From: Pelosinus sp. UFO1
Lineage (GTDB): Bacteria > Bacillota > Negativicutes > DSM-13327
Assembly: GCF_000725345.1 (NCBI RefSeq)
Contig: NZ_CP008852.1
Span: 3,278,001 to 3,342,000 of the forward strand
Reading direction: 5' to 3'
Length of the DNA stretch: 64,000 nt
Shown: positions 1-64,000 of the stretch, piece after piece
Numbering within the stretch: the first letter of the stretch is position 1
Layout of the letters: each line of letters starts with the position of its first letter
Translations under genes and position numbers: made by a program
The notes under the pieces: model-generated
Database searches by the model: none
Told to the model about the DNA's origin: nothing
Seen by the model: the letters and a program-made list of their open reading frames with translations, nothing else

Positions 1-110
1 TCTTAAATATAGTTATTGTGACTGGAATCACAGTAACTATGTATCCTATATTATATACTAAATTCATAAAGAATAAGAAAAAATTATTCACTTTGGGAGG
101 TTTTTATACT

Positions 111-521
111 ATGGATACGACCAATTTAGAAAGACAGCACCAAGATTTCCTCGATTTAATCAATAAAATAACTATACATAGGTCTGAAGAGCAAATAAAA
201 AACAATGCTACTACTATTTCACTCTTACTTAGCCAGTTGTCTGGAAAACTGAAAGTTCATGCAATCAGTGAAGATAAATTCTTATACCCTGCTTTAATGA
301 ATCACAAAGACCCTAAAATCAAAGCTACTAGCCAAGCATTTTATACAGAAATGGGTGGTTTAGCAATATCATTTGATGATTTCAAAACTAACTTTGCGAC
401 TTCAAATAAGATTATTGCGAACCCAGGAGCTTTTCTTACTGAATCGCAAAAGGTTTTTACGGCTTTAAAAAAACGAATCGATCGCGAGAATAATGCTTTG
501 TATCCTTTAGTATCTATTTAA
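111..521 (+). CDS. Hemerythrin-like cation-binding domain protein
   Basis: A 136-residue soluble protein of the hemerythrin HHE family, which binds a di-iron centre and usually senses or stores O2 or NO, or helps iron-centre repair. Visible ligand-type motifs are H16 in RQHQDFLDL near the start, a KLKVHAISEDKFLYPAL segment in the middle (His and Glu before LYP) and a second E..LYP near the C-terminus. The frame is open upstream to base 18, but the ATG at 111 follows a good GGGAGG site and begins the conserved domain, so I chose it. It has its own strong terminator and no obvious operon partner. Family assignment is fairly secure; the physiological role is inferred only. Confidence 0.8.
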   Translation: MDTTNLERQHQDFLDLINKITIHRSEEQIKNNATTISLLLSQLSGKLKVHAISEDKFLYPALMNHKDPKIKATSQAFYTEMGGLAISFDDFKTNFATSNKIIANPGAFLTESQKVFTALKKRIDRENNALYPLVSI

Positions 522-544
522 GAACTAAGTGATGTTAAATAGTA

Positions 545-580
545 AACAGGCTTTGCTTTTATAAAAAAGCAAAGCCTGTT
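545..580 (+). terminator. Rho-independent terminator of the hemerythrin gene
   Basis: A perfect 16-bp stem (545-560 with 565-580) closes a 4-base ATAA loop and is followed by seven T (582-588). It lies 24 bases after the stop codon at 521. Confidence 0.9.
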
Positions 581-687
581 ATTTTTTTACGGAATCAGAA
601 AGTATAACACTTTCTTGATTCCAAGTAAGAACGACTAAGGCTTCTGCCTGCGTCCGAGGACTTGGCACAAGCCAAGTCTTTTCTTAT
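581..687 (-). repeat. Two-hairpin intergenic repeat, copy 1 (3' of dctA)
   Basis: About 107 bases that recur at 9940-10045 with only a few substitutions and a one-base indel. It starts with a run of seven T. Next comes an imperfect hairpin with arms GGAATCAGAAAGT and ACTTTCTTGATTCC, then a 30-base linker. It ends with a hairpin GACTTGGC/GCCAAGTC around ACAA (659-678). It ends 5 bases before the dctA stop codon, so it would form the 3' untranslated end of the dctA transcript. The other copy is in the same position relative to araD. It looks like a dispersed 3'-end element (REP-like or terminator-like). Confidence 0.75.
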
Positions 688-692
688 TACAA

Positions 693-1991
693 TTAGAGAG
701 CTTGTTTATGCAGCATGTCCACGTCTGTGCTTGCATCTGACAAATCATTATTTAAAACATCATGAAACCTTTTTTCATCTAGCTCATTTTCCCATTTAGA
801 AACAATCACTGTAGCAACTCCATTACCAATGAGATTGGTTACTGCTCTAGCTTGTGACATAAACCGATCAATGCCAAAGATTAAAGCTAACCCAGCCACC
901 GGAATCGTTGGTATGGCCGAAAGAGTAGCGGCAAGAACAATAAAGCCACTTCCTGTAACACCAGATGCTCCCTTTGATGTTAACAATAAAACAGCAAGTA
1001 TCGTCAGTTGCTGCATTAATGTAATATCTGTATTAGTAGCTTGGGCAACAAAAATAGCCGACATGGTAAGGTAAATAGAGGTGCCATCTAAATTAAAGGA
1101 GTATCCTGTTGGGATTACTAAGCCAACTACTGATTTGGAACAGCCCATCTTCTCTAATTTATTAATCATGCGAGGTAATACGCTTTCTGAGGAAGCTGTG
1201 CCTAACACGATTAAAAATTCTTCCTTTATATGAGAAATAAACTTAATAATACTAAATCCTGCCCATCTACAAATTAGGCCAATGACAACGAGCACAAAGA
1301 CAATACAAGTAATATAGAAGCACGCCAGCAATTTGCCTAAAGGTATGAGGGAGGCAATTCCATACTTACCTATCGTAAAAGCCATTGCACCAAAAGTACC
1401 AATTGGCGCTAGTTTCATTATTAGGTCTACAATACCGAATAAGCAGTGTGAAACCTCTGTAACTACACCGAATAAAGCTGTTTTCTTACCACCCATTGCA
1501 GATAAAGCCCCGCCAAACATAACAGAGAATAAAAGGACCTGTAAAATATCACCTTTTGCAAAAGCATCTACCACTGTTGATGGAATGATATTCATAATAA
1601 AATCGGCTGTACTATGTGCTTTCGCTGCCGTAGTATAGGCTGAAATAGCTCCAGCATCTAAGCTCTTCACATCTACATTCATGCCAACTCCTGGTTGAAA
1701 CCAGTTTACAACGAACATACCCATAATCAAGGCAAATATTGTAACAGCTTCAAAATAGATAAGTGCTTTGGCGCCAACTCTGCCGACTTTTTTCATATCA
1801 TCCATGCCAGCAATACCTGTAACTATGGTACAAAAAATAATCGGGGCAATAATCATTTTTATTAATTTTATAAATCCATCACCCAAGGGCTTCATGCTTT
1901 CGCCTAACCCCGGATAAAAGTGCCCTAAGGCTATCCCACAAACAATTGAAAAAAATACTTGAAAATGAAGCGATGTACAGAATTTTTTCAT
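693..1991 (-). CDS. dctA: C4-dicarboxylate:cation symporter DctA
   Basis: A 432-residue inner-membrane carrier of the dicarboxylate/amino acid:cation symporter family that imports succinate, fumarate, malate or similar acids. The whole length follows E. coli DctA closely from memory: an N-terminal block ending [18 protein letters not shown], the substrate-site strings TASSES and [12 protein letters not shown], the helical-hairpin segment [12 protein letters not shown], and [19 protein letters not shown]. The start has a GGGAGGAAGG ribosome site. It is monocistronic, with the two-hairpin repeat just after its stop. DctA rather than GltP is favoured by the near-colinear match, though glutamate carriers belong to the same family. 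Confidence 0.9.
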
Positions 1992-2184
1992 TGATTCTTC
2001 CTTCCTCCCTTAACTAAAATTAACTCATTTTACTAAGTTAGGAACTACACTTTTAGAGATCCTACTATAGCCATACATAAAAAGATATCATAAATCCATG
2101 AAAAAACAATGGCTTTTAGATGAAAATACAAAATACATTACATTCCTACCCTTTTTTATTACTAAACCCATGAATTTATGCCCT

Positions 2185-2239
2185 AAAAAACATAGGACAA
2201 CGGTTCTGAGGCATAGAAATGCCCGATAATCCGTTGTCC
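2185..2239 (-). terminator. Terminator of the uxaA operon
   Basis: Read on the minus strand, GGACAACGG (2231-2239) pairs with CCGTTGTCC (2195-2203), with an inner GGCAT/ATGCC stem. It is followed by TATG and six T (2185-2190). It lies 19 bases after the uxaA stop. Confidence 0.85.
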
Positions 2240-2257
2240 CACTTGATTATTTCTCTA

Positions 2258-3748
2258 TTACAATGTCACGCCATTTTTAAATATGGCAATTTCACGAAAT
2301 CCCATTTCTTCTGACTTAGTAAAACGTCCAGAAGCTACCTCAATAACGTGAAGCAACAATTTATCTGCTACCGAATCCATTGATTGTCCTTGTAACAAAA
2401 CACCTGCATCAAAATCCATCCAATTGGATTTTCGTTTGTAAATATCACTATTCGTCGCAATTTTCATCGTTGGTACAGCTGTGCCTAGAGGAGTTCCCCT
2501 ACCTGTCGTAAATAAGATAACTTGGCAGCCAGAAGCTGCAAGGGCAGTTGCTGCCACCATATCATTACCAGGCGCACTGAGCAAGGTAAGTCCTTTCTTT
2601 TTTACCACATCTGTATACCCAAGCACGTCGACAACTTTGCTCCGACCGCCTTTTTGCGTACAGCCTAAGGATTTTTCTTCTAAGGTAGTGATGCCGCCTT
2701 TTTTATTGCCAGGGGATGGATTTTCATAAATAGGTTGTTTATGATCTTCGTAATACTGCTTGAAATCATTAATTAGATGAACGATTTTACCAAAAACCTC
2801 TTCATTTTCAGCACGATCCATCAGAATGGTTTCAGCACCAAACATTTCTGGTACTTCCGTGAGAATTGAAGTACCACCGTTTGCAACTAGTTTATCTGAG
2901 AACTCACCCACTAATGGATTGGCAGTAATGCCAGAAAAGCCATCAGAGCCGCCACATTTTAGCCCTACAATGAGCTCTGATATAGGGCAAGCTTCCCTTT
3001 TATCCATTGCGGCCTGGGCAAGCAATTCCTCAACTATTTTCATCCCGCACTCTACTTCGTCTTCTACATCTTGCGCAGTTAAAAATTTAACACGTTCACT
3101 ATCATACTGCCCTAACACTTTTTTAAATTCTTCAATATGATTGTTTTCACACCCAAGACCTAGTACCAAAACTCCAGCAGCGTTAGGATGATTTACTAAA
3201 TCTGCAAGAATTTTTTGGGTATTACTTTGATCTTCTCCTAATTGAGAACAGCCATATGGATGGGTAAATTCATAAACCCCGTCTACATTTTCTACCGCCT
3301 TACTAACCTCATTCGCACTTTTAGCAATGAGATGTGCCGTCCGATTAACGCAGCCGACAGTGGGAATAATCCATATTTCATTTCGCACCCCAACCCGGCC
3401 ATTCTTTCTACGGTACCCATCAAAAGTAGCTGGAATCGTTTTTTGCTCAAGACTTTCTAATCCCTCAGGATGATACTGGTACTCTAGGATTTCTCCTAAA
3501 TTGGTTTTAACATTATGAGAATGAATCCATTCCCCTACTTTTATATCTTCTGTAGCATGCCCAATAGGAAATCCATATTTTACTATGTTTTTTCCTGCGG
3601 GAATGTCTTCTAAAGCGATTTTATGACCTTTAGGAATGGTAACCTTAGGTGACACCGTAGTAGATCCTACCGTATAACTTTGGCCCACTGTAAGCTCTTC
3701 AATCGCTACAGCAACATTATCATGGCGACTAATTTGATTTAATAACAA
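2258..3748 (-). CDS. uxaA: Altronate dehydratase
   Basis: A 496-residue cytosolic Fe/Mn-dependent dehydratase that converts D-altronate to 2-keto-3-deoxygluconate in galacturonate catabolism. The first ~95 residues form the small SAF-like domain. The large domain carries RVGVRNEIWIIPTVGCVNR, the family signature GLKCGGSDGFSGITANP and the C-terminal block with QVILFTTGRGTPLGTAVPT. The start is a TTG with a strong AGGAGG site 8 bases upstream. It is the last gene of the transporter-uxaB-uxaA operon, 31 bases after uxaB. Galactarate dehydratase is a close relative, but the uxaB neighbour supports altronate as substrate. Confidence 0.92.
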   Translation of the reverse strand: MLLNQISRHDNVAVAIEELTVGQSYTVGSTTVSPKVTIPKGHKIALEDIPAGKNIVKYGFPIGHATEDIKVGEWIHSHNVKTNLGEILEYQYHPEGLESLEQKTIPATFDGYRRKNGRVGVRNEIWIIPTVGCVNRTAHLIAKSANEVSKAVENVDGVYEFTHPYGCSQLGEDQSNTQKILADLVNHPNAAGVLVLGLGCENNHIEEFKKVLGQYDSERVKFLTAQDVEDEVECGMKIVEELLAQAAMDKREACPISELIVGLKCGGSDGFSGITANPLVGEFSDKLVANGGTSILTEVPEMFGAETILMDRAENEEVFGKIVHLINDFKQYYEDHKQPIYENPSPGNKKGGITTLEEKSLGCTQKGGRSKVVDVLGYTDVVKKKGLTLLSAPGNDMVAATALAASGCQVILFTTGRGTPLGTAVPTMKIATNSDIYKRKSNWMDFDAGVLLQGQSMDSVADKLLLHVIEVASGRFTKSEEMGFREIAIFKNGVTL

Positions 3749-3779
3749 AATAAAAACCTCCTATCGGTTGCAGAATTGA

Positions 3780-5303
3780 TTAGCTAATCAATTCTGCAAC
3801 TGTTTTTTGCATGCCCACATCAACAATTTTATATAAATACTCTCCTAAACGATCTACAAAACCTTCAATTTCAGTTAAATCTTTATCCCATAATTGTGTG
3901 TTTTTCAATACTGTTGCTGCAACTTCTTGGGCGGATTGTTTACTACCATCGAATTTTGACCATGTAGCAGCAAAAAACTCTAATGCCCACATATCATCTT
4001 TCATGATAAATTCACCTTTTTCTCTAGTTGCTTTCATTCCAGTACCATCAATGTTTCCATCTTTGTACACAGCAATCAATGCAGCTAAGGAGAAAACCAA
4101 TTTCTTCGGCAAAGTTCCATTTAACTTATGATATTCAATGATAGATGGTAGAACCCGAGCCTTAAATTTAGAAGAAGAGTTTAATAGAATGCTTAATAAA
4201 TAATGCTTAATATAAGGGTTTTGGAATCGTTCCACTACCGCATTTGCAAATTCCTCTAACATATTTTTATCTAGATCAATGGAAGGGATAATTTCATCTT
4301 GAATAATCTGCCTTACATACTTACCCATTACCTCATGATCCATCATTTCACCAACCGCTTCTAAACCGTACAAAAATGCTGCTGGTACTGATGCAGTATG
4401 CGCCCCATTTAGTATCCTTACTTTGCGGGTTCTATAAGGAGTCATATCTTCTGTCCAAATGACTTGCAAACCAATTTTGTGGAAAGGTAATCTTTCTGCC
4501 AATTCCTTCGGTCCTTCAATAACCCATAAATGAAATAATTCCCCTGTGTTTACTAAAGAATCTGTATACCCTAAGAAGTTAGTAATTTCTTTTATTTCTT
4601 CTCTTGGATAGCCTGTTACAACACGATCCACCAAAGTATTTAAGAAATGGTTACTACCAACAACCCAGCCAGCAAACTCTTCTGGCAAATTCCAAAGTTT
4701 TATATATTGCAAAACTGCTTTCTTTAAATTATCGCCATTGCGGTCAATCAATTCGCATGGAATAATAACCATCCCTTTACTGGCATCACCCTTAAAGAAT
4801 TGATAACGATGATACAAATAAGATGTAAGTTTTCCTGGGTAGGAAGTCGGAGGTTGATTTTCGAATTTATCCTCTTTGTCGAAGGTAATTCCCGCTTCTG
4901 TAGTATTGGAAATTACATATTCAATCAATGGATCTTCTGCGCATTTTAAATAAGCATCCCATTGTGTGTAAGGATTTAAACAACGGCTAATAGAACTAAT
5001 TACTGCTTTTTCTTCGACTGGTTTCCCTTCACGCAAACCGCGCAACAATAAAGTATAGAGCCCATCTTGTTCATTGACCATATCAGCTAGACCTTCTTTA
5101 ATGGGTTGTGCTACCACTACGCGGCCATTAAATAAGTTTTGCTGATTCAGTAAATGAATCATCCAATCAGCAAACGCTCTTAAAAAGTTACCTTCGCCAA
5201 ATTGAATGACTCTCTCTGGTAAAGCATCAGGATATTTTTGCACGTCTACATCTACAGGAAATTTGAAATCACTATTGACCAATGTACGATTTAATCTTGT
5301 CAT
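3780..5303 (-). CDS. uxaB: Tagaturonate reductase (altronate oxidoreductase)
   Basis: A 507-residue NADH-dependent reductase of the mannitol dehydrogenase superfamily that turns D-tagaturonate into D-altronate, the step before UxaA. The N-terminal Rossmann part begins with RVIQFGEGNFLRAFADWM. The catalytic C-terminal domain contains the family string KVRILNGAHTASV and a later block YLLSILLNSSSKFKARVLPS. Length fits the family. The start follows GGGGGAG. It is coupled with uxaA downstream. No uxaC isomerase, KDG kinase or KDPG aldolase gene is present in this window, so the rest of the hexuronate route must lie elsewhere. Confidence 0.92.
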   Translation of the reverse strand: MTRLNRTLVNSDFKFPVDVDVQKYPDALPERVIQFGEGNFLRAFADWMIHLLNQQNLFNGRVVVAQPIKEGLADMVNEQDGLYTLLLRGLREGKPVEEKAVISSISRCLNPYTQWDAYLKCAEDPLIEYVISNTTEAGITFDKEDKFENQPPTSYPGKLTSYLYHRYQFFKGDASKGMVIIPCELIDRNGDNLKKAVLQYIKLWNLPEEFAGWVVGSNHFLNTLVDRVVTGYPREEIKEITNFLGYTDSLVNTGELFHLWVIEGPKELAERLPFHKIGLQVIWTEDMTPYRTRKVRILNGAHTASVPAAFLYGLEAVGEMMDHEVMGKYVRQIIQDEIIPSIDLDKNMLEEFANAVVERFQNPYIKHYLLSILLNSSSKFKARVLPSIIEYHKLNGTLPKKLVFSLAALIAVYKDGNIDGTGMKATREKGEFIMKDDMWALEFFAATWSKFDGSKQSAQEVAATVLKNTQLWDKDLTEIEGFVDRLGEYLYKIVDVGMQKTVAELIS

Positions 5304-5401
5304 TGTATACTCCCCCTACATCCCTTTTATTTTTGAGAACAAGTGTATAATACTCGTCTCTTTCTCGCATCATAGCTGACAAATGCTACACTGTTAATCT
5401 C

Positions 5402-5444
5402 AATACAAGAACTTATTTAATTTAATTAAATAAGTTCTTGTATT
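5402..5444. repeat. Perfect 43-base palindrome between the GPH transporter and uxaB
   Basis: Bases 5402-5422 are the exact reverse complement of 5424-5444 around a single central T, with further T's on the plus side. It lies within the uxa operon, so as RNA it would be a very long AT-rich stem between two cistrons. It contains ACTTATTTAATTTAATTAA, nearly identical to bases 7019-7037 upstream of the transporter gene, so it may instead be or include an operator. Confidence 0.7.
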
Positions 5445-5490
5445 TTTTCGCTTTATGAACAATGAAATCCTGCAAATAAACAATGTTTTT

Positions 5491-6834
5491 TTATGCTGAT
5501 TTTCCCTTTAGTTCTGCAATAATCTCACCATGTCTTTTATCACTTAAGGTATAAAGGAAAAATATCACTATGCCAGCACAGAATATAGTAACTGCTGGAT
5601 ATAAAAGTAACAGACCTTTTATTCCTCTTAGGGATTCTGCTGTTTGCACCGCATTTGGCACATATCCAACAAGAGATAACCCGATACCTGAAGCAAAACC
5701 TGAAACAGATTGGGCAATTTTTCGAGAAAAATTGAAGAATGAGTAGGTGATACCTTCTCTTCTTTCACCTGTTTTCCATTCACCAAAATCAATGGAGTCA
5801 GAAACAAAAGCCCAAGTAACGCCATTAGGAATACTAATTCCGACGAAGGCAATGCTTGCTAGTATGGTAAAAGTAACAATATCTCCCGGAATCAAAAAGT
5901 TAATTAAATCAGCAACAGCACTTATTCCAAAACCAATGAGTGCCGTATTTTTTTTACCAAATCTTTTTGTCAATTTAGGGATAAAGGTAATGCCTACACA
6001 GGAACAACCAATGGTAATAAAGCTAATATAGGGCATCAAACTGATATCGCCAAGATTATATTGACAATAATAGATCATCATTGCCGATTTGATATTGTAT
6101 GCTGAAATCGTAAAGATCGTCATTAATATAAGTGCCAATAAAGGTCTATTGGTAAATACGGATTTTGCCATCGCTTTCACTGAGAATTTTTCATTAGAAG
6201 AAATAGTCTTCCCCAGAATAACTTCTTTGCAATTTTTAAAACAGAAATAGAAAGCTGTAACACCAATTACAGAAGTAAGAGCAACCACTACAGGCCAGCC
6301 AATACGTGGATCAGAAAATTGTTTAATAAGGGGAACCACCATTACACTGGTTATTAATAAGGCTCCTAAAGAACCAGCCTGACGCCAGGATGCTAAGGAG
6401 GCCCGATCTACGGGATCTTGTGTCATTGAAGCACCTAATGCACCATAAGGAACATTCGTGAAAGAATATCCTACGCCCCATGCCATATATGTGGCATAAC
6501 CAAATATCATTTTTCCAGTAGGTGAGAAATCAGGAGATAAAAATACAAATACAGATAAAATACCAAGAATAATACTTCCTCCAAACATCATCCCACGGAA
6601 CTTCCCTTTATTAGGATCAAACTTTCTGGCATCAATAAAAGCACCAGCGATTGGATCCATAAACGCGTCAAATATTTTGGTAAGGAGGAATATGCTTCCT
6701 GCTACCGCCGCTGGAATACCAAAGACATCCGTATAAAATTTAAGCAAATAGATCTGCCCCATATCGAACATAAACCCATTACCAAAATCACCTAGACCAT
6801 AAGAAACCTTTTCTTTTAAAGTTAGTTTGCTCAT
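5491..6834 (-). CDS. GPH-family sugar (probable hexuronate):cation symporter
   Basis: A 447-residue, roughly 12-helix inner-membrane carrier of the glycoside-pentoside-hexuronide family (MFS_2). The N-terminus has KEKVSYGLGDFGNGFMFD and the loop between helices 2 and 3 has DAFMDPIAGAFIDAR, both typical of the family. The central VPYGALGASMTQDPVDRASL segment is also characteristic. It has a strong AAGGAGG site and is the first gene of the operon with uxaB and uxaA, so hexuronate (galacturonate or tagaturonate) uptake is the likely job. The specificity is inferred from context only. Confidence 0.85.
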   Translation of the reverse strand: MSKLTLKEKVSYGLGDFGNGFMFDMGQIYLLKFYTDVFGIPAAVAGSIFLLTKIFDAFMDPIAGAFIDARKFDPNKGKFRGMMFGGSIILGILSVFVFLSPDFSPTGKMIFGYATYMAWGVGYSFTNVPYGALGASMTQDPVDRASLASWRQAGSLGALLITSVMVVPLIKQFSDPRIGWPVVVALTSVIGVTAFYFCFKNCKEVILGKTISSNEKFSVKAMAKSVFTNRPLLALILMTIFTISAYNIKSAMMIYYCQYNLGDISLMPYISFITIGCSCVGITFIPKLTKRFGKKNTALIGFGISAVADLINFLIPGDIVTFTILASIAFVGISIPNGVTWAFVSDSIDFGEWKTGERREGITYSFFNFSRKIAQSVSGFASGIGLSLVGYVPNAVQTAESLRGIKGLLLLYPAVTIFCAGIVIFFLYTLSDKRHGEIIAELKGKSA

Positions 6835-7018
6835 TTACTATTGCCTCCTTTAATTCTGCCTATTTCGAAAATAGTTGCTACAAGTATTCTGCAAAGAATC
6901 AGTCCTTAAATATTAGTTATTTCCTTTCTATTTAGAGATTATTATATATAACAGATAGGATGTATTATTCATCTATCTGATTATCCCCTACTTTAGCATT
7001 TATTAAATTTTACCAATT

Positions 7019-7037
7019 ACTTATTTAAGTTAATTAA
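7019..7037. promoter_or_regulatory. Candidate operator motif shared with 5411-5429
   Basis: ACTTATTTAAGTTAATTAA at 7019-7037 matches ACTTATTTAATTTAATTAA at 5411-5429 in 18 of 19 positions. The two copies flank the GPH transporter gene on either side. A site for the neighbouring ROK regulator is plausible but unproven. Confidence 0.35.
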
Positions 7038-7161
7038 CTATCTTTTGTGATGTATTCTATCTTTTCTGAAAAAGTCCTTCTTTTCAGAAATTAATTTATA
7101 AAAAAAATAAAATAGCTTAAATACATCAGGATTTAAACCATTTTATCTGCAACCTTAGTTA

Positions 7162-7202
7162 GTTGCTCTAAACCCTGTCGTCAATCTAAGCCTTAGAGCA
7201 AC
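7162..7202 (-). terminator. Hairpin after the ROK regulator gene
   Basis: GTTGCTCTAA (7162-7171) pairs perfectly with TTAGAGCAAC (7193-7202) around a 21-base loop, 24 bases beyond the ROK stop codon. There is no clear T run on the minus strand, so termination is only a guess. Confidence 0.4.
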
Positions 7203-7225
7203 ATAGTTGGTGGTGTTAGCTGCTA

Positions 7226-8488
7226 TCATCCTTTATACTTTTGCTCTCTATCATCTACTATCTCATCAAATATCTCCGTGTTAGGTGTTTTTAATATCTT
7301 TTTAAGAGCGAGAGCGCATGCTCCTATCACACCTGAATCTGCACCTAGTTTCGAGATAACAATAGCAGTTGCATCTTCAACTTCTGAAAAAGTATGAGAT
7401 GCGATCACTTCACGAAATTCTTCTCTAAAAAACTCTGCTACCATTGCTAATTTTCCACCGATAAAAACTGCATCCGGATTATAAAGATTAATCATGTGAG
7501 AAGTTGCTAACGCTACATACCGATTAGCCTGTCGTAACACTTCTCTTGCATAAGATTCTTCTTTAAAAGCAACTTCCAATAGATCTTTGATTCCAATCTC
7601 TTTTCCGCTGCCCAAATACTTCTTTAAGGCATCTTCGCCAGCAATAAAAGGTAACTCCGCGTTCACCTTTCGCAAAATCGCAGGAATACCACATATCGTT
7701 TCAAGACAACCACGATTTCCACAATTACATAACGCTCCCTGCTCAATCATAACTGTATGCCCAATTTGTCCAGCATATCCTTGAGACCCTTGTACAATAC
7801 ATTCGCCCATAATTATGCCTGCACTAATTCCTTCTCCCATGTTTATATATATCAAATTTTCGCAACTAGTACCGCCACCGAACCATTTTTCCCCTAAAGC
7901 CGCTACCTTCGAATTTGTCTCAATAAATACAGGCATAGCAAATTCATTTTCTAATATCGACTTTAAGGGAAAGCCATTCCATTCTTTACCTAAATTAACC
8001 GCTCTCTTTACTGTGCCTTCCTGCCCATGCAGCATACCCGGAAAGGCGATAGCGATCCCCAGAAATTTTTTGGATTTATGCTCTTTATGAAAAATAACTT
8101 GGTTTATGATATGAATAAGTTCTTTAACCGCAGCATTAGGGTCCTTCATCGCAACCTTCATACGTTGAATCGAGGTGGGCATGTTTTTTAAGTCGGCAAG
8201 TGCAACAGTAATTTCTTGACTCGTAATTTCAATCCCAATTACATATCCTGCTTCACTATTAAATTGTAAGCTAACAGGTCTCCTCCCGCCTTGTGATTCC
8301 CCTAAGCCAACTTCTTTTACAAATCCAGTATCAATTAACTCACGAATAATCCCTGTAATTGCTGGTGGTGTAAGGCCAGTTAATTCAGCTAATTGTTGAC
8401 GAGAAATTAGTTCATTTTCTTTAATAATGTTCACGATAGTCATTCGGTTTAACTTTTTAACATATTTACTATTTCCAGGGCTTTTCAT
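7226..8488 (-). CDS. ROK-family transcriptional regulator (XylR/NagC type)
   Basis: A 420-residue repressor: an N-terminal winged helix-turn-helix (about residues 15-65, RQQLAELTGLTPPAITGIIREL) followed by a ROK sugar-kinase-like domain. The zinc-binding ROK signature is present (GH..., then CNCGNRGCLE near residues 254-263). I chose the ATG at 8488, preceded by AGGAAG, over an upstream TTG. It sits just upstream of, and in the same direction as, the hexuronate operon, which makes it the obvious candidate regulator. The effector is not identifiable from sequence. Confidence 0.85.
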   Translation of the reverse strand: MKSPGNSKYVKKLNRMTIVNIIKENELISRQQLAELTGLTPPAITGIIRELIDTGFVKEVGLGESQGGRRPVSLQFNSEAGYVIGIEITSQEITVALADLKNMPTSIQRMKVAMKDPNAAVKELIHIINQVIFHKEHKSKKFLGIAIAFPGMLHGQEGTVKRAVNLGKEWNGFPLKSILENEFAMPVFIETNSKVAALGEKWFGGGTSCENLIYINMGEGISAGIIMGECIVQGSQGYAGQIGHTVMIEQGALCNCGNRGCLETICGIPAILRKVNAELPFIAGEDALKKYLGSGKEIGIKDLLEVAFKEESYAREVLRQANRYVALATSHMINLYNPDAVFIGGKLAMVAEFFREEFREVIASHTFSEVEDATAIVISKLGADSGVIGACALALKKILKTPNTEIFDEIVDDREQKYKG

Positions 8489-8587
8489 CTTTCTTCCTAT
8501 CCTCAACTTTTGCTTAAATTTTCACTCTATATGCTCAATAGCTAAATTATACCCTACAGAACATACCAAGCCAATCAATTTCTTACT

Positions 8588-9778
8588 TTACTTATTTTCA
8601 AGAGTAAAGATACTAATTTCAGGTGGACAACCCAGGCGAAAAGGGATCCACTGACCAGCTCCAGTATTAACATAACCATAAGTATCGTTTTCCTGATAAA
8701 GCCCACGCATATAATAATAGCTAACTGGCAACAAAGAATGACCTAAGAAATTGACTTGACCTCCATGGGTATGCCCCGACAAGGTAAGAGGAATTTTTGC
8801 TGCAAAGCCCTCAAAAAGAAAGTCTGGATGATGTGCCAATAACACTCTAAAAGCTCCATTTGGTATATTTTCGACCGCTTTTTTCATAAACTGTTGACGT
8901 ATAGCATCTTTTTCTGACACATTTTGAGGCCAAGGATAATCGACACCCAACAAATAGAAAGTAGATGTTCCTACGGTTATAGGTATATTACTATTTTGTA
9001 GTACATGAATCTTACTTTTTCCTAGCTCCACTCGAATCCGGTTTATGTCTCGAAAATATTCATGATTGCCCCAGCAAAAATAAATGCCGTAAGGTATAAG
9101 GGCGTCCATCTGATTGAATTTTTCAACGGCCGGGACAAGTAAGCTCAAATCATCAATTAAATCCCCTGTAATCACTACCATATCTGGTTTTTCTTGGATC
9201 ACCAAATGAATGACTTCATCTAATCGATCTAATGTAAAAAAGGGACCTAAATGAGTATCACTAATTTGTGCAATTTTAAATCCTTTTAGGTCCTGATCAA
9301 GTCCAGGAAAGGATAAGGGAAAATGACGGACCACCATCTCTTTTTCCGCCGAATATACGCCTGCCCCACTTACTCCTAAGGCTAATACAGGAGCAGCATA
9401 TAGTATACTTTGTATAAAGGTTCGGCGACTAGTATCCGCCACTCCCTTATTGTCTTTGCTTATTTCATTACTATGTACTCTATGCAGTATTTTTCGCAGA
9501 GCAAATAAAATAGGGAAAAATAATAGTAACAGAATTTGGCCTATGACCCAAACAAAGGAAAGGTCTACTAGGGGTATGATCCGTTCATAATAAAATGCAG
9601 TGTCTGGACGAAGTAGCCAGCTAGCGCCAACTAATGACCAGGATACTGCTGTCATTAGCCAATATATAATACCACTTATATAACTCTTCCAAGTAGGAAA
9701 CCACTTCACTAGTAATCGCCAATTTCCATAGGATATTATCAATATCAGCAGCATCAAGATAGGTTGTATTGTTCGCAT
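8588..9778 (-). CDS. Membrane-anchored calcineurin-like metallophosphoesterase
   Basis: A 396-residue protein of the YkuE/YaeI-type family. The first ~95 residues form three to four hydrophobic helices, then a basic RR-containing segment and another hydrophobic stretch near residue 130. The catalytic domain has all the metal motifs in order: ISDTHLG, GDLIDD, WGNHEYF, LLAHHPD and SGHTHGGQ. E. coli YaeI and B. subtilis YkuE act on UDP-diacylglucosamine or related envelope substrates, so an envelope phosphoesterase role is reasonable. The start has GGAGG five bases before an ATG. It appears to be a single-gene unit. Confidence 0.85.
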   Translation of the reverse strand: MRTIQPILMLLILIISYGNWRLLVKWFPTWKSYISGIIYWLMTAVSWSLVGASWLLRPDTAFYYERIIPLVDLSFVWVIGQILLLLFFPILFALRKILHRVHSNEISKDNKGVADTSRRTFIQSILYAAPVLALGVSGAGVYSAEKEMVVRHFPLSFPGLDQDLKGFKIAQISDTHLGPFFTLDRLDEVIHLVIQEKPDMVVITGDLIDDLSLLVPAVEKFNQMDALIPYGIYFCWGNHEYFRDINRIRVELGKSKIHVLQNSNIPITVGTSTFYLLGVDYPWPQNVSEKDAIRQQFMKKAVENIPNGAFRVLLAHHPDFLFEGFAAKIPLTLSGHTHGGQVNFLGHSLLPVSYYYMRGLYQENDTYGYVNTGAGQWIPFRLGCPPEISIFTLENK

Positions 9779-9896
9779 TCATTATCCTCCAATTGCCCTT
9801 TCTATCTTATCATTATAATTTGCTAAAATGTAACCATGACTATTCATTCTCCATCTAGTCCATTATTTCCTAGTTACTTTTTTCTGTATTAATAAA

Positions 9897-9933
9897 GGAC
9901 CTTATCAGCCGATCATAACGGTTGATAAGGTCC
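9897..9933 (-). terminator. Stem-loop downstream of araD
   Basis: GGACCTTATCA (9897-9907) pairs perfectly with TGATAAGGTCC (9923-9933). On the minus strand it follows the araD 3' repeat and precedes the metallophosphoesterase gene. The minus-strand tail is TTTATTAAT, a modest U tract. It probably ends the araD transcript. Confidence 0.6.
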
Positions 9934-9939
9934 CTTGTG

Positions 9940-10045
9940 ATTTTTTTACGGAATCAAAAAGTATAACACTTTCTGGTTCCAAGTAAGAACGACTAAAGCT
10001 TCTGCCTGCGTCCGAGGACTTGGCACAAGCTAAGTCTTTTCTTAT
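9940..10045 (-). repeat. Two-hairpin intergenic repeat, copy 2 (3' end of araD)
   Basis: Near-identical to 581-687: the same T7 run, the same GGAATCA...GGTTCC hairpin and the same GACTTGGC hairpin, here with one change (GCTAAGTC). The repeat runs over the araD stop codon (10042-10044), so the last base triplet of araD is supplied by the element. Both copies have the same orientation relative to the upstream gene. Confidence 0.75.
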
Positions 10046-10734
10046 CTTTTTTGTCCATAGTAAGCGTCACTGCCATGTTTCCGCAAGAAATGTTTATCTA
10101 ATAATACAGAATCAATGCTTTTATCATCTTCTTTCAACTGTGATGTATGAAGAGCCATCTTGGCAACCTCTTCTAATACGGTAGCATGATATACTGCTTC
10201 ATGAGCATCTTTCCCCCAAGAAAAAGGCCCATGATTGGCAACCAAAACACTAGGAACATGTCTAACCTCTTTATTGGTAAAGGATTCTACTATTACATTG
10301 CCTGTTTCTTCTTCATAATTTCCTTGTATTTCTTCTTCTCTCAAAGTTCGTGTACAGGGTACATCACCATAAAAATAATCCGCATGTGTAGTTCCAAAGG
10401 CGGGGATGGATTTTGCAGCTTGTGCCCATATGGTGGCATAGGTTGAGTGAGTATGAACAACTCCACCAATTGTTAGAAAGTTACGGTACAAAACCAAATG
10501 AGTCGGTGTATCTGACGAAGGTCTAAGGTCTCCTTCTACTTGGTTTCCAAATAAATCGACAACTACCATGTCTTGGGGACCCATTTTATCATAATCTACG
10601 CCGCTCGGTTTAATAACAACCAAGCCTTTTTCTCTGTCAATTCCACTTGCGTTCCCCCAAGTATATAACACGAGTCCATTTTTCTGCAGTTCTAAATTGG
10701 CTTCTAAAACTGTCTTTTTTAACTCTTTTAACAA
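10042..10734 (-). CDS. araD: L-ribulose-5-phosphate 4-epimerase
   Basis: A 230-residue class II aldolase-family epimerase, zinc-dependent, which converts L-ribulose 5-phosphate to D-xylulose 5-phosphate at the end of L-arabinose catabolism. Typical strings are [32 protein letters not shown], the metal site [14 protein letters not shown] and [20 protein letters not shown]. The open frame extends to a TTG at 10755, but AAGGGGG lies 8 bases before a second TTG at 10734, giving the usual 230-231 residue length. It is the last gene of the ytfQRT-yjfF operon. No araA or araB is in the window. Its stop codon lies inside the two-hairpin repeat. Confidence 0.92.
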
Positions 10735-10784
10735 TGTAATTTCCCCCTTCTTCAACGACGGTATTTACGACATCTCAGATTCTA

Positions 10785-11768
10785 TTATGCAATTGCTTTG
10801 GTACGCTCTTTCCTTGCAATAATAATTCTCTGCAATACGATAAATATACACAATAGAAATGCAATCGCAATCTTAGTCCACCAAGAACTTAACGTACCTT
10901 GGAACATAATGAGAGTTTGTATGACTCCTTGAATTAAGACTCCAAAGACAGTTCCTGTCACAAAACCTACTCCACCCGTCAAGGGTGTTCCACCAATTAC
11001 TGCCGATGCAATGGCATCCATCTCTAAACCAACAGCATGTAATCCATAACCAGAAAGCATATAGAAACTAAATACAATCCCAGCCAAGGCGGAACAAAAT
11101 CCATTAAAAGCATATACTAATACTTTTGTTCTCCCGACTGGCAACCCCATTAACATAGCGGATTGGGCATTGCCACCAATTGCATAAACAGTACGTCCGA
11201 ACTTAGTGTAGTTAATAAGATACAATGCTGCTAAGACTAAGACTCCAGCAATAAGTACACTAATTGAAATAAAGGTCTCAAAAGGCAAGGGAATTCGATA
11301 CGTAGCAACTTGCTGATAAAAGGGATCCGTAATCATAATGGTATCAATACTTATGACATAACATAGTCCTCTAGCTAAGAACATCCCTGCAAGGGTGACA
11401 ATAAAAGGCTGTATATTGAAAAAGTGAATAAAACTACCTTGTGCCAAGCCAAAAAGAGAGCCCATAAGTAGCATTGCAGGAATCACTATAAAGGGACTCC
11501 AATGCTGCATTTCAAGTAAATAAGCTGACAACATACATACTAATGCGATCACCGAACCGATGGAAATGTCAATGCCGCCAATAATCAGAACAAAGGTCAT
11601 CCCAATCGAAGTAATAATTAAAAAGGCATTATCAATTAGCATATTTAATAACACTTGCGCTGAAAAGAAACCAGTATAAAGACCTGATCCTACAGCAAAT
11701 AATGCAATAAATAGGAAAATTGTAATAAATAGGTTAATGTACTTATAACTTAGCTGTATTCTTTTCAT
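10785..11768 (-). CDS. yjfF: Sugar ABC transporter permease, YjfF type
   Basis: A ~327-residue inner-membrane permease of the RbsC-like family (BPD_transp_2) with about 8-10 hydrophobic helices. GIDISIGSVIALV and the EAA-like region GLEMDAIASAVIGGTPLTGG are typical. Sequence and gene order match YjfF of the E. coli galactofuranose importer YtfQRT-YjfF. I chose the ATG at 11768 behind AAGGGGGG; it overlaps the upstream permease gene by 26 bases, implying translational coupling. It forms a heterodimeric channel with the 11743-12819 product. Confidence 0.85.
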   Translation of the reverse strand: MKRIQLSYKYINLFITIFLFIALFAVGSGLYTGFFSAQVLLNMLIDNAFLIITSIGMTFVLIIGGIDISIGSVIALVCMLSAYLLEMQHWSPFIVIPAMLLMGSLFGLAQGSFIHFFNIQPFIVTLAGMFLARGLCYVISIDTIMITDPFYQQVATYRIPLPFETFISISVLIAGVLVLAALYLINYTKFGRTVYAIGGNAQSAMLMGLPVGRTKVLVYAFNGFCSALAGIVFSFYMLSGYGLHAVGLEMDAIASAVIGGTPLTGGVGFVTGTVFGVLIQGVIQTLIMFQGTLSSWWTKIAIAFLLCIFIVLQRIIIARKERTKAIA

Positions 11769-12819
11769 CTGAAATCCCCCCTTTATGAGCCCACTTAGCA
11801 AATACAATTTTTCGAAAATTCGCGGATTGCAGCAGACAAATCAAAATTACAACAACGGACTTAACAACAAGGGTAATTTCCGGGGGCACACCAATGGCAT
11901 AAATTGTAGTCGTTATACTTTGAATAACCAAGGCTCCAATTAGACTGCCTACTAAAGAAAACCGACCACCATCTAAAGAATTTCCGCCTAGAGAAACTGC
12001 CAATATTGCATCGAGTTCAATAAAGAGGCCCGCGTTATTCCCATCTGCTGAGCTTACATTCGAACAAATGATCAGCCCTGCTATACCTGCACATAGGCCA
12101 GAAAAAGCATATACGGAAAAGATATATTTACTAACACTAATCCCAGCAAATTTACTAGCTACAGGATTAATGCCAATCGACTCAATAAACATCCCAAGAG
12201 CTGTTTTGCGCACTGCATATAAGGTAACAGCAAAAACTACTGCGACAATAAACAGAGAAAAAGGTAATCCTAATAGATAACCAGTACCAATGTATTGAAA
12301 AGGTTTATAATAGATGGTAATAATTTGTCCTTGGGTAATTAGCTGAGCAATTCCACGACCAGCCACAAGTAATATTAACGTCGCAACAATAGGTTGGATT
12401 CCCACTCTAGAGATTAATAATCCATTCCACATCCCAAGTAAAGTAGTTGCCAGCAGTGCCACAAGTATAGCTACTGGCATAGGCACTAAGGTTACTAACT
12501 TTTGTACGCCATCCACATACTCTAATTTACCACCAATCAAAGAGGCCGCTACCGCTCCTGAAATAGCAATCACTGATCCTACTGATATATCAATTCCCTT
12601 TGTCGCAATAACTAATGTCATGCCAATGGCTAAAAGCATAAGAGGGGTAGCACGATTGAGGATATCAATCGTAACGCCATAAAGATGACCATCTTTAATT
12701 TCGATCGAAAAAAAATCTTTCGTAAAAAAGAGATTAAACAATAAGACTATACATAACGCGGCTAAAGGCCAGCACAGTTGAGAGCTTTTTAGTCGATTCC
12801 ATATATTTTTTATATCCAT
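11743..12819 (-). CDS. ytfT: Sugar ABC transporter permease, YtfT type
   Basis: A 358-residue RbsC-like permease, partner of YjfF. It begins with a short cytosolic segment followed by a hydrophobic helix, then the conserved KGIDISVGSVIAISGAVAAS block and the C-terminal ELDAILAVSLGGNSLDGGR motif. It starts 3 bases after the ATPase stop codon with only a weak ribosome site (GGGTG), which suggests coupling to the ATPase gene. Substrate by homology is a furanose sugar (galactofuranose or arabinose). Confidence 0.85.
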   Translation of the reverse strand: MDIKNIWNRLKSSQLCWPLAALCIVLLFNLFFTKDFFSIEIKDGHLYGVTIDILNRATPLMLLAIGMTLVIATKGIDISVGSVIAISGAVAASLIGGKLEYVDGVQKLVTLVPMPVAILVALLATTLLGMWNGLLISRVGIQPIVATLILLVAGRGIAQLITQGQIITIYYKPFQYIGTGYLLGLPFSLFIVAVVFAVTLYAVRKTALGMFIESIGINPVASKFAGISVSKYIFSVYAFSGLCAGIAGLIICSNVSSADGNNAGLFIELDAILAVSLGGNSLDGGRFSLVGSLIGALVIQSITTTIYAIGVPPEITLVVKSVVVILICLLQSANFRKIVFAKWAHKGGISDEKNTAKL

Positions 12820-12822
12820 CTG

Positions 12823-14331
12823 CTACACCCCTGCTATCGTCTGCATAATAAATTTTTCTTCAATTTCTTCACCAGAGATCTCCGCTATTTTTACTCTATC
12901 TCGTAAAACCGCCATACGATTGGAGCATCTCACTGATTCATCTAGCTCTGATGAAATAAAGATTACTGACATTCCTTCCGTTGCAAGAGACAGTATGAGT
13001 TTTTGAATTTCAACTTTAGCACCGATATCAATGCCGCGGGTAGGTTCATCTAATATAAGTAATGTTGGTTCTGTCAGTAACCATCTAGCTAATATTACTT
13101 TCTGTTGATTGCCACCACTCAAATTCTTGATTAATTGCTCCGGCCCAGAGGTTTTAATATTTAATAATTTAATATATCGATCCGCAATTTCTTCTTGTTT
13201 TTTCTTCGTAATATACTTCATCCAGCCTTTTTTTGCTTGCAACGCAAGGATAATATTCTCTCTAACCGTAAGATTATCAATGATACCTTCTGTTTTTCTA
13301 TTTTCCGAACAATATGCCAGACCATGTTGAATTGCATCAACTGGAGTATTGATCTTGGCTATTTTCCCATTAATTTCAATTTTACCGCAATCGGCTTTAT
13401 CAATACCAAAAATAGTACGGGCAACCTCTGTCCTCCCTGATCCTAACAATCCCACTAGGCCAAGAACTTCCCCTTTATTCACATAAAGATCGAAAGGATT
13501 AATTGAACCCTTATGCCCAAGGCCATGTGCCTTTAAAAAGGCTAGACTACTATCTTGACGAACATTGCCTTCTGTTTTTTTACAAGTATTTTCAAGTTCA
13601 TCAAACGCTTTGCCAATCATTTTTGCAATTAATTGAACACGAGGTAATTCCGTTGTTTTATAAGAACCGACTAGTTCCCCATTACGCAATATAGTAATAC
13701 GATCCGATACAGCATATACTTGCTCAATAAAGTGGGTAATAAATATAATACCCATACCTTCTTCTTTCAGTTTACGGATAAGATCAAAAAGTTGCCCTAC
13801 TTCCTTCGCATCTAAACTAGAAGTTGGTTCATCTAAGATGAGAACTTTTGCCGATATATCAAGGGCTCTGGCGATAGCAACCATTTGTTGTATGGCCACT
13901 GAATATCGTTCTAAGGGTTGCGTGACATCAATATGAAGCCCCATCTTCGCCAGTAAAACTTCTGAACGACTATGAATCTCCTTCCAATTAATCCTACCAA
14001 AATGTAAGGGTTCCCGCCCAATAAAAATATTTTCCGCGACAGACAAATTCGGGCAAAGATTCACTTCTTGATATACGGTGCTAATCCCTAATTGTTGTGC
14101 ATGATGAGGAGAACTTGGCTTGATTGGGTTATCCCCTAAAAAGATATGACCACCATCTAATATTTCAACACCTGTCAACACTTTTATTAAGGTAGATTTA
14201 CCTGCACCGTTTTCTCCCATTAAGCAGTGGATTTCTCCCGCTTTTAAGTCAAAATCTACATTAGTAAGTGCTTTAACCCCTGGAAAAACCTTGCATATAC
14301 CTTGCGCCTTTAATAATGTCATTTTATCCAT
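12823..14331 (-). CDS. ytfR: Sugar ABC transporter ATPase, YtfR type
   Basis: A ~502-residue cytosolic protein with two tandem ATPase domains, as usual for RbsA/MglA/YtfR. The first half has Walker A GENGAGKST and Walker B LILDEPT with a degenerate signature (SVAIQQMVAIARAL). The second half has a degenerate Walker A (GLLGSGRTE), an intact signature LSGGNQQK and LILDEPTRGID. The ATG at 14331 behind GGAGGTG was chosen over an upstream start. A hairpin with a T run separates it from the ytfQ-like gene and may lower its expression relative to the binding protein. Confidence 0.88.
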   Translation of the reverse strand: MDKMTLLKAQGICKVFPGVKALTNVDFDLKAGEIHCLMGENGAGKSTLIKVLTGVEILDGGHIFLGDNPIKPSSPHHAQQLGISTVYQEVNLCPNLSVAENIFIGREPLHFGRINWKEIHSRSEVLLAKMGLHIDVTQPLERYSVAIQQMVAIARALDISAKVLILDEPTSSLDAKEVGQLFDLIRKLKEEGMGIIFITHFIEQVYAVSDRITILRNGELVGSYKTTELPRVQLIAKMIGKAFDELENTCKKTEGNVRQDSSLAFLKAHGLGHKGSINPFDLYVNKGEVLGLVGLLGSGRTEVARTIFGIDKADCGKIEINGKIAKINTPVDAIQHGLAYCSENRKTEGIIDNLTVRENIILALQAKKGWMKYITKKKQEEIADRYIKLLNIKTSGPEQLIKNLSGGNQQKVILARWLLTEPTLLILDEPTRGIDIGAKVEIQKLILSLATEGMSVIFISSELDESVRCSNRMAVLRDRVKIAEISGEEIEEKFIMQTIAGV

Positions 14332-14371
14332 ACTTGCTTGTTCACCTCCATAGCAAATCACTCCTTACAGT

Positions 14372-14459
14372 GGTAAAAAAAATAATCCACTCCATTAGGG
14401 GCCATCTCTAGCAGACAACCCCTAAATGTTTCTATCTTACATAGAACTCTGGGTGGATG
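14372..14459 (-). terminator. Terminator-like hairpin between binding-protein and ATPase genes
   Basis: On the minus strand an outer stem ATCCAC/GTGGAT and an inner TTAGGGG/CCCCTAA stem are followed directly by TATTTTTTTT (plus-strand A run at 14374-14381). It lies within the operon, just before ytfR. A leaky terminator here would give more binding protein than ATPase and permeases, a common pattern in sugar ABC operons. Confidence 0.55.
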
Positions 14460-14481
14460 AGGAAGGTATCACATTATGATT

Positions 14482-15492
14482 TTAATATTTACGATTTGGT
14501 AATTCCTTTGCAGCTACTTCTGCAGGGAATACACCTTCTTTTGTCACAATGCGTTTATCAATCGTCTTTCCTGCTACAAGATCTTTAGCAGCTGCCATTA
14601 ATTGATCACCAAGTAATGGACTGCACTCAATACTGGCATTTAATTTTCCAGCTATCATTGCTTCAAAAGCACCTTTTACACCATCTATTGAAACAATAAT
14701 AATATCTTTACCAGGTTTCAAGCCAGCTTCTTCAATGGCTTGGATTGCGCCAATTGCCATATCATCATTATGAGCATAAAGAACATCAATTTTTTGTCCA
14801 TCAGCCTTAGCTGATTTTAAGAAGGATTCCATAACTTCTTTGCCTTTTGCACGAGTGAAATCACCAGTTTGAGATTTAATAATTTTATAATTTGCATTTT
14901 GTTTTAAAACTTCTTCAAATCCAGTTTTACGATCAATAGCAGGTGCAGAACCTACTGTTCCTTGAAGCTCAACAATATTAACAGGTTCTTTATCTTTTTT
15001 CATGAAATCAACTAGCCATTTACCAGCTCTACGGCCTTCTTCCACAAAGTCAGAACCCATGAAGGTAACATAATAGTCTTCTGCTTTACCGTTACTCATC
15101 TTAATGGAGCGATCTGTCAAGATAACAGGTATTTTAGCTGTTTTTGCTTCTTGTAATACTGCATCCCAGCCTGTTTCAACAACAGGTGAGAAAGCGATTA
15201 CATCGACTTTTTGTTGTATAAATGAACGTATTGCTTTTATTTGATTTTCTTGTTTTTGTTGCGCATCTGAAAATTTAAGGTCAATCCCAGCTGCTTGTGC
15301 TGAGGCTTTTATCGATTCAGTATTTGCTGTACGCCACTCACTTTCCGCACCAATTTGAGAGAAACCTAGGACAATTTTTTTGTCTGCAGGCTTAGCAGCT
15401 GTTTCCTGCTTGGCACTACCTCCACAACCTGCAAGTGTTAACATCATAATACCTACACTCAAAGCGACTGTGATCTTTTTCCACTTTGACAT
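14482..15492 (-). CDS. ytfQ: Sugar ABC transporter substrate-binding lipoprotein, YtfQ type
   Basis: A 336-residue exported binding protein (peripheral-binding-protein-like I fold). The N-terminus is a lipoprotein signal ending LTLAGC, so Cys23 is the likely lipidated residue. Residues ~40-330 form the two-lobed domain, with GFSQIGAESEWRTANTES, NDDMAIGAIQAIEEAG and the YtfQ-like C-terminus VTKEGVFPAEVAAKELPNRKY (the last residues end in NRKY). It is the first gene of the transporter block and resembles the second half of the fused double-binding lipoprotein immediately upstream. Homology points to galactofuranose or arabinose. Confidence 0.88.
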   Translation of the reverse strand: MSKWKKITVALSVGIMMLTLAGCGGSAKQETAAKPADKKIVLGFSQIGAESEWRTANTESIKASAQAAGIDLKFSDAQQKQENQIKAIRSFIQQKVDVIAFSPVVETGWDAVLQEAKTAKIPVILTDRSIKMSNGKAEDYYVTFMGSDFVEEGRRAGKWLVDFMKKDKEPVNIVELQGTVGSAPAIDRKTGFEEVLKQNANYKIIKSQTGDFTRAKGKEVMESFLKSAKADGQKIDVLYAHNDDMAIGAIQAIEEAGLKPGKDIIIVSIDGVKGAFEAMIAGKLNASIECSPLLGDQLMAAAKDLVAGKTIDKRIVTKEGVFPAEVAAKELPNRKY

Positions 15493-15538
15493 TACCCTTA
15501 CCCCTCCCTATTTCTTTTAGAATCGTTCTACTGTTTCT

Positions 15539-15590
15539 ATTATAGGACGAGGGATTTTCAGTGTATTTAGAATAATCAGTAATTTTTTAT
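15539..15590 (-). promoter_or_regulatory. Candidate activator-dependent promoter of the ytfQRT-yjfF-araD operon
   Basis: On the minus strand a perfect TATAAT (15544 down to 15539) lies about 50 bases before the ytfQ start. No TTGACA-like -35 is seen at 16-18 bases. Upstream there are two direct ACTGAWWAT half-repeats 18 bases apart. This fits activation by the AraC-type response regulator encoded nearby, but it is only a reading of the sequence. Confidence 0.4.
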
Positions 15591-15615
15591 ATTTTTCCGT
15601 ACTGTTTACCAAATT

Positions 15616-17481
15616 TTAATATTTGCGATTCACATGATCCTTCCTTGCAGTTTCAGCTGGGAATACACCTTCTGAAGTTATAATTCTCATAGGTAATTGC
15701 CTACCCATCATCAAAGTTTTAACGGCTTGCATCAGCTGTGGACCAAGCAGGGGGGTACATTCGACAGTACAGTTAAGTTTACCAGCAAGCATTGCTTTAA
15801 AAGCAGCTTCTGTTGCATCCACAGAAACAATTAAAATATCCTTTCCTGGACGTAAACCATATTCCTCAATCGCTTTAATAGCCCCTAAAGCCATATCATC
15901 ATTATGGGCATATACCACATCAATCTTATTTCCATAGAGAGCTAAGGCTGATTTCATAATTTCTTGTCCGCCAGCCTCCGTAAAATCTCCAGATGCGGAG
16001 TAAATCACTCTATTTTCAGGATAATTACTAATAATTTCAGCAAAACCTTTTTTTCGATCTAGTGCTGGCGCTGAGTCAAAGGTTCCTTCAATTTCAACAA
16101 TGTTCTGCTGCTGGGTATCTTTCTTTTGTCCAACAAGCCACCTTGCGGCTCTACGCCCTTCTTCCACAAAGTCACTGCCAATAAAGCTGGCATACAAGGA
16201 AGCATCGTTTGATTTAATAGCCCTGTCCGATAAAACAACGGGAATTCCTGCTGCTTTAGCCTCTTCTAGCACCTCGGTCCACCCTGATTCAATGACAGGG
16301 GAAAAGGCAATCACATCAACGCCTTGCGCAATAAAGGAACGGATATCTCTAATCTGAGTCTCCTGCCGTTGATCGCCCTCCAAAAATATAAGCTCAATAT
16401 CTGCTTCACGGGCTGCCGTCTTAATCGATTGGGAATTTGCTCTTCGCCAGTCACTCTCTGCACCAAGTTGAGAAAACCCTAATACAATTCTCCGGTTGCT
16501 AGTAGGATTATTTTTTTTAACTTCATTCGTAGACTTTACATATTCTAAAACGTTGGCTAGAGTGATTTTATTACTGCGTGGAATAATCTTCTTTGGTAAA
16601 CCTTTTTCATGGTTTAAGATGTCAAGGGCGTACTGAATGGCTTCTCGTCCCCCTGTCAAGCAGGTAAATGTGCCTTGTAAAACGCCATCTTCTACTAACT
16701 GCAATCCCCCATTAGGACCAGAAAAGCCATCAATACCGACAAATTTTATACCGGTAAGCCCTTTCTTTTTCGCTGCCTTATATGCTCCTAGTGCCATATA
16801 ATCACTATGGGCAAAAACTACATCGATTTTGGGATACTGATCTAGTAATTCAGTCATTTTGTCTTCTGCCTTATCGCGCTGCCAATCGGCAACAATTGTA
16901 TCTATGATACTTATATTTGCGTATTTTCCAATCACTTCACGAAAGCCAGCACTTCTTTCTTGCAAAGAAGGTACCCCAGATGGACCTTGAATCTCTACCA
17001 CATTTCCGCCTGTTTTGTTAAGAAGTTCGCTAATATATTTACCTGCTTCTCTACCAATGGATTTATTATCTGGTCCAATATACAAAGTATAATCATAGCC
17101 TTCTACCGCCCGGTCTAAGACAATAACGGGAATTTTTTTATAAGCCTGGGCAACTACGGGCGTTAACGCAACTGAATCATTTGGAGAGATAATTAATAAA
17201 TCGATACCCTGCTGTAATAATTCACCTACATCACGAACCTGTTTTTCACTATTTTGAACTGCATCCGTAAATACAATGCGAACATCGCTATGCTTTGCTG
17301 CTTCTTCTCTTATCTCCTCATTCATAATGATTCTCCACGGCTCAATCAAATTTGCCTGGGATACACCAATAACAAATTTTACTTGATCCTGGGAAACCTG
17401 CCTTTCTTGCCTTTGACATCCCCCAAGCATTGCTATAACGAAAATAAGTAAACTGATTATACAATACTTGCCTCTAACCAA
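15616..17481 (-). CDS. Lipoprotein with two fused sugar-binding domains
   Basis: About 621 residues, twice the usual length for a binding protein. A lipoprotein signal (hydrophobic stretch then MLGGC) is followed by two periplasmic-binding-protein domains: roughly residues 30-320 and 335-620, joined by a short polar linker rich in Lys and Asn. The second domain is a close relative of the downstream ytfQ product, sharing GFSQLGAESDWRRANSQS, AHNDDMALGAIKAIEEYG and the NRKY C-terminus. The first is more distant. GGAGGT lies 7 bases before a TTG at 17481, which I prefer to the GTG or ATG that overlap the response-regulator stop. It sits directly behind the YesM/YesN-like pair, so it may sense sugar for the kinase rather than feed the importer. 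Confidence 0.85.
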   Translation of the reverse strand: MVRGKYCIISLLIFVIAMLGGCQRQERQVSQDQVKFVIGVSQANLIEPWRIIMNEEIREEAAKHSDVRIVFTDAVQNSEKQVRDVGELLQQGIDLLIISPNDSVALTPVVAQAYKKIPVIVLDRAVEGYDYTLYIGPDNKSIGREAGKYISELLNKTGGNVVEIQGPSGVPSLQERSAGFREVIGKYANISIIDTIVADWQRDKAEDKMTELLDQYPKIDVVFAHSDYMALGAYKAAKKKGLTGIKFVGIDGFSGPNGGLQLVEDGVLQGTFTCLTGGREAIQYALDILNHEKGLPKKIIPRSNKITLANVLEYVKSTNEVKKNNPTSNRRIVLGFSQLGAESDWRRANSQSIKTAAREADIELIFLEGDQRQETQIRDIRSFIAQGVDVIAFSPVIESGWTEVLEEAKAAGIPVVLSDRAIKSNDASLYASFIGSDFVEEGRRAARWLVGQKKDTQQQNIVEIEGTFDSAPALDRKKGFAEIISNYPENRVIYSASGDFTEAGGQEIMKSALALYGNKIDVVYAHNDDMALGAIKAIEEYGLRPGKDILIVSVDATEAAFKAMLAGKLNCTVECTPLLGPQLMQAVKTLMMGRQLPMRIITSEGVFPAETARKDHVNRKY

Positions 17482-17486
17482 TTGCA

Positions 17487-18698
17487 TCACCTCCAGTTAC
17501 CCCTTTTACGATATTCAGCAGGAGATGAGCCCATAACTCTTTTAAACGCTGTACTAAAATAATGCTGATTACTGTATCCCACCTTTTCCGCTACCTCATA
17601 AAGCTTTACAGCCGGGTCAGTCATAAACTGAATGGCTTTTTGTACCCTTACATGGGTTAAATATTCAACAAAAGAAACACCAATTTCATTCTTTAATAAT
17701 CGGCTTAAATAAGTAGGACTGATTTGAATCGTGTCTGCTAACTCCTGCAATGATAACTCTTCTTTATAAAAATAAGTTTCAATGTGTTTTTGTGCTAGAA
17801 GCACGACAGGCGTATAGCTAACTTTACGATTTAACTCCAATATTAATTCATGATAAGTCGAAGGGATTGAGGACAAGTCCTCTGTTAATGGATGTTGAAC
17901 AATAATTACCACTTGTTTTAAATGTTCCTCAATAGCTTGTTGCAAAGAAGTGCTAAGCTCGTACCATTCTCTTATACTATGGATATTTGTTATTGCAACT
18001 AAGTTATCTGCTTTGTCGTGAAAAATAATGTAGGGCTGCCATTGTTCTAGCAGCTCGCTATAAATATTTTGTATAGCAAATAACAATAGGTGATGATCCC
18101 ACTCTCTTAACAACTGCCCTCTGCTAAATTGCCCTGCTACTTTTAAGATTACCATCCCAGCTATATCAGGTATATCTAGCTCTAAAAAGCGTAGCTGAGT
18201 CTTAATATATTCCTCACTTAGCTGTCCAGTAACCCAGTCATTACAAAAAGATTCTTGTAATAGGGGTAACTTTTTCCTTGTTTCTTGACTCGACCAAGTG
18301 AGGTGATTCTTTTGTAAACGAGAATCGAGAAGTTTTTGTTGGGCTTTTTGTAAAACAGCCTCTAACTGTTCTTTGAGAACCGGTTTTAGCAGGTAGTCAA
18401 ATACTTGTAATTTTATCGCTTGTTGGGCGTAAGTAAATTCATCGTATCCTGTAATGACAATTACGATACAATCTTTTAAAACGTGATTTAATTGTTCAAT
18501 GAACTGCAATCCATTCAAAAATGGCATACAAATATCCACTAATAGAATATCAGGATGGATCTCTTTTGCTAGCTGCAAGGCCATTTCTCCATCCTCAGCC
18601 TCGCCTGCGACTTCCATATCTAATAACCCATTTTCGACTAGACTTCTCAGCCCACGACGAATTTTAGGTTCATCATCAGCAATTAATACCTTTAGCAT
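17487..18698 (-). CDS. Response regulator with AraC-type DNA-binding domain (YesN-like)
   Basis: A 403-residue cytosolic transcription factor. The N-terminal receiver domain has the acidic pair ADDEP, the phosphoacceptor D55 in LLVDICMP and the conserved K in LLKPVLKEQL. A middle region of about 170 residues shows no recognised motif. The C-terminal ~100 residues form two helix-turn-helix units (LQELADTIQISPTYLSRLLK and VAEKVGYSNQHYFSTAFKR). It is 15 bases downstream of its kinase gene. The likely target is the adjacent sugar importer and araD operon. Confidence 0.9.
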   Translation of the reverse strand: MLKVLIADDEPKIRRGLRSLVENGLLDMEVAGEAEDGEMALQLAKEIHPDILLVDICMPFLNGLQFIEQLNHVLKDCIVIVITGYDEFTYAQQAIKLQVFDYLLKPVLKEQLEAVLQKAQQKLLDSRLQKNHLTWSSQETRKKLPLLQESFCNDWVTGQLSEEYIKTQLRFLELDIPDIAGMVILKVAGQFSRGQLLREWDHHLLLFAIQNIYSELLEQWQPYIIFHDKADNLVAITNIHSIREWYELSTSLQQAIEEHLKQVVIIVQHPLTEDLSSIPSTYHELILELNRKVSYTPVVLLAQKHIETYFYKEELSLQELADTIQISPTYLSRLLKNEIGVSFVEYLTHVRVQKAIQFMTDPAVKLYEVAEKVGYSNQHYFSTAFKRVMGSSPAEYRKRGNWR

Positions 18699-18713
18699 TG
18701 AATCACCCCTATT

Positions 18714-20477
18714 TTAAATTAATGGATGCCAGAGTTCTACTTTAGTACCTTCTTCATAAACGCTAGTATAAATTAATCCGTATTCTTTACCAAAAGACAA
18801 GCGAATTCGTTCATTAACATTAAAAATACCAAACCCTGCGGCGGCTGGTTCAACATGGTTGTTGTCAAGTAATTCTCGTATTTCTTTCAGTTTTTCTTTT
18901 GTTATACCAATACCATTATCTACTACACTAAAATATAATTTCTCCTCTTTTACACTACCAGTAATAATGATTTTACCGCCTCCCCGCCTAGCATTAATAC
19001 CATGGTAAATTGCATTCTCGACGAGCGGCTGCAGGATTAACTTCAAAACTCTATAATGTATTATTTCCTCATCATAATGTATCTCGTAGGTCAATTTGTC
19101 TTCGTAACGAGCTTTTTGAATCGCCAAGTAACTGCCTACATGCTCCAATTCTTCATGGACTTGAATCATTTCTTTCCCTTTACTAAGACCAATACGAAAC
19201 AGATTTGCTAGTGCACCTAGAATCTTAACTACATCTTGCGCCCCATGTTCTTGGGCCATCCACTGGATTGTATATAAGGTATTGTACAAAAAATGGGGCT
19301 TAATTTGTGCTTGTAAGGTTTTTAATTCTGCCTCGCGTTTTCGTCGTTGTTCTACATACACCATATCTATTAAATTACTGATTTCTTTTATCATATTGTT
19401 AAAACTATTACCAAGCTGACCAATTTCATCATTGTAACGACTATTAAAACGTACGCTTAAATCTCCTTCCTCCGCTCTTTTCATTAACATACGCAACTTA
19501 CTTAGGGGTTTTGCGATGGATGCGGTAAAAAAGAAAGCGGCGATGACTGCCAGCACTAACGTAATGATTCCAATCATAATTGAATAGTGGCGAAGGTTTG
19601 TCACTTCTTGTAATGTTTCATTTAAAGAAAAGACACCAATCGTTTTCCAGTTCGTATAGGTTGAATCTTTATAAATAATCTGAAACTCACTACCTTGAAT
19701 GGTTTTGACAATGCTATTGTTGTAATCAGTGAGCCATTCATTTTTGACTCGATACACAATGGGATTGATAGGAGCATATACAATACCGCCATTTGCATCC
19801 ATAATATAAAGGAATCCATTTTTTCCTAGAGTAATGGCTTCAATCACTTGTTTGATTTTTTCTAATTTGAGATCAATTAGAATGACACCTAGTCGTCTAC
19901 CTGTAAGAGGATCCATAACGGCCTTAGCAATAGAAACAACTTCATCACCACTATAATTTAAGGTTGCTTTGATATTACGACCAATGGGCTTACTGAACAG
20001 GTGTATCACCTTTGGTGATGCAAAGGCTCGTTTATACCATGACTCCTCCGTAAGAGGGTCACGAGAAATCCGATCCATTCCGTTGCTAATATAAAAATTG
20101 TTATCATTGACCACTAATATTCCTGCAACCTCTTGATGTACATCTGAATAAGTTTTGAGTACTCGCCTGGATTCTTGAATCATATCTTCACTATCGTTTT
20201 CATCATTTTGGTGTTTCATAAAGGCGATAATCTGAGGATCATCGGATAGATAGTAAATTATATTTTCCATATCGTGAATGTAAAATTCTACGTTACGAGT
20301 TACCTGCTCGATCATTTGACCCGTGTGAACCGTGGCCTGATCTTCTATTGACTTACTATAAATTACGTTTCCTAGTACTCCCAAGGTAACAGTGGGCAAT
20401 AAAATTAAGGTAAAGAAATATAGCAGTAGTTTAAAACGAAGGTTTTCTCCCTTTAAGAAGGTACGGAAAGCTCCCAA
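18714..20477 (-). CDS. Sensor histidine kinase (YesM-like)
   Basis: A 587-residue membrane kinase. Two hydrophobic helices (about residues 16-38 and 290-312) enclose an extracytoplasmic sensor of Cache type. A HAMP linker (about 313-365) follows, then the His_kinase domain with the phosphoacceptor His in QIKPHFLYNTL and a HATPase domain with LVENAIYHGI and VDNGIGI. The start is a TTG behind AGGATGG. The extracytoplasmic sensor could contact the fused binding lipoprotein encoded two genes downstream, as in known Firmicute sugar-sensing three-component systems; that contact is inference. Confidence 0.9.
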   Translation of the reverse strand: MGAFRTFLKGENLRFKLLLYFFTLILLPTVTLGVLGNVIYSKSIEDQATVHTGQMIEQVTRNVEFYIHDMENIIYYLSDDPQIIAFMKHQNDENDSEDMIQESRRVLKTYSDVHQEVAGILVVNDNNFYISNGMDRISRDPLTEESWYKRAFASPKVIHLFSKPIGRNIKATLNYSGDEVVSIAKAVMDPLTGRRLGVILIDLKLEKIKQVIEAITLGKNGFLYIMDANGGIVYAPINPIVYRVKNEWLTDYNNSIVKTIQGSEFQIIYKDSTYTNWKTIGVFSLNETLQEVTNLRHYSIMIGIITLVLAVIAAFFFTASIAKPLSKLRMLMKRAEEGDLSVRFNSRYNDEIGQLGNSFNNMIKEISNLIDMVYVEQRRKREAELKTLQAQIKPHFLYNTLYTIQWMAQEHGAQDVVKILGALANLFRIGLSKGKEMIQVHEELEHVGSYLAIQKARYEDKLTYEIHYDEEIIHYRVLKLILQPLVENAIYHGINARRGGGKIIITGSVKEEKLYFSVVDNGIGITKEKLKEIRELLDNNHVEPAAAGFGIFNVNERIRLSFGKEYGLIYTSVYEEGTKVELWHPLI

Positions 20478-20567
20478 TATTGCACCATCCTAGGATTATT
20501 TTTCTGAATTATCTTACTTTCATTATACACAATATAACATAATAAATGGTAAATATTTCATTGGAGC

Positions 20568-20604
20568 AAAAAAATAATCTGTAGAACAATTGGGTTCTAC
20601 AGAT
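20568..20604 (-). terminator. Terminator of the partner-switch/MCP operon
   Basis: On the minus strand ATCTGTAGAAC (20604-20594) pairs perfectly with GTTCTACAGAT (20587-20577) around 6 bases. It is followed by TA and seven T (A run at 20568-20574). It lies 44 bases beyond the MCP stop codon. Confidence 0.9.
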
Positions 20605-20647
20605 ACTTTTTACTTGTTTTTTATGGTCCTATAAAATGCTTCTAAAT

Positions 20648-22378
20648 TTACACCTTAAACTTTTCTACCGAGCCTTTTAATTGATGGGCCATAGCGCTGG
20701 TTTCTTCTGCACTAGCAGCTACCGTCTGCATTGCAGCCGATTGTTGCTGAGAAGAAGCGGCGATTTCCTCACCGTGAGCTGCAACGCTTTCAATCATTGT
20801 TGCAAGAGCATCGATTAATTTTATAATTTGTTCAGAACTTGCAACTTCTGAAGAAGTTACTTTGCCAATTTCCTGTGTTTCCATTACTGTTTTCTTTACC
20901 TCTAGCAAAATGCTATCCAAGGCTTTCCCGGCTGCATTAACGGTAGAAACTCCAGATTCAACCTCTACCACATTTTGGGCCATTGCGGCGACAGCTAAAT
21001 TTGTTTTTTCAGTAACCACATTCACTAGGGAAGTAATCTCTTGTGCCCCTTGGTCTGACTGCTCTGCTAATTTTCGAACTTCTTCTGCAACTACAGCAAA
21101 CCCTCGTCCATGTTCCCCTGCCCGAGCCGCCTCAATAGCAGCGTTAAGAGCTAAAAGATTGGTTTGTTTTGCTAAGTTAGTGATCGTATTCGTGATCTGA
21201 GAGATCTGCTGAGAGTAGGTGTTAAGTTCGCCAATGATTTGACTTGAATGCTGGGTCTGCTCTTTTATATTATCCATGCGCGTAACAGAATCTGTTACTC
21301 TATGTCGCCCATCTTCCGCGGCGACCAGTGTAGTTTCTGAATTTTCCACTGTATTATCAGCCTTAGATTTTGCAATTTGTATCAGACTAGATAACTCAAC
21401 CAGCGCTTGTGATGCCTCTAACATGGACCGATTTCCTAAATCCGCTTCTTGCGCTAATTGTTGCATATTAGCAGATACTTCTTCACTAGAAGAGGTTACC
21501 TCTTCTGTTGATGCCGCCATTTCTTGCGAAGCAGCAGCCAATTGCTCGGACGCCGAACGAATATTACTAATCATCTCTACAAAATGTTTATGCATCTCTT
21601 GTAAAGACCCTGCCAGTTGCCCTATTTCATCTGAACTTGTTACCTCAATATCACCGCGTAAATCACCCTGTGCATATTGATGTGCAATGGCAGTAAGTTT
21701 TGTGATCGGCCGACGAATCATATTCGTTAATGTAATCGCAATAATGATACCTAACACTAAGACAAGCACACTAATAACCGTAGAGGTGGTCATTACACTC
21801 TTACCATTTGCAATACTTTGCGCAACAAGACCTTTTGATAACTCAACATTGATCGCGGCAAAACCGTCTAAGGCTTTTTCAATCGCTGCCGCTTGCGGTG
21901 CTACCCGTTTTGCGAATTCTACTAATTTCACTTTATACTCTTGCGCCGCAGAATAATTTCCTGCAGCTAGCAATGTGTTGTATTGTTTTGCATTAGGCAC
22001 AAACTCAGATAAAACTGCATTTTTATATTTAGTGGTTTCATCAATAACATTTTGTACCTCTGCCTTTTTGTCCGGTCTAGCAAGAGCCAATAAATCCTTT
22101 TCTAATTTTATAACCTTCTCAAAGTCACTATCAATTTTACCTAGGTATGCATCATCACCGTAGGCAACATAGGCACGAAGGCCTGATACAGTTACTTTAT
22201 ATTGATAGGCAATGTCGTTAGCAAGGGTCATTCGAACATTTGCTTGCTCAATTTTTTCTAAATCATCTTTGGCATTTCCTAGTGAAATTAAGGAATTGAT
22301 AGCCATAATCAAAATTAAGGCTATCACCACACCAAAGCTAGCTGCAATTTTAGTACCTATTTTAAGTTGTAATTTCAC
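20648..22378 (-). CDS. Methyl-accepting chemotaxis protein with four-helix-bundle sensor
   Basis: A 576-residue transmembrane receptor. TM1 is about residues 12-32, then a periplasmic four-helix-bundle (4HB_MCP) domain to ~190. TM2 is about 195-217, followed by HAMP (to ~270) and a long cytoplasmic signalling coiled coil. The hairpin tip [19 protein letters not shown] is intact. The start is a GTG. It is the last of four co-directional genes after rsbW-like, STAS and PP2C genes, 24 bases from the phosphatase, which suggests a linked signalling unit. A C-terminal MCP fragment at 30261-30380 resembles the end of this class. Confidence 0.92.
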
Positions 22379-22402
22379 TTTATTTCATCACCTTTATATT
22401 AT

Positions 22403-23458
22403 TTAATGGAGCATAATTCCCAAACCTGTGGCATCATCACGACATTCTCCACTAGTAACAATTTTTTCACACATTTCAAGTAAGCTCTCGAAATTGAGTT
22501 CCTGTTCTAACGGTTGTTTAAACCGCTCAAATAAGCCATCTGTTAAAAATAGGAAACCTTCACCTGGCTGAAAAGAATACGTATCTTGATCAAAAGTTTC
22601 TCCTTCTTTAATTCCTAAGAAAATTCCAGGAGCCTTTGTTATTTGCGCCTTTTGATTCTTGATACTTATAAAATAATTAATTCCTCCCGCCGAATAGGTA
22701 AGAGTATTACACGTAAAATCAAATTCAAATAAAAACACACCGGCAAATTCTCCGCCCGTAAAAAAGGGCATAACTTCCTTATTCATCCAGGCTAGCTTAT
22801 CTTTTACGGATTTCTTTTTATCGACTACTCTTAAGAAAAGATATTTTAAAAGGTTCGTTTGAAACGCTGCTGCGAGTCCGTGTCCCATAACATCAATTAC
22901 AATGCCATACAATTTTTGTGATTCTTCCTGAAACACGTAATCATATAAATCTCCGCTAATATAATTAGCGGGTTGGTAGATAGAAAAAGTACGAAATAAA
23001 TGATTGTCTGTATCCCTTGGCAGCAATCTACGCTGCACCTTACCTGCCAGTTGAATTTCTTCGCGCATTTTACCATTCGATGTTAGATTTCGTACCACAG
23101 CGGCAAAAACAAACTTTCCATGTAAACTCATATAACGCGAGCTTATTTCTACTTTAAAAATAGAACCGTCCTTCTTAATATGATTGGCAGTAAAAACATA
23201 GCCATCTTTTTGTTTCTTAGCTAAATCCAGATTTTCCTGTATCAACCTGGCCGAATTGTGGCTAATATCTTTAACGAATTTTGTAAGACACTCTTCCTCT
23301 GAATATTGATACATATCTAATGCCTTGCGATTCATAAAAAGAATTTTTCCATTTTCAAAATCTATTAGTATAAAAGGATCATTAATCATATTTAACAGGT
23401 CAATGCGTTGGCAATAACCACAGCTCTCACCGAAAATATTCGAATGCAAAAAACTCAC
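22403..23458 (-). CDS. PAS-domain PP2C-type serine phosphatase (RsbU/SpoIIE-like)
   Basis: A 351-residue soluble phosphatase. Four cysteine/histidine-rich residues near the start (CGYC) precede a PAS domain (about residues 20-130, INDPFILIDFENGKILFMNR). The SpoIIE/PP2C domain follows (about 145-350) with the metal-binding strings YISGDLYDY and IDVMGHGLAAAF and the late FLFLTDGLFERF. It should dephosphorylate the STAS antagonist encoded 16 bases upstream. The start is GTG with GAGGGG 8 bases away. Confidence 0.88.
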   Translation of the reverse strand: MSFLHSNIFGESCGYCQRIDLLNMINDPFILIDFENGKILFMNRKALDMYQYSEEECLTKFVKDISHNSARLIQENLDLAKKQKDGYVFTANHIKKDGSIFKVEISSRYMSLHGKFVFAAVVRNLTSNGKMREEIQLAGKVQRRLLPRDTDNHLFRTFSIYQPANYISGDLYDYVFQEESQKLYGIVIDVMGHGLAAAFQTNLLKYLFLRVVDKKKSVKDKLAWMNKEVMPFFTGGEFAGVFLFEFDFTCNTLTYSAGGINYFISIKNQKAQITKAPGIFLGIKEGETFDQDTYSFQPGEGFLFLTDGLFERFKQPLEQELNFESLLEMCEKIVTSGECRDDATGLGIMLH

Positions 23459-23474
23459 GTGTCCATCCCCTCAT

Positions 23475-23780
23475 CTACGGTTGCATGGTAAAGACTTTGT
23501 TTAGTCTTGTTAGTTCAAAGAGTTCTTTCACGATACCTTTGGCACCTACCAGAACTACACCACCCTCTTTTTGTAATGCTTTTTTCTGTATAGCAACAAG
23601 GACACCTAAGCCCGAACTATCAATATACTCCACCTCATGGAGCTTAATGATAAATTGTTTGTGTCCCGACTCCATAAAGGCAAGCAACTTTTCTCTTAAA
23701 ATTGCAGCATCTTCTACATACAAACTACCTACTAAATTAACCGTAACTTCTTCCCTGTTAGTATTCGTGCTAATTTCCAT
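23475..23780 (-). CDS. STAS-domain anti-sigma-factor antagonist (RsbV/SpoIIAA-like)
   Basis: A 101-residue single STAS domain. The phosphorylatable serine lies in YIDSSGLGVLVAI (Ser55 or Ser56). In the family, phosphorylation by an RsbW-type kinase inactivates it and a PP2C phosphatase restores it; both partners are encoded next to it. Ribosome site AAAGGGG is good. Confidence 0.9.
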   Translation of the reverse strand: MEISTNTNREEVTVNLVGSLYVEDAAILREKLLAFMESGHKQFIIKLHEVEYIDSSGLGVLVAIQKKALQKEGGVVLVGAKGIVKELFELTRLNKVFTMQP

Positions 23781-23833
23781 ACTATTATCCCCTTTCGAAA
23801 TCGCGTTTTTAAGCTTATATTTTTTAAAAAGAT

Positions 23834-24211
23834 CTATACTGTATTAATTTTTTTCACAAATGTGACTTCATTTCCTAGATCATTTAACCAATAAGAGTCC
23901 ACATAATGTTTTATTAAATTAATTCCTCTACCATCTTCTTGCCACAGCTCCGTTGTCTTGGACTCCTTTGAAACTAAAAATCCTTCGCCTTCATCGCGAA
24001 TCGTAATTTTCATTTCATTCGGTAGTTTCACCATAGAAAGATGTACTTTTTTAGAAGCATCTTGTTTATTACCATGAAAAATTGCATTATTAACACCTTC
24101 ATTAATTGCAAGAAATAGGCGAAGAGCATCCTCTCCGCAGTGTCGATCCAACTCTTTTTTGATCGAATCCCTCAAAGTCGCAAACTCTGCAAGTGAGGAA
24201 AAAGAGTACAT
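23834..24211 (-). CDS. RsbW-like serine kinase / anti-sigma factor
   Basis: A 125-residue GHKL ATPase domain (HATPase_c_2). The N box is EGVNNAIFHGN, and the G1 and G2 regions are DEGEGF and DGRGINLIKHYVD. It should phosphorylate the STAS protein and sequester a target when the STAS protein is phosphorylated. It is the first gene of the set, 53 bases before the STAS gene. No sigma factor gene is adjacent, so the target is unknown. Confidence 0.88.
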   Translation of the reverse strand: MYSFSSLAEFATLRDSIKKELDRHCGEDALRLFLAINEGVNNAIFHGNKQDASKKVHLSMVKLPNEMKITIRDEGEGFLVSKESKTTELWQEDGRGINLIKHYVDSYWLNDLGNEVTFVKKINTV

Positions 24212-24552
24212 TACTTTAACCTCCTCTAGTAAGATTATTATTTTTATTTAATAAGAATAAACCTATTACATCTCATATTTGTGCGTCTTACAGTACAAGG
24301 GTATAAACATTGTTAATGTGGCATACTATCGCAACACCGTTTTACACTTTACTAAATTTCGCCATTAAATTACCTTTTCCTTCATTCATTAGCAAATACT
24401 TACAAACCAAAAAATTTCTAACCTATTTCATTACTTGCAGATCCATAATTTTTATTGCAATTAATTATAGTTGTATACCACATTTGACCTTGCCTTGCAA
24501 AAATTCCCTTGGTAAAATGGTAAGTGAAACTATTTACAGGAGACGAACCATT
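24212..24552. other. Divergent promoter region between the RsbW-like gene and the M48 protease
   Basis: No gene is seen in these 341 bases. For the plus-strand protease a possible sigma-A promoter is TTGCCT (24490-24495) and TAAAAT (24513-24518) with a 17-base spacer, followed by an AGGAG ribosome site near 24538. The open frame running through from 24310 appears to be chance. Confidence 0.5.
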
Positions 24553-25626
24553 ATGAAAAAAAGCATCTTCAGGAAAATAACATCTAGTTTTCTCGTCGCT
24601 TTTATTCTTTTACTGTCTAATTTCACAAATTTGGGTAAGGTAGAAGCAGCCAGTACTATGCAAACTTTGCTATACGGTGGTTTGGCCTTTGCCTATATTA
24701 ATGGACAGTTAAACAATCTAAACGATAATCACCAGAAGGATTTATTACAGCAAACTCAGCGTCAAACTGGCGTTTATGAAAATGAGGCAATGACGACTAA
24801 GGTGGATAGTATCGCTAACAGACTTATGTCAAATGGAATTGTAAAAGAGCACTATGCCGTATATGTTACGCCTGATAAATCTTTTAATGCCTTTTGTACT
24901 TTAGGACATATAGTTGCAGTCAATCGAGGGGCCGTAGAATTATTAAATGAAGATGAATTAGCTGCTGTTTTGGGCCATGAAATGTCTCATGGCGAGCACA
25001 AAGACCCGGTTGAAGGAACTAAAAAAGCAGTGGGAATTGGTGTCTTGGTCGACTTATATATACAAAACAATCCGAATACAACCAGCACCGTACTGAGTAG
25101 TGCCGCAGGCAACTATGTAAATAATGAAGTCATTACCATGCAACAGGAATGGAATGCAGATAATGCAGGATTTGCGAATGCAGTGGCTGCGGGTTATAAC
25201 CCAGGAGGAGGCGCTGCCTCCATGGTTGTACTCCGTGCCAAACTGGGCGAGCTCTGGCATGAAGGATTAAGTAAAGTGATTAATCCTAATAATCATCCAA
25301 AAACTAGTGACCGAATTAATAATTTTGCCAAACATATGACAGACTTTAGTGGCGGAGTAGTTACGGTAAAAAAAGATAAAACAGTACAACTTAAAGGCCA
25401 AGATATTGTCACTCCAACAAAGGCCTTTGGACTGATGGCTGAAGAAAGAGCGTATTTAGTTGCTGGAAATCTTGCTAAAGTATACCATAACAATGCTCTT
25501 AGCACTGCCTATGTAGACAGCGACGGTGCAGTTTATATTGGTGATCAACGGATTATGACCCCTGCGGATAATGATGAAAGCGGCCAAGATATCGCAGACA
25601 GAATTAATCGAATTACAGGTCAGTAG
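24553..25626 (+). CDS. Secreted M48-family zinc metalloprotease
   Basis: A 357-residue exported protease. The N-terminus is a signal peptide (KK, a hydrophobic stretch to ~residue 22, cleavage probably near VEA at 30-32). The zinc site is HEMSH (His142, His146) with the third ligand Glu199 in EWNAD. The upstream LNEDELAAVLG is typical of M48 proteins of the BepA/LoiP/YggG group. Residues ~285-357 form a C-terminal tail without recognised motif. A quality-control role in the cell envelope is likely by family. It is a single-gene unit with a strong terminator. I chose the ATG at 24553 for its ribosome site and signal peptide. Confidence 0.88.
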   Translation: MKKSIFRKITSSFLVAFILLLSNFTNLGKVEAASTMQTLLYGGLAFAYINGQLNNLNDNHQKDLLQQTQRQTGVYENEAMTTKVDSIANRLMSNGIVKEHYAVYVTPDKSFNAFCTLGHIVAVNRGAVELLNEDELAAVLGHEMSHGEHKDPVEGTKKAVGIGVLVDLYIQNNPNTTSTVLSSAAGNYVNNEVITMQQEWNADNAGFANAVAAGYNPGGGAASMVVLRAKLGELWHEGLSKVINPNNHPKTSDRINNFAKHMTDFSGGVVTVKKDKTVQLKGQDIVTPTKAFGLMAEERAYLVAGNLAKVYHNNALSTAYVDSDGAVYIGDQRIMTPADNDESGQDIADRINRITGQ

Positions 25627-25646
25627 AATTACTTACATAGCAAAAT

Positions 25647-25698
25647 AAAAATAGAACACAAAGTGGGCACTTAAATCCCTTCTTTGTGTTCTATTTTT
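25647..25698. terminator. Bidirectional terminator between the M48 and hydroxyacid dehydrogenase genes
   Basis: Bases 25647-25663 pair perfectly (17 bp) with 25682-25698 around an 18-base loop, with five A at the left base and five T at the right. It serves the plus-strand protease gene and probably also the minus-strand dehydrogenase gene that ends at 25770. Confidence 0.88.
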
Positions 25699-25769
25699 CA
25701 TATTGGAAATTACTTTTCACTACTTCTGCATTAGTGCCTTCTTAACCAGTTACTTTAGGGCACATGGCG

Positions 25770-26729
25770 TTACTTATTTACAATATTAACAGGTGTATTT
25801 TCTAAGAATTTTGCTAGGTTATCAACTGCAATATCCATCAGTCTTGATCTGGATTCTTTAGGTGCCCAAGCAATATGTGGTGTAATAATGCAATTTTTAG
25901 CCGTAAGTAGAGGATTATCTGCTTTAATTGGTTCCGTTGACACAACATCAAGAGCTGCTGCATATACTTTACCGCTATTTAAGGCTTCTGCCAAATCTTC
26001 TTCCACAACGAGTGGACCACGAGATGTATTGATAAGGATGACGCCATCTTTCATTTTCGCAATATTGCTTTTGTTAACAATTCCTTTTGTGCTGTCAAAT
26101 AAAGGACAATGTAGTGATATAACATCCGAGTTAGCCAAGAGTTCATCAAGGCTTACATATTGCAGCGTATCGCTTTTCAAAGCGTCAATTTCATAGGAAT
26201 CAAAGGCTAATACTTTCATGCCTAGTGCTTGGGCAATTTTAGCTGTAGCTTGCCCTATTCTACCAAAACCGATAATACCTAACGTTTTACCCGCAAGCTC
26301 GATGAGAGGATAATTCCAATAGCACCAATCTGGGCAATTGGTCCAATCACCATTCATAACACTTTTGCTGTGTTCCCCAATATGATGACATACTTCGAGG
26401 AGCAGTGCTATGGTAATTTGAGATACGGCTGTTGTTCCATAGGTTGGAATATTGGCTACAGGAATACCTTTTTCCTTAGCAATATCTACATCAACAACAT
26501 TATAGCCCGTTGCTAATACACCAATAAACTTTATGCCTGAACAAGCAGCAAATATTTCTTTATTAATCACCGTTTTATTAGTGAAAACGATTTCTGCATC
26601 CCCAATTCTTTCAATCGTTTTCTCGGCAGGAGTTCTATCATAAACAGCTACATCACCTAATGCTTTTAATCCGTCCCAGCTCAAGTCACCAGGGTTTAAA
26701 GTATAACCATCTAATACAACTATTTTCAT
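25770..26729 (-). CDS. D-2-hydroxyacid dehydrogenase (glycerate/hydroxypyruvate reductase type)
   Basis: A 319-residue NAD(P)H-dependent dehydrogenase. The nucleotide-binding motif is GFGRIGQATAKIAQALG. The catalytic Arg lies in NTSRGPLV and the catalytic His in ITPHIAWAPKES; the Glu of the triad lies between them. The best family match from memory is glycerate dehydrogenase/hydroxypyruvate reductase, though D-lactate or other 2-oxoacid substrates cannot be excluded. A hydroxypyruvate-isomerase-like gene and a GarR-type pseudogene nearby support C3 hydroxyacid chemistry. Ribosome site GGAG precedes the ATG. Confidence 0.85.
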   Translation of the reverse strand: MKIVVLDGYTLNPGDLSWDGLKALGDVAVYDRTPAEKTIERIGDAEIVFTNKTVINKEIFAACSGIKFIGVLATGYNVVDVDIAKEKGIPVANIPTYGTTAVSQITIALLLEVCHHIGEHSKSVMNGDWTNCPDWCYWNYPLIELAGKTLGIIGFGRIGQATAKIAQALGMKVLAFDSYEIDALKSDTLQYVSLDELLANSDVISLHCPLFDSTKGIVNKSNIAKMKDGVILINTSRGPLVVEEDLAEALNSGKVYAAALDVVSTEPIKADNPLLTAKNCIITPHIAWAPKESRSRLMDIAVDNLAKFLENTPVNIVNK

Positions 26730-26797
26730 ATTAACACTCCATTATTATTGTTTACAGTAAAGCCTCCCATCAAAAGATAAGGAGCCTTACTATTTTT

Positions 26798-26940
26798 TAT
26801 CGTTTTACTTCAATTTTAGCCATTTTCTCGTGGTATTTCACTAAGCTACCATGATCGGCATCGCCCATACCTCTGCTTTGAGGGTTTGGGCTGCCGTTAG
26901 TGGAATTAATACGCCAAATTCATAAAAGGCTTTAGTATAG
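26798..26940 (-). pseudogene. Remnant of a GarR/3-hydroxyisobutyrate dehydrogenase-type gene (C-terminus)
   Basis: Minus-strand translation gives AFYEFGVLIPLTAAQTLKAE in one frame, then after a one-base shift GMGDADHGSLVKYHEKMAKI and EVKR before a TAA at 26798. Together these match the last ~45 residues of tartronate semialdehyde reductase or 3-hydroxyisobutyrate dehydrogenase, with several residues missing at the junction. Nothing of the N-terminal NAD domain remains; the stump abuts the DUF362 stop codon. Confidence 0.6.
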
Positions 26941-28038
26941 TCATCGAGATAGATTGTTATTAAGTACTTCCAATATATCCATAGCGTTCGGTGGACAGCC
27001 TACTACCGATTGGGTACATTTATTGGTACAACGTCCAATTCCAATGCCCTCCAATTCCTGCCCTTGAAAATCTTGTCCTATATAAATAGGTTTACATATA
27101 GATTTTAACATATCTATATCATCCAGACGTTGTAAGGCATGAACCAAACTACCATAGCAAGCCGAGCAGGCACTTTTGGCAATTACCTTTTTTGTCAAAT
27201 GTCTTACTTGATTTGAGGTTTTAAATTCACTGTTTCTTTTGAGTCCTACATCATATTCTTGTATGTTTGCCATGGCAAGATTACTCGAACCTACTCCCAT
27301 ACCCTCAGCAATGCCAATATATTCAATATCTTCTTTCGTATATCCCAACAAGGACGCGGCATAAGTATCCAATAATACTGGATCTTTCCCTATAATAATT
27401 CGATCCATCTGTACAGGGTTACCGCCTTCTTCAAAAGTAAGATCACCTGCCATGCCATCAACAATAATAAGGCCCATGGGAATTGCCTTTGCTAAGTAAC
27501 CAATTGGTTTCGTAAGGCCAAGAGTATGGAACCTTCTCTTTTCTTTATCAGGAATACAGCCCTTTAAATTTTTTAAGGCACAAGTCATCAATGTCTGGCA
27601 GTGAGCTTTCAACACTGGAATGTTAATCAAAAAGTCAACTTGCAATGGCCTTTGACAAACATGCAACTCTAGATCTCCTACTTGCCTTACTACAGAAGAA
27701 TCATCTTTTAAATCATAAAGAGGTACATTGTACTTCTGGGCAAGATCTTCATAACCGCATACTTTAAAGGCCCGTTTCGTACTATCCCCTACCCAGGAGC
27801 CTTCCATGATACTAATGTTCTTACACCCATGATTCTGCAAATATTGAATTACGCCTTCCACAATAGACGGAGAGGTCGTTGCCCCTTCTTTGGCAGGCTT
27901 CGCGACAACCAAATTTGGCTTTATACCAATATGCATATCCACATTCAGGTCCTTGATAAGCTGAATGCTCTCCAGCATTTCATAAATCATTTTACGGCAA
28001 TCACTGCCATAAATAACGTGAATTTCATTTCTCTTCAT
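26941..28038 (-). CDS. DUF362-domain protein with cysteine-rich C-terminus
   Basis: A 365-residue protein. The DUF362 domain covers about residues 5-250 (GIKPNLVVAKPAKEGATTS, SIMEGSWVGDSTKRAFK, LINIPVLKAHCQT, CALKNLKGCIPD). The C-terminal part has clustered cysteines (SACSACYGS and GRCTNKCTQSVVGCPPNA), likely metal or Fe-S ligands. The function of DUF362 proteins is not settled; many have ferredoxin-like partners or tails. The ATG at 28038 behind AAGGGAG was chosen over an upstream start. No link to the inositol genes is proven. Confidence 0.8.
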   Translation of the reverse strand: MKRNEIHVIYGSDCRKMIYEMLESIQLIKDLNVDMHIGIKPNLVVAKPAKEGATTSPSIVEGVIQYLQNHGCKNISIMEGSWVGDSTKRAFKVCGYEDLAQKYNVPLYDLKDDSSVVRQVGDLELHVCQRPLQVDFLINIPVLKAHCQTLMTCALKNLKGCIPDKEKRRFHTLGLTKPIGYLAKAIPMGLIIVDGMAGDLTFEEGGNPVQMDRIIIGKDPVLLDTYAASLLGYTKEDIEYIGIAEGMGVGSSNLAMANIQEYDVGLKRNSEFKTSNQVRHLTKKVIAKSACSACYGSLVHALQRLDDIDMLKSICKPIYIGQDFQGQELEGIGIGRCTNKCTQSVVGCPPNAMDILEVLNNNLSR

Positions 28039-28179
28039 TGTTTTTCTCCCTTTGGTTTTTAACAATGTATCATATTTTTCTGTAAATTTCCATGATTAAT
28101 TATAATTGCTCCTGCTGTCTGAATTTGATTAACTTAATTAGCTGCAGTCGAAGTGCCACCGGAAGTTGTACCTCTTTTG

Positions 28180-28218
28180 AAAAAATAAAGATCGCAACCT
28201 CAATATAAGGAAGCGACC
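28180..28218 (-). terminator. Terminator of the iolG-like/isomerase pair
   Basis: On the minus strand GGTCGC (28218-28213) pairs with GCGATC (28195-28190) and an inner CCT/AGG, followed by TTTATTTTTT (28189-28180). It lies 17 bases after the stop of the isomerase gene. Confidence 0.8.
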
Positions 28219-28235
28219 ATTTCATCATCAGCTAT

Positions 28236-29159
28236 TTATTTACTAATGGTTAGTCTAAGTGCATCAATGGAAGTTTTCACTCCTGCTAGTGGTGTCATAG
28301 TCATGTCCTCCATCTCTAGAGATACATAATCGTCGTAGGCTGCCATACGGCAAACTGAAAAGAATTCTTTCCACCATAGCAAGTCGTGGCCGCATCCTAC
28401 TGCTACATAATTCCACGAACGCTCCGCAAAGCGGTCAATCGTTTTCGTGTCTAGTACGCCATTTGCCCCCACCAATCTGCGCTCCAGCCTAGAATCTTTG
28501 CCATGAATATGATAAAGTGCTTCATCTAATACACGTACAGCCTCAATAGGGTCTCCTCCCATCCAGAACATATGCCCCGGGTCCAAATTCATACCAATCA
28601 TCTTACCAACTTCGCCCCTGAGTCTGATGAGGGTTTCGGGATTGTAAACCAGCTGGCAGCCGTGATTTTCCAAGGCAATACGCTCAATACCACAGCTTTC
28701 TGCATCCTTTACTAACTTGTGCCATGCAGGAATAGCCACGTCCTCCCACTGATATTTGAGCACATCCTGTGTTTCGGGCGGCCAGCTTGTTGTCACCCAT
28801 ACAGGTGTGCTATCCCCCTTGCATCCCACTGGCAGGCCGCTCATCATAATAATTTTTTTAATTCCTAACATTTCAGCAAGCTGAAATGTCTTTTGGGTAA
28901 CAACCATATCTTTTTCATATGCCAAGGGATTGCCTGAACAGTTCAGTGCGATCAGCTCAATATCTCGCTTTTTTAAGGCATCCATATATTTATCTCTAGC
29001 TATTTTACTGGTGATAAGCTCGTCAAGGTTTAGATGGGGTGCTTTTGACCAGTTGCCTGTTGGAATTTCCAAAGCCTGAACTCCAAGACTCTGAACCATG
29101 TCTAACATTTCCTCAAAGTTCATATATCCCAGTGAATCAGGTATATAAGATAGCTTCAT
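28236..29159 (-). CDS. Sugar phosphate isomerase/epimerase family TIM-barrel protein
   Basis: A 307-residue protein of the xylose-isomerase-like TIM-barrel (AP endonuclease 2) superfamily. Visible metal-site type strings are ALENHGCQLVYNPET, GMNLDPGHMFWMGGDP, IHGKD and the late VSLEMEDMTM. It is a clear paralogue of the 38946-39887 product along its whole length. It lies 14 bases after an iolG-like dehydrogenase gene and should act with it. A role in inositol or keto-inositol isomerisation is inferred from context; the exact substrate is unknown. Confidence 0.8.
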   Translation of the reverse strand: MKLSYIPDSLGYMNFEEMLDMVQSLGVQALEIPTGNWSKAPHLNLDELITSKIARDKYMDALKKRDIELIALNCSGNPLAYEKDMVVTQKTFQLAEMLGIKKIIMMSGLPVGCKGDSTPVWVTTSWPPETQDVLKYQWEDVAIPAWHKLVKDAESCGIERIALENHGCQLVYNPETLIRLRGEVGKMIGMNLDPGHMFWMGGDPIEAVRVLDEALYHIHGKDSRLERRLVGANGVLDTKTIDRFAERSWNYVAVGCGHDLLWWKEFFSVCRMAAYDDYVSLEMEDMTMTPLAGVKTSIDALRLTISK

Positions 29160-29173
29160 CGGCAGCTTCTCCT

Positions 29174-30181
29174 TTATTTACTATAAAATTGTGGACACTC
29201 AGGCATTTCAATCGGCACAATGGTACCCTTTTCTCTGGCCTCAGTACAAGCATCCGCTGTAATACATGCAGCATATCCATCCCATGCAGTGGGTCCTGTT
29301 ACCATACCCTGTTTTACCCCATCGATCCACTGCTGAAATTCTATGTCGTATGCTTCAATAAATCGATCTGACCAGTCAGAAAAAATTTCATAGGAAAGTG
29401 CCCCTTGCGAGCGCATCACAATAGCAGCAGGATCTGGGAGACGAACCGTACCCGTTTCACCTACTACTTCGCACTGAACATCATAACCATACTGACAATT
29501 AACAAAGGATTCTATATCGATCCGAACCCCACTCTGTGTTTCCAATAGCACAATCTGTGGATCACGCAAACCATCTGCTGCAAGACGGGAACTTCTCGGT
29601 ATCAATACTTGAGCAGTCTTATATTCTTCGCCCAATAGCCAGCGCAATACATCAATTTCATGAATAACAGAATTCTTAATACTCATTTCTGTAGTATGTT
29701 TAGGTCCAGGAATACGATTTCTATGCACACAATGAAGCAGCAATGGCTCACCAATTTTGTCGTCTTCAATAGCAGATTTAATTTGTCTGTAGCCTCTATC
29801 AAAACGTCTCATAAAACCAACCTGTACCAGCTGCTTGCCTTCGGCAATTTCAGCTTCTATAATTTTTTTACAATCTTCTGCCGAAGTAGCCAACGGCTTT
29901 TCGCATAAGACAAATTTTCTGGCCTTAATAGCAGTAAGTACATATTGGGCATGCGTTGGATCCCAAGATGCAATAACAATAGCATCTACCTCTGGTGCTG
30001 CAATAACTTCTTCACCAGTTACATAAACCTTTGCATTATATTGGTCGGCAATTTTCTTAGCACGATCTATATTTATGTCAGATAACGCTACAACTTTTGC
30101 TCCCGTAATGACATCCGTGAGTCTGCGGATATGATCCTCTCCAATGGCTCCAGTTCCAATTACGCCAATACGCAAATCCAT
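29174..30181 (-). CDS. Gfo/Idh/MocA dehydrogenase, inositol 2-dehydrogenase-like
   Basis: A 335-residue NAD-dependent dehydrogenase. It has the Rossmann motif [17 protein letters not shown], the EKPLA signature and the catalytic-type segment [12 protein letters not shown]. It follows B. subtilis IolG closely and is a paralogue of the 48075-49088 gene (same FVNCQYGYD and GPTAWDGYAA strings). The ATG at 30181 behind AGGAGGGG was chosen over an upstream start. Oxidation of an inositol isomer to a keto-inositol is likely; which isomer cannot be read from sequence. Confidence 0.85.
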   Translation of the reverse strand: MDLRIGVIGTGAIGEDHIRRLTDVITGAKVVALSDINIDRAKKIADQYNAKVYVTGEEVIAAPEVDAIVIASWDPTHAQYVLTAIKARKFVLCEKPLATSAEDCKKIIEAEIAEGKQLVQVGFMRRFDRGYRQIKSAIEDDKIGEPLLLHCVHRNRIPGPKHTTEMSIKNSVIHEIDVLRWLLGEEYKTAQVLIPRSSRLAADGLRDPQIVLLETQSGVRIDIESFVNCQYGYDVQCEVVGETGTVRLPDPAAIVMRSQGALSYEIFSDWSDRFIEAYDIEFQQWIDGVKQGMVTGPTAWDGYAACITADACTEAREKGTIVPIEMPECPQFYSK

Positions 30182-30260
30182 AACAGTACCCCTCCTAGAT
30201 TTACATAAATGAAACAACCAATATGGCAATATCGCTTTTTATTCTAATTTTTTTCTATTG

Positions 30261-30380
30261 CTACACACGGAATTTATTTACCGCGTTACTTAACTGCTCT
30301 GCCAATTTTGCCAGTTCCTGACTAGCTATTGCAATTTGTTCCATAGAAGCAGACTGTTCTTCACTTGCTGCCGAAAAACC
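30261..30380 (-). pseudogene. Fragment of an MCP C-terminus
   Basis: On the minus strand about 37 codons ending in TAG at 30261 read AASEEQSASMEQIAIASQEL, then AKLAEQLSNAVNKF and RV. This is the typical end of a methyl-accepting chemotaxis protein signalling domain. An in-frame stop lies just upstream and no HAMP, membrane or hairpin-tip sequence is present, so it is a stump. It fills the gap between two inositol-type genes. Confidence 0.75.
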
Positions 30381-30463
30381 TCATATGTATGAATATTGTC
30401 AACAACGCTTTTTGATTCCACGGAAAAGTTATGATAAGCAAAGCCAATATAAGAACCTAAAGC

Positions 30464-31243
30464 TTAAAGCTCTAATAATTCTCTAGCTACTTTCATAGAA
30501 GTTCGCGTAGGAAGAAGTTCAAAACCTACAACTCCATCATAACCAAGCTGCCTGAATCGCTCCATTACATTTTTATAATTTATTTCTCCAGTGCCCGGTT
30601 CATTTCTGCCTGGAACATCGGCTATATGTATATAACCGATTAATTTTATATATCTAGTTATGGAATCAATGATATTCCCCTCATTTATTTGCATATGATA
30701 GACATCATATAAAATCTTAATATAATTTGATTTAACCATAGTAATTAATGCCGCAGCATCCTTGGTATAGGCTAAAAAATTATTCACATGATCTACCTGA
30801 GTGTTCAGTGCTTCTAAAACCAATGTAATCTCATTTTGCTCGGCAATCGGTGCTAATCTGCTTAAAACATGAAACATATTATCAAATTTTTCGTATGTAC
30901 TTATTTCAGGAAAAGCATTCACTACTTTTCCACCCGCGCCTAAAGCATTAGAGTGCAGCACAAGATACTTACAGTCAAGAAATAGTGCAGTATGTATTGA
31001 TTCCACAACAAAAGAAATATAATCTTCATTCTCCTCTTGATGAATCATAGAAAAATCCTGATCACCCGAAAAACTGGCAATTCTCAAGTCATATTTCTCA
31101 CATAAAGATTTTATCTTTGCTATATCTTTATCTTTCCATGACCAAAATTCAATATAATGGAATCCCGCCTCTTTTGCCAAAAAAAATCTTTCTTCGAAAG
31201 GAACTTCTGTAAACAGCATTTCAATACATGCCGATTTTTTCAT
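30464..31243 (-). CDS. Hydroxypyruvate isomerase-like TIM-barrel protein
   Basis: A 259-residue protein of the hydroxypyruvate isomerase/inosose isomerase type TIM-barrel family. Strings such as LVLEALNTQVDH, LYDVYHMQINEGN, HIADVPGRNEPGTGEINY and VGFELLPT match the Hyi-like group, with Glu, Asp and His metal ligands in the expected strands. The ATG at 31243 was preferred to the GTG at 31252. It lies after the rbsB-like gene in the same direction, possibly in that operon. True substrate may be a keto-inositol or another ketose rather than hydroxypyruvate. Confidence 0.75.
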   Translation of the reverse strand: MKKSACIEMLFTEVPFEERFFLAKEAGFHYIEFWSWKDKDIAKIKSLCEKYDLRIASFSGDQDFSMIHQEENEDYISFVVESIHTALFLDCKYLVLHSNALGAGGKVVNAFPEISTYEKFDNMFHVLSRLAPIAEQNEITLVLEALNTQVDHVNNFLAYTKDAAALITMVKSNYIKILYDVYHMQINEGNIIDSITRYIKLIGYIHIADVPGRNEPGTGEINYKNVMERFRQLGYDGVVGFELLPTRTSMKVARELLEL

Positions 31244-31341
31244 ATCATCCACGTCCGATCATAGTTATAACTTTAGCAGAGTTAGTCCTTTTAAAGTACA
31301 ACACTGCATACTATTAAAATAAAAAGTAGCTCTCTCCCTCT

Positions 31342-31418
31342 TTTGCAAGCGCACGCATCTATTGCGAAAAATATCATTGAAATAAGTGTAACTGATCGTA
31401 TATGCATGCGCTTGTAAA
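31342..31418. repeat. Imperfect inverted repeat 3' of the rbsB-like gene
   Basis: Bases 31342-31358 match the reverse complement of 31402-31418 at 15 of 17 positions, separated by 43 bases. It lies between the binding-protein gene and the hydroxypyruvate isomerase-like gene. It could be an mRNA structure or a pair of regulator sites; no U run is present. Confidence 0.45.
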
Positions 31419-31442
31419 GATCATCAGATTCTTTTTTAAATT

Positions 31443-32408
31443 TTATTTACCCAAAATCTTTTTTAAATCATCACTTTTTTGCTTAATATTTTCAGCATTA
31501 ACAATTTCCGTACCAGTATCTATACGTTTTTCAATCGTTTCACCTTTAGCGATTTTAACAGCCGCTTCTACACTTTTAAAACCTATATTATATGGACTTT
31601 GTGCTACAGATGCATCCAGTTTTCCAGCACTAATGGAAGCCAATGCATCAGGAGAACCGTCGAAGCCAACCACAATTATTTTCTTCCCAGCATCTTCTAA
31701 GGCTTTGGCTGCTCCCAGTGCCATCTCATCATTTGTGGCAAAGACAGCAGCAAATTCCTGTTTACTTTGCAGAATATTTTCAATTACAGTTACTGCCATG
31801 GAACGTTCGCTATTAGCAGGCTGCGTTACAGCCACTTCCAAACCTGCAGTTTTTAAACCTTCGATACAGCCGTTGACTCGCTCGTCATGAGTGGGATCAC
31901 CTAAAGCACCACGCAAAACAACTATTTTTGATCCCTTCGGAAGTTTTTTCCCAAAGTATTCCCCTGCAAGTTTACCACCATTAAAGTTACCAGTACCTAC
32001 AAAAGAAGCTTTCGCCTCCCACTCTGCATCCGTATCAGCAAGAATCACAGGAATTTTAGAATCTTTGGCTCGATTGAAAACGGGGATGGCACTAGCGGCT
32101 TGGGAAGGAGCTACTACTAACGCACTTACTTTCCTAGTTACTTGATCTTCAATCAAAGAAATTTGCCCAGTTACATCCGTCTCTGCATTAGGACCAAGAA
32201 CTTTTACTTCAACACCATATTTTTCTCCTGCTGCTTTAGCTCCAGATTCTACTATTTTCCAATAATCACTATTTAATGCTTTCACTACTACACCTATTTT
32301 CATTTTCTCAGGTTCTTTTTGCGTTTGGGTTTGGGTACTACCACAACCAGTGGCTATAAGAGCAATTATCAAAAACAACGCTACCGCCAAAGGAGTGTAC
32401 TTTTTCAT
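31443..32408 (-). CDS. Sugar/inositol ABC transporter substrate-binding lipoprotein (RbsB-like)
   Basis: A 321-residue exported binding protein with a lipoprotein signal ending IATGC (Cys22). The two-lobed type I binding domain includes KIGVVVKALNSDYWKIVESG, FATNDEMALGAAKALEDAG and VVGFDGSPDAL. It belongs with the permease and ATPase genes upstream. An iolG-like gene at the head of the operon and a DeoR regulator opposite suggest an inositol or related polyol as ligand; ribose itself remains possible. Confidence 0.85.
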   Translation of the reverse strand: MKKYTPLAVALFLIIALIATGCGSTQTQTQKEPEKMKIGVVVKALNSDYWKIVESGAKAAGEKYGVEVKVLGPNAETDVTGQISLIEDQVTRKVSALVVAPSQAASAIPVFNRAKDSKIPVILADTDAEWEAKASFVGTGNFNGGKLAGEYFGKKLPKGSKIVVLRGALGDPTHDERVNGCIEGLKTAGLEVAVTQPANSERSMAVTVIENILQSKQEFAAVFATNDEMALGAAKALEDAGKKIIVVGFDGSPDALASISAGKLDASVAQSPYNIGFKSVEAAVKIAKGETIEKRIDTGTEIVNAENIKQKSDDLKKILGK

Positions 32409-32524
32409 CCTAACCCCTCTTTTCTCAATTTAATAGTTCCAGAGCTTTAATGATCAGTTTATTTCTATTCTCATTTTCACCTCCTTATCATGATAGTCTT
32501 CAGTGTCTATACCATGCTTATTTT

Positions 32525-33526
32525 TCATGCCTTAACTCTTGCAGCTGCCTTATGGCGCAGTACATCTACATATACTGCAAGGATAATAACAATACCAATA
32601 GCAACGGTCTGCATTTCAGCAGAGACACTCAAAAGGTTCAAGCCGTTTCTTAGTACCGCCATAATCATGGAACCAATTAATGTTCCCCAAACGGTACCCT
32701 CACCTCCCATAAAACTTGCACCGCCAATAATACATGCTGCAATCGCATCAAATTCATACCCCAAACCAGCTAAAGGGTATGCTGAATTGACTCGCCCGAC
32801 TAGAACCAGTCCGCCTAAAGCTGCCATTAAGCCACTGATGGTATAAACGATAATTAGAACTTTATCAATGCTTATTCCAGACAAACGCGTTGCTTCCGGA
32901 TTACCGCCTACGGCATAAATATAGCGCCCAACAGTAGTATAATTAAGAAAAACGTGGAAAAGAGCATACACTACTAATACCAAAATAAAGCTAACCGGTA
33001 TAGGTCCTACAAAAGATGCCCCCAGAAATTGTATTGATGTCGGGAAATTCGAAATTGGCGAAGCAGCTGTTACAATTAAGGCCAAGCCACGAGCCACATT
33101 CATCGTTCCTAATGTAGAAATAAAAGGATGTGGCAGCGACATTTTAGTTAACATAATTCCATTAAGCCACCCAAGAAGTATACCTATACCTAAACACACA
33201 AGTACGCCAATGATAGGAGACATTCCCATCTTTACAACAACAATTCCCATCATAACGGTACTCAATGCTAAAATTGAACCAACTGATAAATCAATCCCAG
33301 CTGTTAAAATCGTTAATAACATTCCAATCGCAATCAGACTGTTAATAGCTGACTGCCTGGCAACATTCATAATATTATCCATCGTTAAAAAATAAGGAGA
33401 TGCAAGTGTCAACACAAGGGATAAACCTAATAACCCAAGTAAGGAACCCATTTTTTTTACCAGCTGAAGAAATTGTGTTTTTTGCGCCCCCTCATAACTC
33501 TGTACTTCAGGCATGTTTGTATTCAT
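32525..33526 (-). CDS. ABC transporter permease (RbsC-like)
   Basis: A 333-residue inner-membrane permease of the BPD_transp_2 family with about 8-10 helices. GIDLSVGSILALSTVMMG and the EAA-like EFDAIAACIIGGASFMGGEG are typical. The N-terminal ~30 residues are polar and cytosolic. It overlaps the ATPase gene by 20 bases and has an AGGAGG site inside the overlap, so the two are probably translationally coupled. Confidence 0.88.
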   Translation of the reverse strand: MNTNMPEVQSYEGAQKTQFLQLVKKMGSLLGLLGLSLVLTLASPYFLTMDNIMNVARQSAINSLIAIGMLLTILTAGIDLSVGSILALSTVMMGIVVVKMGMSPIIGVLVCLGIGILLGWLNGIMLTKMSLPHPFISTLGTMNVARGLALIVTAASPISNFPTSIQFLGASFVGPIPVSFILVLVVYALFHVFLNYTTVGRYIYAVGGNPEATRLSGISIDKVLIIVYTISGLMAALGGLVLVGRVNSAYPLAGLGYEFDAIAACIIGGASFMGGEGTVWGTLIGSMIMAVLRNGLNLLSVSAEMQTVAIGIVIILAVYVDVLRHKAAARVKA

Positions 33527-35024
33527 TATTAATACCTCCTGTAGCAGCTTTTAAAATTTTTTCTGGTGTAACTTCTAAACAGGAAAACTCACCTGTTATT
33601 TCTCCACTATTCATCACTAAAATGCGATCACTAATTCCCATAACTTCAGGTAATTCAGAAGAAATAACAACCACCGCCGCTCCTTCACCAACCAGACGAT
33701 TGATAAGATTATAAACCTCGACTTTAGCACCAACATCAATACCACGGGTCGGTTCATCAAAAATAAATATTTTTGCCTTTGAGCACAACCATTTAGCAAT
33801 TACCACCTTCTGCTGATTACCACCAGATAACAAGCGAGTAGTCATCTTTGGAATAGCAGGGTGAATCTGTAGTTCTCGCATCATTTTATCGACTTCAGCA
33901 GTCAACATCTTTTGGTCAATAAAGTAGCCAAACTTGCAAAATTTCTTCAGTCCAGTCAAAGTGGAATTTACAATAATATCATGCATCAGAATCAGTCCTT
34001 GACCCTTGCGGTCTTCTGTAAGAAAAGCCATACCGTGTTGAATAGCATCCTTTGGACTATTAATTTCTACCTTTTTCCCAAATATTTCGATAATTCCACT
34101 GTCAATTTTATCTGCACCAAAAATCGCCCTTGCTAATTCAGTTCGCCCTGCACCAACTAGTCCCGCAAATCCAATTACCTCTCCTTTATGTAAATCAAAG
34201 GACACGTTATTTAGTATTCCTGCTTGATTTAGATTCCTAACCCTTAAAGCGATATCTCCTTTTTGAGTTTGGTGTCTAGGAAATTTTTCTTCCAGAGTAC
34301 GTCCTACCATTAAGCGAATGATTTTTTCTTCATCCGCTTCACATCGCTCCATCGTTGCAATTTTGTAGCCGTCGCGGATCACTGTAATACGGTCAGCTAT
34401 GGCCAATACCTCTTCTAACCGATGGGAGATATAAATAACTGCAATACCTTTTTCTCTTAGCTTATGTATGTTTTTCAACAAAACCTCTACTTCGCGGCCT
34501 GATAGACTAGACGTTGGCTCATCCATAATAATTAGCTTTGCATTGGCAATTAGTGCACGAGCAATTTCAATCATCTGTTGATACCCCAGCATATATTCAC
34601 TAGCTGACTTAGTCACATCAATATCAATCCCAAGTTCCAGTAAAGCACGTTTCGCCAAATGATTCATTTTATGATAATCTAGTAACCCGACTCTTGGAAT
34701 TCGTAACTCCCGACCTAAAAAAATGTTTTCTGTAACAGTCATATTAGGGACTATACTTAATTCTTGATAAATTGCTGTAATACCTAAAGAAAATGATTCT
34801 TTTGTATTATTAAACTGAACGACTTTATCTTCACAAAACATCTCACCATCATTACTCTGATACACACCGGTTAGTATTTTGATAAACGTGGATTTTCCCG
34901 CTCCATTTTCACCGCAAAGAGCATGAATTTCACCATTTTTGATATCCAAACTGACGTCTGTCAAGGCATTCACACCAGGAAACCTTTTACAGATTCCTTT
35001 GAGACTTAAAAAGTATTCACTCAT
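33507..35024 (-). CDS. ABC transporter ATPase (RbsA-like, two domains)
   Basis: A ~505-residue tandem ATPase. The N-terminal half has Walker A GENGAGKST and Walker B LIIMDEPTSSL. The C-terminal half has the degenerate GLVGAGRTE, an intact LSGGNQQK signature and FIFDEPTRGIDVGAK. The ATG at 35024 behind GGGAGGG was chosen over the longer frame. It energises the 32525-33526 permease. Ribose, xylose and inositol importers all use this class, so the substrate rests on context. Confidence 0.88.
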   Translation of the reverse strand: MSEYFLSLKGICKRFPGVNALTDVSLDIKNGEIHALCGENGAGKSTFIKILTGVYQSNDGEMFCEDKVVQFNNTKESFSLGITAIYQELSIVPNMTVTENIFLGRELRIPRVGLLDYHKMNHLAKRALLELGIDIDVTKSASEYMLGYQQMIEIARALIANAKLIIMDEPTSSLSGREVEVLLKNIHKLREKGIAVIYISHRLEEVLAIADRITVIRDGYKIATMERCEADEEKIIRLMVGRTLEEKFPRHQTQKGDIALRVRNLNQAGILNNVSFDLHKGEVIGFAGLVGAGRTELARAIFGADKIDSGIIEIFGKKVEINSPKDAIQHGMAFLTEDRKGQGLILMHDIIVNSTLTGLKKFCKFGYFIDQKMLTAEVDKMMRELQIHPAIPKMTTRLLSGGNQQKVVIAKWLCSKAKIFIFDEPTRGIDVGAKVEVYNLINRLVGEGAAVVVISSELPEVMGISDRILVMNSGEITGEFSCLEVTPEKILKAATGGINNEYKHA

Positions 35025-35146
35025 GCTTAACCCTCCCAATACATCTAATGCTTTAAAGCAATAAATCATCAACTACGTTATTACATATCAGCCGTTTCCT
35101 GTATATCCTTGCAAGCTTTTTATGTATACCTAGCGGAATAAATGTA

Positions 35147-36172
35147 TTATAAACCAAAGGTATTTTTGATTTCAGCTATTGTAACGGGTCTATTTTCATC
35201 CAAAGATTTCTTAGCAGCTAATCCTATAATAACCGGCTCTAAACCATCTGTAACACTCACCGGAACAGCAGTATTATTCTCTATTGCAACAACAAATTCT
35301 TGAATTTCAGTGGTATAGGCCTGCATATATCTTTCCAAGAAAAAATGCAATGGTTTTTCAGCTACAACACCATCAATCGTACTCAATAACGTAGTCGAAG
35401 AAGTATCGTTACCAATTTCTACTGCTCCTTTAGAACCAAAGACTTCTGCTCGTTGGTCATAACCATAAGACGCACGTCTACAATTATCAATTACCGCCAT
35501 AGCACCATTTTTCAGTTTCATGGTGATTATTGCCGTATCAATATCGCCAGCTTTACCAATCGAAGGGTCCACTAATACGCTACCTACAGCATAGACTTCC
35601 ACGACTTCACTACCCGACAAATAGCGAACCATATCAAAATCATGAATCGTCATGTCAAGAAACATTCCACCTGATACTTTTACATAACTAATAGGTGGCG
35701 CTTCGGGATCACGAGAAGTAATTTTAATAATATGCTGTGTCCCAATTTTACCTGCTGCTACAGCTTCTTTGACTGATCTGAAATTGTGATCAAAACGGCG
35801 ATTAAAGCCAACCTGATATTTGTATTTAGAACTTTGCACTGCTTTCATTACTTCTTTAATTTTTTCTACATTATGATCAACAGGTTTCTCACAGAATACG
35901 TGTTTACCAGCTTTAATCGCTTCTAAAGAAATCTGTGAATGAGTGTCAGTCGATGAACAGACCAACACAGCATCAATTTCTGTATCTGCCAAAATGCTAC
36001 GATAATCCTTACTAATATGTTGAATGCCTAATGATTTCGCCCATTGTTCCCCAGTTTCGTCCAAAAATGGATCCGCAATAGCCGTTACTTCTGCTCCCTT
36101 CACATATTTACTGATACCTTCCGCATGTACTTTACCAATTCTACCTACTCCGATAATACCAATCTTTAACAT
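35147..36172 (-). CDS. iolG: Inositol 2-dehydrogenase-like oxidoreductase (Gfo/Idh/MocA)
   Basis: A 341-residue NAD-dependent dehydrogenase. KIGIIGVGRIGKVHAEGIS is the nucleotide-binding motif, CEKPVDHN the signature, and GGMFLDMTIHDFDMVRYL holds the catalytic Asp/His region. It belongs to the inositol dehydrogenase group distinct from the 48075-type IolG. It is the first gene of the transporter operon, 122 bases before the ATPase gene, and is divergent from a DeoR regulator. It may oxidise the inositol brought in by that importer; the symbol is by family. Confidence 0.8.
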   Translation of the reverse strand: MLKIGIIGVGRIGKVHAEGISKYVKGAEVTAIADPFLDETGEQWAKSLGIQHISKDYRSILADTEIDAVLVCSSTDTHSQISLEAIKAGKHVFCEKPVDHNVEKIKEVMKAVQSSKYKYQVGFNRRFDHNFRSVKEAVAAGKIGTQHIIKITSRDPEAPPISYVKVSGGMFLDMTIHDFDMVRYLSGSEVVEVYAVGSVLVDPSIGKAGDIDTAIITMKLKNGAMAVIDNCRRASYGYDQRAEVFGSKGAVEIGNDTSSTTLLSTIDGVVAEKPLHFFLERYMQAYTTEIQEFVVAIENNTAVPVSVTDGLEPVIIGLAAKKSLDENRPVTIAEIKNTFGL

Positions 36173-36734
36173 AATTATGCCACCTCTCCTTAGCTAACTG
36201 CTTATTTACAACCATGGTCTAAACGATACTCTGTACTTGATTTGAAGTAAATACAATCCATTGTGATACAAGGTAAAAATGCTCCAACTCAAGTTCACCT
36301 TTTTACATAAACTTAATCAAATCACCACCAAAACTTATCCAAATACATTAAATCCAATTTATTTTTTTGTTATATTTCGATGACAAGTGATGAGTTGTTG
36401 ATCAACTCATACTCAAATTACTATAATTCCCAATATTTGTCAATATGCATTTCTTAATATTGCAATTTATATTTACTTGGATATACTAAGGACTTACTAA
36501 TTTTCAAGCTGAAGCTTCTAAACAATGTTCTTAGTAAACTTCTTCAAAATAACAAATCTCACTATTATTGTAACTCTTTTAAACAGGGGTACTTCATTAT
36601 TCATTTTTAGTTAAGTCATTTACTATATAGCCATAGAACATTATCAAAAGTTACTCATATTTTTACAATTAAGCTTGAATGATGAGTTATTATTGCATAT
36701 AATATTAGAAGAATAAGTAATGTGAGGTAATAAA
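36173..36734. other. Divergent control region of the iolG-like/ABC operon and the DeoR gene
   Basis: No gene is seen in these 562 very AT-rich bases. Copies of ATGAGTTR lie at 36390-36397 and, inverted, at 36403-36410, forming a short palindrome. A second inverted pair (ACTCAT near 36653-36658 and ATGAGTTA at 36681-36688) lies next to the DeoR gene start. These are candidate operators of the divergent regulator. Confidence 0.5.
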
Positions 36735-37499
36735 TTGAAAATCAACCGAATTAGCGAAATTGAAAAATATACGCGTCAATTAGAGCACGTTTCTTTAGAT
36801 CGACTATGTGATGTTTTTAAAGTTTCAAAAAATACAATTAGAAGAGATATTAGCGAATTAGCAAAAAAAGGCGTCATAAAAAAAGTATATGGTGGCATCA
36901 CTATCAATCAGAAAAACGCTGTTGAATCTCGCGAACCATTTGAATCCAGAGAGATAAAGAATCAGACAGAAAAAAAACAGATCGCAAAACTTGCAAGCGA
37001 TCTGGTAGATGATGATAATGTTATTTTTATTGATTCCGGAACCACGACTAAACATATGATCCCATTTCTTGCCACTAAGAGAAATATAACGATTATCACT
37101 TCCAATATACATGCTATCATTGCTGCCATCCCTTATCCAAACTTAAATATAATTTCTACTGGCGGCGTGGTCTATCGTGGAACTAATTCACTCACAGGCA
37201 ATGAAGTAACAACCTTTCTTAGAAATTATAATATCGAAAAAGCATTTTTAGCATCAACAGGGGTATCTTTAGCAAAAGGTGTAACAAATATATCCCCTCT
37301 TGAATCTCAGATCAAAAGGTATTTAATCGAAAACAGTACAACAACAGCTTTATTAGTTGATCATACCAAAATTAATGTTGCTTCTTTAATGACATATGGT
37401 AGGTTAGAAGATTTTAATTATTTCATCACTGACATACTTCCCCCTAATGAATATGTGGATTTTTTCACGGCAAATAATATATCCCTATTAACTCCCTGA
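36735..37499 (+). CDS. DeoR-family transcriptional regulator
   Basis: A 254-residue repressor. The N-terminal helix-turn-helix is LDRLCDVFKVSKNTIRRDIS followed by the recognition wing KKVYGG. The sugar-phosphate-sensing domain includes IFIDSGTTTKHM, ITSNIHAI, STGGVVY and LLVDHTKIN. The start is a TTG preceded by GAGGT. It is divergent from the iolG-like/ABC transporter operon. IolR-like control of that operon by an inositol breakdown intermediate is the natural guess, but the effector is not visible. Confidence 0.88.
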   Translation: MKINRISEIEKYTRQLEHVSLDRLCDVFKVSKNTIRRDISELAKKGVIKKVYGGITINQKNAVESREPFESREIKNQTEKKQIAKLASDLVDDDNVIFIDSGTTTKHMIPFLATKRNITIITSNIHAIIAAIPYPNLNIISTGGVVYRGTNSLTGNEVTTFLRNYNIEKAFLASTGVSLAKGVTNISPLESQIKRYLIENSTTTALLVDHTKINVASLMTYGRLEDFNYFITDILPPNEYVDFFTANNISLLTP

Positions 37500-37562
37500 T
37501 GTAGTTATCTCCCTAATTAACTATTTATAGGGAAAGCCTCCTATATTAAAAGGCATATAAAA

Positions 37563-37600
37563 ATATCCCCCAGTGATGAAATTTAACACCGAGGGGATAT
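37563..37600 (+). terminator. Hairpin after the DeoR gene
   Basis: ATATCCCC (37563-37570) pairs with GGGGATAT (37593-37600) around a 22-base loop, 63 bases beyond the stop, with a weak CTTT tail. Probable but weak terminator. Confidence 0.5.
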
Positions 37601-37627
37601 CTTTATGCACCAGGATCTATCTAGTTC

Positions 37628-37665
37628 AAAAATGAGCTGGCACCATTACAAAATGATGCTAGCTC
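37628..37665 (-). terminator. Terminator retained downstream of the iolI remnant
   Basis: On the minus strand GAGCTAGCATCAT pairs with ATGGTGCCAGCTC with two interruptions (37665-37634), followed by ATTTTT (A run 37628-37632). The intact iolI gene at 44946 has a similarly placed GCATC-type hairpin, so this appears to be the old iolI terminator. Confidence 0.65.
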
Positions 37666-37699
37666 ATATCTTTTTAGGATTTTCTATTTATTAATACTC

Positions 37700-37808
37700 T
37701 TATTTATTATCGAAATATTTCCTTATAGCAGCTTCTGTCTTTCTTACTAATTTTGATTGCCTCTTCCCATAGTACTGGTCTGAATAATTCCACTGATACC
37801 ATCTCTGA
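37700..37808 (-). pseudogene. iolI: iolI remnant (C-terminal ~35 codons)
   Basis: Minus-strand codons read SEMVSVELFRP as in the intact iolI at 44946, then a deletion of about seven codons, then EEAIKIS. After a one-base frameshift they read KKTEAAIRKYFDNK and a TAA at 37700. The intact protein ends EAIQIGKEKTEAVVGKYFDI plus E. The rest of the gene is missing; the break is near 37808, about 40 bases before sequence shared with the 3' flank of the second iolH copy. Confidence 0.8.
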
Positions 37809-37859
37809 AAGCCTCTTATGACGTTATGGTCCAGCAGCAATACCTAGCAATTATCTGAC

Positions 37860-38723
37860 TTATAGTAATTCTTTTTTTATCCTTGCTAGTATCTCAGGTG
37901 CTTGATAAGCTATTTTTTCTGGGAATCCAAATAAAGAAACAGAAGCAATGGTATCTTCTCTCTGCGCAAACTTCATTTCACGAAGTTTCTTGAAGAAAGC
38001 GTCAAAATCAACATCTCCTTCACCAAGTCCTACATGCTGATGAACGGTAGCACTTACACCTGGAGGGTTTACAATATAACGGCAATTCTTTGTTTGATTT
38101 AACGTGTCCGCGATAATAACATGTGATAAATCATCGCCAGCATAATCAAGCATACCTGCAATATCTCCTACACCATTGTCATAAAAGAAAGTATGAGCTG
38201 CACAATAAAGATATTTTACATGATTACTGCGCAAAGATTTAACAATATCAACTGTCTCATTGCCATTTTCACAAAAATCATAGGGATGAGATTGTATGTC
38301 GAGTCGAATACCTTCTCTTTCAAAAATTGGCAGCAGCTCTTCCATGGATTTGTAAAACATTTCTTCACAAATAATTGGCTGATGCGGATCTCCAGCAAGC
38401 TCCGTATTCATTACATTAACATTTAGTTCAACTGCAATTTCAATAGCACGTTTCCAATTCTTAACAGCAGCTTGCCGACGTTCTTCGTCTGGACCTGACC
38501 AGTTGTAGATCGGAATCATCGAAGAAATCGCAACGCCGGTTTCTTTTAATGCTTTCTTATACTCTGCAATAATTTCCTTACTTGCTTTCGGATGCTTGTA
38601 GAATGGTAAAATTTGAGGATGGGGCGATTGCTCTATATACTCAAACCCCATCTCTGAGATCTTGTGTACCATTTCAGTGATTGACAAGTATCTGATAACG
38701 TCGGGATCAAATGCAATCTTCAT
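37860..38723 (-). CDS. iolH: IolH-type inositol catabolism TIM-barrel protein, copy 1
   Basis: A 287-residue protein matching B. subtilis IolH along its length (MKIAFDPDVIRYLSIT, FEYIEQSPHPQILPFYKHPK, DIQSHPYDFCENGNETVDIV, NPPGVSATVHQHVGLGEGD). IolH belongs to the xylose-isomerase-like superfamily; its exact reaction is not firmly known. Conserved Glu, Asp and His residues of the metal site are visible. GGAGGT lies 10 bases before the ATG at 38723. The gene is almost identical to 47085-47948 in two blocks but less so in the middle. Confidence 0.88.
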   Translation of the reverse strand: MKIAFDPDVIRYLSITEMVHKISEMGFEYIEQSPHPQILPFYKHPKASKEIIAEYKKALKETGVAISSMIPIYNWSGPDEERRQAAVKNWKRAIEIAVELNVNVMNTELAGDPHQPIICEEMFYKSMEELLPIFEREGIRLDIQSHPYDFCENGNETVDIVKSLRSNHVKYLYCAAHTFFYDNGVGDIAGMLDYAGDDLSHVIIADTLNQTKNCRYIVNPPGVSATVHQHVGLGEGDVDFDAFFKKLREMKFAQREDTIASVSLFGFPEKIAYQAPEILARIKKELL

Positions 38724-38945
38724 TTTGTATTTTACCTCCATTTGCCTTATCTAATGAAAAAGGCAATCCTTCGGCCCCCGCATAAGCGTTTTAATCAGGA
38801 TAGCGTAAAGTTAGCAAATACATCGGTAAGATTGCTTATACGCTAAAACGAACTTTATACATTAGAGATTTAATAAAATTATTATTTGCAGTCTGCTTAG
38901 TTAATTATAAACATACTAGCCGAGCTCAAAATAAATTTGTTTGAT

Positions 38946-39887
38946 TTATAGGCTTATGCTTTGCTTCAATGCATCTACCGATGTTTTAATTCCAGCTTCA
39001 ACAGACATTGTTAAGTCCTCCATTTCGAGGGAAACATGTTCATCATAGCCCAACATTTTTACAACGGAGAAGAATTCTTTCCACCACTGTAAATCATGAC
39101 CGCAACCTACGGCAACATAGTTCCATGCACGATTTGCACAATCTTCTACTACTTTAGTTTCAAGTAAGCCATTAACCTCAGCAAGACCTCTTTCGATTCT
39201 TACATCTTTTCCATGTACGTGATGGATGGCATCACCTAGCGCACGTGCTGATTGAATTGGATCAGCCCCCATAAACATTAAGTGAGATGGATCTAAGTTG
39301 AGTCCAATCATAGGATCAACTGCATTTCTTAATTTAAATAATGTTTCTGGATTGTATACTAACATGGATGTGAAGTTTTCTAAGGCAATTTTTTTAACAC
39401 CACATGATTTAGCTTTTTCTACAACTTTTTTCCAATAAGGAATAGCAACTTCTTCCCATTGGTATTTCATTACATCTTGTAAAGTTGCAGGCCAACTTAC
39501 AGTATACGTAATCCAGTTAGGAACTGTGTCCTTTGCATTTGCCGCAGGAAGTCCTGACATGGAAACGATTTTTTCTACTCTTAATAGTTTTGCTAATTCC
39601 AATGTTTTATCAACCGCAGCACGGTGTGCTTCTCCCATTGGCCCTGGATCCAAAGGATTTCCTGAGCAGTTTAATGCAGCAATTCCCATTCCACGATCAG
39701 TAAGGGCTTTCTTAAAAGCTGCTAATTTTTCTTCACTGCCTAATAACTCATCAACACGTATATGAGGAGCCGGCGACCAACCACCAACTGTCATTTCTAC
39801 ATAGTCAATGCCCATACCTTTAACTTTATCTAACATATCCTCATAAGATAAATTACCCATACTATCAGTACAAATTGATAATTTCAT
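38946..39887 (-). CDS. Sugar phosphate isomerase/epimerase family TIM-barrel protein
   Basis: A 313-residue protein, full-length paralogue of the 28236-29159 product. Shared strings include ALNCSGNPL, IALENFTSMLVYNPET, GLNLDPSHLMFMGADP, HHVHGKD and CANRAWNYVAVGCGHDL. The metal site of the family (Glu, Asp, His, Glu) is intact. The start is the ATG at 39887 behind GGGGGA. The neighbourhood of transporter, iolH and dehydrogenase genes suggests work on a keto-inositol or inositol isomer; substrate unproven. Confidence 0.8.
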   Translation of the reverse strand: MKLSICTDSMGNLSYEDMLDKVKGMGIDYVEMTVGGWSPAPHIRVDELLGSEEKLAAFKKALTDRGMGIAALNCSGNPLDPGPMGEAHRAAVDKTLELAKLLRVEKIVSMSGLPAANAKDTVPNWITYTVSWPATLQDVMKYQWEEVAIPYWKKVVEKAKSCGVKKIALENFTSMLVYNPETLFKLRNAVDPMIGLNLDPSHLMFMGADPIQSARALGDAIHHVHGKDVRIERGLAEVNGLLETKVVEDCANRAWNYVAVGCGHDLQWWKEFFSVVKMLGYDEHVSLEMEDLTMSVEAGIKTSVDALKQSISL

Positions 39888-40011
39888 TTTATTTTCCCCC
39901 AATCAATCTATGATTCGAAATCTATCCAAACTTATTTCATAATGTGCATCATTTTTTATGTAGCAATACTATTCTCGTACCCTACATGTCAACACCTTGG
40001 ACCCCATCAAC

Positions 40012-40314
40012 CTATTTTTTGTGGAGATAGATTATTTCCTGAACTAACTTTTTTGCCAGCATTGCATTCATTAGATAATCTAGCGAATGAGCAATCAAAA
40101 CCGTGCATTGGTCCTTTTCTCCTTCGGCTTCCTTTTTAATCAATCCTGTCTGTACGCGATGCGCTTTATGCATTTTTTCTTCAGCCTCTACCATCAATGT
40201 ATTGGCATGTTCATAATCTCCAATCTTTACCGATTCCAGCGCCTGCATCATTAACGCTTGCGCGTCACCTGCATCAGAAATCAGTGAAAATGCAATTTGT
40301 TCTAAATTTTCCAT
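40012..40314 (-). CDS. Orphan PTS lactose/cellobiose-family IIA component
   Basis: A 100-residue all-helical protein of the PTS EIIA(Lac/Cel) family. Helix 1 begins LEQIAFSLISDAGDAQALMM. A middle helix has AEEKMHKAHRVQTGLI. The phosphorylatable His is probably H76 in VLIAHSLDYLMNAM, matching the family H-x-DH-LM pattern except that the usual Gln-Asp-His is Leu-Asp-Tyr. No IIB or IIC gene is in the window. I chose the ATG at 40314 because the earlier one overlaps the ribosome site. It may be a regulator rather than a transporter part. Confidence 0.8.
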   Translation of the reverse strand: MENLEQIAFSLISDAGDAQALMMQALESVKIGDYEHANTLMVEAEEKMHKAHRVQTGLIKKEAEGEKDQCTVLIAHSLDYLMNAMLAKKLVQEIIYLHKK

Positions 40315-40423
40315 TATGTTTTCCATCCTTCTTTTTTAGAGTTCTTTTCATTGCGCTACTATAGTGCACATCAGTTTATCTCTGCTCCTGAGCCTCATAC
40401 ATGAGACTGTTTTGTTAATACCT

Positions 40424-41839
40424 TTAAACACTCACATCATTTTTATAGTAATTGCGAAAATCACTTTCTAGTTCTTCAAGGGTACGTCCTGTGGTTTCTG
40501 GTACATACATTTTTACAAAGATCAGTGAGATAATACCAATGGCAACAAAGATAAAAAATGTAATATATAAACCAAAGTTGCTTAATAAAGCTGGGAAAAA
40601 GAAGCCAATTATAAAATTAGTAATCCAAACAAATAGTACACAAACTCCCATGCCGAGACCGCGCAGACGTAGTGGGAAAATTTCTGCAAGCAGTAACCAT
40701 AGTATCGGTCCAATTGCCCCCTGCATAAATGCTAAAAACATTACTGTCAAGCCAACTACGATATAAGGTAGTAGTGGCGACCCCTGCATCAGCATAGATG
40801 CCATGGCAATCAGGAATAATGCCAGAGTCGTTCCAGCCAGTCCGGTCAACAACATCTGACGGCGTCTCACTTTTCCTATCAGCCAAATGCCGATGCTAGT
40901 AGACACAACTGATGCTAGACCATTTACAGTATTGCCAATCAAAGCTGCTTTCGTAGAAAATCCCGCATCCTTCAAGATCTGTGTGCCGTAGTACATAATA
41001 GTATTAATACCTGTACATTGACTAGCAATGGCAACACCAATTCCCACAACAAGAAGCCGCCGCACCCAGGGTAAATTTAAATCTTTCCAAGTAGCTTTTC
41101 CCATTTGGGCTTCAGCCTCAACGTTATCCTGAATTTCATTAAATTCAGCAATGGCTTTTTCCTCGCTTTGACGTACCCTTCTTAAAACCTGCAAGGCTTC
41201 ACTGATCTTTCCTTTCGAAATCAGCCAGCGGGGACTTTCGGGCATTCTCAGCATCCCGAAATATAATACAACGGCCGGAAGAGCAGCAACAACTAGCATA
41301 TACCGCCACACATGTCCTGCATCACCTAGCATAACTCCAAAAATCGCGTTAACAACAAAAGCGAGAAACTGCCCTGATACGATCATCAGTTCATTTTGCG
41401 TAACCATGCGCCCCCGATTTTCCATCAGTGACATTTCTGCTAAATAGGTCGGCACAGTAACAGAAGCACCACCCACCGCCAAGCCAAGTAAAAATCGGCA
41501 GATAACCATGATCTCTACATTGGGTGCCAAAGTGCAGCCAATAGCTGCCAAAAAGAACATTAAGGCCAAATGAATAATATTTCTGCGGCGGCCGTGCTTA
41601 TCAGCTAGCACCCCACCCACTATCGATCCCAGCGCGGCACCAAGGAGCAAAGAACTGACTACCAAACCTTCCGTAAGGGGCGTCAGATTCAATTGATCCG
41701 GTGCTGACATATATGGTAATGCACCGTTAATAACACCTGTATCATACCCAAATAAGAGCCCGCCAAAAGTCGATATAATCATAATGGTTCGTAGAAAAGA
41801 CTGTGATGGTGGCTGTATTTCAGTTGTATTTACACTCAT
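40424..41839 (-). CDS. MFS sugar/inositol:proton symporter (IolT-like), copy 1
   Basis: A 471-residue, 12-helix carrier of the sugar porter family. Signature segments are FGGLLFGYDTGVINGALPYM near residue 30, GSIVGGVLADKHGRRR, RFLLGLAVGGASVTVPTYLA, PESPRWL and the C-terminal VPETTGRTLEE. It is a paralogue of the 49379-50866 protein. Both resemble IolT of Bacillus, so myo-inositol or another inositol isomer is the likely substrate. AAGGAGG precedes the ATG. An AraC regulator gene lies just upstream. Confidence 0.87.
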   Translation of the reverse strand: MSVNTTEIQPPSQSFLRTIMIISTFGGLLFGYDTGVINGALPYMSAPDQLNLTPLTEGLVVSSLLLGAALGSIVGGVLADKHGRRRNIIHLALMFFLAAIGCTLAPNVEIMVICRFLLGLAVGGASVTVPTYLAEMSLMENRGRMVTQNELMIVSGQFLAFVVNAIFGVMLGDAGHVWRYMLVVAALPAVVLYFGMLRMPESPRWLISKGKISEALQVLRRVRQSEEKAIAEFNEIQDNVEAEAQMGKATWKDLNLPWVRRLLVVGIGVAIASQCTGINTIMYYGTQILKDAGFSTKAALIGNTVNGLASVVSTSIGIWLIGKVRRRQMLLTGLAGTTLALFLIAMASMLMQGSPLLPYIVVGLTVMFLAFMQGAIGPILWLLLAEIFPLRLRGLGMGVCVLFVWITNFIIGFFFPALLSNFGLYITFFIFVAIGIISLIFVKMYVPETTGRTLEELESDFRNYYKNDVSV

Positions 41840-41910
41840 AAGGCTACCTCCTTAGAACTACTTCCTTTCAAAACTAAAATCTGTATTTTCTTTTTATTTT
41901 TAATTTTCAG

Positions 41911-41953
41911 ATAATAATTTCCTTGACAATTGTCCGGCCAAGGAAATTATTAT
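41911..41953. repeat. Strong hairpin between the AraC and transporter genes
   Basis: ATAATAATTTCCTTG (41911-41925) pairs perfectly with CAAGGAAATTATTAT (41939-41953) around 13 bases, within the short gap between the regulator stop and the transporter start. A T run lies on the plus side only, so for minus-strand transcripts it would be a read-through hairpin or an imperfect terminator. Confidence 0.6.
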
Positions 41954-41970
41954 TGTAACTTTTTTCTTAT

Positions 41971-42849
41971 CTATAGTGCTTGATGCTCCTCTATTCGTCC
42001 TTTATCCACCCAGCGTTTTCGATATTTGATTGGAGTCATCCCCACAATTTTGGTGAAAAGCGTATTAAAATAATTAGAGTTGTCATATCCTACCATAGTT
42101 GCAATGGTAGTCGCACTATACTTTGTGCCGAGGAGCAAGGATTGGGCTTTTCCGATCCTGCGGCACGTAATGTATTGAATCGGAGCATATCCTGTGGTTT
42201 TCTTAAAAACATTACATAAATAGGAGGGACTAATATGCAATGCCCTACTAATACATTCCAAAGTCAGATCCTCAAAACAATGCTCATCAATATATTTTTT
42301 TATGTTTTTATCCAACATATCTTCATTCGCTACTTCTAATACTCCAGCCCCATCAACTTGCTTTAGAATAATAGTGATAAGGCTACATAGCAAGTGATTA
42401 CTGATTTCCTCTGCTCCCCCATTTTGGGAGTAAAGCTGCGAGTATATCATGCTAAATAAGCTTTCAATATCCTTACGCAATGCGCCACTAGGCAAAACTG
42501 GATTTGCACCGTCAATAATCAAGCAGTTTTCCCGCATACCCTCTAGTTTCAAATTCGTGACCGCGCAGTTATATACGCTCATTCCTGTTTGGGGATTAGC
42601 ACGCTCATCATGGATAACACCGCTGTTAAAAATTAGAATATCACCTTCTTGGGTTTGATACTGTCGTCCGCCAATTGTATGAATTCCTCTGCCATGCCTG
42701 ATAAATAAAATTTCTAGACGATCTTCATGCATCTGCATCACACAAGGCAGCTTTGTTAAATCAGCTTCTGCCTTGCAAGCATAAAGTAATTTGGGTAATT
42801 TATCAGCTTCAAATGTACGCGTGAAATTTCTTTTAACAAAACATTGCAC
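41971..42849 (-). CDS. AraC-family regulator with cupin sensor domain
   Basis: A 292-residue transcription factor. Residues ~20-130 form a cupin (AraC_binding) domain with RHGRGIHTIGGRQYQTQEGD and IFNSGVIHDE. The C-terminal ~100 residues hold the two helix-turn-helix motifs (LECISRALHISPSYLCNVFKK and IATMVGYDNSNYFNTLFTK). The start is a GTG 10 bases after GGGAG. It lies in front of the IolT-like gene and after a dehydrogenase gene, all in one direction, so it probably controls this block in response to a small sugar or polyol. Confidence 0.87.
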   Translation of the reverse strand: MQCFVKRNFTRTFEADKLPKLLYACKAEADLTKLPCVMQMHEDRLEILFIRHGRGIHTIGGRQYQTQEGDILIFNSGVIHDERANPQTGMSVYNCAVTNLKLEGMRENCLIIDGANPVLPSGALRKDIESLFSMIYSQLYSQNGGAEEISNHLLCSLITIILKQVDGAGVLEVANEDMLDKNIKKYIDEHCFEDLTLECISRALHISPSYLCNVFKKTTGYAPIQYITCRRIGKAQSLLLGTKYSATTIATMVGYDNSNYFNTLFTKIVGMTPIKYRKRWVDKGRIEEHQAL

Positions 42850-42939
42850 TATTCATTCACTCCCAATTTCTATCAGATATAGATGAAGGCGAAAAGTGTA
42901 CCTGTTCTACTCCCCAAGATAAAGCATATTCAATCTTAC

Positions 42940-44115
42940 TTATTTAAAATCTACCCAAACAGACCCCTCATTGGCGGACCTTACACAATTTTCTATCCAG
43001 CGTACACCTTCCAGCCCGGCATTAATGTCAGGATATACAAAAGTTTTTAGGAACTCTTTATCACCTCTGTTTTGCGCATCTATTGCAATGGCAAACTTAA
43101 GATATATATTTGCCCACGATTCCGAAAGACCTTCTTCATGCAATGCACCCAAACGTTCCTCTGCTAAAGCTTCTTCATAAAGGTAAGGCATTCCGCGGAA
43201 CAGTACTTGATTCGGTTTACCTTGCTCTTCAAAATGCAGCTGATTTGGACATGAGTCCCGCCATTCAATACTTGCTTTCGTTCCTACAATACGAACCCCT
43301 TGGGACATATGACAACCTGCATCAACCGCAGACACCCACATGGTACCCACCGCACCATTGTCATAATGCATAATAACATGCGCATTATCTTCCAGGGGCG
43401 CGCGACTTTTAATAAAACTCTGGCGATCACACATTAATTTTTCAACTTTCATAGTAGGCAACAGTAATTGTGAAATATAGTAAGTATGAGTAGAAAGATC
43501 ACCTAAAACATAGCTAGGACCTGAAATTTTAGGGTCAACCCGCCATTTAGCCGCACTATTTTCCTTTTCTGCCGCATCAGCATGAAAACCATGAGTATAA
43601 TGTAATTTTACAAGACGGATATCACCTAACTCACCATTTTCAATCATTTTACGAGCTTGTAATAGAATCTGGCTGCCGGAAAATCCATAGGTAACACCTA
43701 TAATCTTTCCTTTTTCGTCAGCGAGTGCTTTGACCTCTCTTACTTCATCGCTTGTAAAAAATAAAGGTTTTTCACATATTACATGAAGCCCAGCATTGAG
43801 AGCCTCTTTACAGATTTCATAATGAGTGCTGTTAGGAGTAGCGATAGAAACTACCTCAATGCCATCCTCACGTTTTGCTTCTTCAGCGAACATGGTTTTG
43901 TAATCCGAATAGCAACGATTAGCATCAACCCCTAAGTTCTCTCCAAAATCTCTGCCTCTCTGTGCATCAATATCAAAGGCACCTGCTACCAGGGTAAATG
44001 CTGTATTATCTCTTAGAGCACCTGTTCTATGCTTGTACCCTACCTGACTTGTACGACCACCACCTACCATTGCCCACCGCAAAGGTTTTTGAATTCTCTT
44101 TTCACCATTTAACAT
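42940..44115 (-). CDS. Gfo/Idh/MocA family oxidoreductase
   Basis: A 391-residue dehydrogenase, longer than the IolG types. The nucleotide motif is AMVGGGRTSQVGYKHR and the signature CEKPLFFTSDEV. The second domain has YVLGDLSTHTYYISQLL with the catalytic-type Asp and His. This long class is often found in inositol or myo-inosose gene clusters, but its substrate here is unknown. AAAAGAGG precedes the ATG. It lies 90 bases before the AraC gene and could be the first gene of that operon. Confidence 0.82.
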   Translation of the reverse strand: MLNGEKRIQKPLRWAMVGGGRTSQVGYKHRTGALRDNTAFTLVAGAFDIDAQRGRDFGENLGVDANRCYSDYKTMFAEEAKREDGIEVVSIATPNSTHYEICKEALNAGLHVICEKPLFFTSDEVREVKALADEKGKIIGVTYGFSGSQILLQARKMIENGELGDIRLVKLHYTHGFHADAAEKENSAAKWRVDPKISGPSYVLGDLSTHTYYISQLLLPTMKVEKLMCDRQSFIKSRAPLEDNAHVIMHYDNGAVGTMWVSAVDAGCHMSQGVRIVGTKASIEWRDSCPNQLHFEEQGKPNQVLFRGMPYLYEEALAEERLGALHEEGLSESWANIYLKFAIAIDAQNRGDKEFLKTFVYPDINAGLEGVRWIENCVRSANEGSVWVDFK

Positions 44116-44591
44116 GCTAACACCTCTTTTTAATATCTTGTTTTTCTGACAGTTATAATTGTAACATTTTCGCCTATAATTACCTCAAGGATCTTACTTT
44201 ATGTATCTTAGCAAAGAGGCTCACTTAAATGATAACTCAACTTTATTTTTTCAGAAACTTCACAATCTTATTTTTAATCTGATTTTTAAGATTGTTATCT
44301 TTTTGCTATTTACTATTTATGTATTTTACCTCTAGTCCATCTTAGCGATGATTACTCATATAGCTTCCTCTTTAAAGCGTTAATTAACTTCTAGCAAAAC
44401 ATATAGTCTATAATCAATTATAGATATTTCCAATACACAAACGAAAGAGAAATAATAATCAATGTGCGTAGGTTAACTTCTGATTTGACCATCATTTACA
44501 CTATTTTCAATTATTTCTAAACACTCTCTCTTTTATCTTGCCATTCTGTTATTTTTCCCACCTATCTGTACATCAAAAAGTGTTAGCTATT

Positions 44592-44636
44592 ACAAAAACA
44601 AAAGCTGTTGCACATCACATCTGCACAACAGCTTTT
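44592..44636 (-). terminator. Terminator-like hairpin with no intact gene upstream
   Basis: AAAAGCTGTTG (44600-44610) pairs perfectly with CAACAGCTTTT (44626-44636), with T-rich tails on both strands. On the minus strand it would serve the short reading frame fragment ending near 44650. Confidence 0.65.
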
Positions 44637-44878
44637 ATTTTCATCGCATGATTGGTTTACTTTGACATAATCCAATATAGTCCTGATAAGAAAGATAAAC
44701 GCCCTTAACTCGATTTTGGAATTACTTCTTACAATAAATTCTCTTTAGGGGGTTCACATTTAATCAATTTACTATTTTAACTTTTGTCAAATACTTTTTA
44801 TAACATTTTCAATATTAACTAAGATATTCTGTAAAATTTCAAAAATATAATCCATACCAAATGGTAAAGAATTTAGTC

Positions 44879-44916
44879 AAAAAATAATACTGGCATCATT
44901 TGAAAAACGATGCCAG
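44879..44916 (-). terminator. Terminator of iolI
   Basis: On the minus strand CTGGCATC (44916-44909) pairs with GATGCCAG (44897-44890), followed by TATTATTTTTT (A run 44879-44884). It lies 30 bases after the iolI stop. Confidence 0.85.
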
Positions 44917-44945
44917 CCAATATACTTGTCAGATATTAAATCCTT

Positions 44946-45785
44946 CTATTCAATATCAAAATATTTCCCAACTACCGCTTCCGTCTTTTCCTTACCAATT
45001 TGGATTGCCTCTTCAATATCTAATTCATAGTATTCGGGTCTGAATAATTCCACTGATACCATCTCTGAATATCCAATTTTCTTTAAAGTCTTCAAAATGG
45101 CATCAAGATCAATTACTCCTTCACCAGGCCATAGCCTATCTACATCTGTTAGTGCACCAATGGGAAAATCTTCTGTATCATCAATGTGTAATATAAATAT
45201 TTTTGAACCATCCGCTCTTTCTAAATCTTCCATGCTGGATCCCATAGCATGGAAATGGAAACAATCTAAAACCAAACCTACATTGTCTCTATTTACAGCC
45301 TGTACAATATCGTAGGCTTGACCAAAAGTATTGATTGTGCATTGGGGATGACCTACGAATTCAATTGCAAGTCTAATACCATATTTTTCAGCAATATCTG
45401 CCAGTTCATTCAATACTTTTACAGAACTTTCTTTTATCTGACTTTTGGTAAATTTTTCGGGTCCTACAAGTGGAACGACAACTATATTCTTGCAGCCAAT
45501 CTTTTGTCCCACTTCGCACATGTACTGCAGCTCGTCTTTTATTGCCTTATAACCAGCTTCATCTCTATTATTAAAAAAAACTAGAGCATTGAATGCATAG
45601 GGTTTTATTCTACTGGATTTGAAGTAATTGGCAAGATCTTCAATGGTGTGAGTCTCAAGATAATCTTTCAGCTTATCCATCGTTCTAATTTCAATTTGCT
45701 CATACCCGTATTTTTCACAGAACTCTAAATCTTTTTCTAATGTTGATTTTTTCATTGTTGTCGCTTGATTAAAGCATACTTTCAT
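44946..45785 (-). CDS. iolI: 2-keto-myo-inositol isomerase IolI
   Basis: A 279-residue TIM-barrel isomerase that interconverts 2-keto-myo-inositol and 1-keto-D-chiro-inositol. It matches B. subtilis IolI end to end: EKYGYEQIEIRTMDKL, NALVFFNNRDE, AIEFVGHPQCTINTF, NRDNVGLVLDCFHFHAMGSS, HIDDTEDFPIGALTDVDR and VSVELFRPEYYEL. The metal ligands (Glu, Asp, His, Glu) are all there. It is the last gene of the iolG-iolH-lacI-iolI stretch. A truncated copy lies at 37700-37808. Confidence 0.93.
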   Translation of the reverse strand: MKVCFNQATTMKKSTLEKDLEFCEKYGYEQIEIRTMDKLKDYLETHTIEDLANYFKSSRIKPYAFNALVFFNNRDEAGYKAIKDELQYMCEVGQKIGCKNIVVVPLVGPEKFTKSQIKESSVKVLNELADIAEKYGIRLAIEFVGHPQCTINTFGQAYDIVQAVNRDNVGLVLDCFHFHAMGSSMEDLERADGSKIFILHIDDTEDFPIGALTDVDRLWPGEGVIDLDAILKTLKKIGYSEMVSVELFRPEYYELDIEEAIQIGKEKTEAVVGKYFDIE

Positions 45786-45861
45786 ATTCTAGCCCTCCTA
45801 AAATTACCGCTTTCTATCTTATCTTCCACTCTTCCCAGCAATATCTGATAATTACCAGTCT

Positions 45862-45877
45862 ATACGTGCCCGAGCTC
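45862..45877. promoter_or_regulatory. Candidate regulator site upstream of iolI
   Basis: ACGTGCCCGAGC (45864-45875) lies about 80 bases before the iolI start. The same GC-rich core occurs in palindromic form at 49275-49288 and 51218-51238. Against the AT-rich background these stand out. Confidence 0.4.
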
Positions 45878-45933
45878 TCTTTTGGTAAAAAATAAAGATT
45901 AAATTCATATAAATCATACAGTACATAAAATTT

Positions 45934-46956
45934 TTAAATATTTTCTCTTATTTTTATTTCAAGCTTCGTATATAACTGCTCTTTTTCCGGCATTTTATTT
46001 AGAAAAAAATAATCAAACAGAATCTTGATCGGTAGATATCCCTGCATCAAGGGTTCTTGTGTTATTGTGAAATTTATAGTTTTATCCTTCATCAATTCGA
46101 TAGTCTCTGGAATCAAATCAAAGCATACAAATTTTACATTCTTTTTTTCCAATTGGTGAATTGCCCTTCCAACGCCTCCTATTCCTCTACCTGTTATAAA
46201 AATAGCATTAAGATTAGGATTTTTTTCAAAAAGTTCAATTGTCTTTAAATAAGAAGATTTCTTATCATTGTAAATTTCTATCGTGTCAATGATCTTTACA
46301 GTTGGATATTCTGCCGTAATCATTTCTTCAAAGCCTGCTTTTCTTTCCTCTAATGCTTTAATTTTTGCAGGTCCTGTTATGACTGCCACATCTCCACCAT
46401 TGGGTAATAAATCACCAATTAGCTGCCCCGCTACACGTCCACTCTTTTTTAAATCCTGCCCAACAAAACAAATTTTGTTTATACCAGGCACATCCGTATT
46501 GAAGGTTACAATCTTTATATCTTTTTCTGCAAGTCTATTTAATTCATTCTTTACTACTTCTTCATCAAGTGGGGATAATGCAAGGGCCCGAATGTTTTTC
46601 TTTTCTAGCTCTTTTATGTATTTCAACTGCTCATCTACATCAAAGTTTTGCATTACGCAATACTCTATTATAATGCCTGAGTCTTTCAATTCATTATGAG
46701 CCAGTTTAATACCTTTATAAATTTCTTTAAATAAGTCATCTCTTTTATTTAAAATAATGACGCCTATTTTTATAGGATTCTTTTGAAAAGCCAGCACTTT
46801 ACCAGCCAAATTCACTGTATATCCTAATCCCTTTGCTACCTTCCTAACTTTTTCTCTGACTTCCTCACTTACGCCAGGTCTATCGTTTAAAACTTTATCT
46901 ACAGTTCCTCTTGAAACATTGGCAGCTTCCGCTACAGATTTAATAGTGATTCGCAT
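45934..46956 (-). CDS. LacI-family transcriptional regulator
   Basis: A 340-residue repressor. The N-terminal helix-turn-helix is ITIKSVAEAANVSRGTVDKV with the hinge-side LNDRPGVSEEVREKV. The remainder is a periplasmic-binding-like domain (IKIGVIILNKRDDLFKEIYK, ITGPAKIKALEERKAGFE). I chose the ATG at 46956 behind GAGGTGG rather than the upstream start. It lies between iolH and iolI, so control of the iol genes by an inositol-type ligand is likely. The nearby palindromes with ACGTGCCCGRGC are candidate operators. Confidence 0.88.
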   Translation of the reverse strand: MRITIKSVAEAANVSRGTVDKVLNDRPGVSEEVREKVRKVAKGLGYTVNLAGKVLAFQKNPIKIGVIILNKRDDLFKEIYKGIKLAHNELKDSGIIIEYCVMQNFDVDEQLKYIKELEKKNIRALALSPLDEEVVKNELNRLAEKDIKIVTFNTDVPGINKICFVGQDLKKSGRVAGQLIGDLLPNGGDVAVITGPAKIKALEERKAGFEEMITAEYPTVKIIDTIEIYNDKKSSYLKTIELFEKNPNLNAIFITGRGIGGVGRAIHQLEKKNVKFVCFDLIPETIELMKDKTINFTITQEPLMQGYLPIKILFDYFFLNKMPEKEQLYTKLEIKIRENI

Positions 46957-47084
46957 AACTTCCACCTCGTCATAAATTATATGATTTTCTTCCAAAAATT
47001 ACAATAACAAATGAAATGATCAATGAAAAATGAACCATTATGCGATTCATACAAATACCATAAAACACCTGACAATTATCTGAC

Positions 47085-47948
47085 TTATAGTAATTCTTTT
47101 TTTATCCTTGCTAGTATCTCAGGTGCTTGATAAGTTATTTTTTCTGGGAATCCAAATAAAGAAACGGAAGCAATAGTATCTTCTCTCTGCGCAAACTTCA
47201 TTTCACGAAGTTTCTTGAAGAAAGCGTCAAAATCAACATCTCCTTCACCAAGTCCTACATGCTGATGAACGGTAGCACTTACACCTGGAGGGTTAACAAT
47301 ATAACGGCAATTCTTGGTTTGATTTAAAGTGTCCGCTATAATAACATGTGATAAATCATCGCCGGCATAATCAAGCATACCTGCAACATCACCTACACCA
47401 TTATCATAGAAGAATGTATGAGCTGCGCAGTAAAGATATTTTACCTTGTCACTACGAAAGGATTTAACAATATCAACTGTCTCATCACCATTTTCACAAA
47501 AATCATAAGGATGAGATTGAATGTCAAGACGGATATCTTCACGTTCAAAAATAGGGAGAAGTTCTTCCATGGATTTATAAAACATTTCTTCACAAATAAT
47601 TGGCTGATGCGGATCTCCAGCAAGCTCCGTATTCATTACATTAACATTTAGTTCAACTGCAATTTCAATAGCACGTTTCCAATTCTTAACAGCAGCTTGC
47701 CGACGTTCTTCGTCTGGACCTGACCAGTTGTAGATCGGAATCATCGAAGAAATCGTAACGCCAGTTTCTTTTAATGCTTTCTTATACTCTGCGATAATTT
47801 CCTTACTTGCTTTAGGATGCTTGTAGAATGGTAAAATTTGAGGATGGGGAGATTGCTCGATGTATTCAAAACCCATTTCTGAAATTTTGTGTACCATATC
47901 AGTGATTGACAAATATCTGAGCACGTCAGGGTCAAATGCAATCTTCAT
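47085..47948 (-). CDS. iolH: IolH-type inositol catabolism TIM-barrel protein, copy 2
   Basis: A 287-residue near-twin of the 37860-38723 product (only about ten residue differences). Its 5' flank (GGAGGT then the ATG) and about 12 bases of its 3' flank are also shared with copy 1. It lies between iolG and the LacI gene, which is the canonical iol context, so this is more likely the resident copy. See copy 1 for the family motifs. Confidence 0.88.
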   Translation of the reverse strand: MKIAFDPDVLRYLSITDMVHKISEMGFEYIEQSPHPQILPFYKHPKASKEIIAEYKKALKETGVTISSMIPIYNWSGPDEERRQAAVKNWKRAIEIAVELNVNVMNTELAGDPHQPIICEEMFYKSMEELLPIFEREDIRLDIQSHPYDFCENGDETVDIVKSFRSDKVKYLYCAAHTFFYDNGVGDVAGMLDYAGDDLSHVIIADTLNQTKNCRYIVNPPGVSATVHQHVGLGEGDVDFDAFFKKLREMKFAQREDTIASVSLFGFPEKITYQAPEILARIKKELL

Positions 47949-48016
47949 TTGTGTCATACCTCCATTTGTTTTATCTTAATGTACAAGATAATAATCCCGC
48001 TTCTATAAGCGGCTTT

Positions 48017-48050
48017 TTAATCAAATGGAGTAGGCTCTCCATTTGATTAA
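48017..48050 (-). repeat. Hairpin between iolG and iolH
   Basis: TTAATCAAATGGAG (48017-48030) pairs perfectly with CTCCATTTGATTAA (48037-48050) around 6 bases, 25 bases after the iolG stop. No T run on the minus strand. It could protect the iolG mRNA end or reduce read-through into iolH. Confidence 0.55.
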
Positions 48051-48074
48051 ATGACGCTTCGGCTTTGGAGTCCA

Positions 48075-49121
<1,047 letters not shown>

Positions 49122-49261
49122 CTAAAGTTACAATGTAACTTTTATCTGAAATTTTTTATAAGCTCATTCATAACATTCAAAGTAACTGCTATTTACTATA
49201 GACAGTCGGAGAAATTTTGCATAAAAAAGCAATTCACATGATCAAAATTAAAACTATTATC

Positions 49262-49301
49262 TAATTCGCATCAACGTGCCCGAGCACGTTGATGCGAATT
49301 A
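49262..49301. promoter_or_regulatory. Perfect GC-core palindrome upstream of iolG
   Basis: Bases 49262-49279 are the exact reverse complement of 49284-49301 around CCGA. The core ACGTGCCCGAGCACGT resembles sites near 45864 and 51218. It lies between iolT and iolG, about 175 bases before the iolG start. It could be an operator, a terminator for iolT, or both; on the minus strand it is followed by a weak AGATAATAGTTTT tail. Confidence 0.55.
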
Positions 49302-49378
49302 ATTAGGGCACGATGAGCTGGATGATCCAAATGAATTAATTTTTCCTACTCCTACAGCTTCTATCCTTATTTGTTACA

Positions 49379-50866
49379 CTAATAAGTAATACTAATATCT
49401 TGAGCAGTTTCAATCTTTTTATCATAATGATGGAAATCATGTTCCACTTCTTCAAGCGTACGATCTTTTGTTTCTGGTACGTATATTTTTACAAATGTAA
49501 TGGCGAAGACTCCCATAGCTACAAATATAAAGAAAGTTGATGATAATCCGAATTTTTCTAATAATACCGGGAAGCTTAAGCCGATTAAGAAATTGATAAC
49601 CCATAAACAGAACACTGACACACCCATCCCGAGTCCCCGCAAACGTAATGGGAATATTTCTGAAAGCATAAGCCATACTACAGGTGAAATAGCCCCTTGT
49701 TGGAAAGCTAGAAACGTGACAGTTAAGGACAATACAACATAGGGTAGCATTGGAGATCCATGCATTGTTAATGAGAAAATTGCAATAAGCAGTAATGATA
49801 AGGTCGTTCCAACTTGCCCTGTCAACAACATAGGACGCCGCCCTACCTTACCTAATAACCAAATCCCTACAAAGGTGGCCAATACTGAGATTACACCATT
49901 TGCAATATTACCAATTAAAGCTGCTTCTGTACTAAATCCGGCGTCTTTAAGAATTTCTGTCCCATAATACATAATGGAGTTAACACCTGTACTTTGCTGA
50001 GCAAAACTAAGGCCAATCCCGATAAAGACAATGCGACGTATCCAGGGAATTGTCAGATCTTTATAAGTTGCTTTTTTGATTTCAGCTTCCTCTGCAATGG
50101 TGTCCTGAATCGCATTTAACTCTGCTTGTGCGCGATTTTCTTCACGCACTTGCTGAAGAACACGTAATGCATCACCAATTCTTCCTTTTGTCGCAAGCCA
50201 ACGAGGACTTTCTGGCATTGCCAGCATGCCAAACCATAATACCACTGCTGGGAGAGAAGCAATGACTAACATATAACGCCAAACACCGGCATCATGCCCC
50301 ATTGAAACACCAATAATAGCATTAAAAACAAACGCTAAAAATTGTCCTGTTACAATCATCAATTCATTTTGTGTAACCATTCTTCCCCGCTCTTCTGCAG
50401 GAGACATTTCAGCTAAATAAGTTGGTACCGTAACAGAGGCTCCACCTACAGCTAAACCCAGTAAAAATCGAAAACCAACCATGATGGGTACCGTCGGTGC
50501 TAAGGTACAACCAAGTGCAGCAATGAAAAAAATTATTGCTAAATAAAGGATGTTCTTGCGACGACCTTGCTTATCTGAAAAAAATCCACCTACCACAGCT
50601 CCTAGTGCAGCACCAAAAAGAAGCGAACTTGCAACCAAACCTTGGGTATATGCGTTAAGGTTTAATTGGTCAGGCTGGGACATGTACGGCAAAGCTCCAT
50701 TAATAACGCCTGTATCATACCCAAAAAGAAGACCTCCAAATGTTGATATTACTGTGATATTTCTTAAAAAGGACTTGGGGGTACGCTGTTTTCCATTCGT
50801 TGATGGGTTCGGTTCCTTGGCTGCCGCTGCCTCGGTTTCGGAAGCTGTACTTACCTGTCTATTCAT
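49379..50866 (-). CDS. iolT: myo-Inositol transporter of the MFS sugar porter family (IolT-like), copy 2
   Basis: A ~495-residue, 12-helix symporter with a ~35-residue Ala/Glu-rich polar N-terminal extension. Signatures: STFGGLLFGYDTGVINGALP, FFSDKQGRRK, RFLLGLAVGGASVTVPTYLA, MPESPRWLATKGR and the final VPETKDRTLEEVE. Its position between iolD and iolG makes inositol uptake very likely. I chose the ATG at 50866 behind GGGAGG rather than an upstream one. It is a paralogue of the 40424-41839 protein. Confidence 0.9.
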   Translation of the reverse strand: MNRQVSTASETEAAAAKEPNPSTNGKQRTPKSFLRNITVISTFGGLLFGYDTGVINGALPYMSQPDQLNLNAYTQGLVASSLLFGAALGAVVGGFFSDKQGRRKNILYLAIIFFIAALGCTLAPTVPIMVGFRFLLGLAVGGASVTVPTYLAEMSPAEERGRMVTQNELMIVTGQFLAFVFNAIIGVSMGHDAGVWRYMLVIASLPAVVLWFGMLAMPESPRWLATKGRIGDALRVLQQVREENRAQAELNAIQDTIAEEAEIKKATYKDLTIPWIRRIVFIGIGLSFAQQSTGVNSIMYYGTEILKDAGFSTEAALIGNIANGVISVLATFVGIWLLGKVGRRPMLLTGQVGTTLSLLLIAIFSLTMHGSPMLPYVVLSLTVTFLAFQQGAISPVVWLMLSEIFPLRLRGLGMGVSVFCLWVINFLIGLSFPVLLEKFGLSSTFFIFVAMGVFAITFVKIYVPETKDRTLEEVEHDFHHYDKKIETAQDISITY

Positions 50867-51077
50867 ACTACTTTCCTCCCTATCCATTTTTCAATATTTA
50901 TCCAACGGATTGCTCCGTTAAATACAGAAATTATTTAAATTCTAAGTACCCTATTATAATTTCCCTGGAAGTACCAGATGCTTCTATTGCACCAGTATAG
51001 CAGTTGTGATAATTCGAAAAACAATGATTAAATAAAATATTCGCAATATTTTAATGTTTTTTTTTGTATTGTCTGAA

Positions 51078-51173
51078 CTATATACTAATTGTCTGTTTTA
51101 ATTTGTTCATAATCCTATGGATGTGATCCTTACCAATCGCTCCTGTCCCAATGACTCCAATTCTTAATTCCAT
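51078..51173 (-). pseudogene. iolG: iolG 5' stump (31 codons)
   Basis: Behind a normal GGGAGAGG ribosome site, an ATG at 51173 starts [20 protein letters not shown] then IMNKL, the N-terminus of IolG. After 25 residues the match stops and the frame ends in QTISI and a stop. The rest of the gene is gone. The intact iolG at 48075 begins the same way ([19 protein letters not shown]). It sits where an iolG would be expected right after iolD. Confidence 0.82.
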
Positions 51174-51217
51174 AAGTAACCTCTCCCTACCTTCATTTTT
51201 AACCCATAGTACCATGC

Positions 51218-51238
51218 TTACGAGCCCGGGCACGTTAA
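51218..51238. promoter_or_regulatory. GC-core palindrome upstream of the iolG stump
   Basis: TTACGAGCCCGGGCACGTTAA is almost a perfect palindrome centred on CCCGGG, 45 bases before the stump start. The reverse strand carries AACGTGCCCGGGC, the same core as near 45864 and 49275. Symmetry about a central CG fits a LacI-family operator. Confidence 0.5.
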
Positions 51239-51567
51239 TGCTATTTTTTTTGCAATGAAGACCAAAATTTCGGTTTTCATTGCTGGGTATTTGCATAGTT
51301 ATTTAGATTTAAACGTTGGTACTTATTGCAAGCATCCTGTGAGTATTATTTAAAATAAACGCTTTATAAATCAACACTAAAACAGCGTAAGCCATGAAAT
51401 AAGATACAAGTTCTAATCCTAGTTAGTTGAGCTATTAGGTCAAAAAGAGCTTCATAACTCAGCTAACTATTTCTGGCTTACTGCTTGTAATAGTAATGCA
51501 ATTACATCCATCGCATTACTATTTTAGTGCATTACACGTAGCTTTCCATCCCATTATACACAAAAAT

Positions 51568-53505
51568 CTAATACTCTCTGGCCTTATCAATATTCTTTCT
51601 TAATGTTTTATATGCTTCTTGAATCTTCTCACTAGTAGACACTTCAGCAACACCGACTCGCCACCATGAATTGTATTTATGTACCATGGTCTTAGGCAGT
51701 ACTTTTACATCAATTAGTGTAGATACTTTTTGTTTTTTAGAATCAATTACTGCAGCTTTCAGCTCTTCTACTGTTTTAACAGTATAAGTCTTGCATCCAT
51801 AAGAAGCCGCATTCATAGCAAAATCAATAGGAACAAAGCCGCCATCTAATTTGCCAGTAGCCTCATTTCTAAATCTAAATTCAGTACCGAAGCTTCCCAT
51901 ACCGTGTTCCATTTGAACATTGTTGATACAACCAAATGTCATGTTGTCTAACAGTATTACATTGATCTTTTTTCTTTCCTGGATAGAAGTTGGCAATTCA
52001 GAATGCAGCATCATATAGGAGCCGTCACCAAGCAATGTATATACTTCCTGAGTTGGTGCTGCCAACTTAACACCCAAGCTTGCATTCACTTCATATCCCA
52101 TACAGGAAAATCCATATTCCATATGATAGGTATTAGGTCCTTTTGTACGCCAAACTCTTTGCAAATCTCCTGGTAAGCTTCCCGATGCACCAACAATGAT
52201 GTCAGTTTCACCTAGCATTTCGTTCAGTACGCCTAAGACTCTTGACTGGGTTAGGCAGGAGCCAGTTACCTTTTTAAACTCTTCTAATACAGCGCGGTCA
52301 AGATGGTCATCGATTTCAGGGACAAAACCTTCCCCCGTATATTCTACGGCATATACCCTATCTACTTCTACTTTTAATTTATCTTTAGCGTCTTTTATTT
52401 GTGTTGTATATGCGGATCTATAGGCCGTTTTTTCTAGTTCTGTCGATAATGTTTCTAAAGCAGCTTTAGCATCGGCTACTACTTTTACGCCATCCAATTT
52501 ATAAGCATCAAATGCAGCTACATTTATATTTAAATAATCCACCTCTGGATTTTGGAAGATCCATTTAGAGGACGTCGTAAAGTCTGTATAGCGAGTGCCT
52601 ACGCCAATGACAAGATCCGTTTCTTTCGCGATAGTATTTGCCGCTAAACTGCCAGTTTCTCCTATACCACCAAGATTTAATTCATGATCCCAGATGATTG
52701 CCCCTTTTCCTGCCTGTGTTTCACTAAATGGAATGTTGAATTTTTCAGCAAAAGCCTTAAACACTGCTGTTGCTTCTGAATATTTTACGCCACCACCGCA
52801 TATGAGAATTGGTTTCTTCTTCTTTGAGATAAGGGTAACTGCATCTTGTATCATCTCTTTCGTAGCAGGTCTTCTTTCAATTCTGTGAACTCTCTTTTGA
52901 AAGAAATATTCTGGATAATCATAAGCTTCACCTTGTACATCCTGAGGTAAGGCTATGGTCACTGCTCCAGTATCTGCAGGATCAGTTAATACTCTCATTG
53001 CATTAATACAAGCAGTCATTAATTGTTCTGGCCGAGAAATTCGATCCCAGTATTTGCTCACTGCTTTAAAAGCATCATTGGTGCTAATTGTAAAGTCATG
53101 AAATTGTTCAATTTGCTGTAGAACAGGATCTGGCTGTCTAGTAGCATATACGTCTCCAGGTAAGAATAGCACAGGAATTCTGTTGGCAGTCGCAGTAGCA
53201 GCTGCTGTAATCATATTAGCCGCTCCTGGTCCTACTGACGATGTACAAGCATATATTTGCTTTCTACATTTTTGTTTGGCAAAGCCGATAGCTGCATGCG
53301 CCATTCCTTGTTCATTCCGTCCCTGGTGAATGATTAAATCACCTGCATCCTGTTCTAATGCTTGACCTAATCCAATTACATTCCCATGACCAAAAATTGT
53401 GAAGATACCTTCGACAAATTTTCTTTGCACACCATCGAATTCAACATATTGATTATTAAGAAATTTTATAAGTGCCTGAGCAACAGTTAGTCTTATTTTT
53501 TTCAT
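51568..53505 (-). CDS. iolD: 3D-(3,5/4)-trihydroxycyclohexane-1,2-dione hydrolase IolD
   Basis: A 645-residue thiamine-diphosphate enzyme that opens the inositol ring, giving 5-deoxy-glucuronate. The acetolactate-synthase-like architecture is clear: the N-terminal Pyr domain with [13 protein letters not shown] and the [13 protein letters not shown] glutamate region, the central domain, and the C-terminal PP domain with the ThDP motif [15 protein letters not shown]...NNMTFG-type stretch ([12 protein letters not shown]). Length fits IolD. GAGGTGG precedes the ATG. It is the fourth and last iol gene after iolC, iolB and iolE. Confidence 0.95.
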
Positions 53506-53572
53506 AGTGCCACCTCACCTATCATTTATTAGTTACCTATGAATGACTAAATTATCTACTATATAGAAATTT

Positions 53573-54469
53573 TTAGAACCCTATTTTGTCTTTGATATAC
53601 TTTCTCGCTTTTTGTGCATATTCAAAGGCATTTGCTTTTGCAGGATCTTGTTCTGCCTCTACCAGCAACCATCCTTCATAATCATTTTCAGATAAAATCG
53701 TAAAGATCGGTCCAAAGTCGATATGTCCATCCCCTGGTACTGTAAATGCACCAACTCTAACGCCTTGAAGGAAGCTTAATTGTTCTTTTTTAACTTTTTC
53801 TCTCATTTCTGGCCGTATATCTTTCAAATGCACATGTTTGATTCTGCTAACATATTTTTTTAATATCGCGATAAAATCTTCCCCCGAATATGCTAGATGT
53901 CCTGAATCAAATAATAAATATACCAGTTTTTCATCTGTCATGCTCATAAGTCTATCTATTTCTTCCCTAGTCTGGACCACAGTCCCCATATGGTGATGAT
54001 AGACCAATTTCATATTTTTTTCTTTTGCTAATTTACCTAATTTATTTAAACCATCGGCAAATTGTTGCCACTCTTTATCATTCAAATAATATTTTCCTTC
54101 AAATATTGGAATATCCAACTTTCCCTGTATACTATGACCTTGTTCCGATACGACAACGACTTTAGCCCCCATAGCATGCAAAAAATCTCGGTGTTGAATG
54201 AATTCTTTTTCTGTTTCTTCATATGGCTTTGTTGTCAAAAAAGCACTAAACCAAGCACTTGCTATTTGTAATCCCCTTAGCTCAAGAGCCTTTTTTAAAA
54301 CACTCACATCTTTTGGATATTTACAGCCCACTTCTGAACCCGTAAAACCAGCAAGAGCCATTTCACTTATGCATTGTTCAAAAGTATTTTCTTTTCCCAG
54401 ATCCGGCATATCATCATTCGTCCAAGCGATAGGTGCAATTCCAAGTTTAACTTTTTCTTTGCTAAACAT
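53573..54469 (-). CDS. iolE: Inosose (2-keto-myo-inositol) dehydratase IolE
   Basis: A 298-residue TIM-barrel dehydratase that converts 2-keto-myo-inositol to 3D-(3,5/4)-trihydroxycyclohexane-1,2-dione, the substrate of Iol[18 protein letters not shown] at the start, [54 protein letters not shown] and [11 protein letters not shown] are characteristic. AGGAGG precedes the ATG, and iolD follows after 67 bases. Confidence 0.95.
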
Positions 54470-54575
54470 ACGATTCCTCCTACTTTAATGATTTTCCCGC
54501 ATTTCTTTAATTTTACAATAAACCAATATATCCCATTGCCAAATATTGCGAAAATTTTTCACGTAATGTGTTTTC

Positions 54576-55364
54576 CTATTTTTCCGGCCATATTTTTACA
54601 TTTTTATCTAATAACCATGTATGCTTTTCATCATCAATCCGATCCGTCCATGGATTATTCTCCAAATGCCTAATCATCCAGCAGTAATACATTGCATATC
54701 CAGGAGCTGCTGTTTGCGGATGAACCAATCCTCCCGGTATTGCTAAAAAGCTATTATCTTTTATTTTATAAGCATTTTCTCCTACCAAGCATAATCCAAA
54801 ACCTTGAGGTTTATTAAATTTATAATAATACACTTCCGGCTGCGGATGATGATGCGGCGGGTAACTGGACCACTTACCCGGATATGTTATCACCTCGCCC
54901 ATAACCATGTTTGAATAAGGGGCATTCTGATAATCAAACACTGTCCTAACAACTCTTCTAGCAACATCATTCCAGACGCCTTCACCAAAAATATCACTTT
55001 TGCAATCTGTAGGACCATATAGCTTGTCTTCAAAACTATTTGCATTTTCAGTACATTGAATGAGGATTTCACTTGCCTCTAGAAGCTCAATAGTGACCTC
55101 TGTCTCTTTCGGAACATGCAAACACCAAGGATTTTCATCAAAAACAGATCTTCTTTCAACTACTTCTTCTCTTGCTGACCATTTTATTTTTACTTTTCCA
55201 TCTAATAGTAGAATCGCCATTTCTTTATGCTTCTGATAATAAGATTCCTTGGCCTCTTTATCTAACTTGACTATGGTAATATCCATTAACATTTCTTTAT
55301 TTTTTCCATTGATTTCGCATAATGAATGGAACCCATAGTGCAGCTCACCTAAATCTTGCATCAT
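54576..55364 (-). CDS. iolB: 5-Deoxy-glucuronate isomerase IolB
   Basis: A 262-residue bicupin isomerase that turns 5-deoxy-glucuronate into 5-dehydro-2-deoxygluconate. The metal-binding cluster YPPHHHPQPEVYYYKF is visible near residue 180, with the C-terminal GGLVHPQTAAPGYAMYYCW region supplying further ligands. The length fits IolB. Gene order iolC-iolB-iolE-iolD and the 12-base spacing to iolC confirm the call. Confidence 0.94.
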   Translation of the reverse strand: MMQDLGELHYGFHSLCEINGKNKEMLMDITIVKLDKEAKESYYQKHKEMAILLLDGKVKIKWSAREEVVERRSVFDENPWCLHVPKETEVTIELLEASEILIQCTENANSFEDKLYGPTDCKSDIFGEGVWNDVARRVVRTVFDYQNAPYSNMVMGEVITYPGKWSSYPPHHHPQPEVYYYKFNKPQGFGLCLVGENAYKIKDNSFLAIPGGLVHPQTAAPGYAMYYCWMIRHLENNPWTDRIDDEKHTWLLDKNVKIWPEK

Positions 55365-55376
55365 AATAAAATCCCC

Positions 55377-56393
55377 CTATACTCTAGCTACCATATCCCC
55401 ATGTTCCTCTTTGCTCTTTTTTATAAATGCTTTTACTTCATCTGCTGTCGGCATTGCTTCTGAACAACTATGACTTGCTACTAACATAGCGGCTGAAGCA
55501 CTACCAAATTCCAAGCAATCTATCATATCCCAACCTTCAAGTAATCCATAAATAAAGGCTGATCCATACGCATCACCTCCACCAAAGGACTTAAGAAGTT
55601 TCACTGGGAAAGGCTTAATATTGTATTTTTTCCCATCTGTAGTATATGCTGTTGAGCCATCTCTTCCATGTTTGATTACTACTATTTTATTTCCATAGGA
55701 GAGCCATCTTTCAGCTGTCTCTTCATCACTACTATTCGTGGTTGCTAGGCCTTGCATCAAGTCGAATTCTTCTCGTGATCCTATTACCAGATCACTACTC
55801 TTGCCAACTATAGAATAATAAACTGCAATTTCATCCTTATTAAGCCAAGAATATCCGCGATAATCAATATCAAAAATAACTATCGTATTGTGTTTCTTTG
55901 CGTATTCCAAAGCTTTTAAGGTTGCCTCTCTTGAAGGACTTTTTGACAGTGCTGTACCAGAAATAACAATTGCTTTTGTATTTTTAATATACTCCTCACT
56001 AATCTCATTAACTTCTAAGCTTAAATCAGCAACATCATTTCTGTACATCAAAATACTACTTTCTGTTGGACTAAATATTTCTGTAAAAGTAAGACCTAAA
56101 GATTCACCATTTTGGGCTTCATAGATTTGTGAGGTATCAATTCCTTCTTTTGTAAAATAGTTAATAATAAATTCACCAAATCTATCTTTTGATATCTTTC
56201 CAATAAACCCTACCTTCTTGCCTAGTCTAGCTAAACCAACTGCTATATTAGCTGGAGATCCGCCTACATATTTTTTAAAAGTTGTACTTTCAGCAAGTGT
56301 CATATTAATATCCACAGGATTAAAATCAATTGCAGCTCTTCCTAGAGGCACAACATCAAATTTTCGGCTGCTATCAAATCCAATATATTTCAT
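55377..56393 (-). CDS. iolC: 5-Dehydro-2-deoxygluconokinase IolC
   Basis: A 338-residue PfkB-family kinase that phosphorylates 5-dehydro-2-deoxygluconate at O6. It has the N-terminal GGSPANIAVGLARLG, the FDIDYRGYSWL typical of IolC, and the catalytic Asp274 in FGGGDAYGSAFIYG. It has the single-kinase length, not the kinase-aldolase fusion seen in some bacteria, and no separate DKGP aldolase (iolJ) is in the window. AGGAGG precedes the ATG. It follows the iron alcohol dehydrogenase gene by 68 bases. Confidence 0.94.
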   Translation of the reverse strand: MKYIGFDSSRKFDVVPLGRAAIDFNPVDINMTLAESTTFKKYVGGSPANIAVGLARLGKKVGFIGKISKDRFGEFIINYFTKEGIDTSQIYEAQNGESLGLTFTEIFSPTESSILMYRNDVADLSLEVNEISEEYIKNTKAIVISGTALSKSPSREATLKALEYAKKHNTIVIFDIDYRGYSWLNKDEIAVYYSIVGKSSDLVIGSREEFDLMQGLATTNSSDEETAERWLSYGNKIVVIKHGRDGSTAYTTDGKKYNIKPFPVKLLKSFGGGDAYGSAFIYGLLEGWDMIDCLEFGSASAAMLVASHSCSEAMPTADEVKAFIKKSKEEHGDMVARV

Positions 56394-56461
56394 TTTATCC
56401 TCCTATATTTCTGCTTTGCCATAAAATAAGCACTTACTACTATTAATAACTATGACTAAAT

Positions 56462-57628
56462 CTAAAGTGTTACCGGCTCCCATAATCCCTTATATATATT
56501 TATTATGTCTTCATTGCTTATATCTTTTATTGTATTTTGTGGACTGCCACTCTTTAAAGCATCTTCTGCCATCTTTTCTAAATTTTCAAAGAATTTTACT
56601 TTATCAATCCCCAACTGTGCTAATGTTTCAATCTGTAAATCATTACATAATTGATTTACTGCAGAGATAAACGCTTGCCCACCTTGTATATTACTCATAC
56701 CATTTTCATAAACTCCTATTGTCTTTGCTAAATCACAAAATCGTTCTGGCGTTCCACTTAAAGCAAATTTCAAACAACCAAAAAGTAAGATTGCATTAGA
56801 CAACCCATGTGGTACATGAAAAAGTGCCCCTATTGGTCTACTCATTCCATGCACTACGGTTACAGAGGAATTATTAAAAGCGATCCCAGCTTCTAGTGCA
56901 GCTATTGACATTTCTTTTCTTGCGTTAATATCCCTGCCATTTTTATAAGCTTTCAACAGATTCTTGAAGACTCTTTTAATTGCCGAAAGTGCAAAGGTAT
57001 CTGACATAGGTTGGGATTTCTTAGATGTATATGCTTCTATGGCATGAGTCAAAGCATCAATACCAGTCGCCGCCGTAACTTTGGGTGGAGAGGTAAGGGT
57101 TAATCCTGGATCTACAATGGCCAATGTAGGTAATAAAGACGCTCCTTTTAAAAGCATTTTAACCTCGGTCTTAATGTCAGATATGATTGTGTATTGAGTT
57201 GCCTCCGAACCAGTCCCAGCTGTCGTCGGTATCGCAATTAAAGTAGGCAAAAGAGCAGAAATTTCTTTTCCCATATAGTCAGCTAATGTACCTGCGTTTG
57301 TTAACATTACTCCAATTGCTTTCATCGTATCAATTGGACTGCCCCCACCTATTGCTATCAAAAAATCGCAGTGATTGTCTCGATAGCTTTTGACTCCCTG
57401 ATAGACCATTTGATCTGTAGGCTCACTATTGATTTCTGCAAACACCTGATATTTAATATTTTGTTCATCCAAAATGTTGATTAATTTCTGAACGTTTCCA
57501 ATCGAAACCATAATTTGATCTGTAACAATAAGTGCTTTTTCCCCAGATCTTTTTAAATAGGAAGCCGATCTTTCTAATGCCTCTTCCCCCGCAATAATGG
57601 TGCGAGGAGTTAAAAATACATTTGCCAC
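56462..57628 (-). CDS. Iron-containing alcohol dehydrogenase, candidate malonate semialdehyde reductase
   Basis: A ~388-residue group III (Fe-ADH) dehydrogenase. The NAD site is GGGSPIDTMKAIG, followed by PTTAGTGSE. The metal site includes DALTHAIEAYTS and HGMSRPIGALFHVPHGLSNA. AAGAGG lies 9 bases before a GTG at 57628, which I prefer; an earlier GTG at 57670 and ATGs at 57637/57634 are also possible. It heads the iolCBED genes with a short gap, so a product of inositol breakdown is its likely substrate. Reduction of malonate semialdehyde to 3-hydroxypropionate would fit the downstream genes. General alcohol or aldehyde activity is the alternative. Confidence 0.82.
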   Translation of the reverse strand: MANVFLTPRTIIAGEEALERSASYLKRSGEKALIVTDQIMVSIGNVQKLINILDEQNIKYQVFAEINSEPTDQMVYQGVKSYRDNHCDFLIAIGGGSPIDTMKAIGVMLTNAGTLADYMGKEISALLPTLIAIPTTAGTGSEATQYTIISDIKTEVKMLLKGASLLPTLAIVDPGLTLTSPPKVTAATGIDALTHAIEAYTSKKSQPMSDTFALSAIKRVFKNLLKAYKNGRDINARKEMSIAALEAGIAFNNSSVTVVHGMSRPIGALFHVPHGLSNAILLFGCLKFALSGTPERFCDLAKTIGVYENGMSNIQGGQAFISAVNQLCNDLQIETLAQLGIDKVKFFENLEKMAEDALKSGSPQNTIKDISNEDIINIYKGLWEPVTL

Positions 57629-58019
57629 AACCATCATCCTCTTTTGTACATTTTTGATGTTTATTGTCACTTCATCCTATCTAAATGGTTATGTTATGAT
57701 AATATTTTTGCTTTGTTTTTATCATTTTATAGTTATATTCTAATTCATACAAGAAGTAATTGCAATATTAAAATTACCATTCTTTTCAAATATTTATAAA
57801 CCTATACTCTTCCAATACACCCAGTTAGTTGCCACCTAGATATTTCTTAAAGAACGCGGTAAACATCATATTTCTTTAGAAATTAAGATTTCTTGAACCA
57901 CAAAAACACAAATGATTTTATCGCATTCCCTTGTGGGACGCACTAGCGACATTGAGTCTTTGTGGTTCATCCTTTTTCATCTATCTCCGATTATATAGAA
58001 AACCAAGATATAAATTAAC
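57629..58019. other. Intergenic region with a branched hairpin between crotonase and alcohol dehydrogenase genes
   Basis: No gene in these 391 bases. TGAACCACAAA (57894-57904) pairs perfectly with TTTGTGGTTCA (57959-57969), enclosing a smaller TCCC-TTGT-GGGA stem. It lies just after the crotonase stop on the minus strand, so it may end the CoA operon, though no T run is seen. Similar CCACAAAG-type palindromes are common dispersed repeats in bacteria. The promoter of the alcohol dehydrogenase/iol operon should lie at 57670-57800. Confidence 0.5.
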
Positions 58020-58805
58020 TTATTTCCCAGTAAAACTAGGTTTACGCTTTTCAATAAAAGCAGTCATTCCTTCTTTTTGATCATCCGTTGCAAAACACAG
58101 GCCAAAAACTTCGGCTTCGTAGGCTACACCAGATTTAAGATCAACATCAAGACCTTCATTGACTGCTGCTTTACAAACTTGAACAGCAATCGGCGCCCTA
58201 GATATAATTTTTTGCGCCATCATCGTAGTTACATTTATAAGTTCCTCAGCAGACACTACTTTATTCGCAAGCCCAATACGATAGGCTTCAGCTGCATCAA
58301 CCATATCACCTGTGAAAAGCAATTCTTTCGCTCGCCCTTTGCCTACCAGCCTCGCTAATCGCTGCGTTCCACCAAATCCAGGTGGTATGCCTAATGACAC
58401 TTCAGGTTGACCAAACTTAGCTTTTTCAGAAAGGATACGAATATCGCAGGCCATAGCTAATTCACAGCCACCACCGAGGGCAAAGCCATTCACAGCAGCA
58501 ATAACTGGCTTTGGCAAATTTTCAATTTTATTGAATACTGCTTGTGCCATTTTTGCCCAATTTCTTCCTTCGATAGCCGACATTGATTGCATTTCAGTAA
58601 TATCTGCACCAGCTACAAAAGATTTTTCACCACTGCCAGTAATAACAACTACTTTCACTTCATTATTCTGGGCTAATGCATCAAATATACAATCCAGATC
58701 ACGCACTGTAGCGGCATTTAGTGCATTTAACGATTTGGGACGATTAATCGTTACAAATCCAATCCCTTCTTCAATTTTTAATAATAAATTCTCATACTCA
58801 CGCAT
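58020..58805 (-). CDS. Enoyl-CoA hydratase/crotonase, candidate 3-hydroxypropionyl-CoA dehydratase
   Basis: A 261-residue crotonase. Both catalytic glutamates are present: E115 in LGGGCELAM and E135 in FGQPEVSLGIPPGFGGTQ. The oxyanion-hole segment is SFVAGADI. I chose the ATG at 58805 with GAGG 8 bases away. It is the last gene after CoA-transferase, acyl-CoA dehydrogenase, etfB and etfA. With these it could hydrate/dehydrate 3-hydroxypropionyl-CoA and acrylyl-CoA, or crotonyl-CoA in a butyrate route. The sequence does not settle chain length. Confidence 0.88.
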   Translation of the reverse strand: MREYENLLLKIEEGIGFVTINRPKSLNALNAATVRDLDCIFDALAQNNEVKVVVITGSGEKSFVAGADITEMQSMSAIEGRNWAKMAQAVFNKIENLPKPVIAAVNGFALGGGCELAMACDIRILSEKAKFGQPEVSLGIPPGFGGTQRLARLVGKGRAKELLFTGDMVDAAEAYRIGLANKVVSAEELINVTTMMAQKIISRAPIAVQVCKAAVNEGLDVDLKSGVAYEAEVFGLCFATDDQKEGMTAFIEKRKPSFTGK

Positions 58806-58846
58806 AATATCCACCTCTTCTTTTCTTTTACAATGCTGGCAAAACC

Positions 58847-60043
58847 TTAACTTGCTTTTAGTTTCTTAAATTCCGCAGTCAAAAGGGGAAGTACTTCCAT
58901 AACATCACCAACTATACCATAATCTGCCATCTTAAATATAGGTGCATCGGGATCTTTATTGATCGCAATAATGAGATCAGAAGATGACATTCCTGCCAAA
59001 TGTTGAATTGCACCAGAAATACCACAAGCAAAATAAATCTTTGGTCCTACGGTTTTTCCCGTCTGTCCTACCTGATGCAATGCTGGCTTCCAGCCAGCAT
59101 CCACAGCAGCGCGCGATGCCCCCACAGATCCTCCAAGTACGTTAGCTAAATCTTCCACTAGGGAGAAGTTTTCAGGCTTACACAATCCTCGACCGCCAGA
59201 TACGATAATCTCAGCTTCTTCTAATTTGCAAGAAACAGTGCAAACACGAATAATATCAACAAGCCTAGTGCGAATATCTTCTGCTTTCACCTTACTGGAC
59301 ACGCAAATAATTTCTCCACTCTGATTACCATCTAATGCTGGTTTCTTAAATACAGATGGACGAATAGTGCCCATCTGGGGCCTATGTTCAGGACAAAGAA
59401 TCGTCGCCATAATATTACCGCCAAAAGCGGGGCGAGTCCAAGTAACAAGTCCAGTATCCTCATCAATACCAAGTCCAGTACAATCAGCTGTCAATCCCGT
59501 ACCAACTCGACAGGCTACACGTGGCCCAAGATCTCGTCCGTTATTCGTCGCACCTACAAGAATAACCGACGGCTTATACTGTTGAATTAGATCAACTACA
59601 GTAGCAGTATACCCATCCGTATTGTAATGTTCTAATTCCACGGCTTCTACTAAGTACAGTTGATCTGCGCCTGAAGCGAAAACATCTTTCGCCAAATCTT
59701 TTACATTATTGCCAATAAGAACACCTGACAGTTTCTGCCCCATAGCATCCGCTAACTTACGCCCTTCGCCAAGCAATTCTAGGCCAACGTTGCGTAACTT
59801 ACCCTCTACAGTCTCTAGATAAACCCAAACATCCTTGTATTCACTTTTATCTATAGACACGTCTTTAACTTCTACCTCTTTACTAATTGCCTCCACAGGA
59901 CAAGATTCAACGCACGCACCGCAAACAGTACAGGCTTCTGTTATATATGCTTTCTCGTCTTGCATCTGAATTGCACTAAATGGGCACGCAGAAATACAAA
60001 CACCGCAAGCAATACATGCTTCTTTTATTACTTTTACCCCCAT
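58847..60043 (-). CDS. etfA: Electron transfer flavoprotein alpha subunit with N-terminal ferredoxin domain
   Basis: A 398-residue EtfA. The first ~55 residues carry two complete CxxCxxCxxxCP sets (C10, C13, C16, C20 and C38, C41, C44, C48) for two [4Fe-4S] clusters, as in CarE of Acetobacterium. A linker leads to the ETF alpha N-domain (from ~70) and the FAD-binding C-terminal domain with GASRAAVDAGW, QVGQTGKTVGPKIY and GISGAIQHLAGM. It pairs with EtfB encoded 18 bases upstream and the acyl-CoA dehydrogenase. The extra clusters suggest electron exchange with ferredoxin or flavin-based bifurcation. Confidence 0.93.
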   Translation of the reverse strand: MGVKVIKEACIACGVCISACPFSAIQMQDEKAYITEACTVCGACVESCPVEAISKEVEVKDVSIDKSEYKDVWVYLETVEGKLRNVGLELLGEGRKLADAMGQKLSGVLIGNNVKDLAKDVFASGADQLYLVEAVELEHYNTDGYTATVVDLIQQYKPSVILVGATNNGRDLGPRVACRVGTGLTADCTGLGIDEDTGLVTWTRPAFGGNIMATILCPEHRPQMGTIRPSVFKKPALDGNQSGEIICVSSKVKAEDIRTRLVDIIRVCTVSCKLEEAEIIVSGGRGLCKPENFSLVEDLANVLGGSVGASRAAVDAGWKPALHQVGQTGKTVGPKIYFACGISGAIQHLAGMSSSDLIIAINKDPDAPIFKMADYGIVGDVMEVLPLLTAEFKKLKAS

Positions 60044-60061
60044 TATTCAACTTTCTCCCCT

Positions 60062-60847
60062 TTACACAATTTTTGCATCAGATAATCTTTTTATTAATTC
60101 AGCAACTGCTTCTCGTGCTGTCTCTTTGTGAATCACTACACCATGAGTACGCTGTGGTGGCGTAAAGATCCTGCGAACTTGAGTCGGCGACCCCTTTAAT
60201 CCAAGTTTTTGTTCATTCACATCAAGATCAGCTGCTGTCCATACCAAAATCTCTGTACGATTGGCTTTCATCGTCCCTTTAATACTAGGAAGGCGAGGCT
60301 CATTCATTGATTTTACTACCGAAATAACTACTGGCAACTTCACATCAATAATTTCATACCCCTCTTCCTGTTCACGTTCTACACGAACAGTATCACCATC
60401 TGCATCAATCTTGGCAGCATAGGTGATTTGAGAGATACCTAGATGCTCCGCCATTTCTGGTCCTACTTGAGCAGTATCGCCATCAATGGCTTGTTTACCG
60501 CAAAAGATGATATCATAATTACCAATTTTTTGTACAGCTGCCGCTAATGTATAGCTAGTAGCTAAGGTATCAGCTCCACCAAAGGCACGATCACTAATGA
60601 GAATCGCAGTATCAGCCCCCATTGCAAGGCATTCTTTCAACGCATCTTTGGCTTGTGGCGGTCCCATAGAAATAACAGTAACCTTACCACCATGTTTATC
60701 TTTTAACTGCAATGCTGCTTCCATTGCATTTTTATCAAAAGGATTTACAATGCTTGGCACACCTTGACGAATTAGAGTATTTGTGACTGGATCAATCTTT
60801 ACTTCCGTAGTATCAGGCACTTGCTTGACACAAACAACGATTTTCAT
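60062..60847 (-). CDS. etfB: Electron transfer flavoprotein beta subunit
   Basis: A 261-residue EtfB with the family blocks MKIVVCVKQVPDTTEVKID, NPFDKNAMEAALQLKD, SMGPPQAKDALKECLAMGAD, IFCGKQAIDGDTAQVGPE and LPSIKGTMKA. In bifurcating ETFs this subunit carries the extra FAD that reacts with NADH; the string DGDTAQVGPE is shared by both bifurcating and ordinary EtfB. It is in an operon with the acyl-CoA dehydrogenase upstream and etfA downstream. Confidence 0.93.
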   Translation of the reverse strand: MKIVVCVKQVPDTTEVKIDPVTNTLIRQGVPSIVNPFDKNAMEAALQLKDKHGGKVTVISMGPPQAKDALKECLAMGADTAILISDRAFGGADTLATSYTLAAAVQKIGNYDIIFCGKQAIDGDTAQVGPEMAEHLGISQITYAAKIDADGDTVRVEREQEEGYEIIDVKLPVVISVVKSMNEPRLPSIKGTMKANRTEILVWTAADLDVNEQKLGLKGSPTQVRRIFTPPQRTHGVVIHKETAREAVAELIKRLSDAKIV

Positions 60848-60891
60848 TTTATTCCTCCTATTTTATTGATAAAATACTCTCAAGAAGGTAA

Positions 60892-60948
60892 GCACAATGT
60901 CTAGTACTAAAGATTAATGCTCTATATGTAGCTTTTGAAACATTGTGC
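60892..60948 (-). repeat. Intercistronic hairpin between the acyl-CoA dehydrogenase and etfB genes
   Basis: GCACAATGT (60892-60900) pairs perfectly with ACATTGTGC (60940-60948), and the flanking AAGAAGG/CCTTTCTT extends the stem imperfectly. There is no T run for minus-strand transcripts. It may set mRNA segment stability. Confidence 0.5.
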
Positions 60949-60980
60949 CCCTTTCTTATTTTCAAGCAACAGATTAGAAA

Positions 60981-62120
60981 TTACCGTAAAACGGCCCCAG
61001 AGATAACCATACGCTGTACTTCATTCGTCCCTTCATAAATTTGAGTAATTTTGGCATCTCGCATCATACGTTCAACAGGATATTCACGTGAAAAGCCATA
61101 ACCGCCAAAAATTTGGACAGCTTCTGTCGTCACTGCCATAGCTGCATCAGAAGCAACCAGTTTTGCCATAGCAGCTTCCTTGGAGTAAGGAAGTTCATGA
61201 GATTTATGATATGCCGCCTTATATGTCAAGAGTCTTGCTGCTTCCACTTTTGCTGCCATATCCGCAATCTTAAAGGCAATCGCTTGATTGTTAGCAATTG
61301 GTTTACCAAATTGTATCCGCGCTTTTGAATATTGTATGGCTTGCTCAAGAGCACCTTGAGCAATACCAACCGCTTGTGACGCTACACCAATCCGGCCGCC
61401 ATCCAGAGAAGTCATGGCAATTTTGAAGCCACCGCCTTCTTTACCAAGTAAATTTTCGGCAGGAACGCGACAATTCTCCATAATAACTTCCCGTTGTACG
61501 GAAGAACGAATTCCCATTTTCACTTCTTTTTTTCCAAAACTAAGTCCAGGAGTACCTTTTTCCACAATAAAAGCACTCAGTCCTTTTAGGCCAGCAGTTT
61601 TGTCCGTAGAAGCAAAGATTACTTCAATTTCAGCTTCTCCGCCATTGGTATTAAAAATCTTAGAACCATTGAGAATATAACTGTCTCCATCCCTAACTGC
61701 CACTGTAGTTGCCGCTGCAGCATCGGTACCTGCATTTGGTTCAGTTAAACCAAATGCTCCTAATTTTGTTCCTTCAGCCAATGCCCTTAAATATTTCTGT
61801 TTTTGTTCTTCTGTCCCATACTTAAAGATTGGCCAAGAAGCAAGAGATACATGGACAGAAAGTCCAATACCAGTCGATGCACATACCCGAGAAATCTCTT
61901 CTACTGCAATCGAGTAACTTAGAAAATCACTTCCTGCCCCGCCATATTCTTCAGGGTAAGGTAAACCTAAAATTCCTAACTCTCCCATTTGATCAAAAAT
62001 ATCACGAGGAAAATATTCCTTTTCATCTCTTTCAGCAGCAGTCGGAGCCACCGATTTTTCAGCAAATGCCCGTACCATTTTGCGAATATCTTCTTGTTCT
62101 TGCGTTAATACAAAATTCAT
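60981..62120 (-). CDS. Short-chain acyl-CoA dehydrogenase, candidate acrylyl-CoA reductase
   Basis: A 379-residue FAD-dependent acyl-CoA dehydrogenase of the Bcd/AcrC/CarC class. Key strings: [17 protein letters not shown] (flavin and substrate loop), [20 protein letters not shown] and the catalytic Glu363 in [10 protein letters not shown]. With EtfAB encoded just downstream it would work in the reducing direction, acrylyl-CoA to propionyl-CoA in the route proposed here; crotonyl-CoA or caffeyl-CoA are the alternatives. AGGAGG precedes the ATG. Confidence 0.9.
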
Positions 62121-62164
62121 AAATAATTCCTCCTAAATTTTTAACCCCTATAGGGCAATTTTTA

Positions 62165-63736
62165 TCATTTTCCACACCTTGACAACATTTCGCTAAGTCC
62201 CATCTTTTCTTCTTTAAAAATACGAGCATCCATCATTTTAAGATCAGTAGCAATAATTGGCTTAAAATCCATAAGTGCTAAAATATCTTTATCCATATCT
62301 ATCCCTGGAGCAATTTCTGTTAATACCATGCCTTCCGCTGTCAGGCGAAATACAGCACGTTCGGTAATATACATGACAGATTGATGATTATCTTGTGCAT
62401 ATTTGCCACTAAAAGTAATTTGTTCAACATGTTCCAAAAATTTCTTATTACGTCCTTCTATGATGATATGTAATTTACCGTCAGCAATCCTTATTTTCAA
62501 CCCTCCAGCCATAAAAGTTCCAAGAAAGATAACATCTTTTGTATTCTGCGTAATGTTGATAAACCCGCCACAACCAGCTACGCAACCCTTAAATTTACTT
62601 ACATTTATGTTGCCATGTTTATCCGTTTCCGCTAGCCCTAGAAAAGCCAAATCAAGACCACCGCCATCATAAAAGTCAAACTGATAAGGTTGATCCAAGA
62701 TGGCCTCGGCATTACTAGAAGCTCCGAAGTTTAAACTTCCAGCAGGAATTCCTCCTACGGGACCAGCTTCAACAGTAAGCGTCATAATGTCCCCCATGCC
62801 TTCTTCATTGGCTACCATCGCTACCCCCTCAGGGACACCAATGCCAAGATTCACAATAGCATTAGGAATCAATTCCATAGCAGCACGACGAGCGATAATC
62901 TTGCGTTCATCTAATGCCATGACACAATGACTCGACAAAGATGATAGCTTTACTGCTCCTGAGTAGGCAGGATTATACTGTTCTGAATAAGTCTGCATAT
63001 GATTAGATGGTTCCGAAACAACAATATAATCAACAATAATTCCCGGAACTTTTACATTCATGGGATGTAAACTTCCAGATTTAACAATACGCTCTACTTG
63101 CACTATGACAATACCTCCAGAATTCTTGGCAGCTTGTGCGATTGAAAGAATTTCCAGTGAAACAGACTCCTTTTCAATGGAGATATTGCCATTCTCATCT
63201 GCAGAGGTACCACGAATTAAAGCAACATCGATTGGAAATGGCTTATACCAAAGCCACTCCTCACCACCTAGTTGTATAATTTCCACAAGATCCTGTGTGG
63301 TTTTTTTGTTAAGTTTCCCCCCTTCTACTCTCGGATCAACGAAGGTGTTTAAACCAACCTTTGTTATAACACCCGGTTTTTTTCCGGCAATGTTACGAAA
63401 CCAATGTGTAAGCGTTCCTTGAGGAAAATTATAAGCCTCAATTTTCTCCTCTACGGCTAAATTACTTAACTTTGGTGCCATTTTAAAATGTCCGCCAACT
63501 ACTCGTTTTATCATATGTGCATGACCAAAATGATTGGCTCCGCAATTCTTTCCATCACCTTGCCCTGCACAATATACCAGTGTTAAATGATTTGGTTTGC
63601 CTTCCCTAAGAAATCTTTCTTCCAAAGCAGCAGTCAAGGCTTCGGGATTTGCACTACCAACAAAACCACTGGTAGCAATAGTGGTAGTATCTTTAATCAG
63701 ACTAGCCGCTTCTACGGCAGTAATGATCTTAACCAT
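62165..63736 (-). CDS. Propionate-type CoA-transferase (fused alpha-beta)
   Basis: A 523-residue class I CoA-transferase with both halves in one chain. It matches Clostridium propionicum Pct along its length: SGFVGSANPEAL, KPGVITKVGLNTFVDPR, ALIRGTSADENGNIS, the catalytic Glu323 in TVEAGPVGGIPAGS, and GCGGFINITQNT. In the family it moves CoA between acetyl-CoA or propionyl-CoA and acids such as lactate, acrylate or 3-hydroxypropionate. I chose the ATG at 63736 behind AGGGAGGGG. It heads the acyl-CoA dehydrogenase-etfB-etfA-crotonase genes. Confidence 0.9.
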   Translation of the reverse strand: MVKIITAVEAASLIKDTTTIATSGFVGSANPEALTAALEERFLREGKPNHLTLVYCAGQGDGKNCGANHFGHAHMIKRVVGGHFKMAPKLSNLAVEEKIEAYNFPQGTLTHWFRNIAGKKPGVITKVGLNTFVDPRVEGGKLNKKTTQDLVEIIQLGGEEWLWYKPFPIDVALIRGTSADENGNISIEKESVSLEILSIAQAAKNSGGIVIVQVERIVKSGSLHPMNVKVPGIIVDYIVVSEPSNHMQTYSEQYNPAYSGAVKLSSLSSHCVMALDERKIIARRAAMELIPNAIVNLGIGVPEGVAMVANEEGMGDIMTLTVEAGPVGGIPAGSLNFGASSNAEAILDQPYQFDFYDGGGLDLAFLGLAETDKHGNINVSKFKGCVAGCGGFINITQNTKDVIFLGTFMAGGLKIRIADGKLHIIIEGRNKKFLEHVEQITFSGKYAQDNHQSVMYITERAVFRLTAEGMVLTEIAPGIDMDKDILALMDFKPIIATDLKMMDARIFKEEKMGLSEMLSRCGK

Positions 63737-63851
63737 AATACCCCTCCCTATAAAAGTCATTACAAAATGATTATCACCATGATTTCATTTGCAATTTTCA
63801 ATCTATTTTAGAACTAGCCAAATTTATAAGAATAATAGCTAGTCGTGAACT

Positions 63852-64000
63852 TTATCCCTTATTTTGACTGCCAAAAATTAAAATATGATTTTTAACATTT
63901 TCATAAGTTGCTTCTAATACAGCATCCAAGTATTGAAAGAAAGTATTATTTTTAGATCTTTTCGCCACTTCGCCGACCTTATGTGCAATATTTTCAAACG
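63852..64000 (-). CDS. 3' end of an unidentified gene (partial)
   Basis: The minus strand is open from the window edge to a TAA at 63852, about 48 codons, reading FENIAHKVGEVAKRSKNNTF, then FQYLDAVLEATYENVKNHIL and IFGSQNKG. Codon use looks real and the segment is mainly helical. I do not recognise the family. It lies 116 bases upstream of the CoA-transferase gene in the same direction; a regulator of that operon is one guess. Confidence 0.5.
   Translation of the reverse strand, partial: FENIAHKVGEVAKRSKNNTFFQYLDAVLEATYENVKNHILIFGSQNKG

Follow-up and report, generated by a model that had tools for sequence, protein, structure and literature searches.

The window, that is, the whole stretch of DNA that was analysed (64,000 nucleotides of Pelosinus sp. 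UFO1), carries on its minus strand a gene for a double-headed sugar-binding protein, which is preceded by a YesM/YesN-type two-component pair and followed by the genes of a sugar importer. The features of this locus are the following.

15616–17481, minus strand: gene for the double-headed sugar-binding protein, which has 621 aa when read from TTG 17481 (the longest ORF reaches GTG 17490)
17416–17481, minus strand: lipoprotein signal peptide with lipobox LGGC, read from the sequence
16534–17382, minus strand: head D1, Peripla_BP_4, nearest solved relative 2X7X (BT1754 fructose sensor domain)
15619–16500, minus strand: head D2, a YtfQ/GafA-type Peripla_BP_4 domain with a complete pocket that has lost putative positions for permease docking
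15563–15591, minus strand: conserved cis-element TATAAAAAATTACTGATTATTCTAAATAC, 29 bp, a proposed regulator site defined by conservation across loci
15539–15544, minus strand: TATAAT, the ytfQ promoter's -10 element, located 18 nt past the box and conserved in relatives
17487–18698, minus strand: YesN-type response regulator, receiver and AraC-type HTH (Pfam PF00072, PF12833)
18714–20477, minus strand: YesM-type sensor histidine kinase (Pfam dCache_1, HAMP, His_kinase, HATPase_c)
14482–15492, minus strand: YtfQ/GafA-type binding protein of the importer (NF041827, 382 bits, cut-off of 510 not reached)
12823–14361, minus strand: YtfR-type ATPase (NF041861, cut-off not reached)
11743–12819, minus strand: YtfT-type permease (NF041862, cut-off not reached)
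10785–11807, minus strand: YjfF permease (NF008630 over cut-off; the 5' end of the ORF overlaps ytfT, and the true start is probably internal)
10042–10755, minus strand: AraD, L-ribulose-5-phosphate 4-epimerase (NF006047 and NF009003 over cut-off)

The original prediction of one protein with two different sugar-binding domains is borne out by a single unbroken minus-strand ORF with two different Peripla_BP_4 (PF13407) stretches; in Pfam, the protein as a whole matches with an E of 1.5e-96. TTG 17481 is preferred as the start codon, because a GGAGG lies 8 nt ahead of it, whereas GTG 17490 overlaps the regulator stop codon. The gene sits where it had been placed, with almost no gap after the response regulator (5 bp from its stop) and ahead of the importer operon (ytfQ begins ~120 bp downstream). 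The second head had also been described as near to YtfQ and the first as more distant, which agrees with the pairwise identities (58–60% between D2 and the adjacent YtfQ, 31% between D1 and YtfQ, 29.5% between D1 and D2). In a single-chain structural model, the double-headed protein has a mean pLDDT of 91.1 and a pTM of 0.87, which, read without a PAE map, we take to mean that the relative arrangement of both heads is defined in the model. No tandem binding protein is among the PDB matches listed for the fold searches with D1 and D2. That the protein is a lipoprotein holds in the window, where a signal peptide and an LGGC lipobox are found, but not in general, since the lipobox Cys is absent in several relatives, some of which are probably anchored by an N-terminal transmembrane segment.

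The surroundings of the locus deserve a brief description. Directly upstream of the kinase, within 20648–24211 (minus strand), is an ORF for a methyl-accepting chemotaxis protein, which is preceded by three ORFs whose sequences resemble those of a PAS-phosphatase, an anti-sigma-factor antagonist and a small ATPase, that is, a partner-switching module. All four names come from reading the sequence. A terminator-like stem (20577–20604) lies between the kinase and the chemotaxis-side ORFs. Elsewhere in the window, at 2258–8506 (minus strand), genes for a galactarate/altronate dehydratase, a mannitol dehydrogenase-type protein, an MFS_2 sugar transporter and a ROK regulator form a probable uronate catabolism cluster beside the arabinose locus.

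End-to-end relatives of the double-headed protein, with ORFs of ~620–650 aa and 60–96% identity, are found in 8/8 Pelosinus genomes and in other Negativicutes genera, and the architecture as such is present in Negativicutes, Clostridia and Spirochaetes. In a sample with one genome per species, restricted to the best 80 of 312 D1 relatives, 79 were classified, 55 of which are double-headed and 24 single-headed. Among these best relatives, a search for the same architecture beside kinases was successful, since 47 of the 55 double-headed loci have a YesM-type kinase and 54 have the regulator; seven of the eight kinase-less loci are short or truncated contigs. The double-headed gene, kinase and regulator occur in at least four gene orders, usually with a YtfQRT-YjfF (Gaf) importer nearby, and as both partners adjoin the gene in permuted orders and in two phyla, the claim that it travels with the YesM/YesN pair stands. 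Selenomonadaceae loci that have ytfQRT alone are without kinase, regulator and double-headed protein. Prevalence is low in a Clostridia sample, where a strong D1 match was found in 5 of 391 genomes, in two of which the frame is long (643 aa). In Roseiflexus, three D1 relatives (L149, L151 and L153) adjoin a 510–517-aa protein that is weakly similar (22%) to the N-terminal part of the kinase.

The first head has the pedigree of a sensor. The nearest solved protein to D1 is 2X7X (E 5.5e-60, 43.8% identity, TM 0.88 on the target), the binding domain of BT1754, a Bacteroides hybrid two-component fructose sensor. In BT1754, binding domain and kinase share one polypeptide. Here, kinase, receiver/HTH and binding domain are encoded by separate genes, and D1 is fused to another head. 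In a pocket comparison that follows RbsB numbering, the D1 of the window retains most of a sugar pocket (W15, R16, D89, R90, R141, W164 and D215). At RbsB 235, D1 has Tyr in 7/8 single-headed proteins whose loci contain xylose/ribose-type importers, whereas all 11 with a YtfQ-type importer have Cys or Ser there, a pattern that follows phylogeny. When distance matrices were compared, in an exploratory analysis limited to 14 loci (66 pairs, not independent of one another), D1 correlated with the kinase ectodomain with an r of 0.91 (partial 0.54) and D2 with an r of 0.81 (partial 0.13), the corresponding values for YtfQ and the importer being 0.95–0.97. D1 is thus probably the head that faces the kinase.

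The second head looks like a transport protein that has changed its occupation. The closeness of D2 to the importer's YtfQ, proposed at the outset, is upheld by its 58–60% identity, but not in the sense of a recent local copy, since in a quick tree (with some long branches) 54 of 55 local YtfQs group in a single clade that excludes D2 (SH-aLRT 99). On this evidence, D2 is a YtfQ paralogue of long standing, and the tree gives no support to an origin in which the local YtfQ was captured recently or repeatedly. Compared to YtfQ/GafA binding proteins of known structure (2VK2, 6HBM, 5OCP), D2 has kept the fold and the pocket residues, but it falls outside the local YtfQ clade and has lost some positions that are conserved in the transport proteins. 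The NF041827 score of the whole double-headed protein (409 bits vs a cut-off of 510) is uninformative, because the importer's own YtfQ (382) likewise falls short. All nine pocket positions are identical between D2 and YtfQ in 36 paired loci. By contrast, of the 11 YtfQ-invariant positions lost from D2, 10 map to RbsB 38–52 and 160–178, a clustering that was reached in 15 of 20,000 permutations (with windows re-chosen at each shuffle). These two segments follow equivalent strands in both lobes and are presumably the faces that dock onto the permease. Since D2 keeps the furanose pocket and has lost YtfQ surface positions, it most likely reports sugar rather than delivers it, and the sugar that it reads is probably the importer's own. 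In two loci (L061 and L062), the importer YtfQ is 61% identical to that of the window and groups with Lachnospiraceae YtfQs, whereas D2 stays with Negativicutes, which makes an importer replacement possible.

Which sugar this might be is indicated by the neighbouring genes and by related proteins. YtfQ-type proteins bind furanoses. The presence of araD in the window, of araA, araB or araD at other loci, and of GH43 or GH127 neighbours at several loci points to L-arabinose as the ligand. As a Shewanella YtfQ-type protein binds L-arabinofuranose (PMC10191376), ytfQRT-yjfF is a probable L-arabinofuranose importer.

The third element is the box ahead of ytfQ, a putative site that we propose links the kinase/regulator pair to the importer promoter. 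Its consensus is a direct repeat with a spacing of 20, and it is unique, with no second match at up to 3 mismatches in the organism's own 5.1-Mb genome. No sigma-70-type promoter was listed at the box/TATAAT region in a promoter scan of the window. The box is kept ahead of ytfQ in the Negativicutes loci examined (the Propionispora and Lucifera copies are more diverged), and where ytfQ is split from ytfR (L065 and L082) there is one box per unit. In ~28 non-Negativicutes loci (a scripted count of 29 minus L115, where the match is inside D1), the best match per locus sits before the importer; these positions include Clostridium, Spirochaetes and Paenibacillus, even single-headed Paenibacillus with another importer. 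Lachnospiraceae/Oscillospiraceae loci gave no convincing match in the box scan. In Ruminiclostridium, the box separates the double-headed gene from the gene of a GH43 protein, and in three loci (L083–L085) it is ahead of a 1816–1918-aa ORF downstream of the double-headed gene, the one scanned (L084) having GH43, PA14 and other domains.

Together, these observations suggest, with a probability that we put at about 0.75, that the double-headed protein serves a three-component system as its binding protein, and that this system induces the L-arabinofuranose importer. The membrane-tethered protein would (i) bind sugar in both heads and (ii) signal, presumably by contact, to the adjoining YesM-type kinase, which would (iii) phosphorylate the YesN-type regulator, which would in turn (iv) bind the 29-bp box 18 nt upstream of TATAAT and turn on ytfQRT-yjfF. 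D1, of BT1754 sensor lineage, would face the kinase, and D2 would report the importer's sugar. The most likely outcome would be a cell informed of plant arabinose outside. A three-component sugar sensor was what the original prediction had envisaged, and it is supported as far as the co-occurrence with kinase and regulator, the box and the kept pockets are concerned, the contact, the phosphorelay and the DNA binding being steps that we infer.

The gene content is that of a three-component system, since an SBP, a sensor kinase and an AraC-type regulator are linked, besides the importer's own SBP. Such systems are of a known type. In D-xylose sensing by Clostridium beijerinckii, a complex of a single-domain SBP and a kinase, XylFII-LytS, controls a sugar importer. 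The likeness is in an SBP tied to both kinase and sugar importer, and the difference in its single domain. D1 is far nearer 2X7X (E 5.5e-60) and by comparison matches only weakly (~2e-12) the chains 5xsj/5xss, which we take to be XylFII. AraPST of Geobacillus stearothermophilus reportedly combines an arabinose-related SBP, a kinase and an AraC-type regulator by a sugar importer, the same gene content as two single-headed loci with xylose/ribose-type importers (L097 and L108); its SBP, unlike that of the window, is reportedly single-headed. A further example is CuaDSR, the cellobiose three-component system of Ruminiclostridium cellulolyticum, in which CuaD binds the kinase ectodomain and which controls an importer operon (PMC10384115). 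Its SBP is likewise a lipoprotein, different from the SBP of the importer and encoded next to genes for a HAMP-type kinase and a YesN/AraC regulator, but it has one binding domain and serves cellobiose, and the CuaS ectodomain is without predicted domain, as opposed to dCache_1 here (PMC10384115). The three-component sugar sensors in the open-licence papers searched have single binding domains, and no two-headed version was found there.

Do both heads sense? It is possible, if doubtful, that only one head does and that the other has a structural role or is a relic. The D1 tree lends this some weight, since four double-headed Clostridium proteins are interspersed among 11 single-headed ones, which suggests that D2 was lost there (a direction of change that we infer). 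In the same tree, the single-headed proteins of Paenibacillus and Neobacillus diverge at the base of the double-headed group or outside it. Single-headed relatives that have kinase, regulator and the same importer also show that such a system can do without D2. Pockets have decayed in places as well. In two Spirochaetes loci (L134 and L139), the double-headed protein is beside a ChvE-GguAB importer and the pocket of its second head is degraded, the aromatic at RbsB 164 is missing from D1 in ~25 double-headed proteins of a Lachnospiraceae/Oscillospiraceae clade, and the Arg at RbsB 141 is missing from D1 of four Clostridium single-headed proteins; D1 may therefore not bind sugar everywhere. Such a division of labour is, however, at odds with the nine of nine pocket positions kept by D2 in the 36 paired loci and with the seven pocket residues retained by D1 in the window.

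A speculative and rather improbable extension of the three-component reading is that the two heads are a logic gate on one kinase, with D2 reading furanose L-arabinose released from plant polymers, D1 another ring form or another sugar, and the kinase answering to both signals together. If true, the bacterium could distinguish fresh polymer breakdown from free sugar.

The kinase, which has its own predicted dCache_1 domain, might instead sense sugar directly, with the double-headed protein as an accessory that raises sensitivity. R. cellulolyticum provides a precedent, since CuaSR answers cellobiose without CuaD, although less efficiently, but the CuaS ectodomain, once purified, showed no binding to any sugar tested (PMC10384115). 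Moreover, binding protein, kinase and regulator co-occur near-universally and the distances of the kinase ectodomain track D1, which makes direct sensing unlikely.

We consider it very unlikely that the double-headed protein is mainly a second transport receptor, with heads that supply YtfRT-YjfF with two sugars, or with a larger amount of one, in the manner of GlnPQ. GlnPQ likewise has two substrate-binding domains in one polypeptide, but these are fused to the transporter membrane domain and serve uptake (PMC8025302), whereas Pfam finds no membrane-transport domain in the double-headed protein. The identity of D2 with YtfQ, its kept pocket and the locus shared with the importer would suit such a role. 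Against it, the importer already comes with a YtfQ whose distances follow those of the permease, D2 has lost YtfQ-conserved positions clustered on two segments and diverges faster than YtfQ (mean identity of 68% vs 86% in ten Negativicutes loci), D1 is related to a kinase-fused sensor, and Paenibacillus relatives combine a D1-only protein with a different importer.

A sequencing error joining two genes at about residue 325 is excluded by the full-length relatives across genus, class and two phyla, and with this architecture kept at 36–96% identity in the two phyla and nothing found in its favour, a recent functionless gene fusion can be dismissed too.

The three-component reading, in which one receptor with two heads would induce an arabinofuranose importer, has implications that reach beyond Pelosinus. 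On the practical side, the single-headed relatives make the role of the second head testable by natural comparison, and the conserved box offers a direct DNA-binding and reporter test. More generally, the two-headed receptor bears on how two binding sites feed one kinase and, with single-headed relatives and an importer of known sugar type at hand, lends itself to comparative study of how SBPs shift from transport to signalling.
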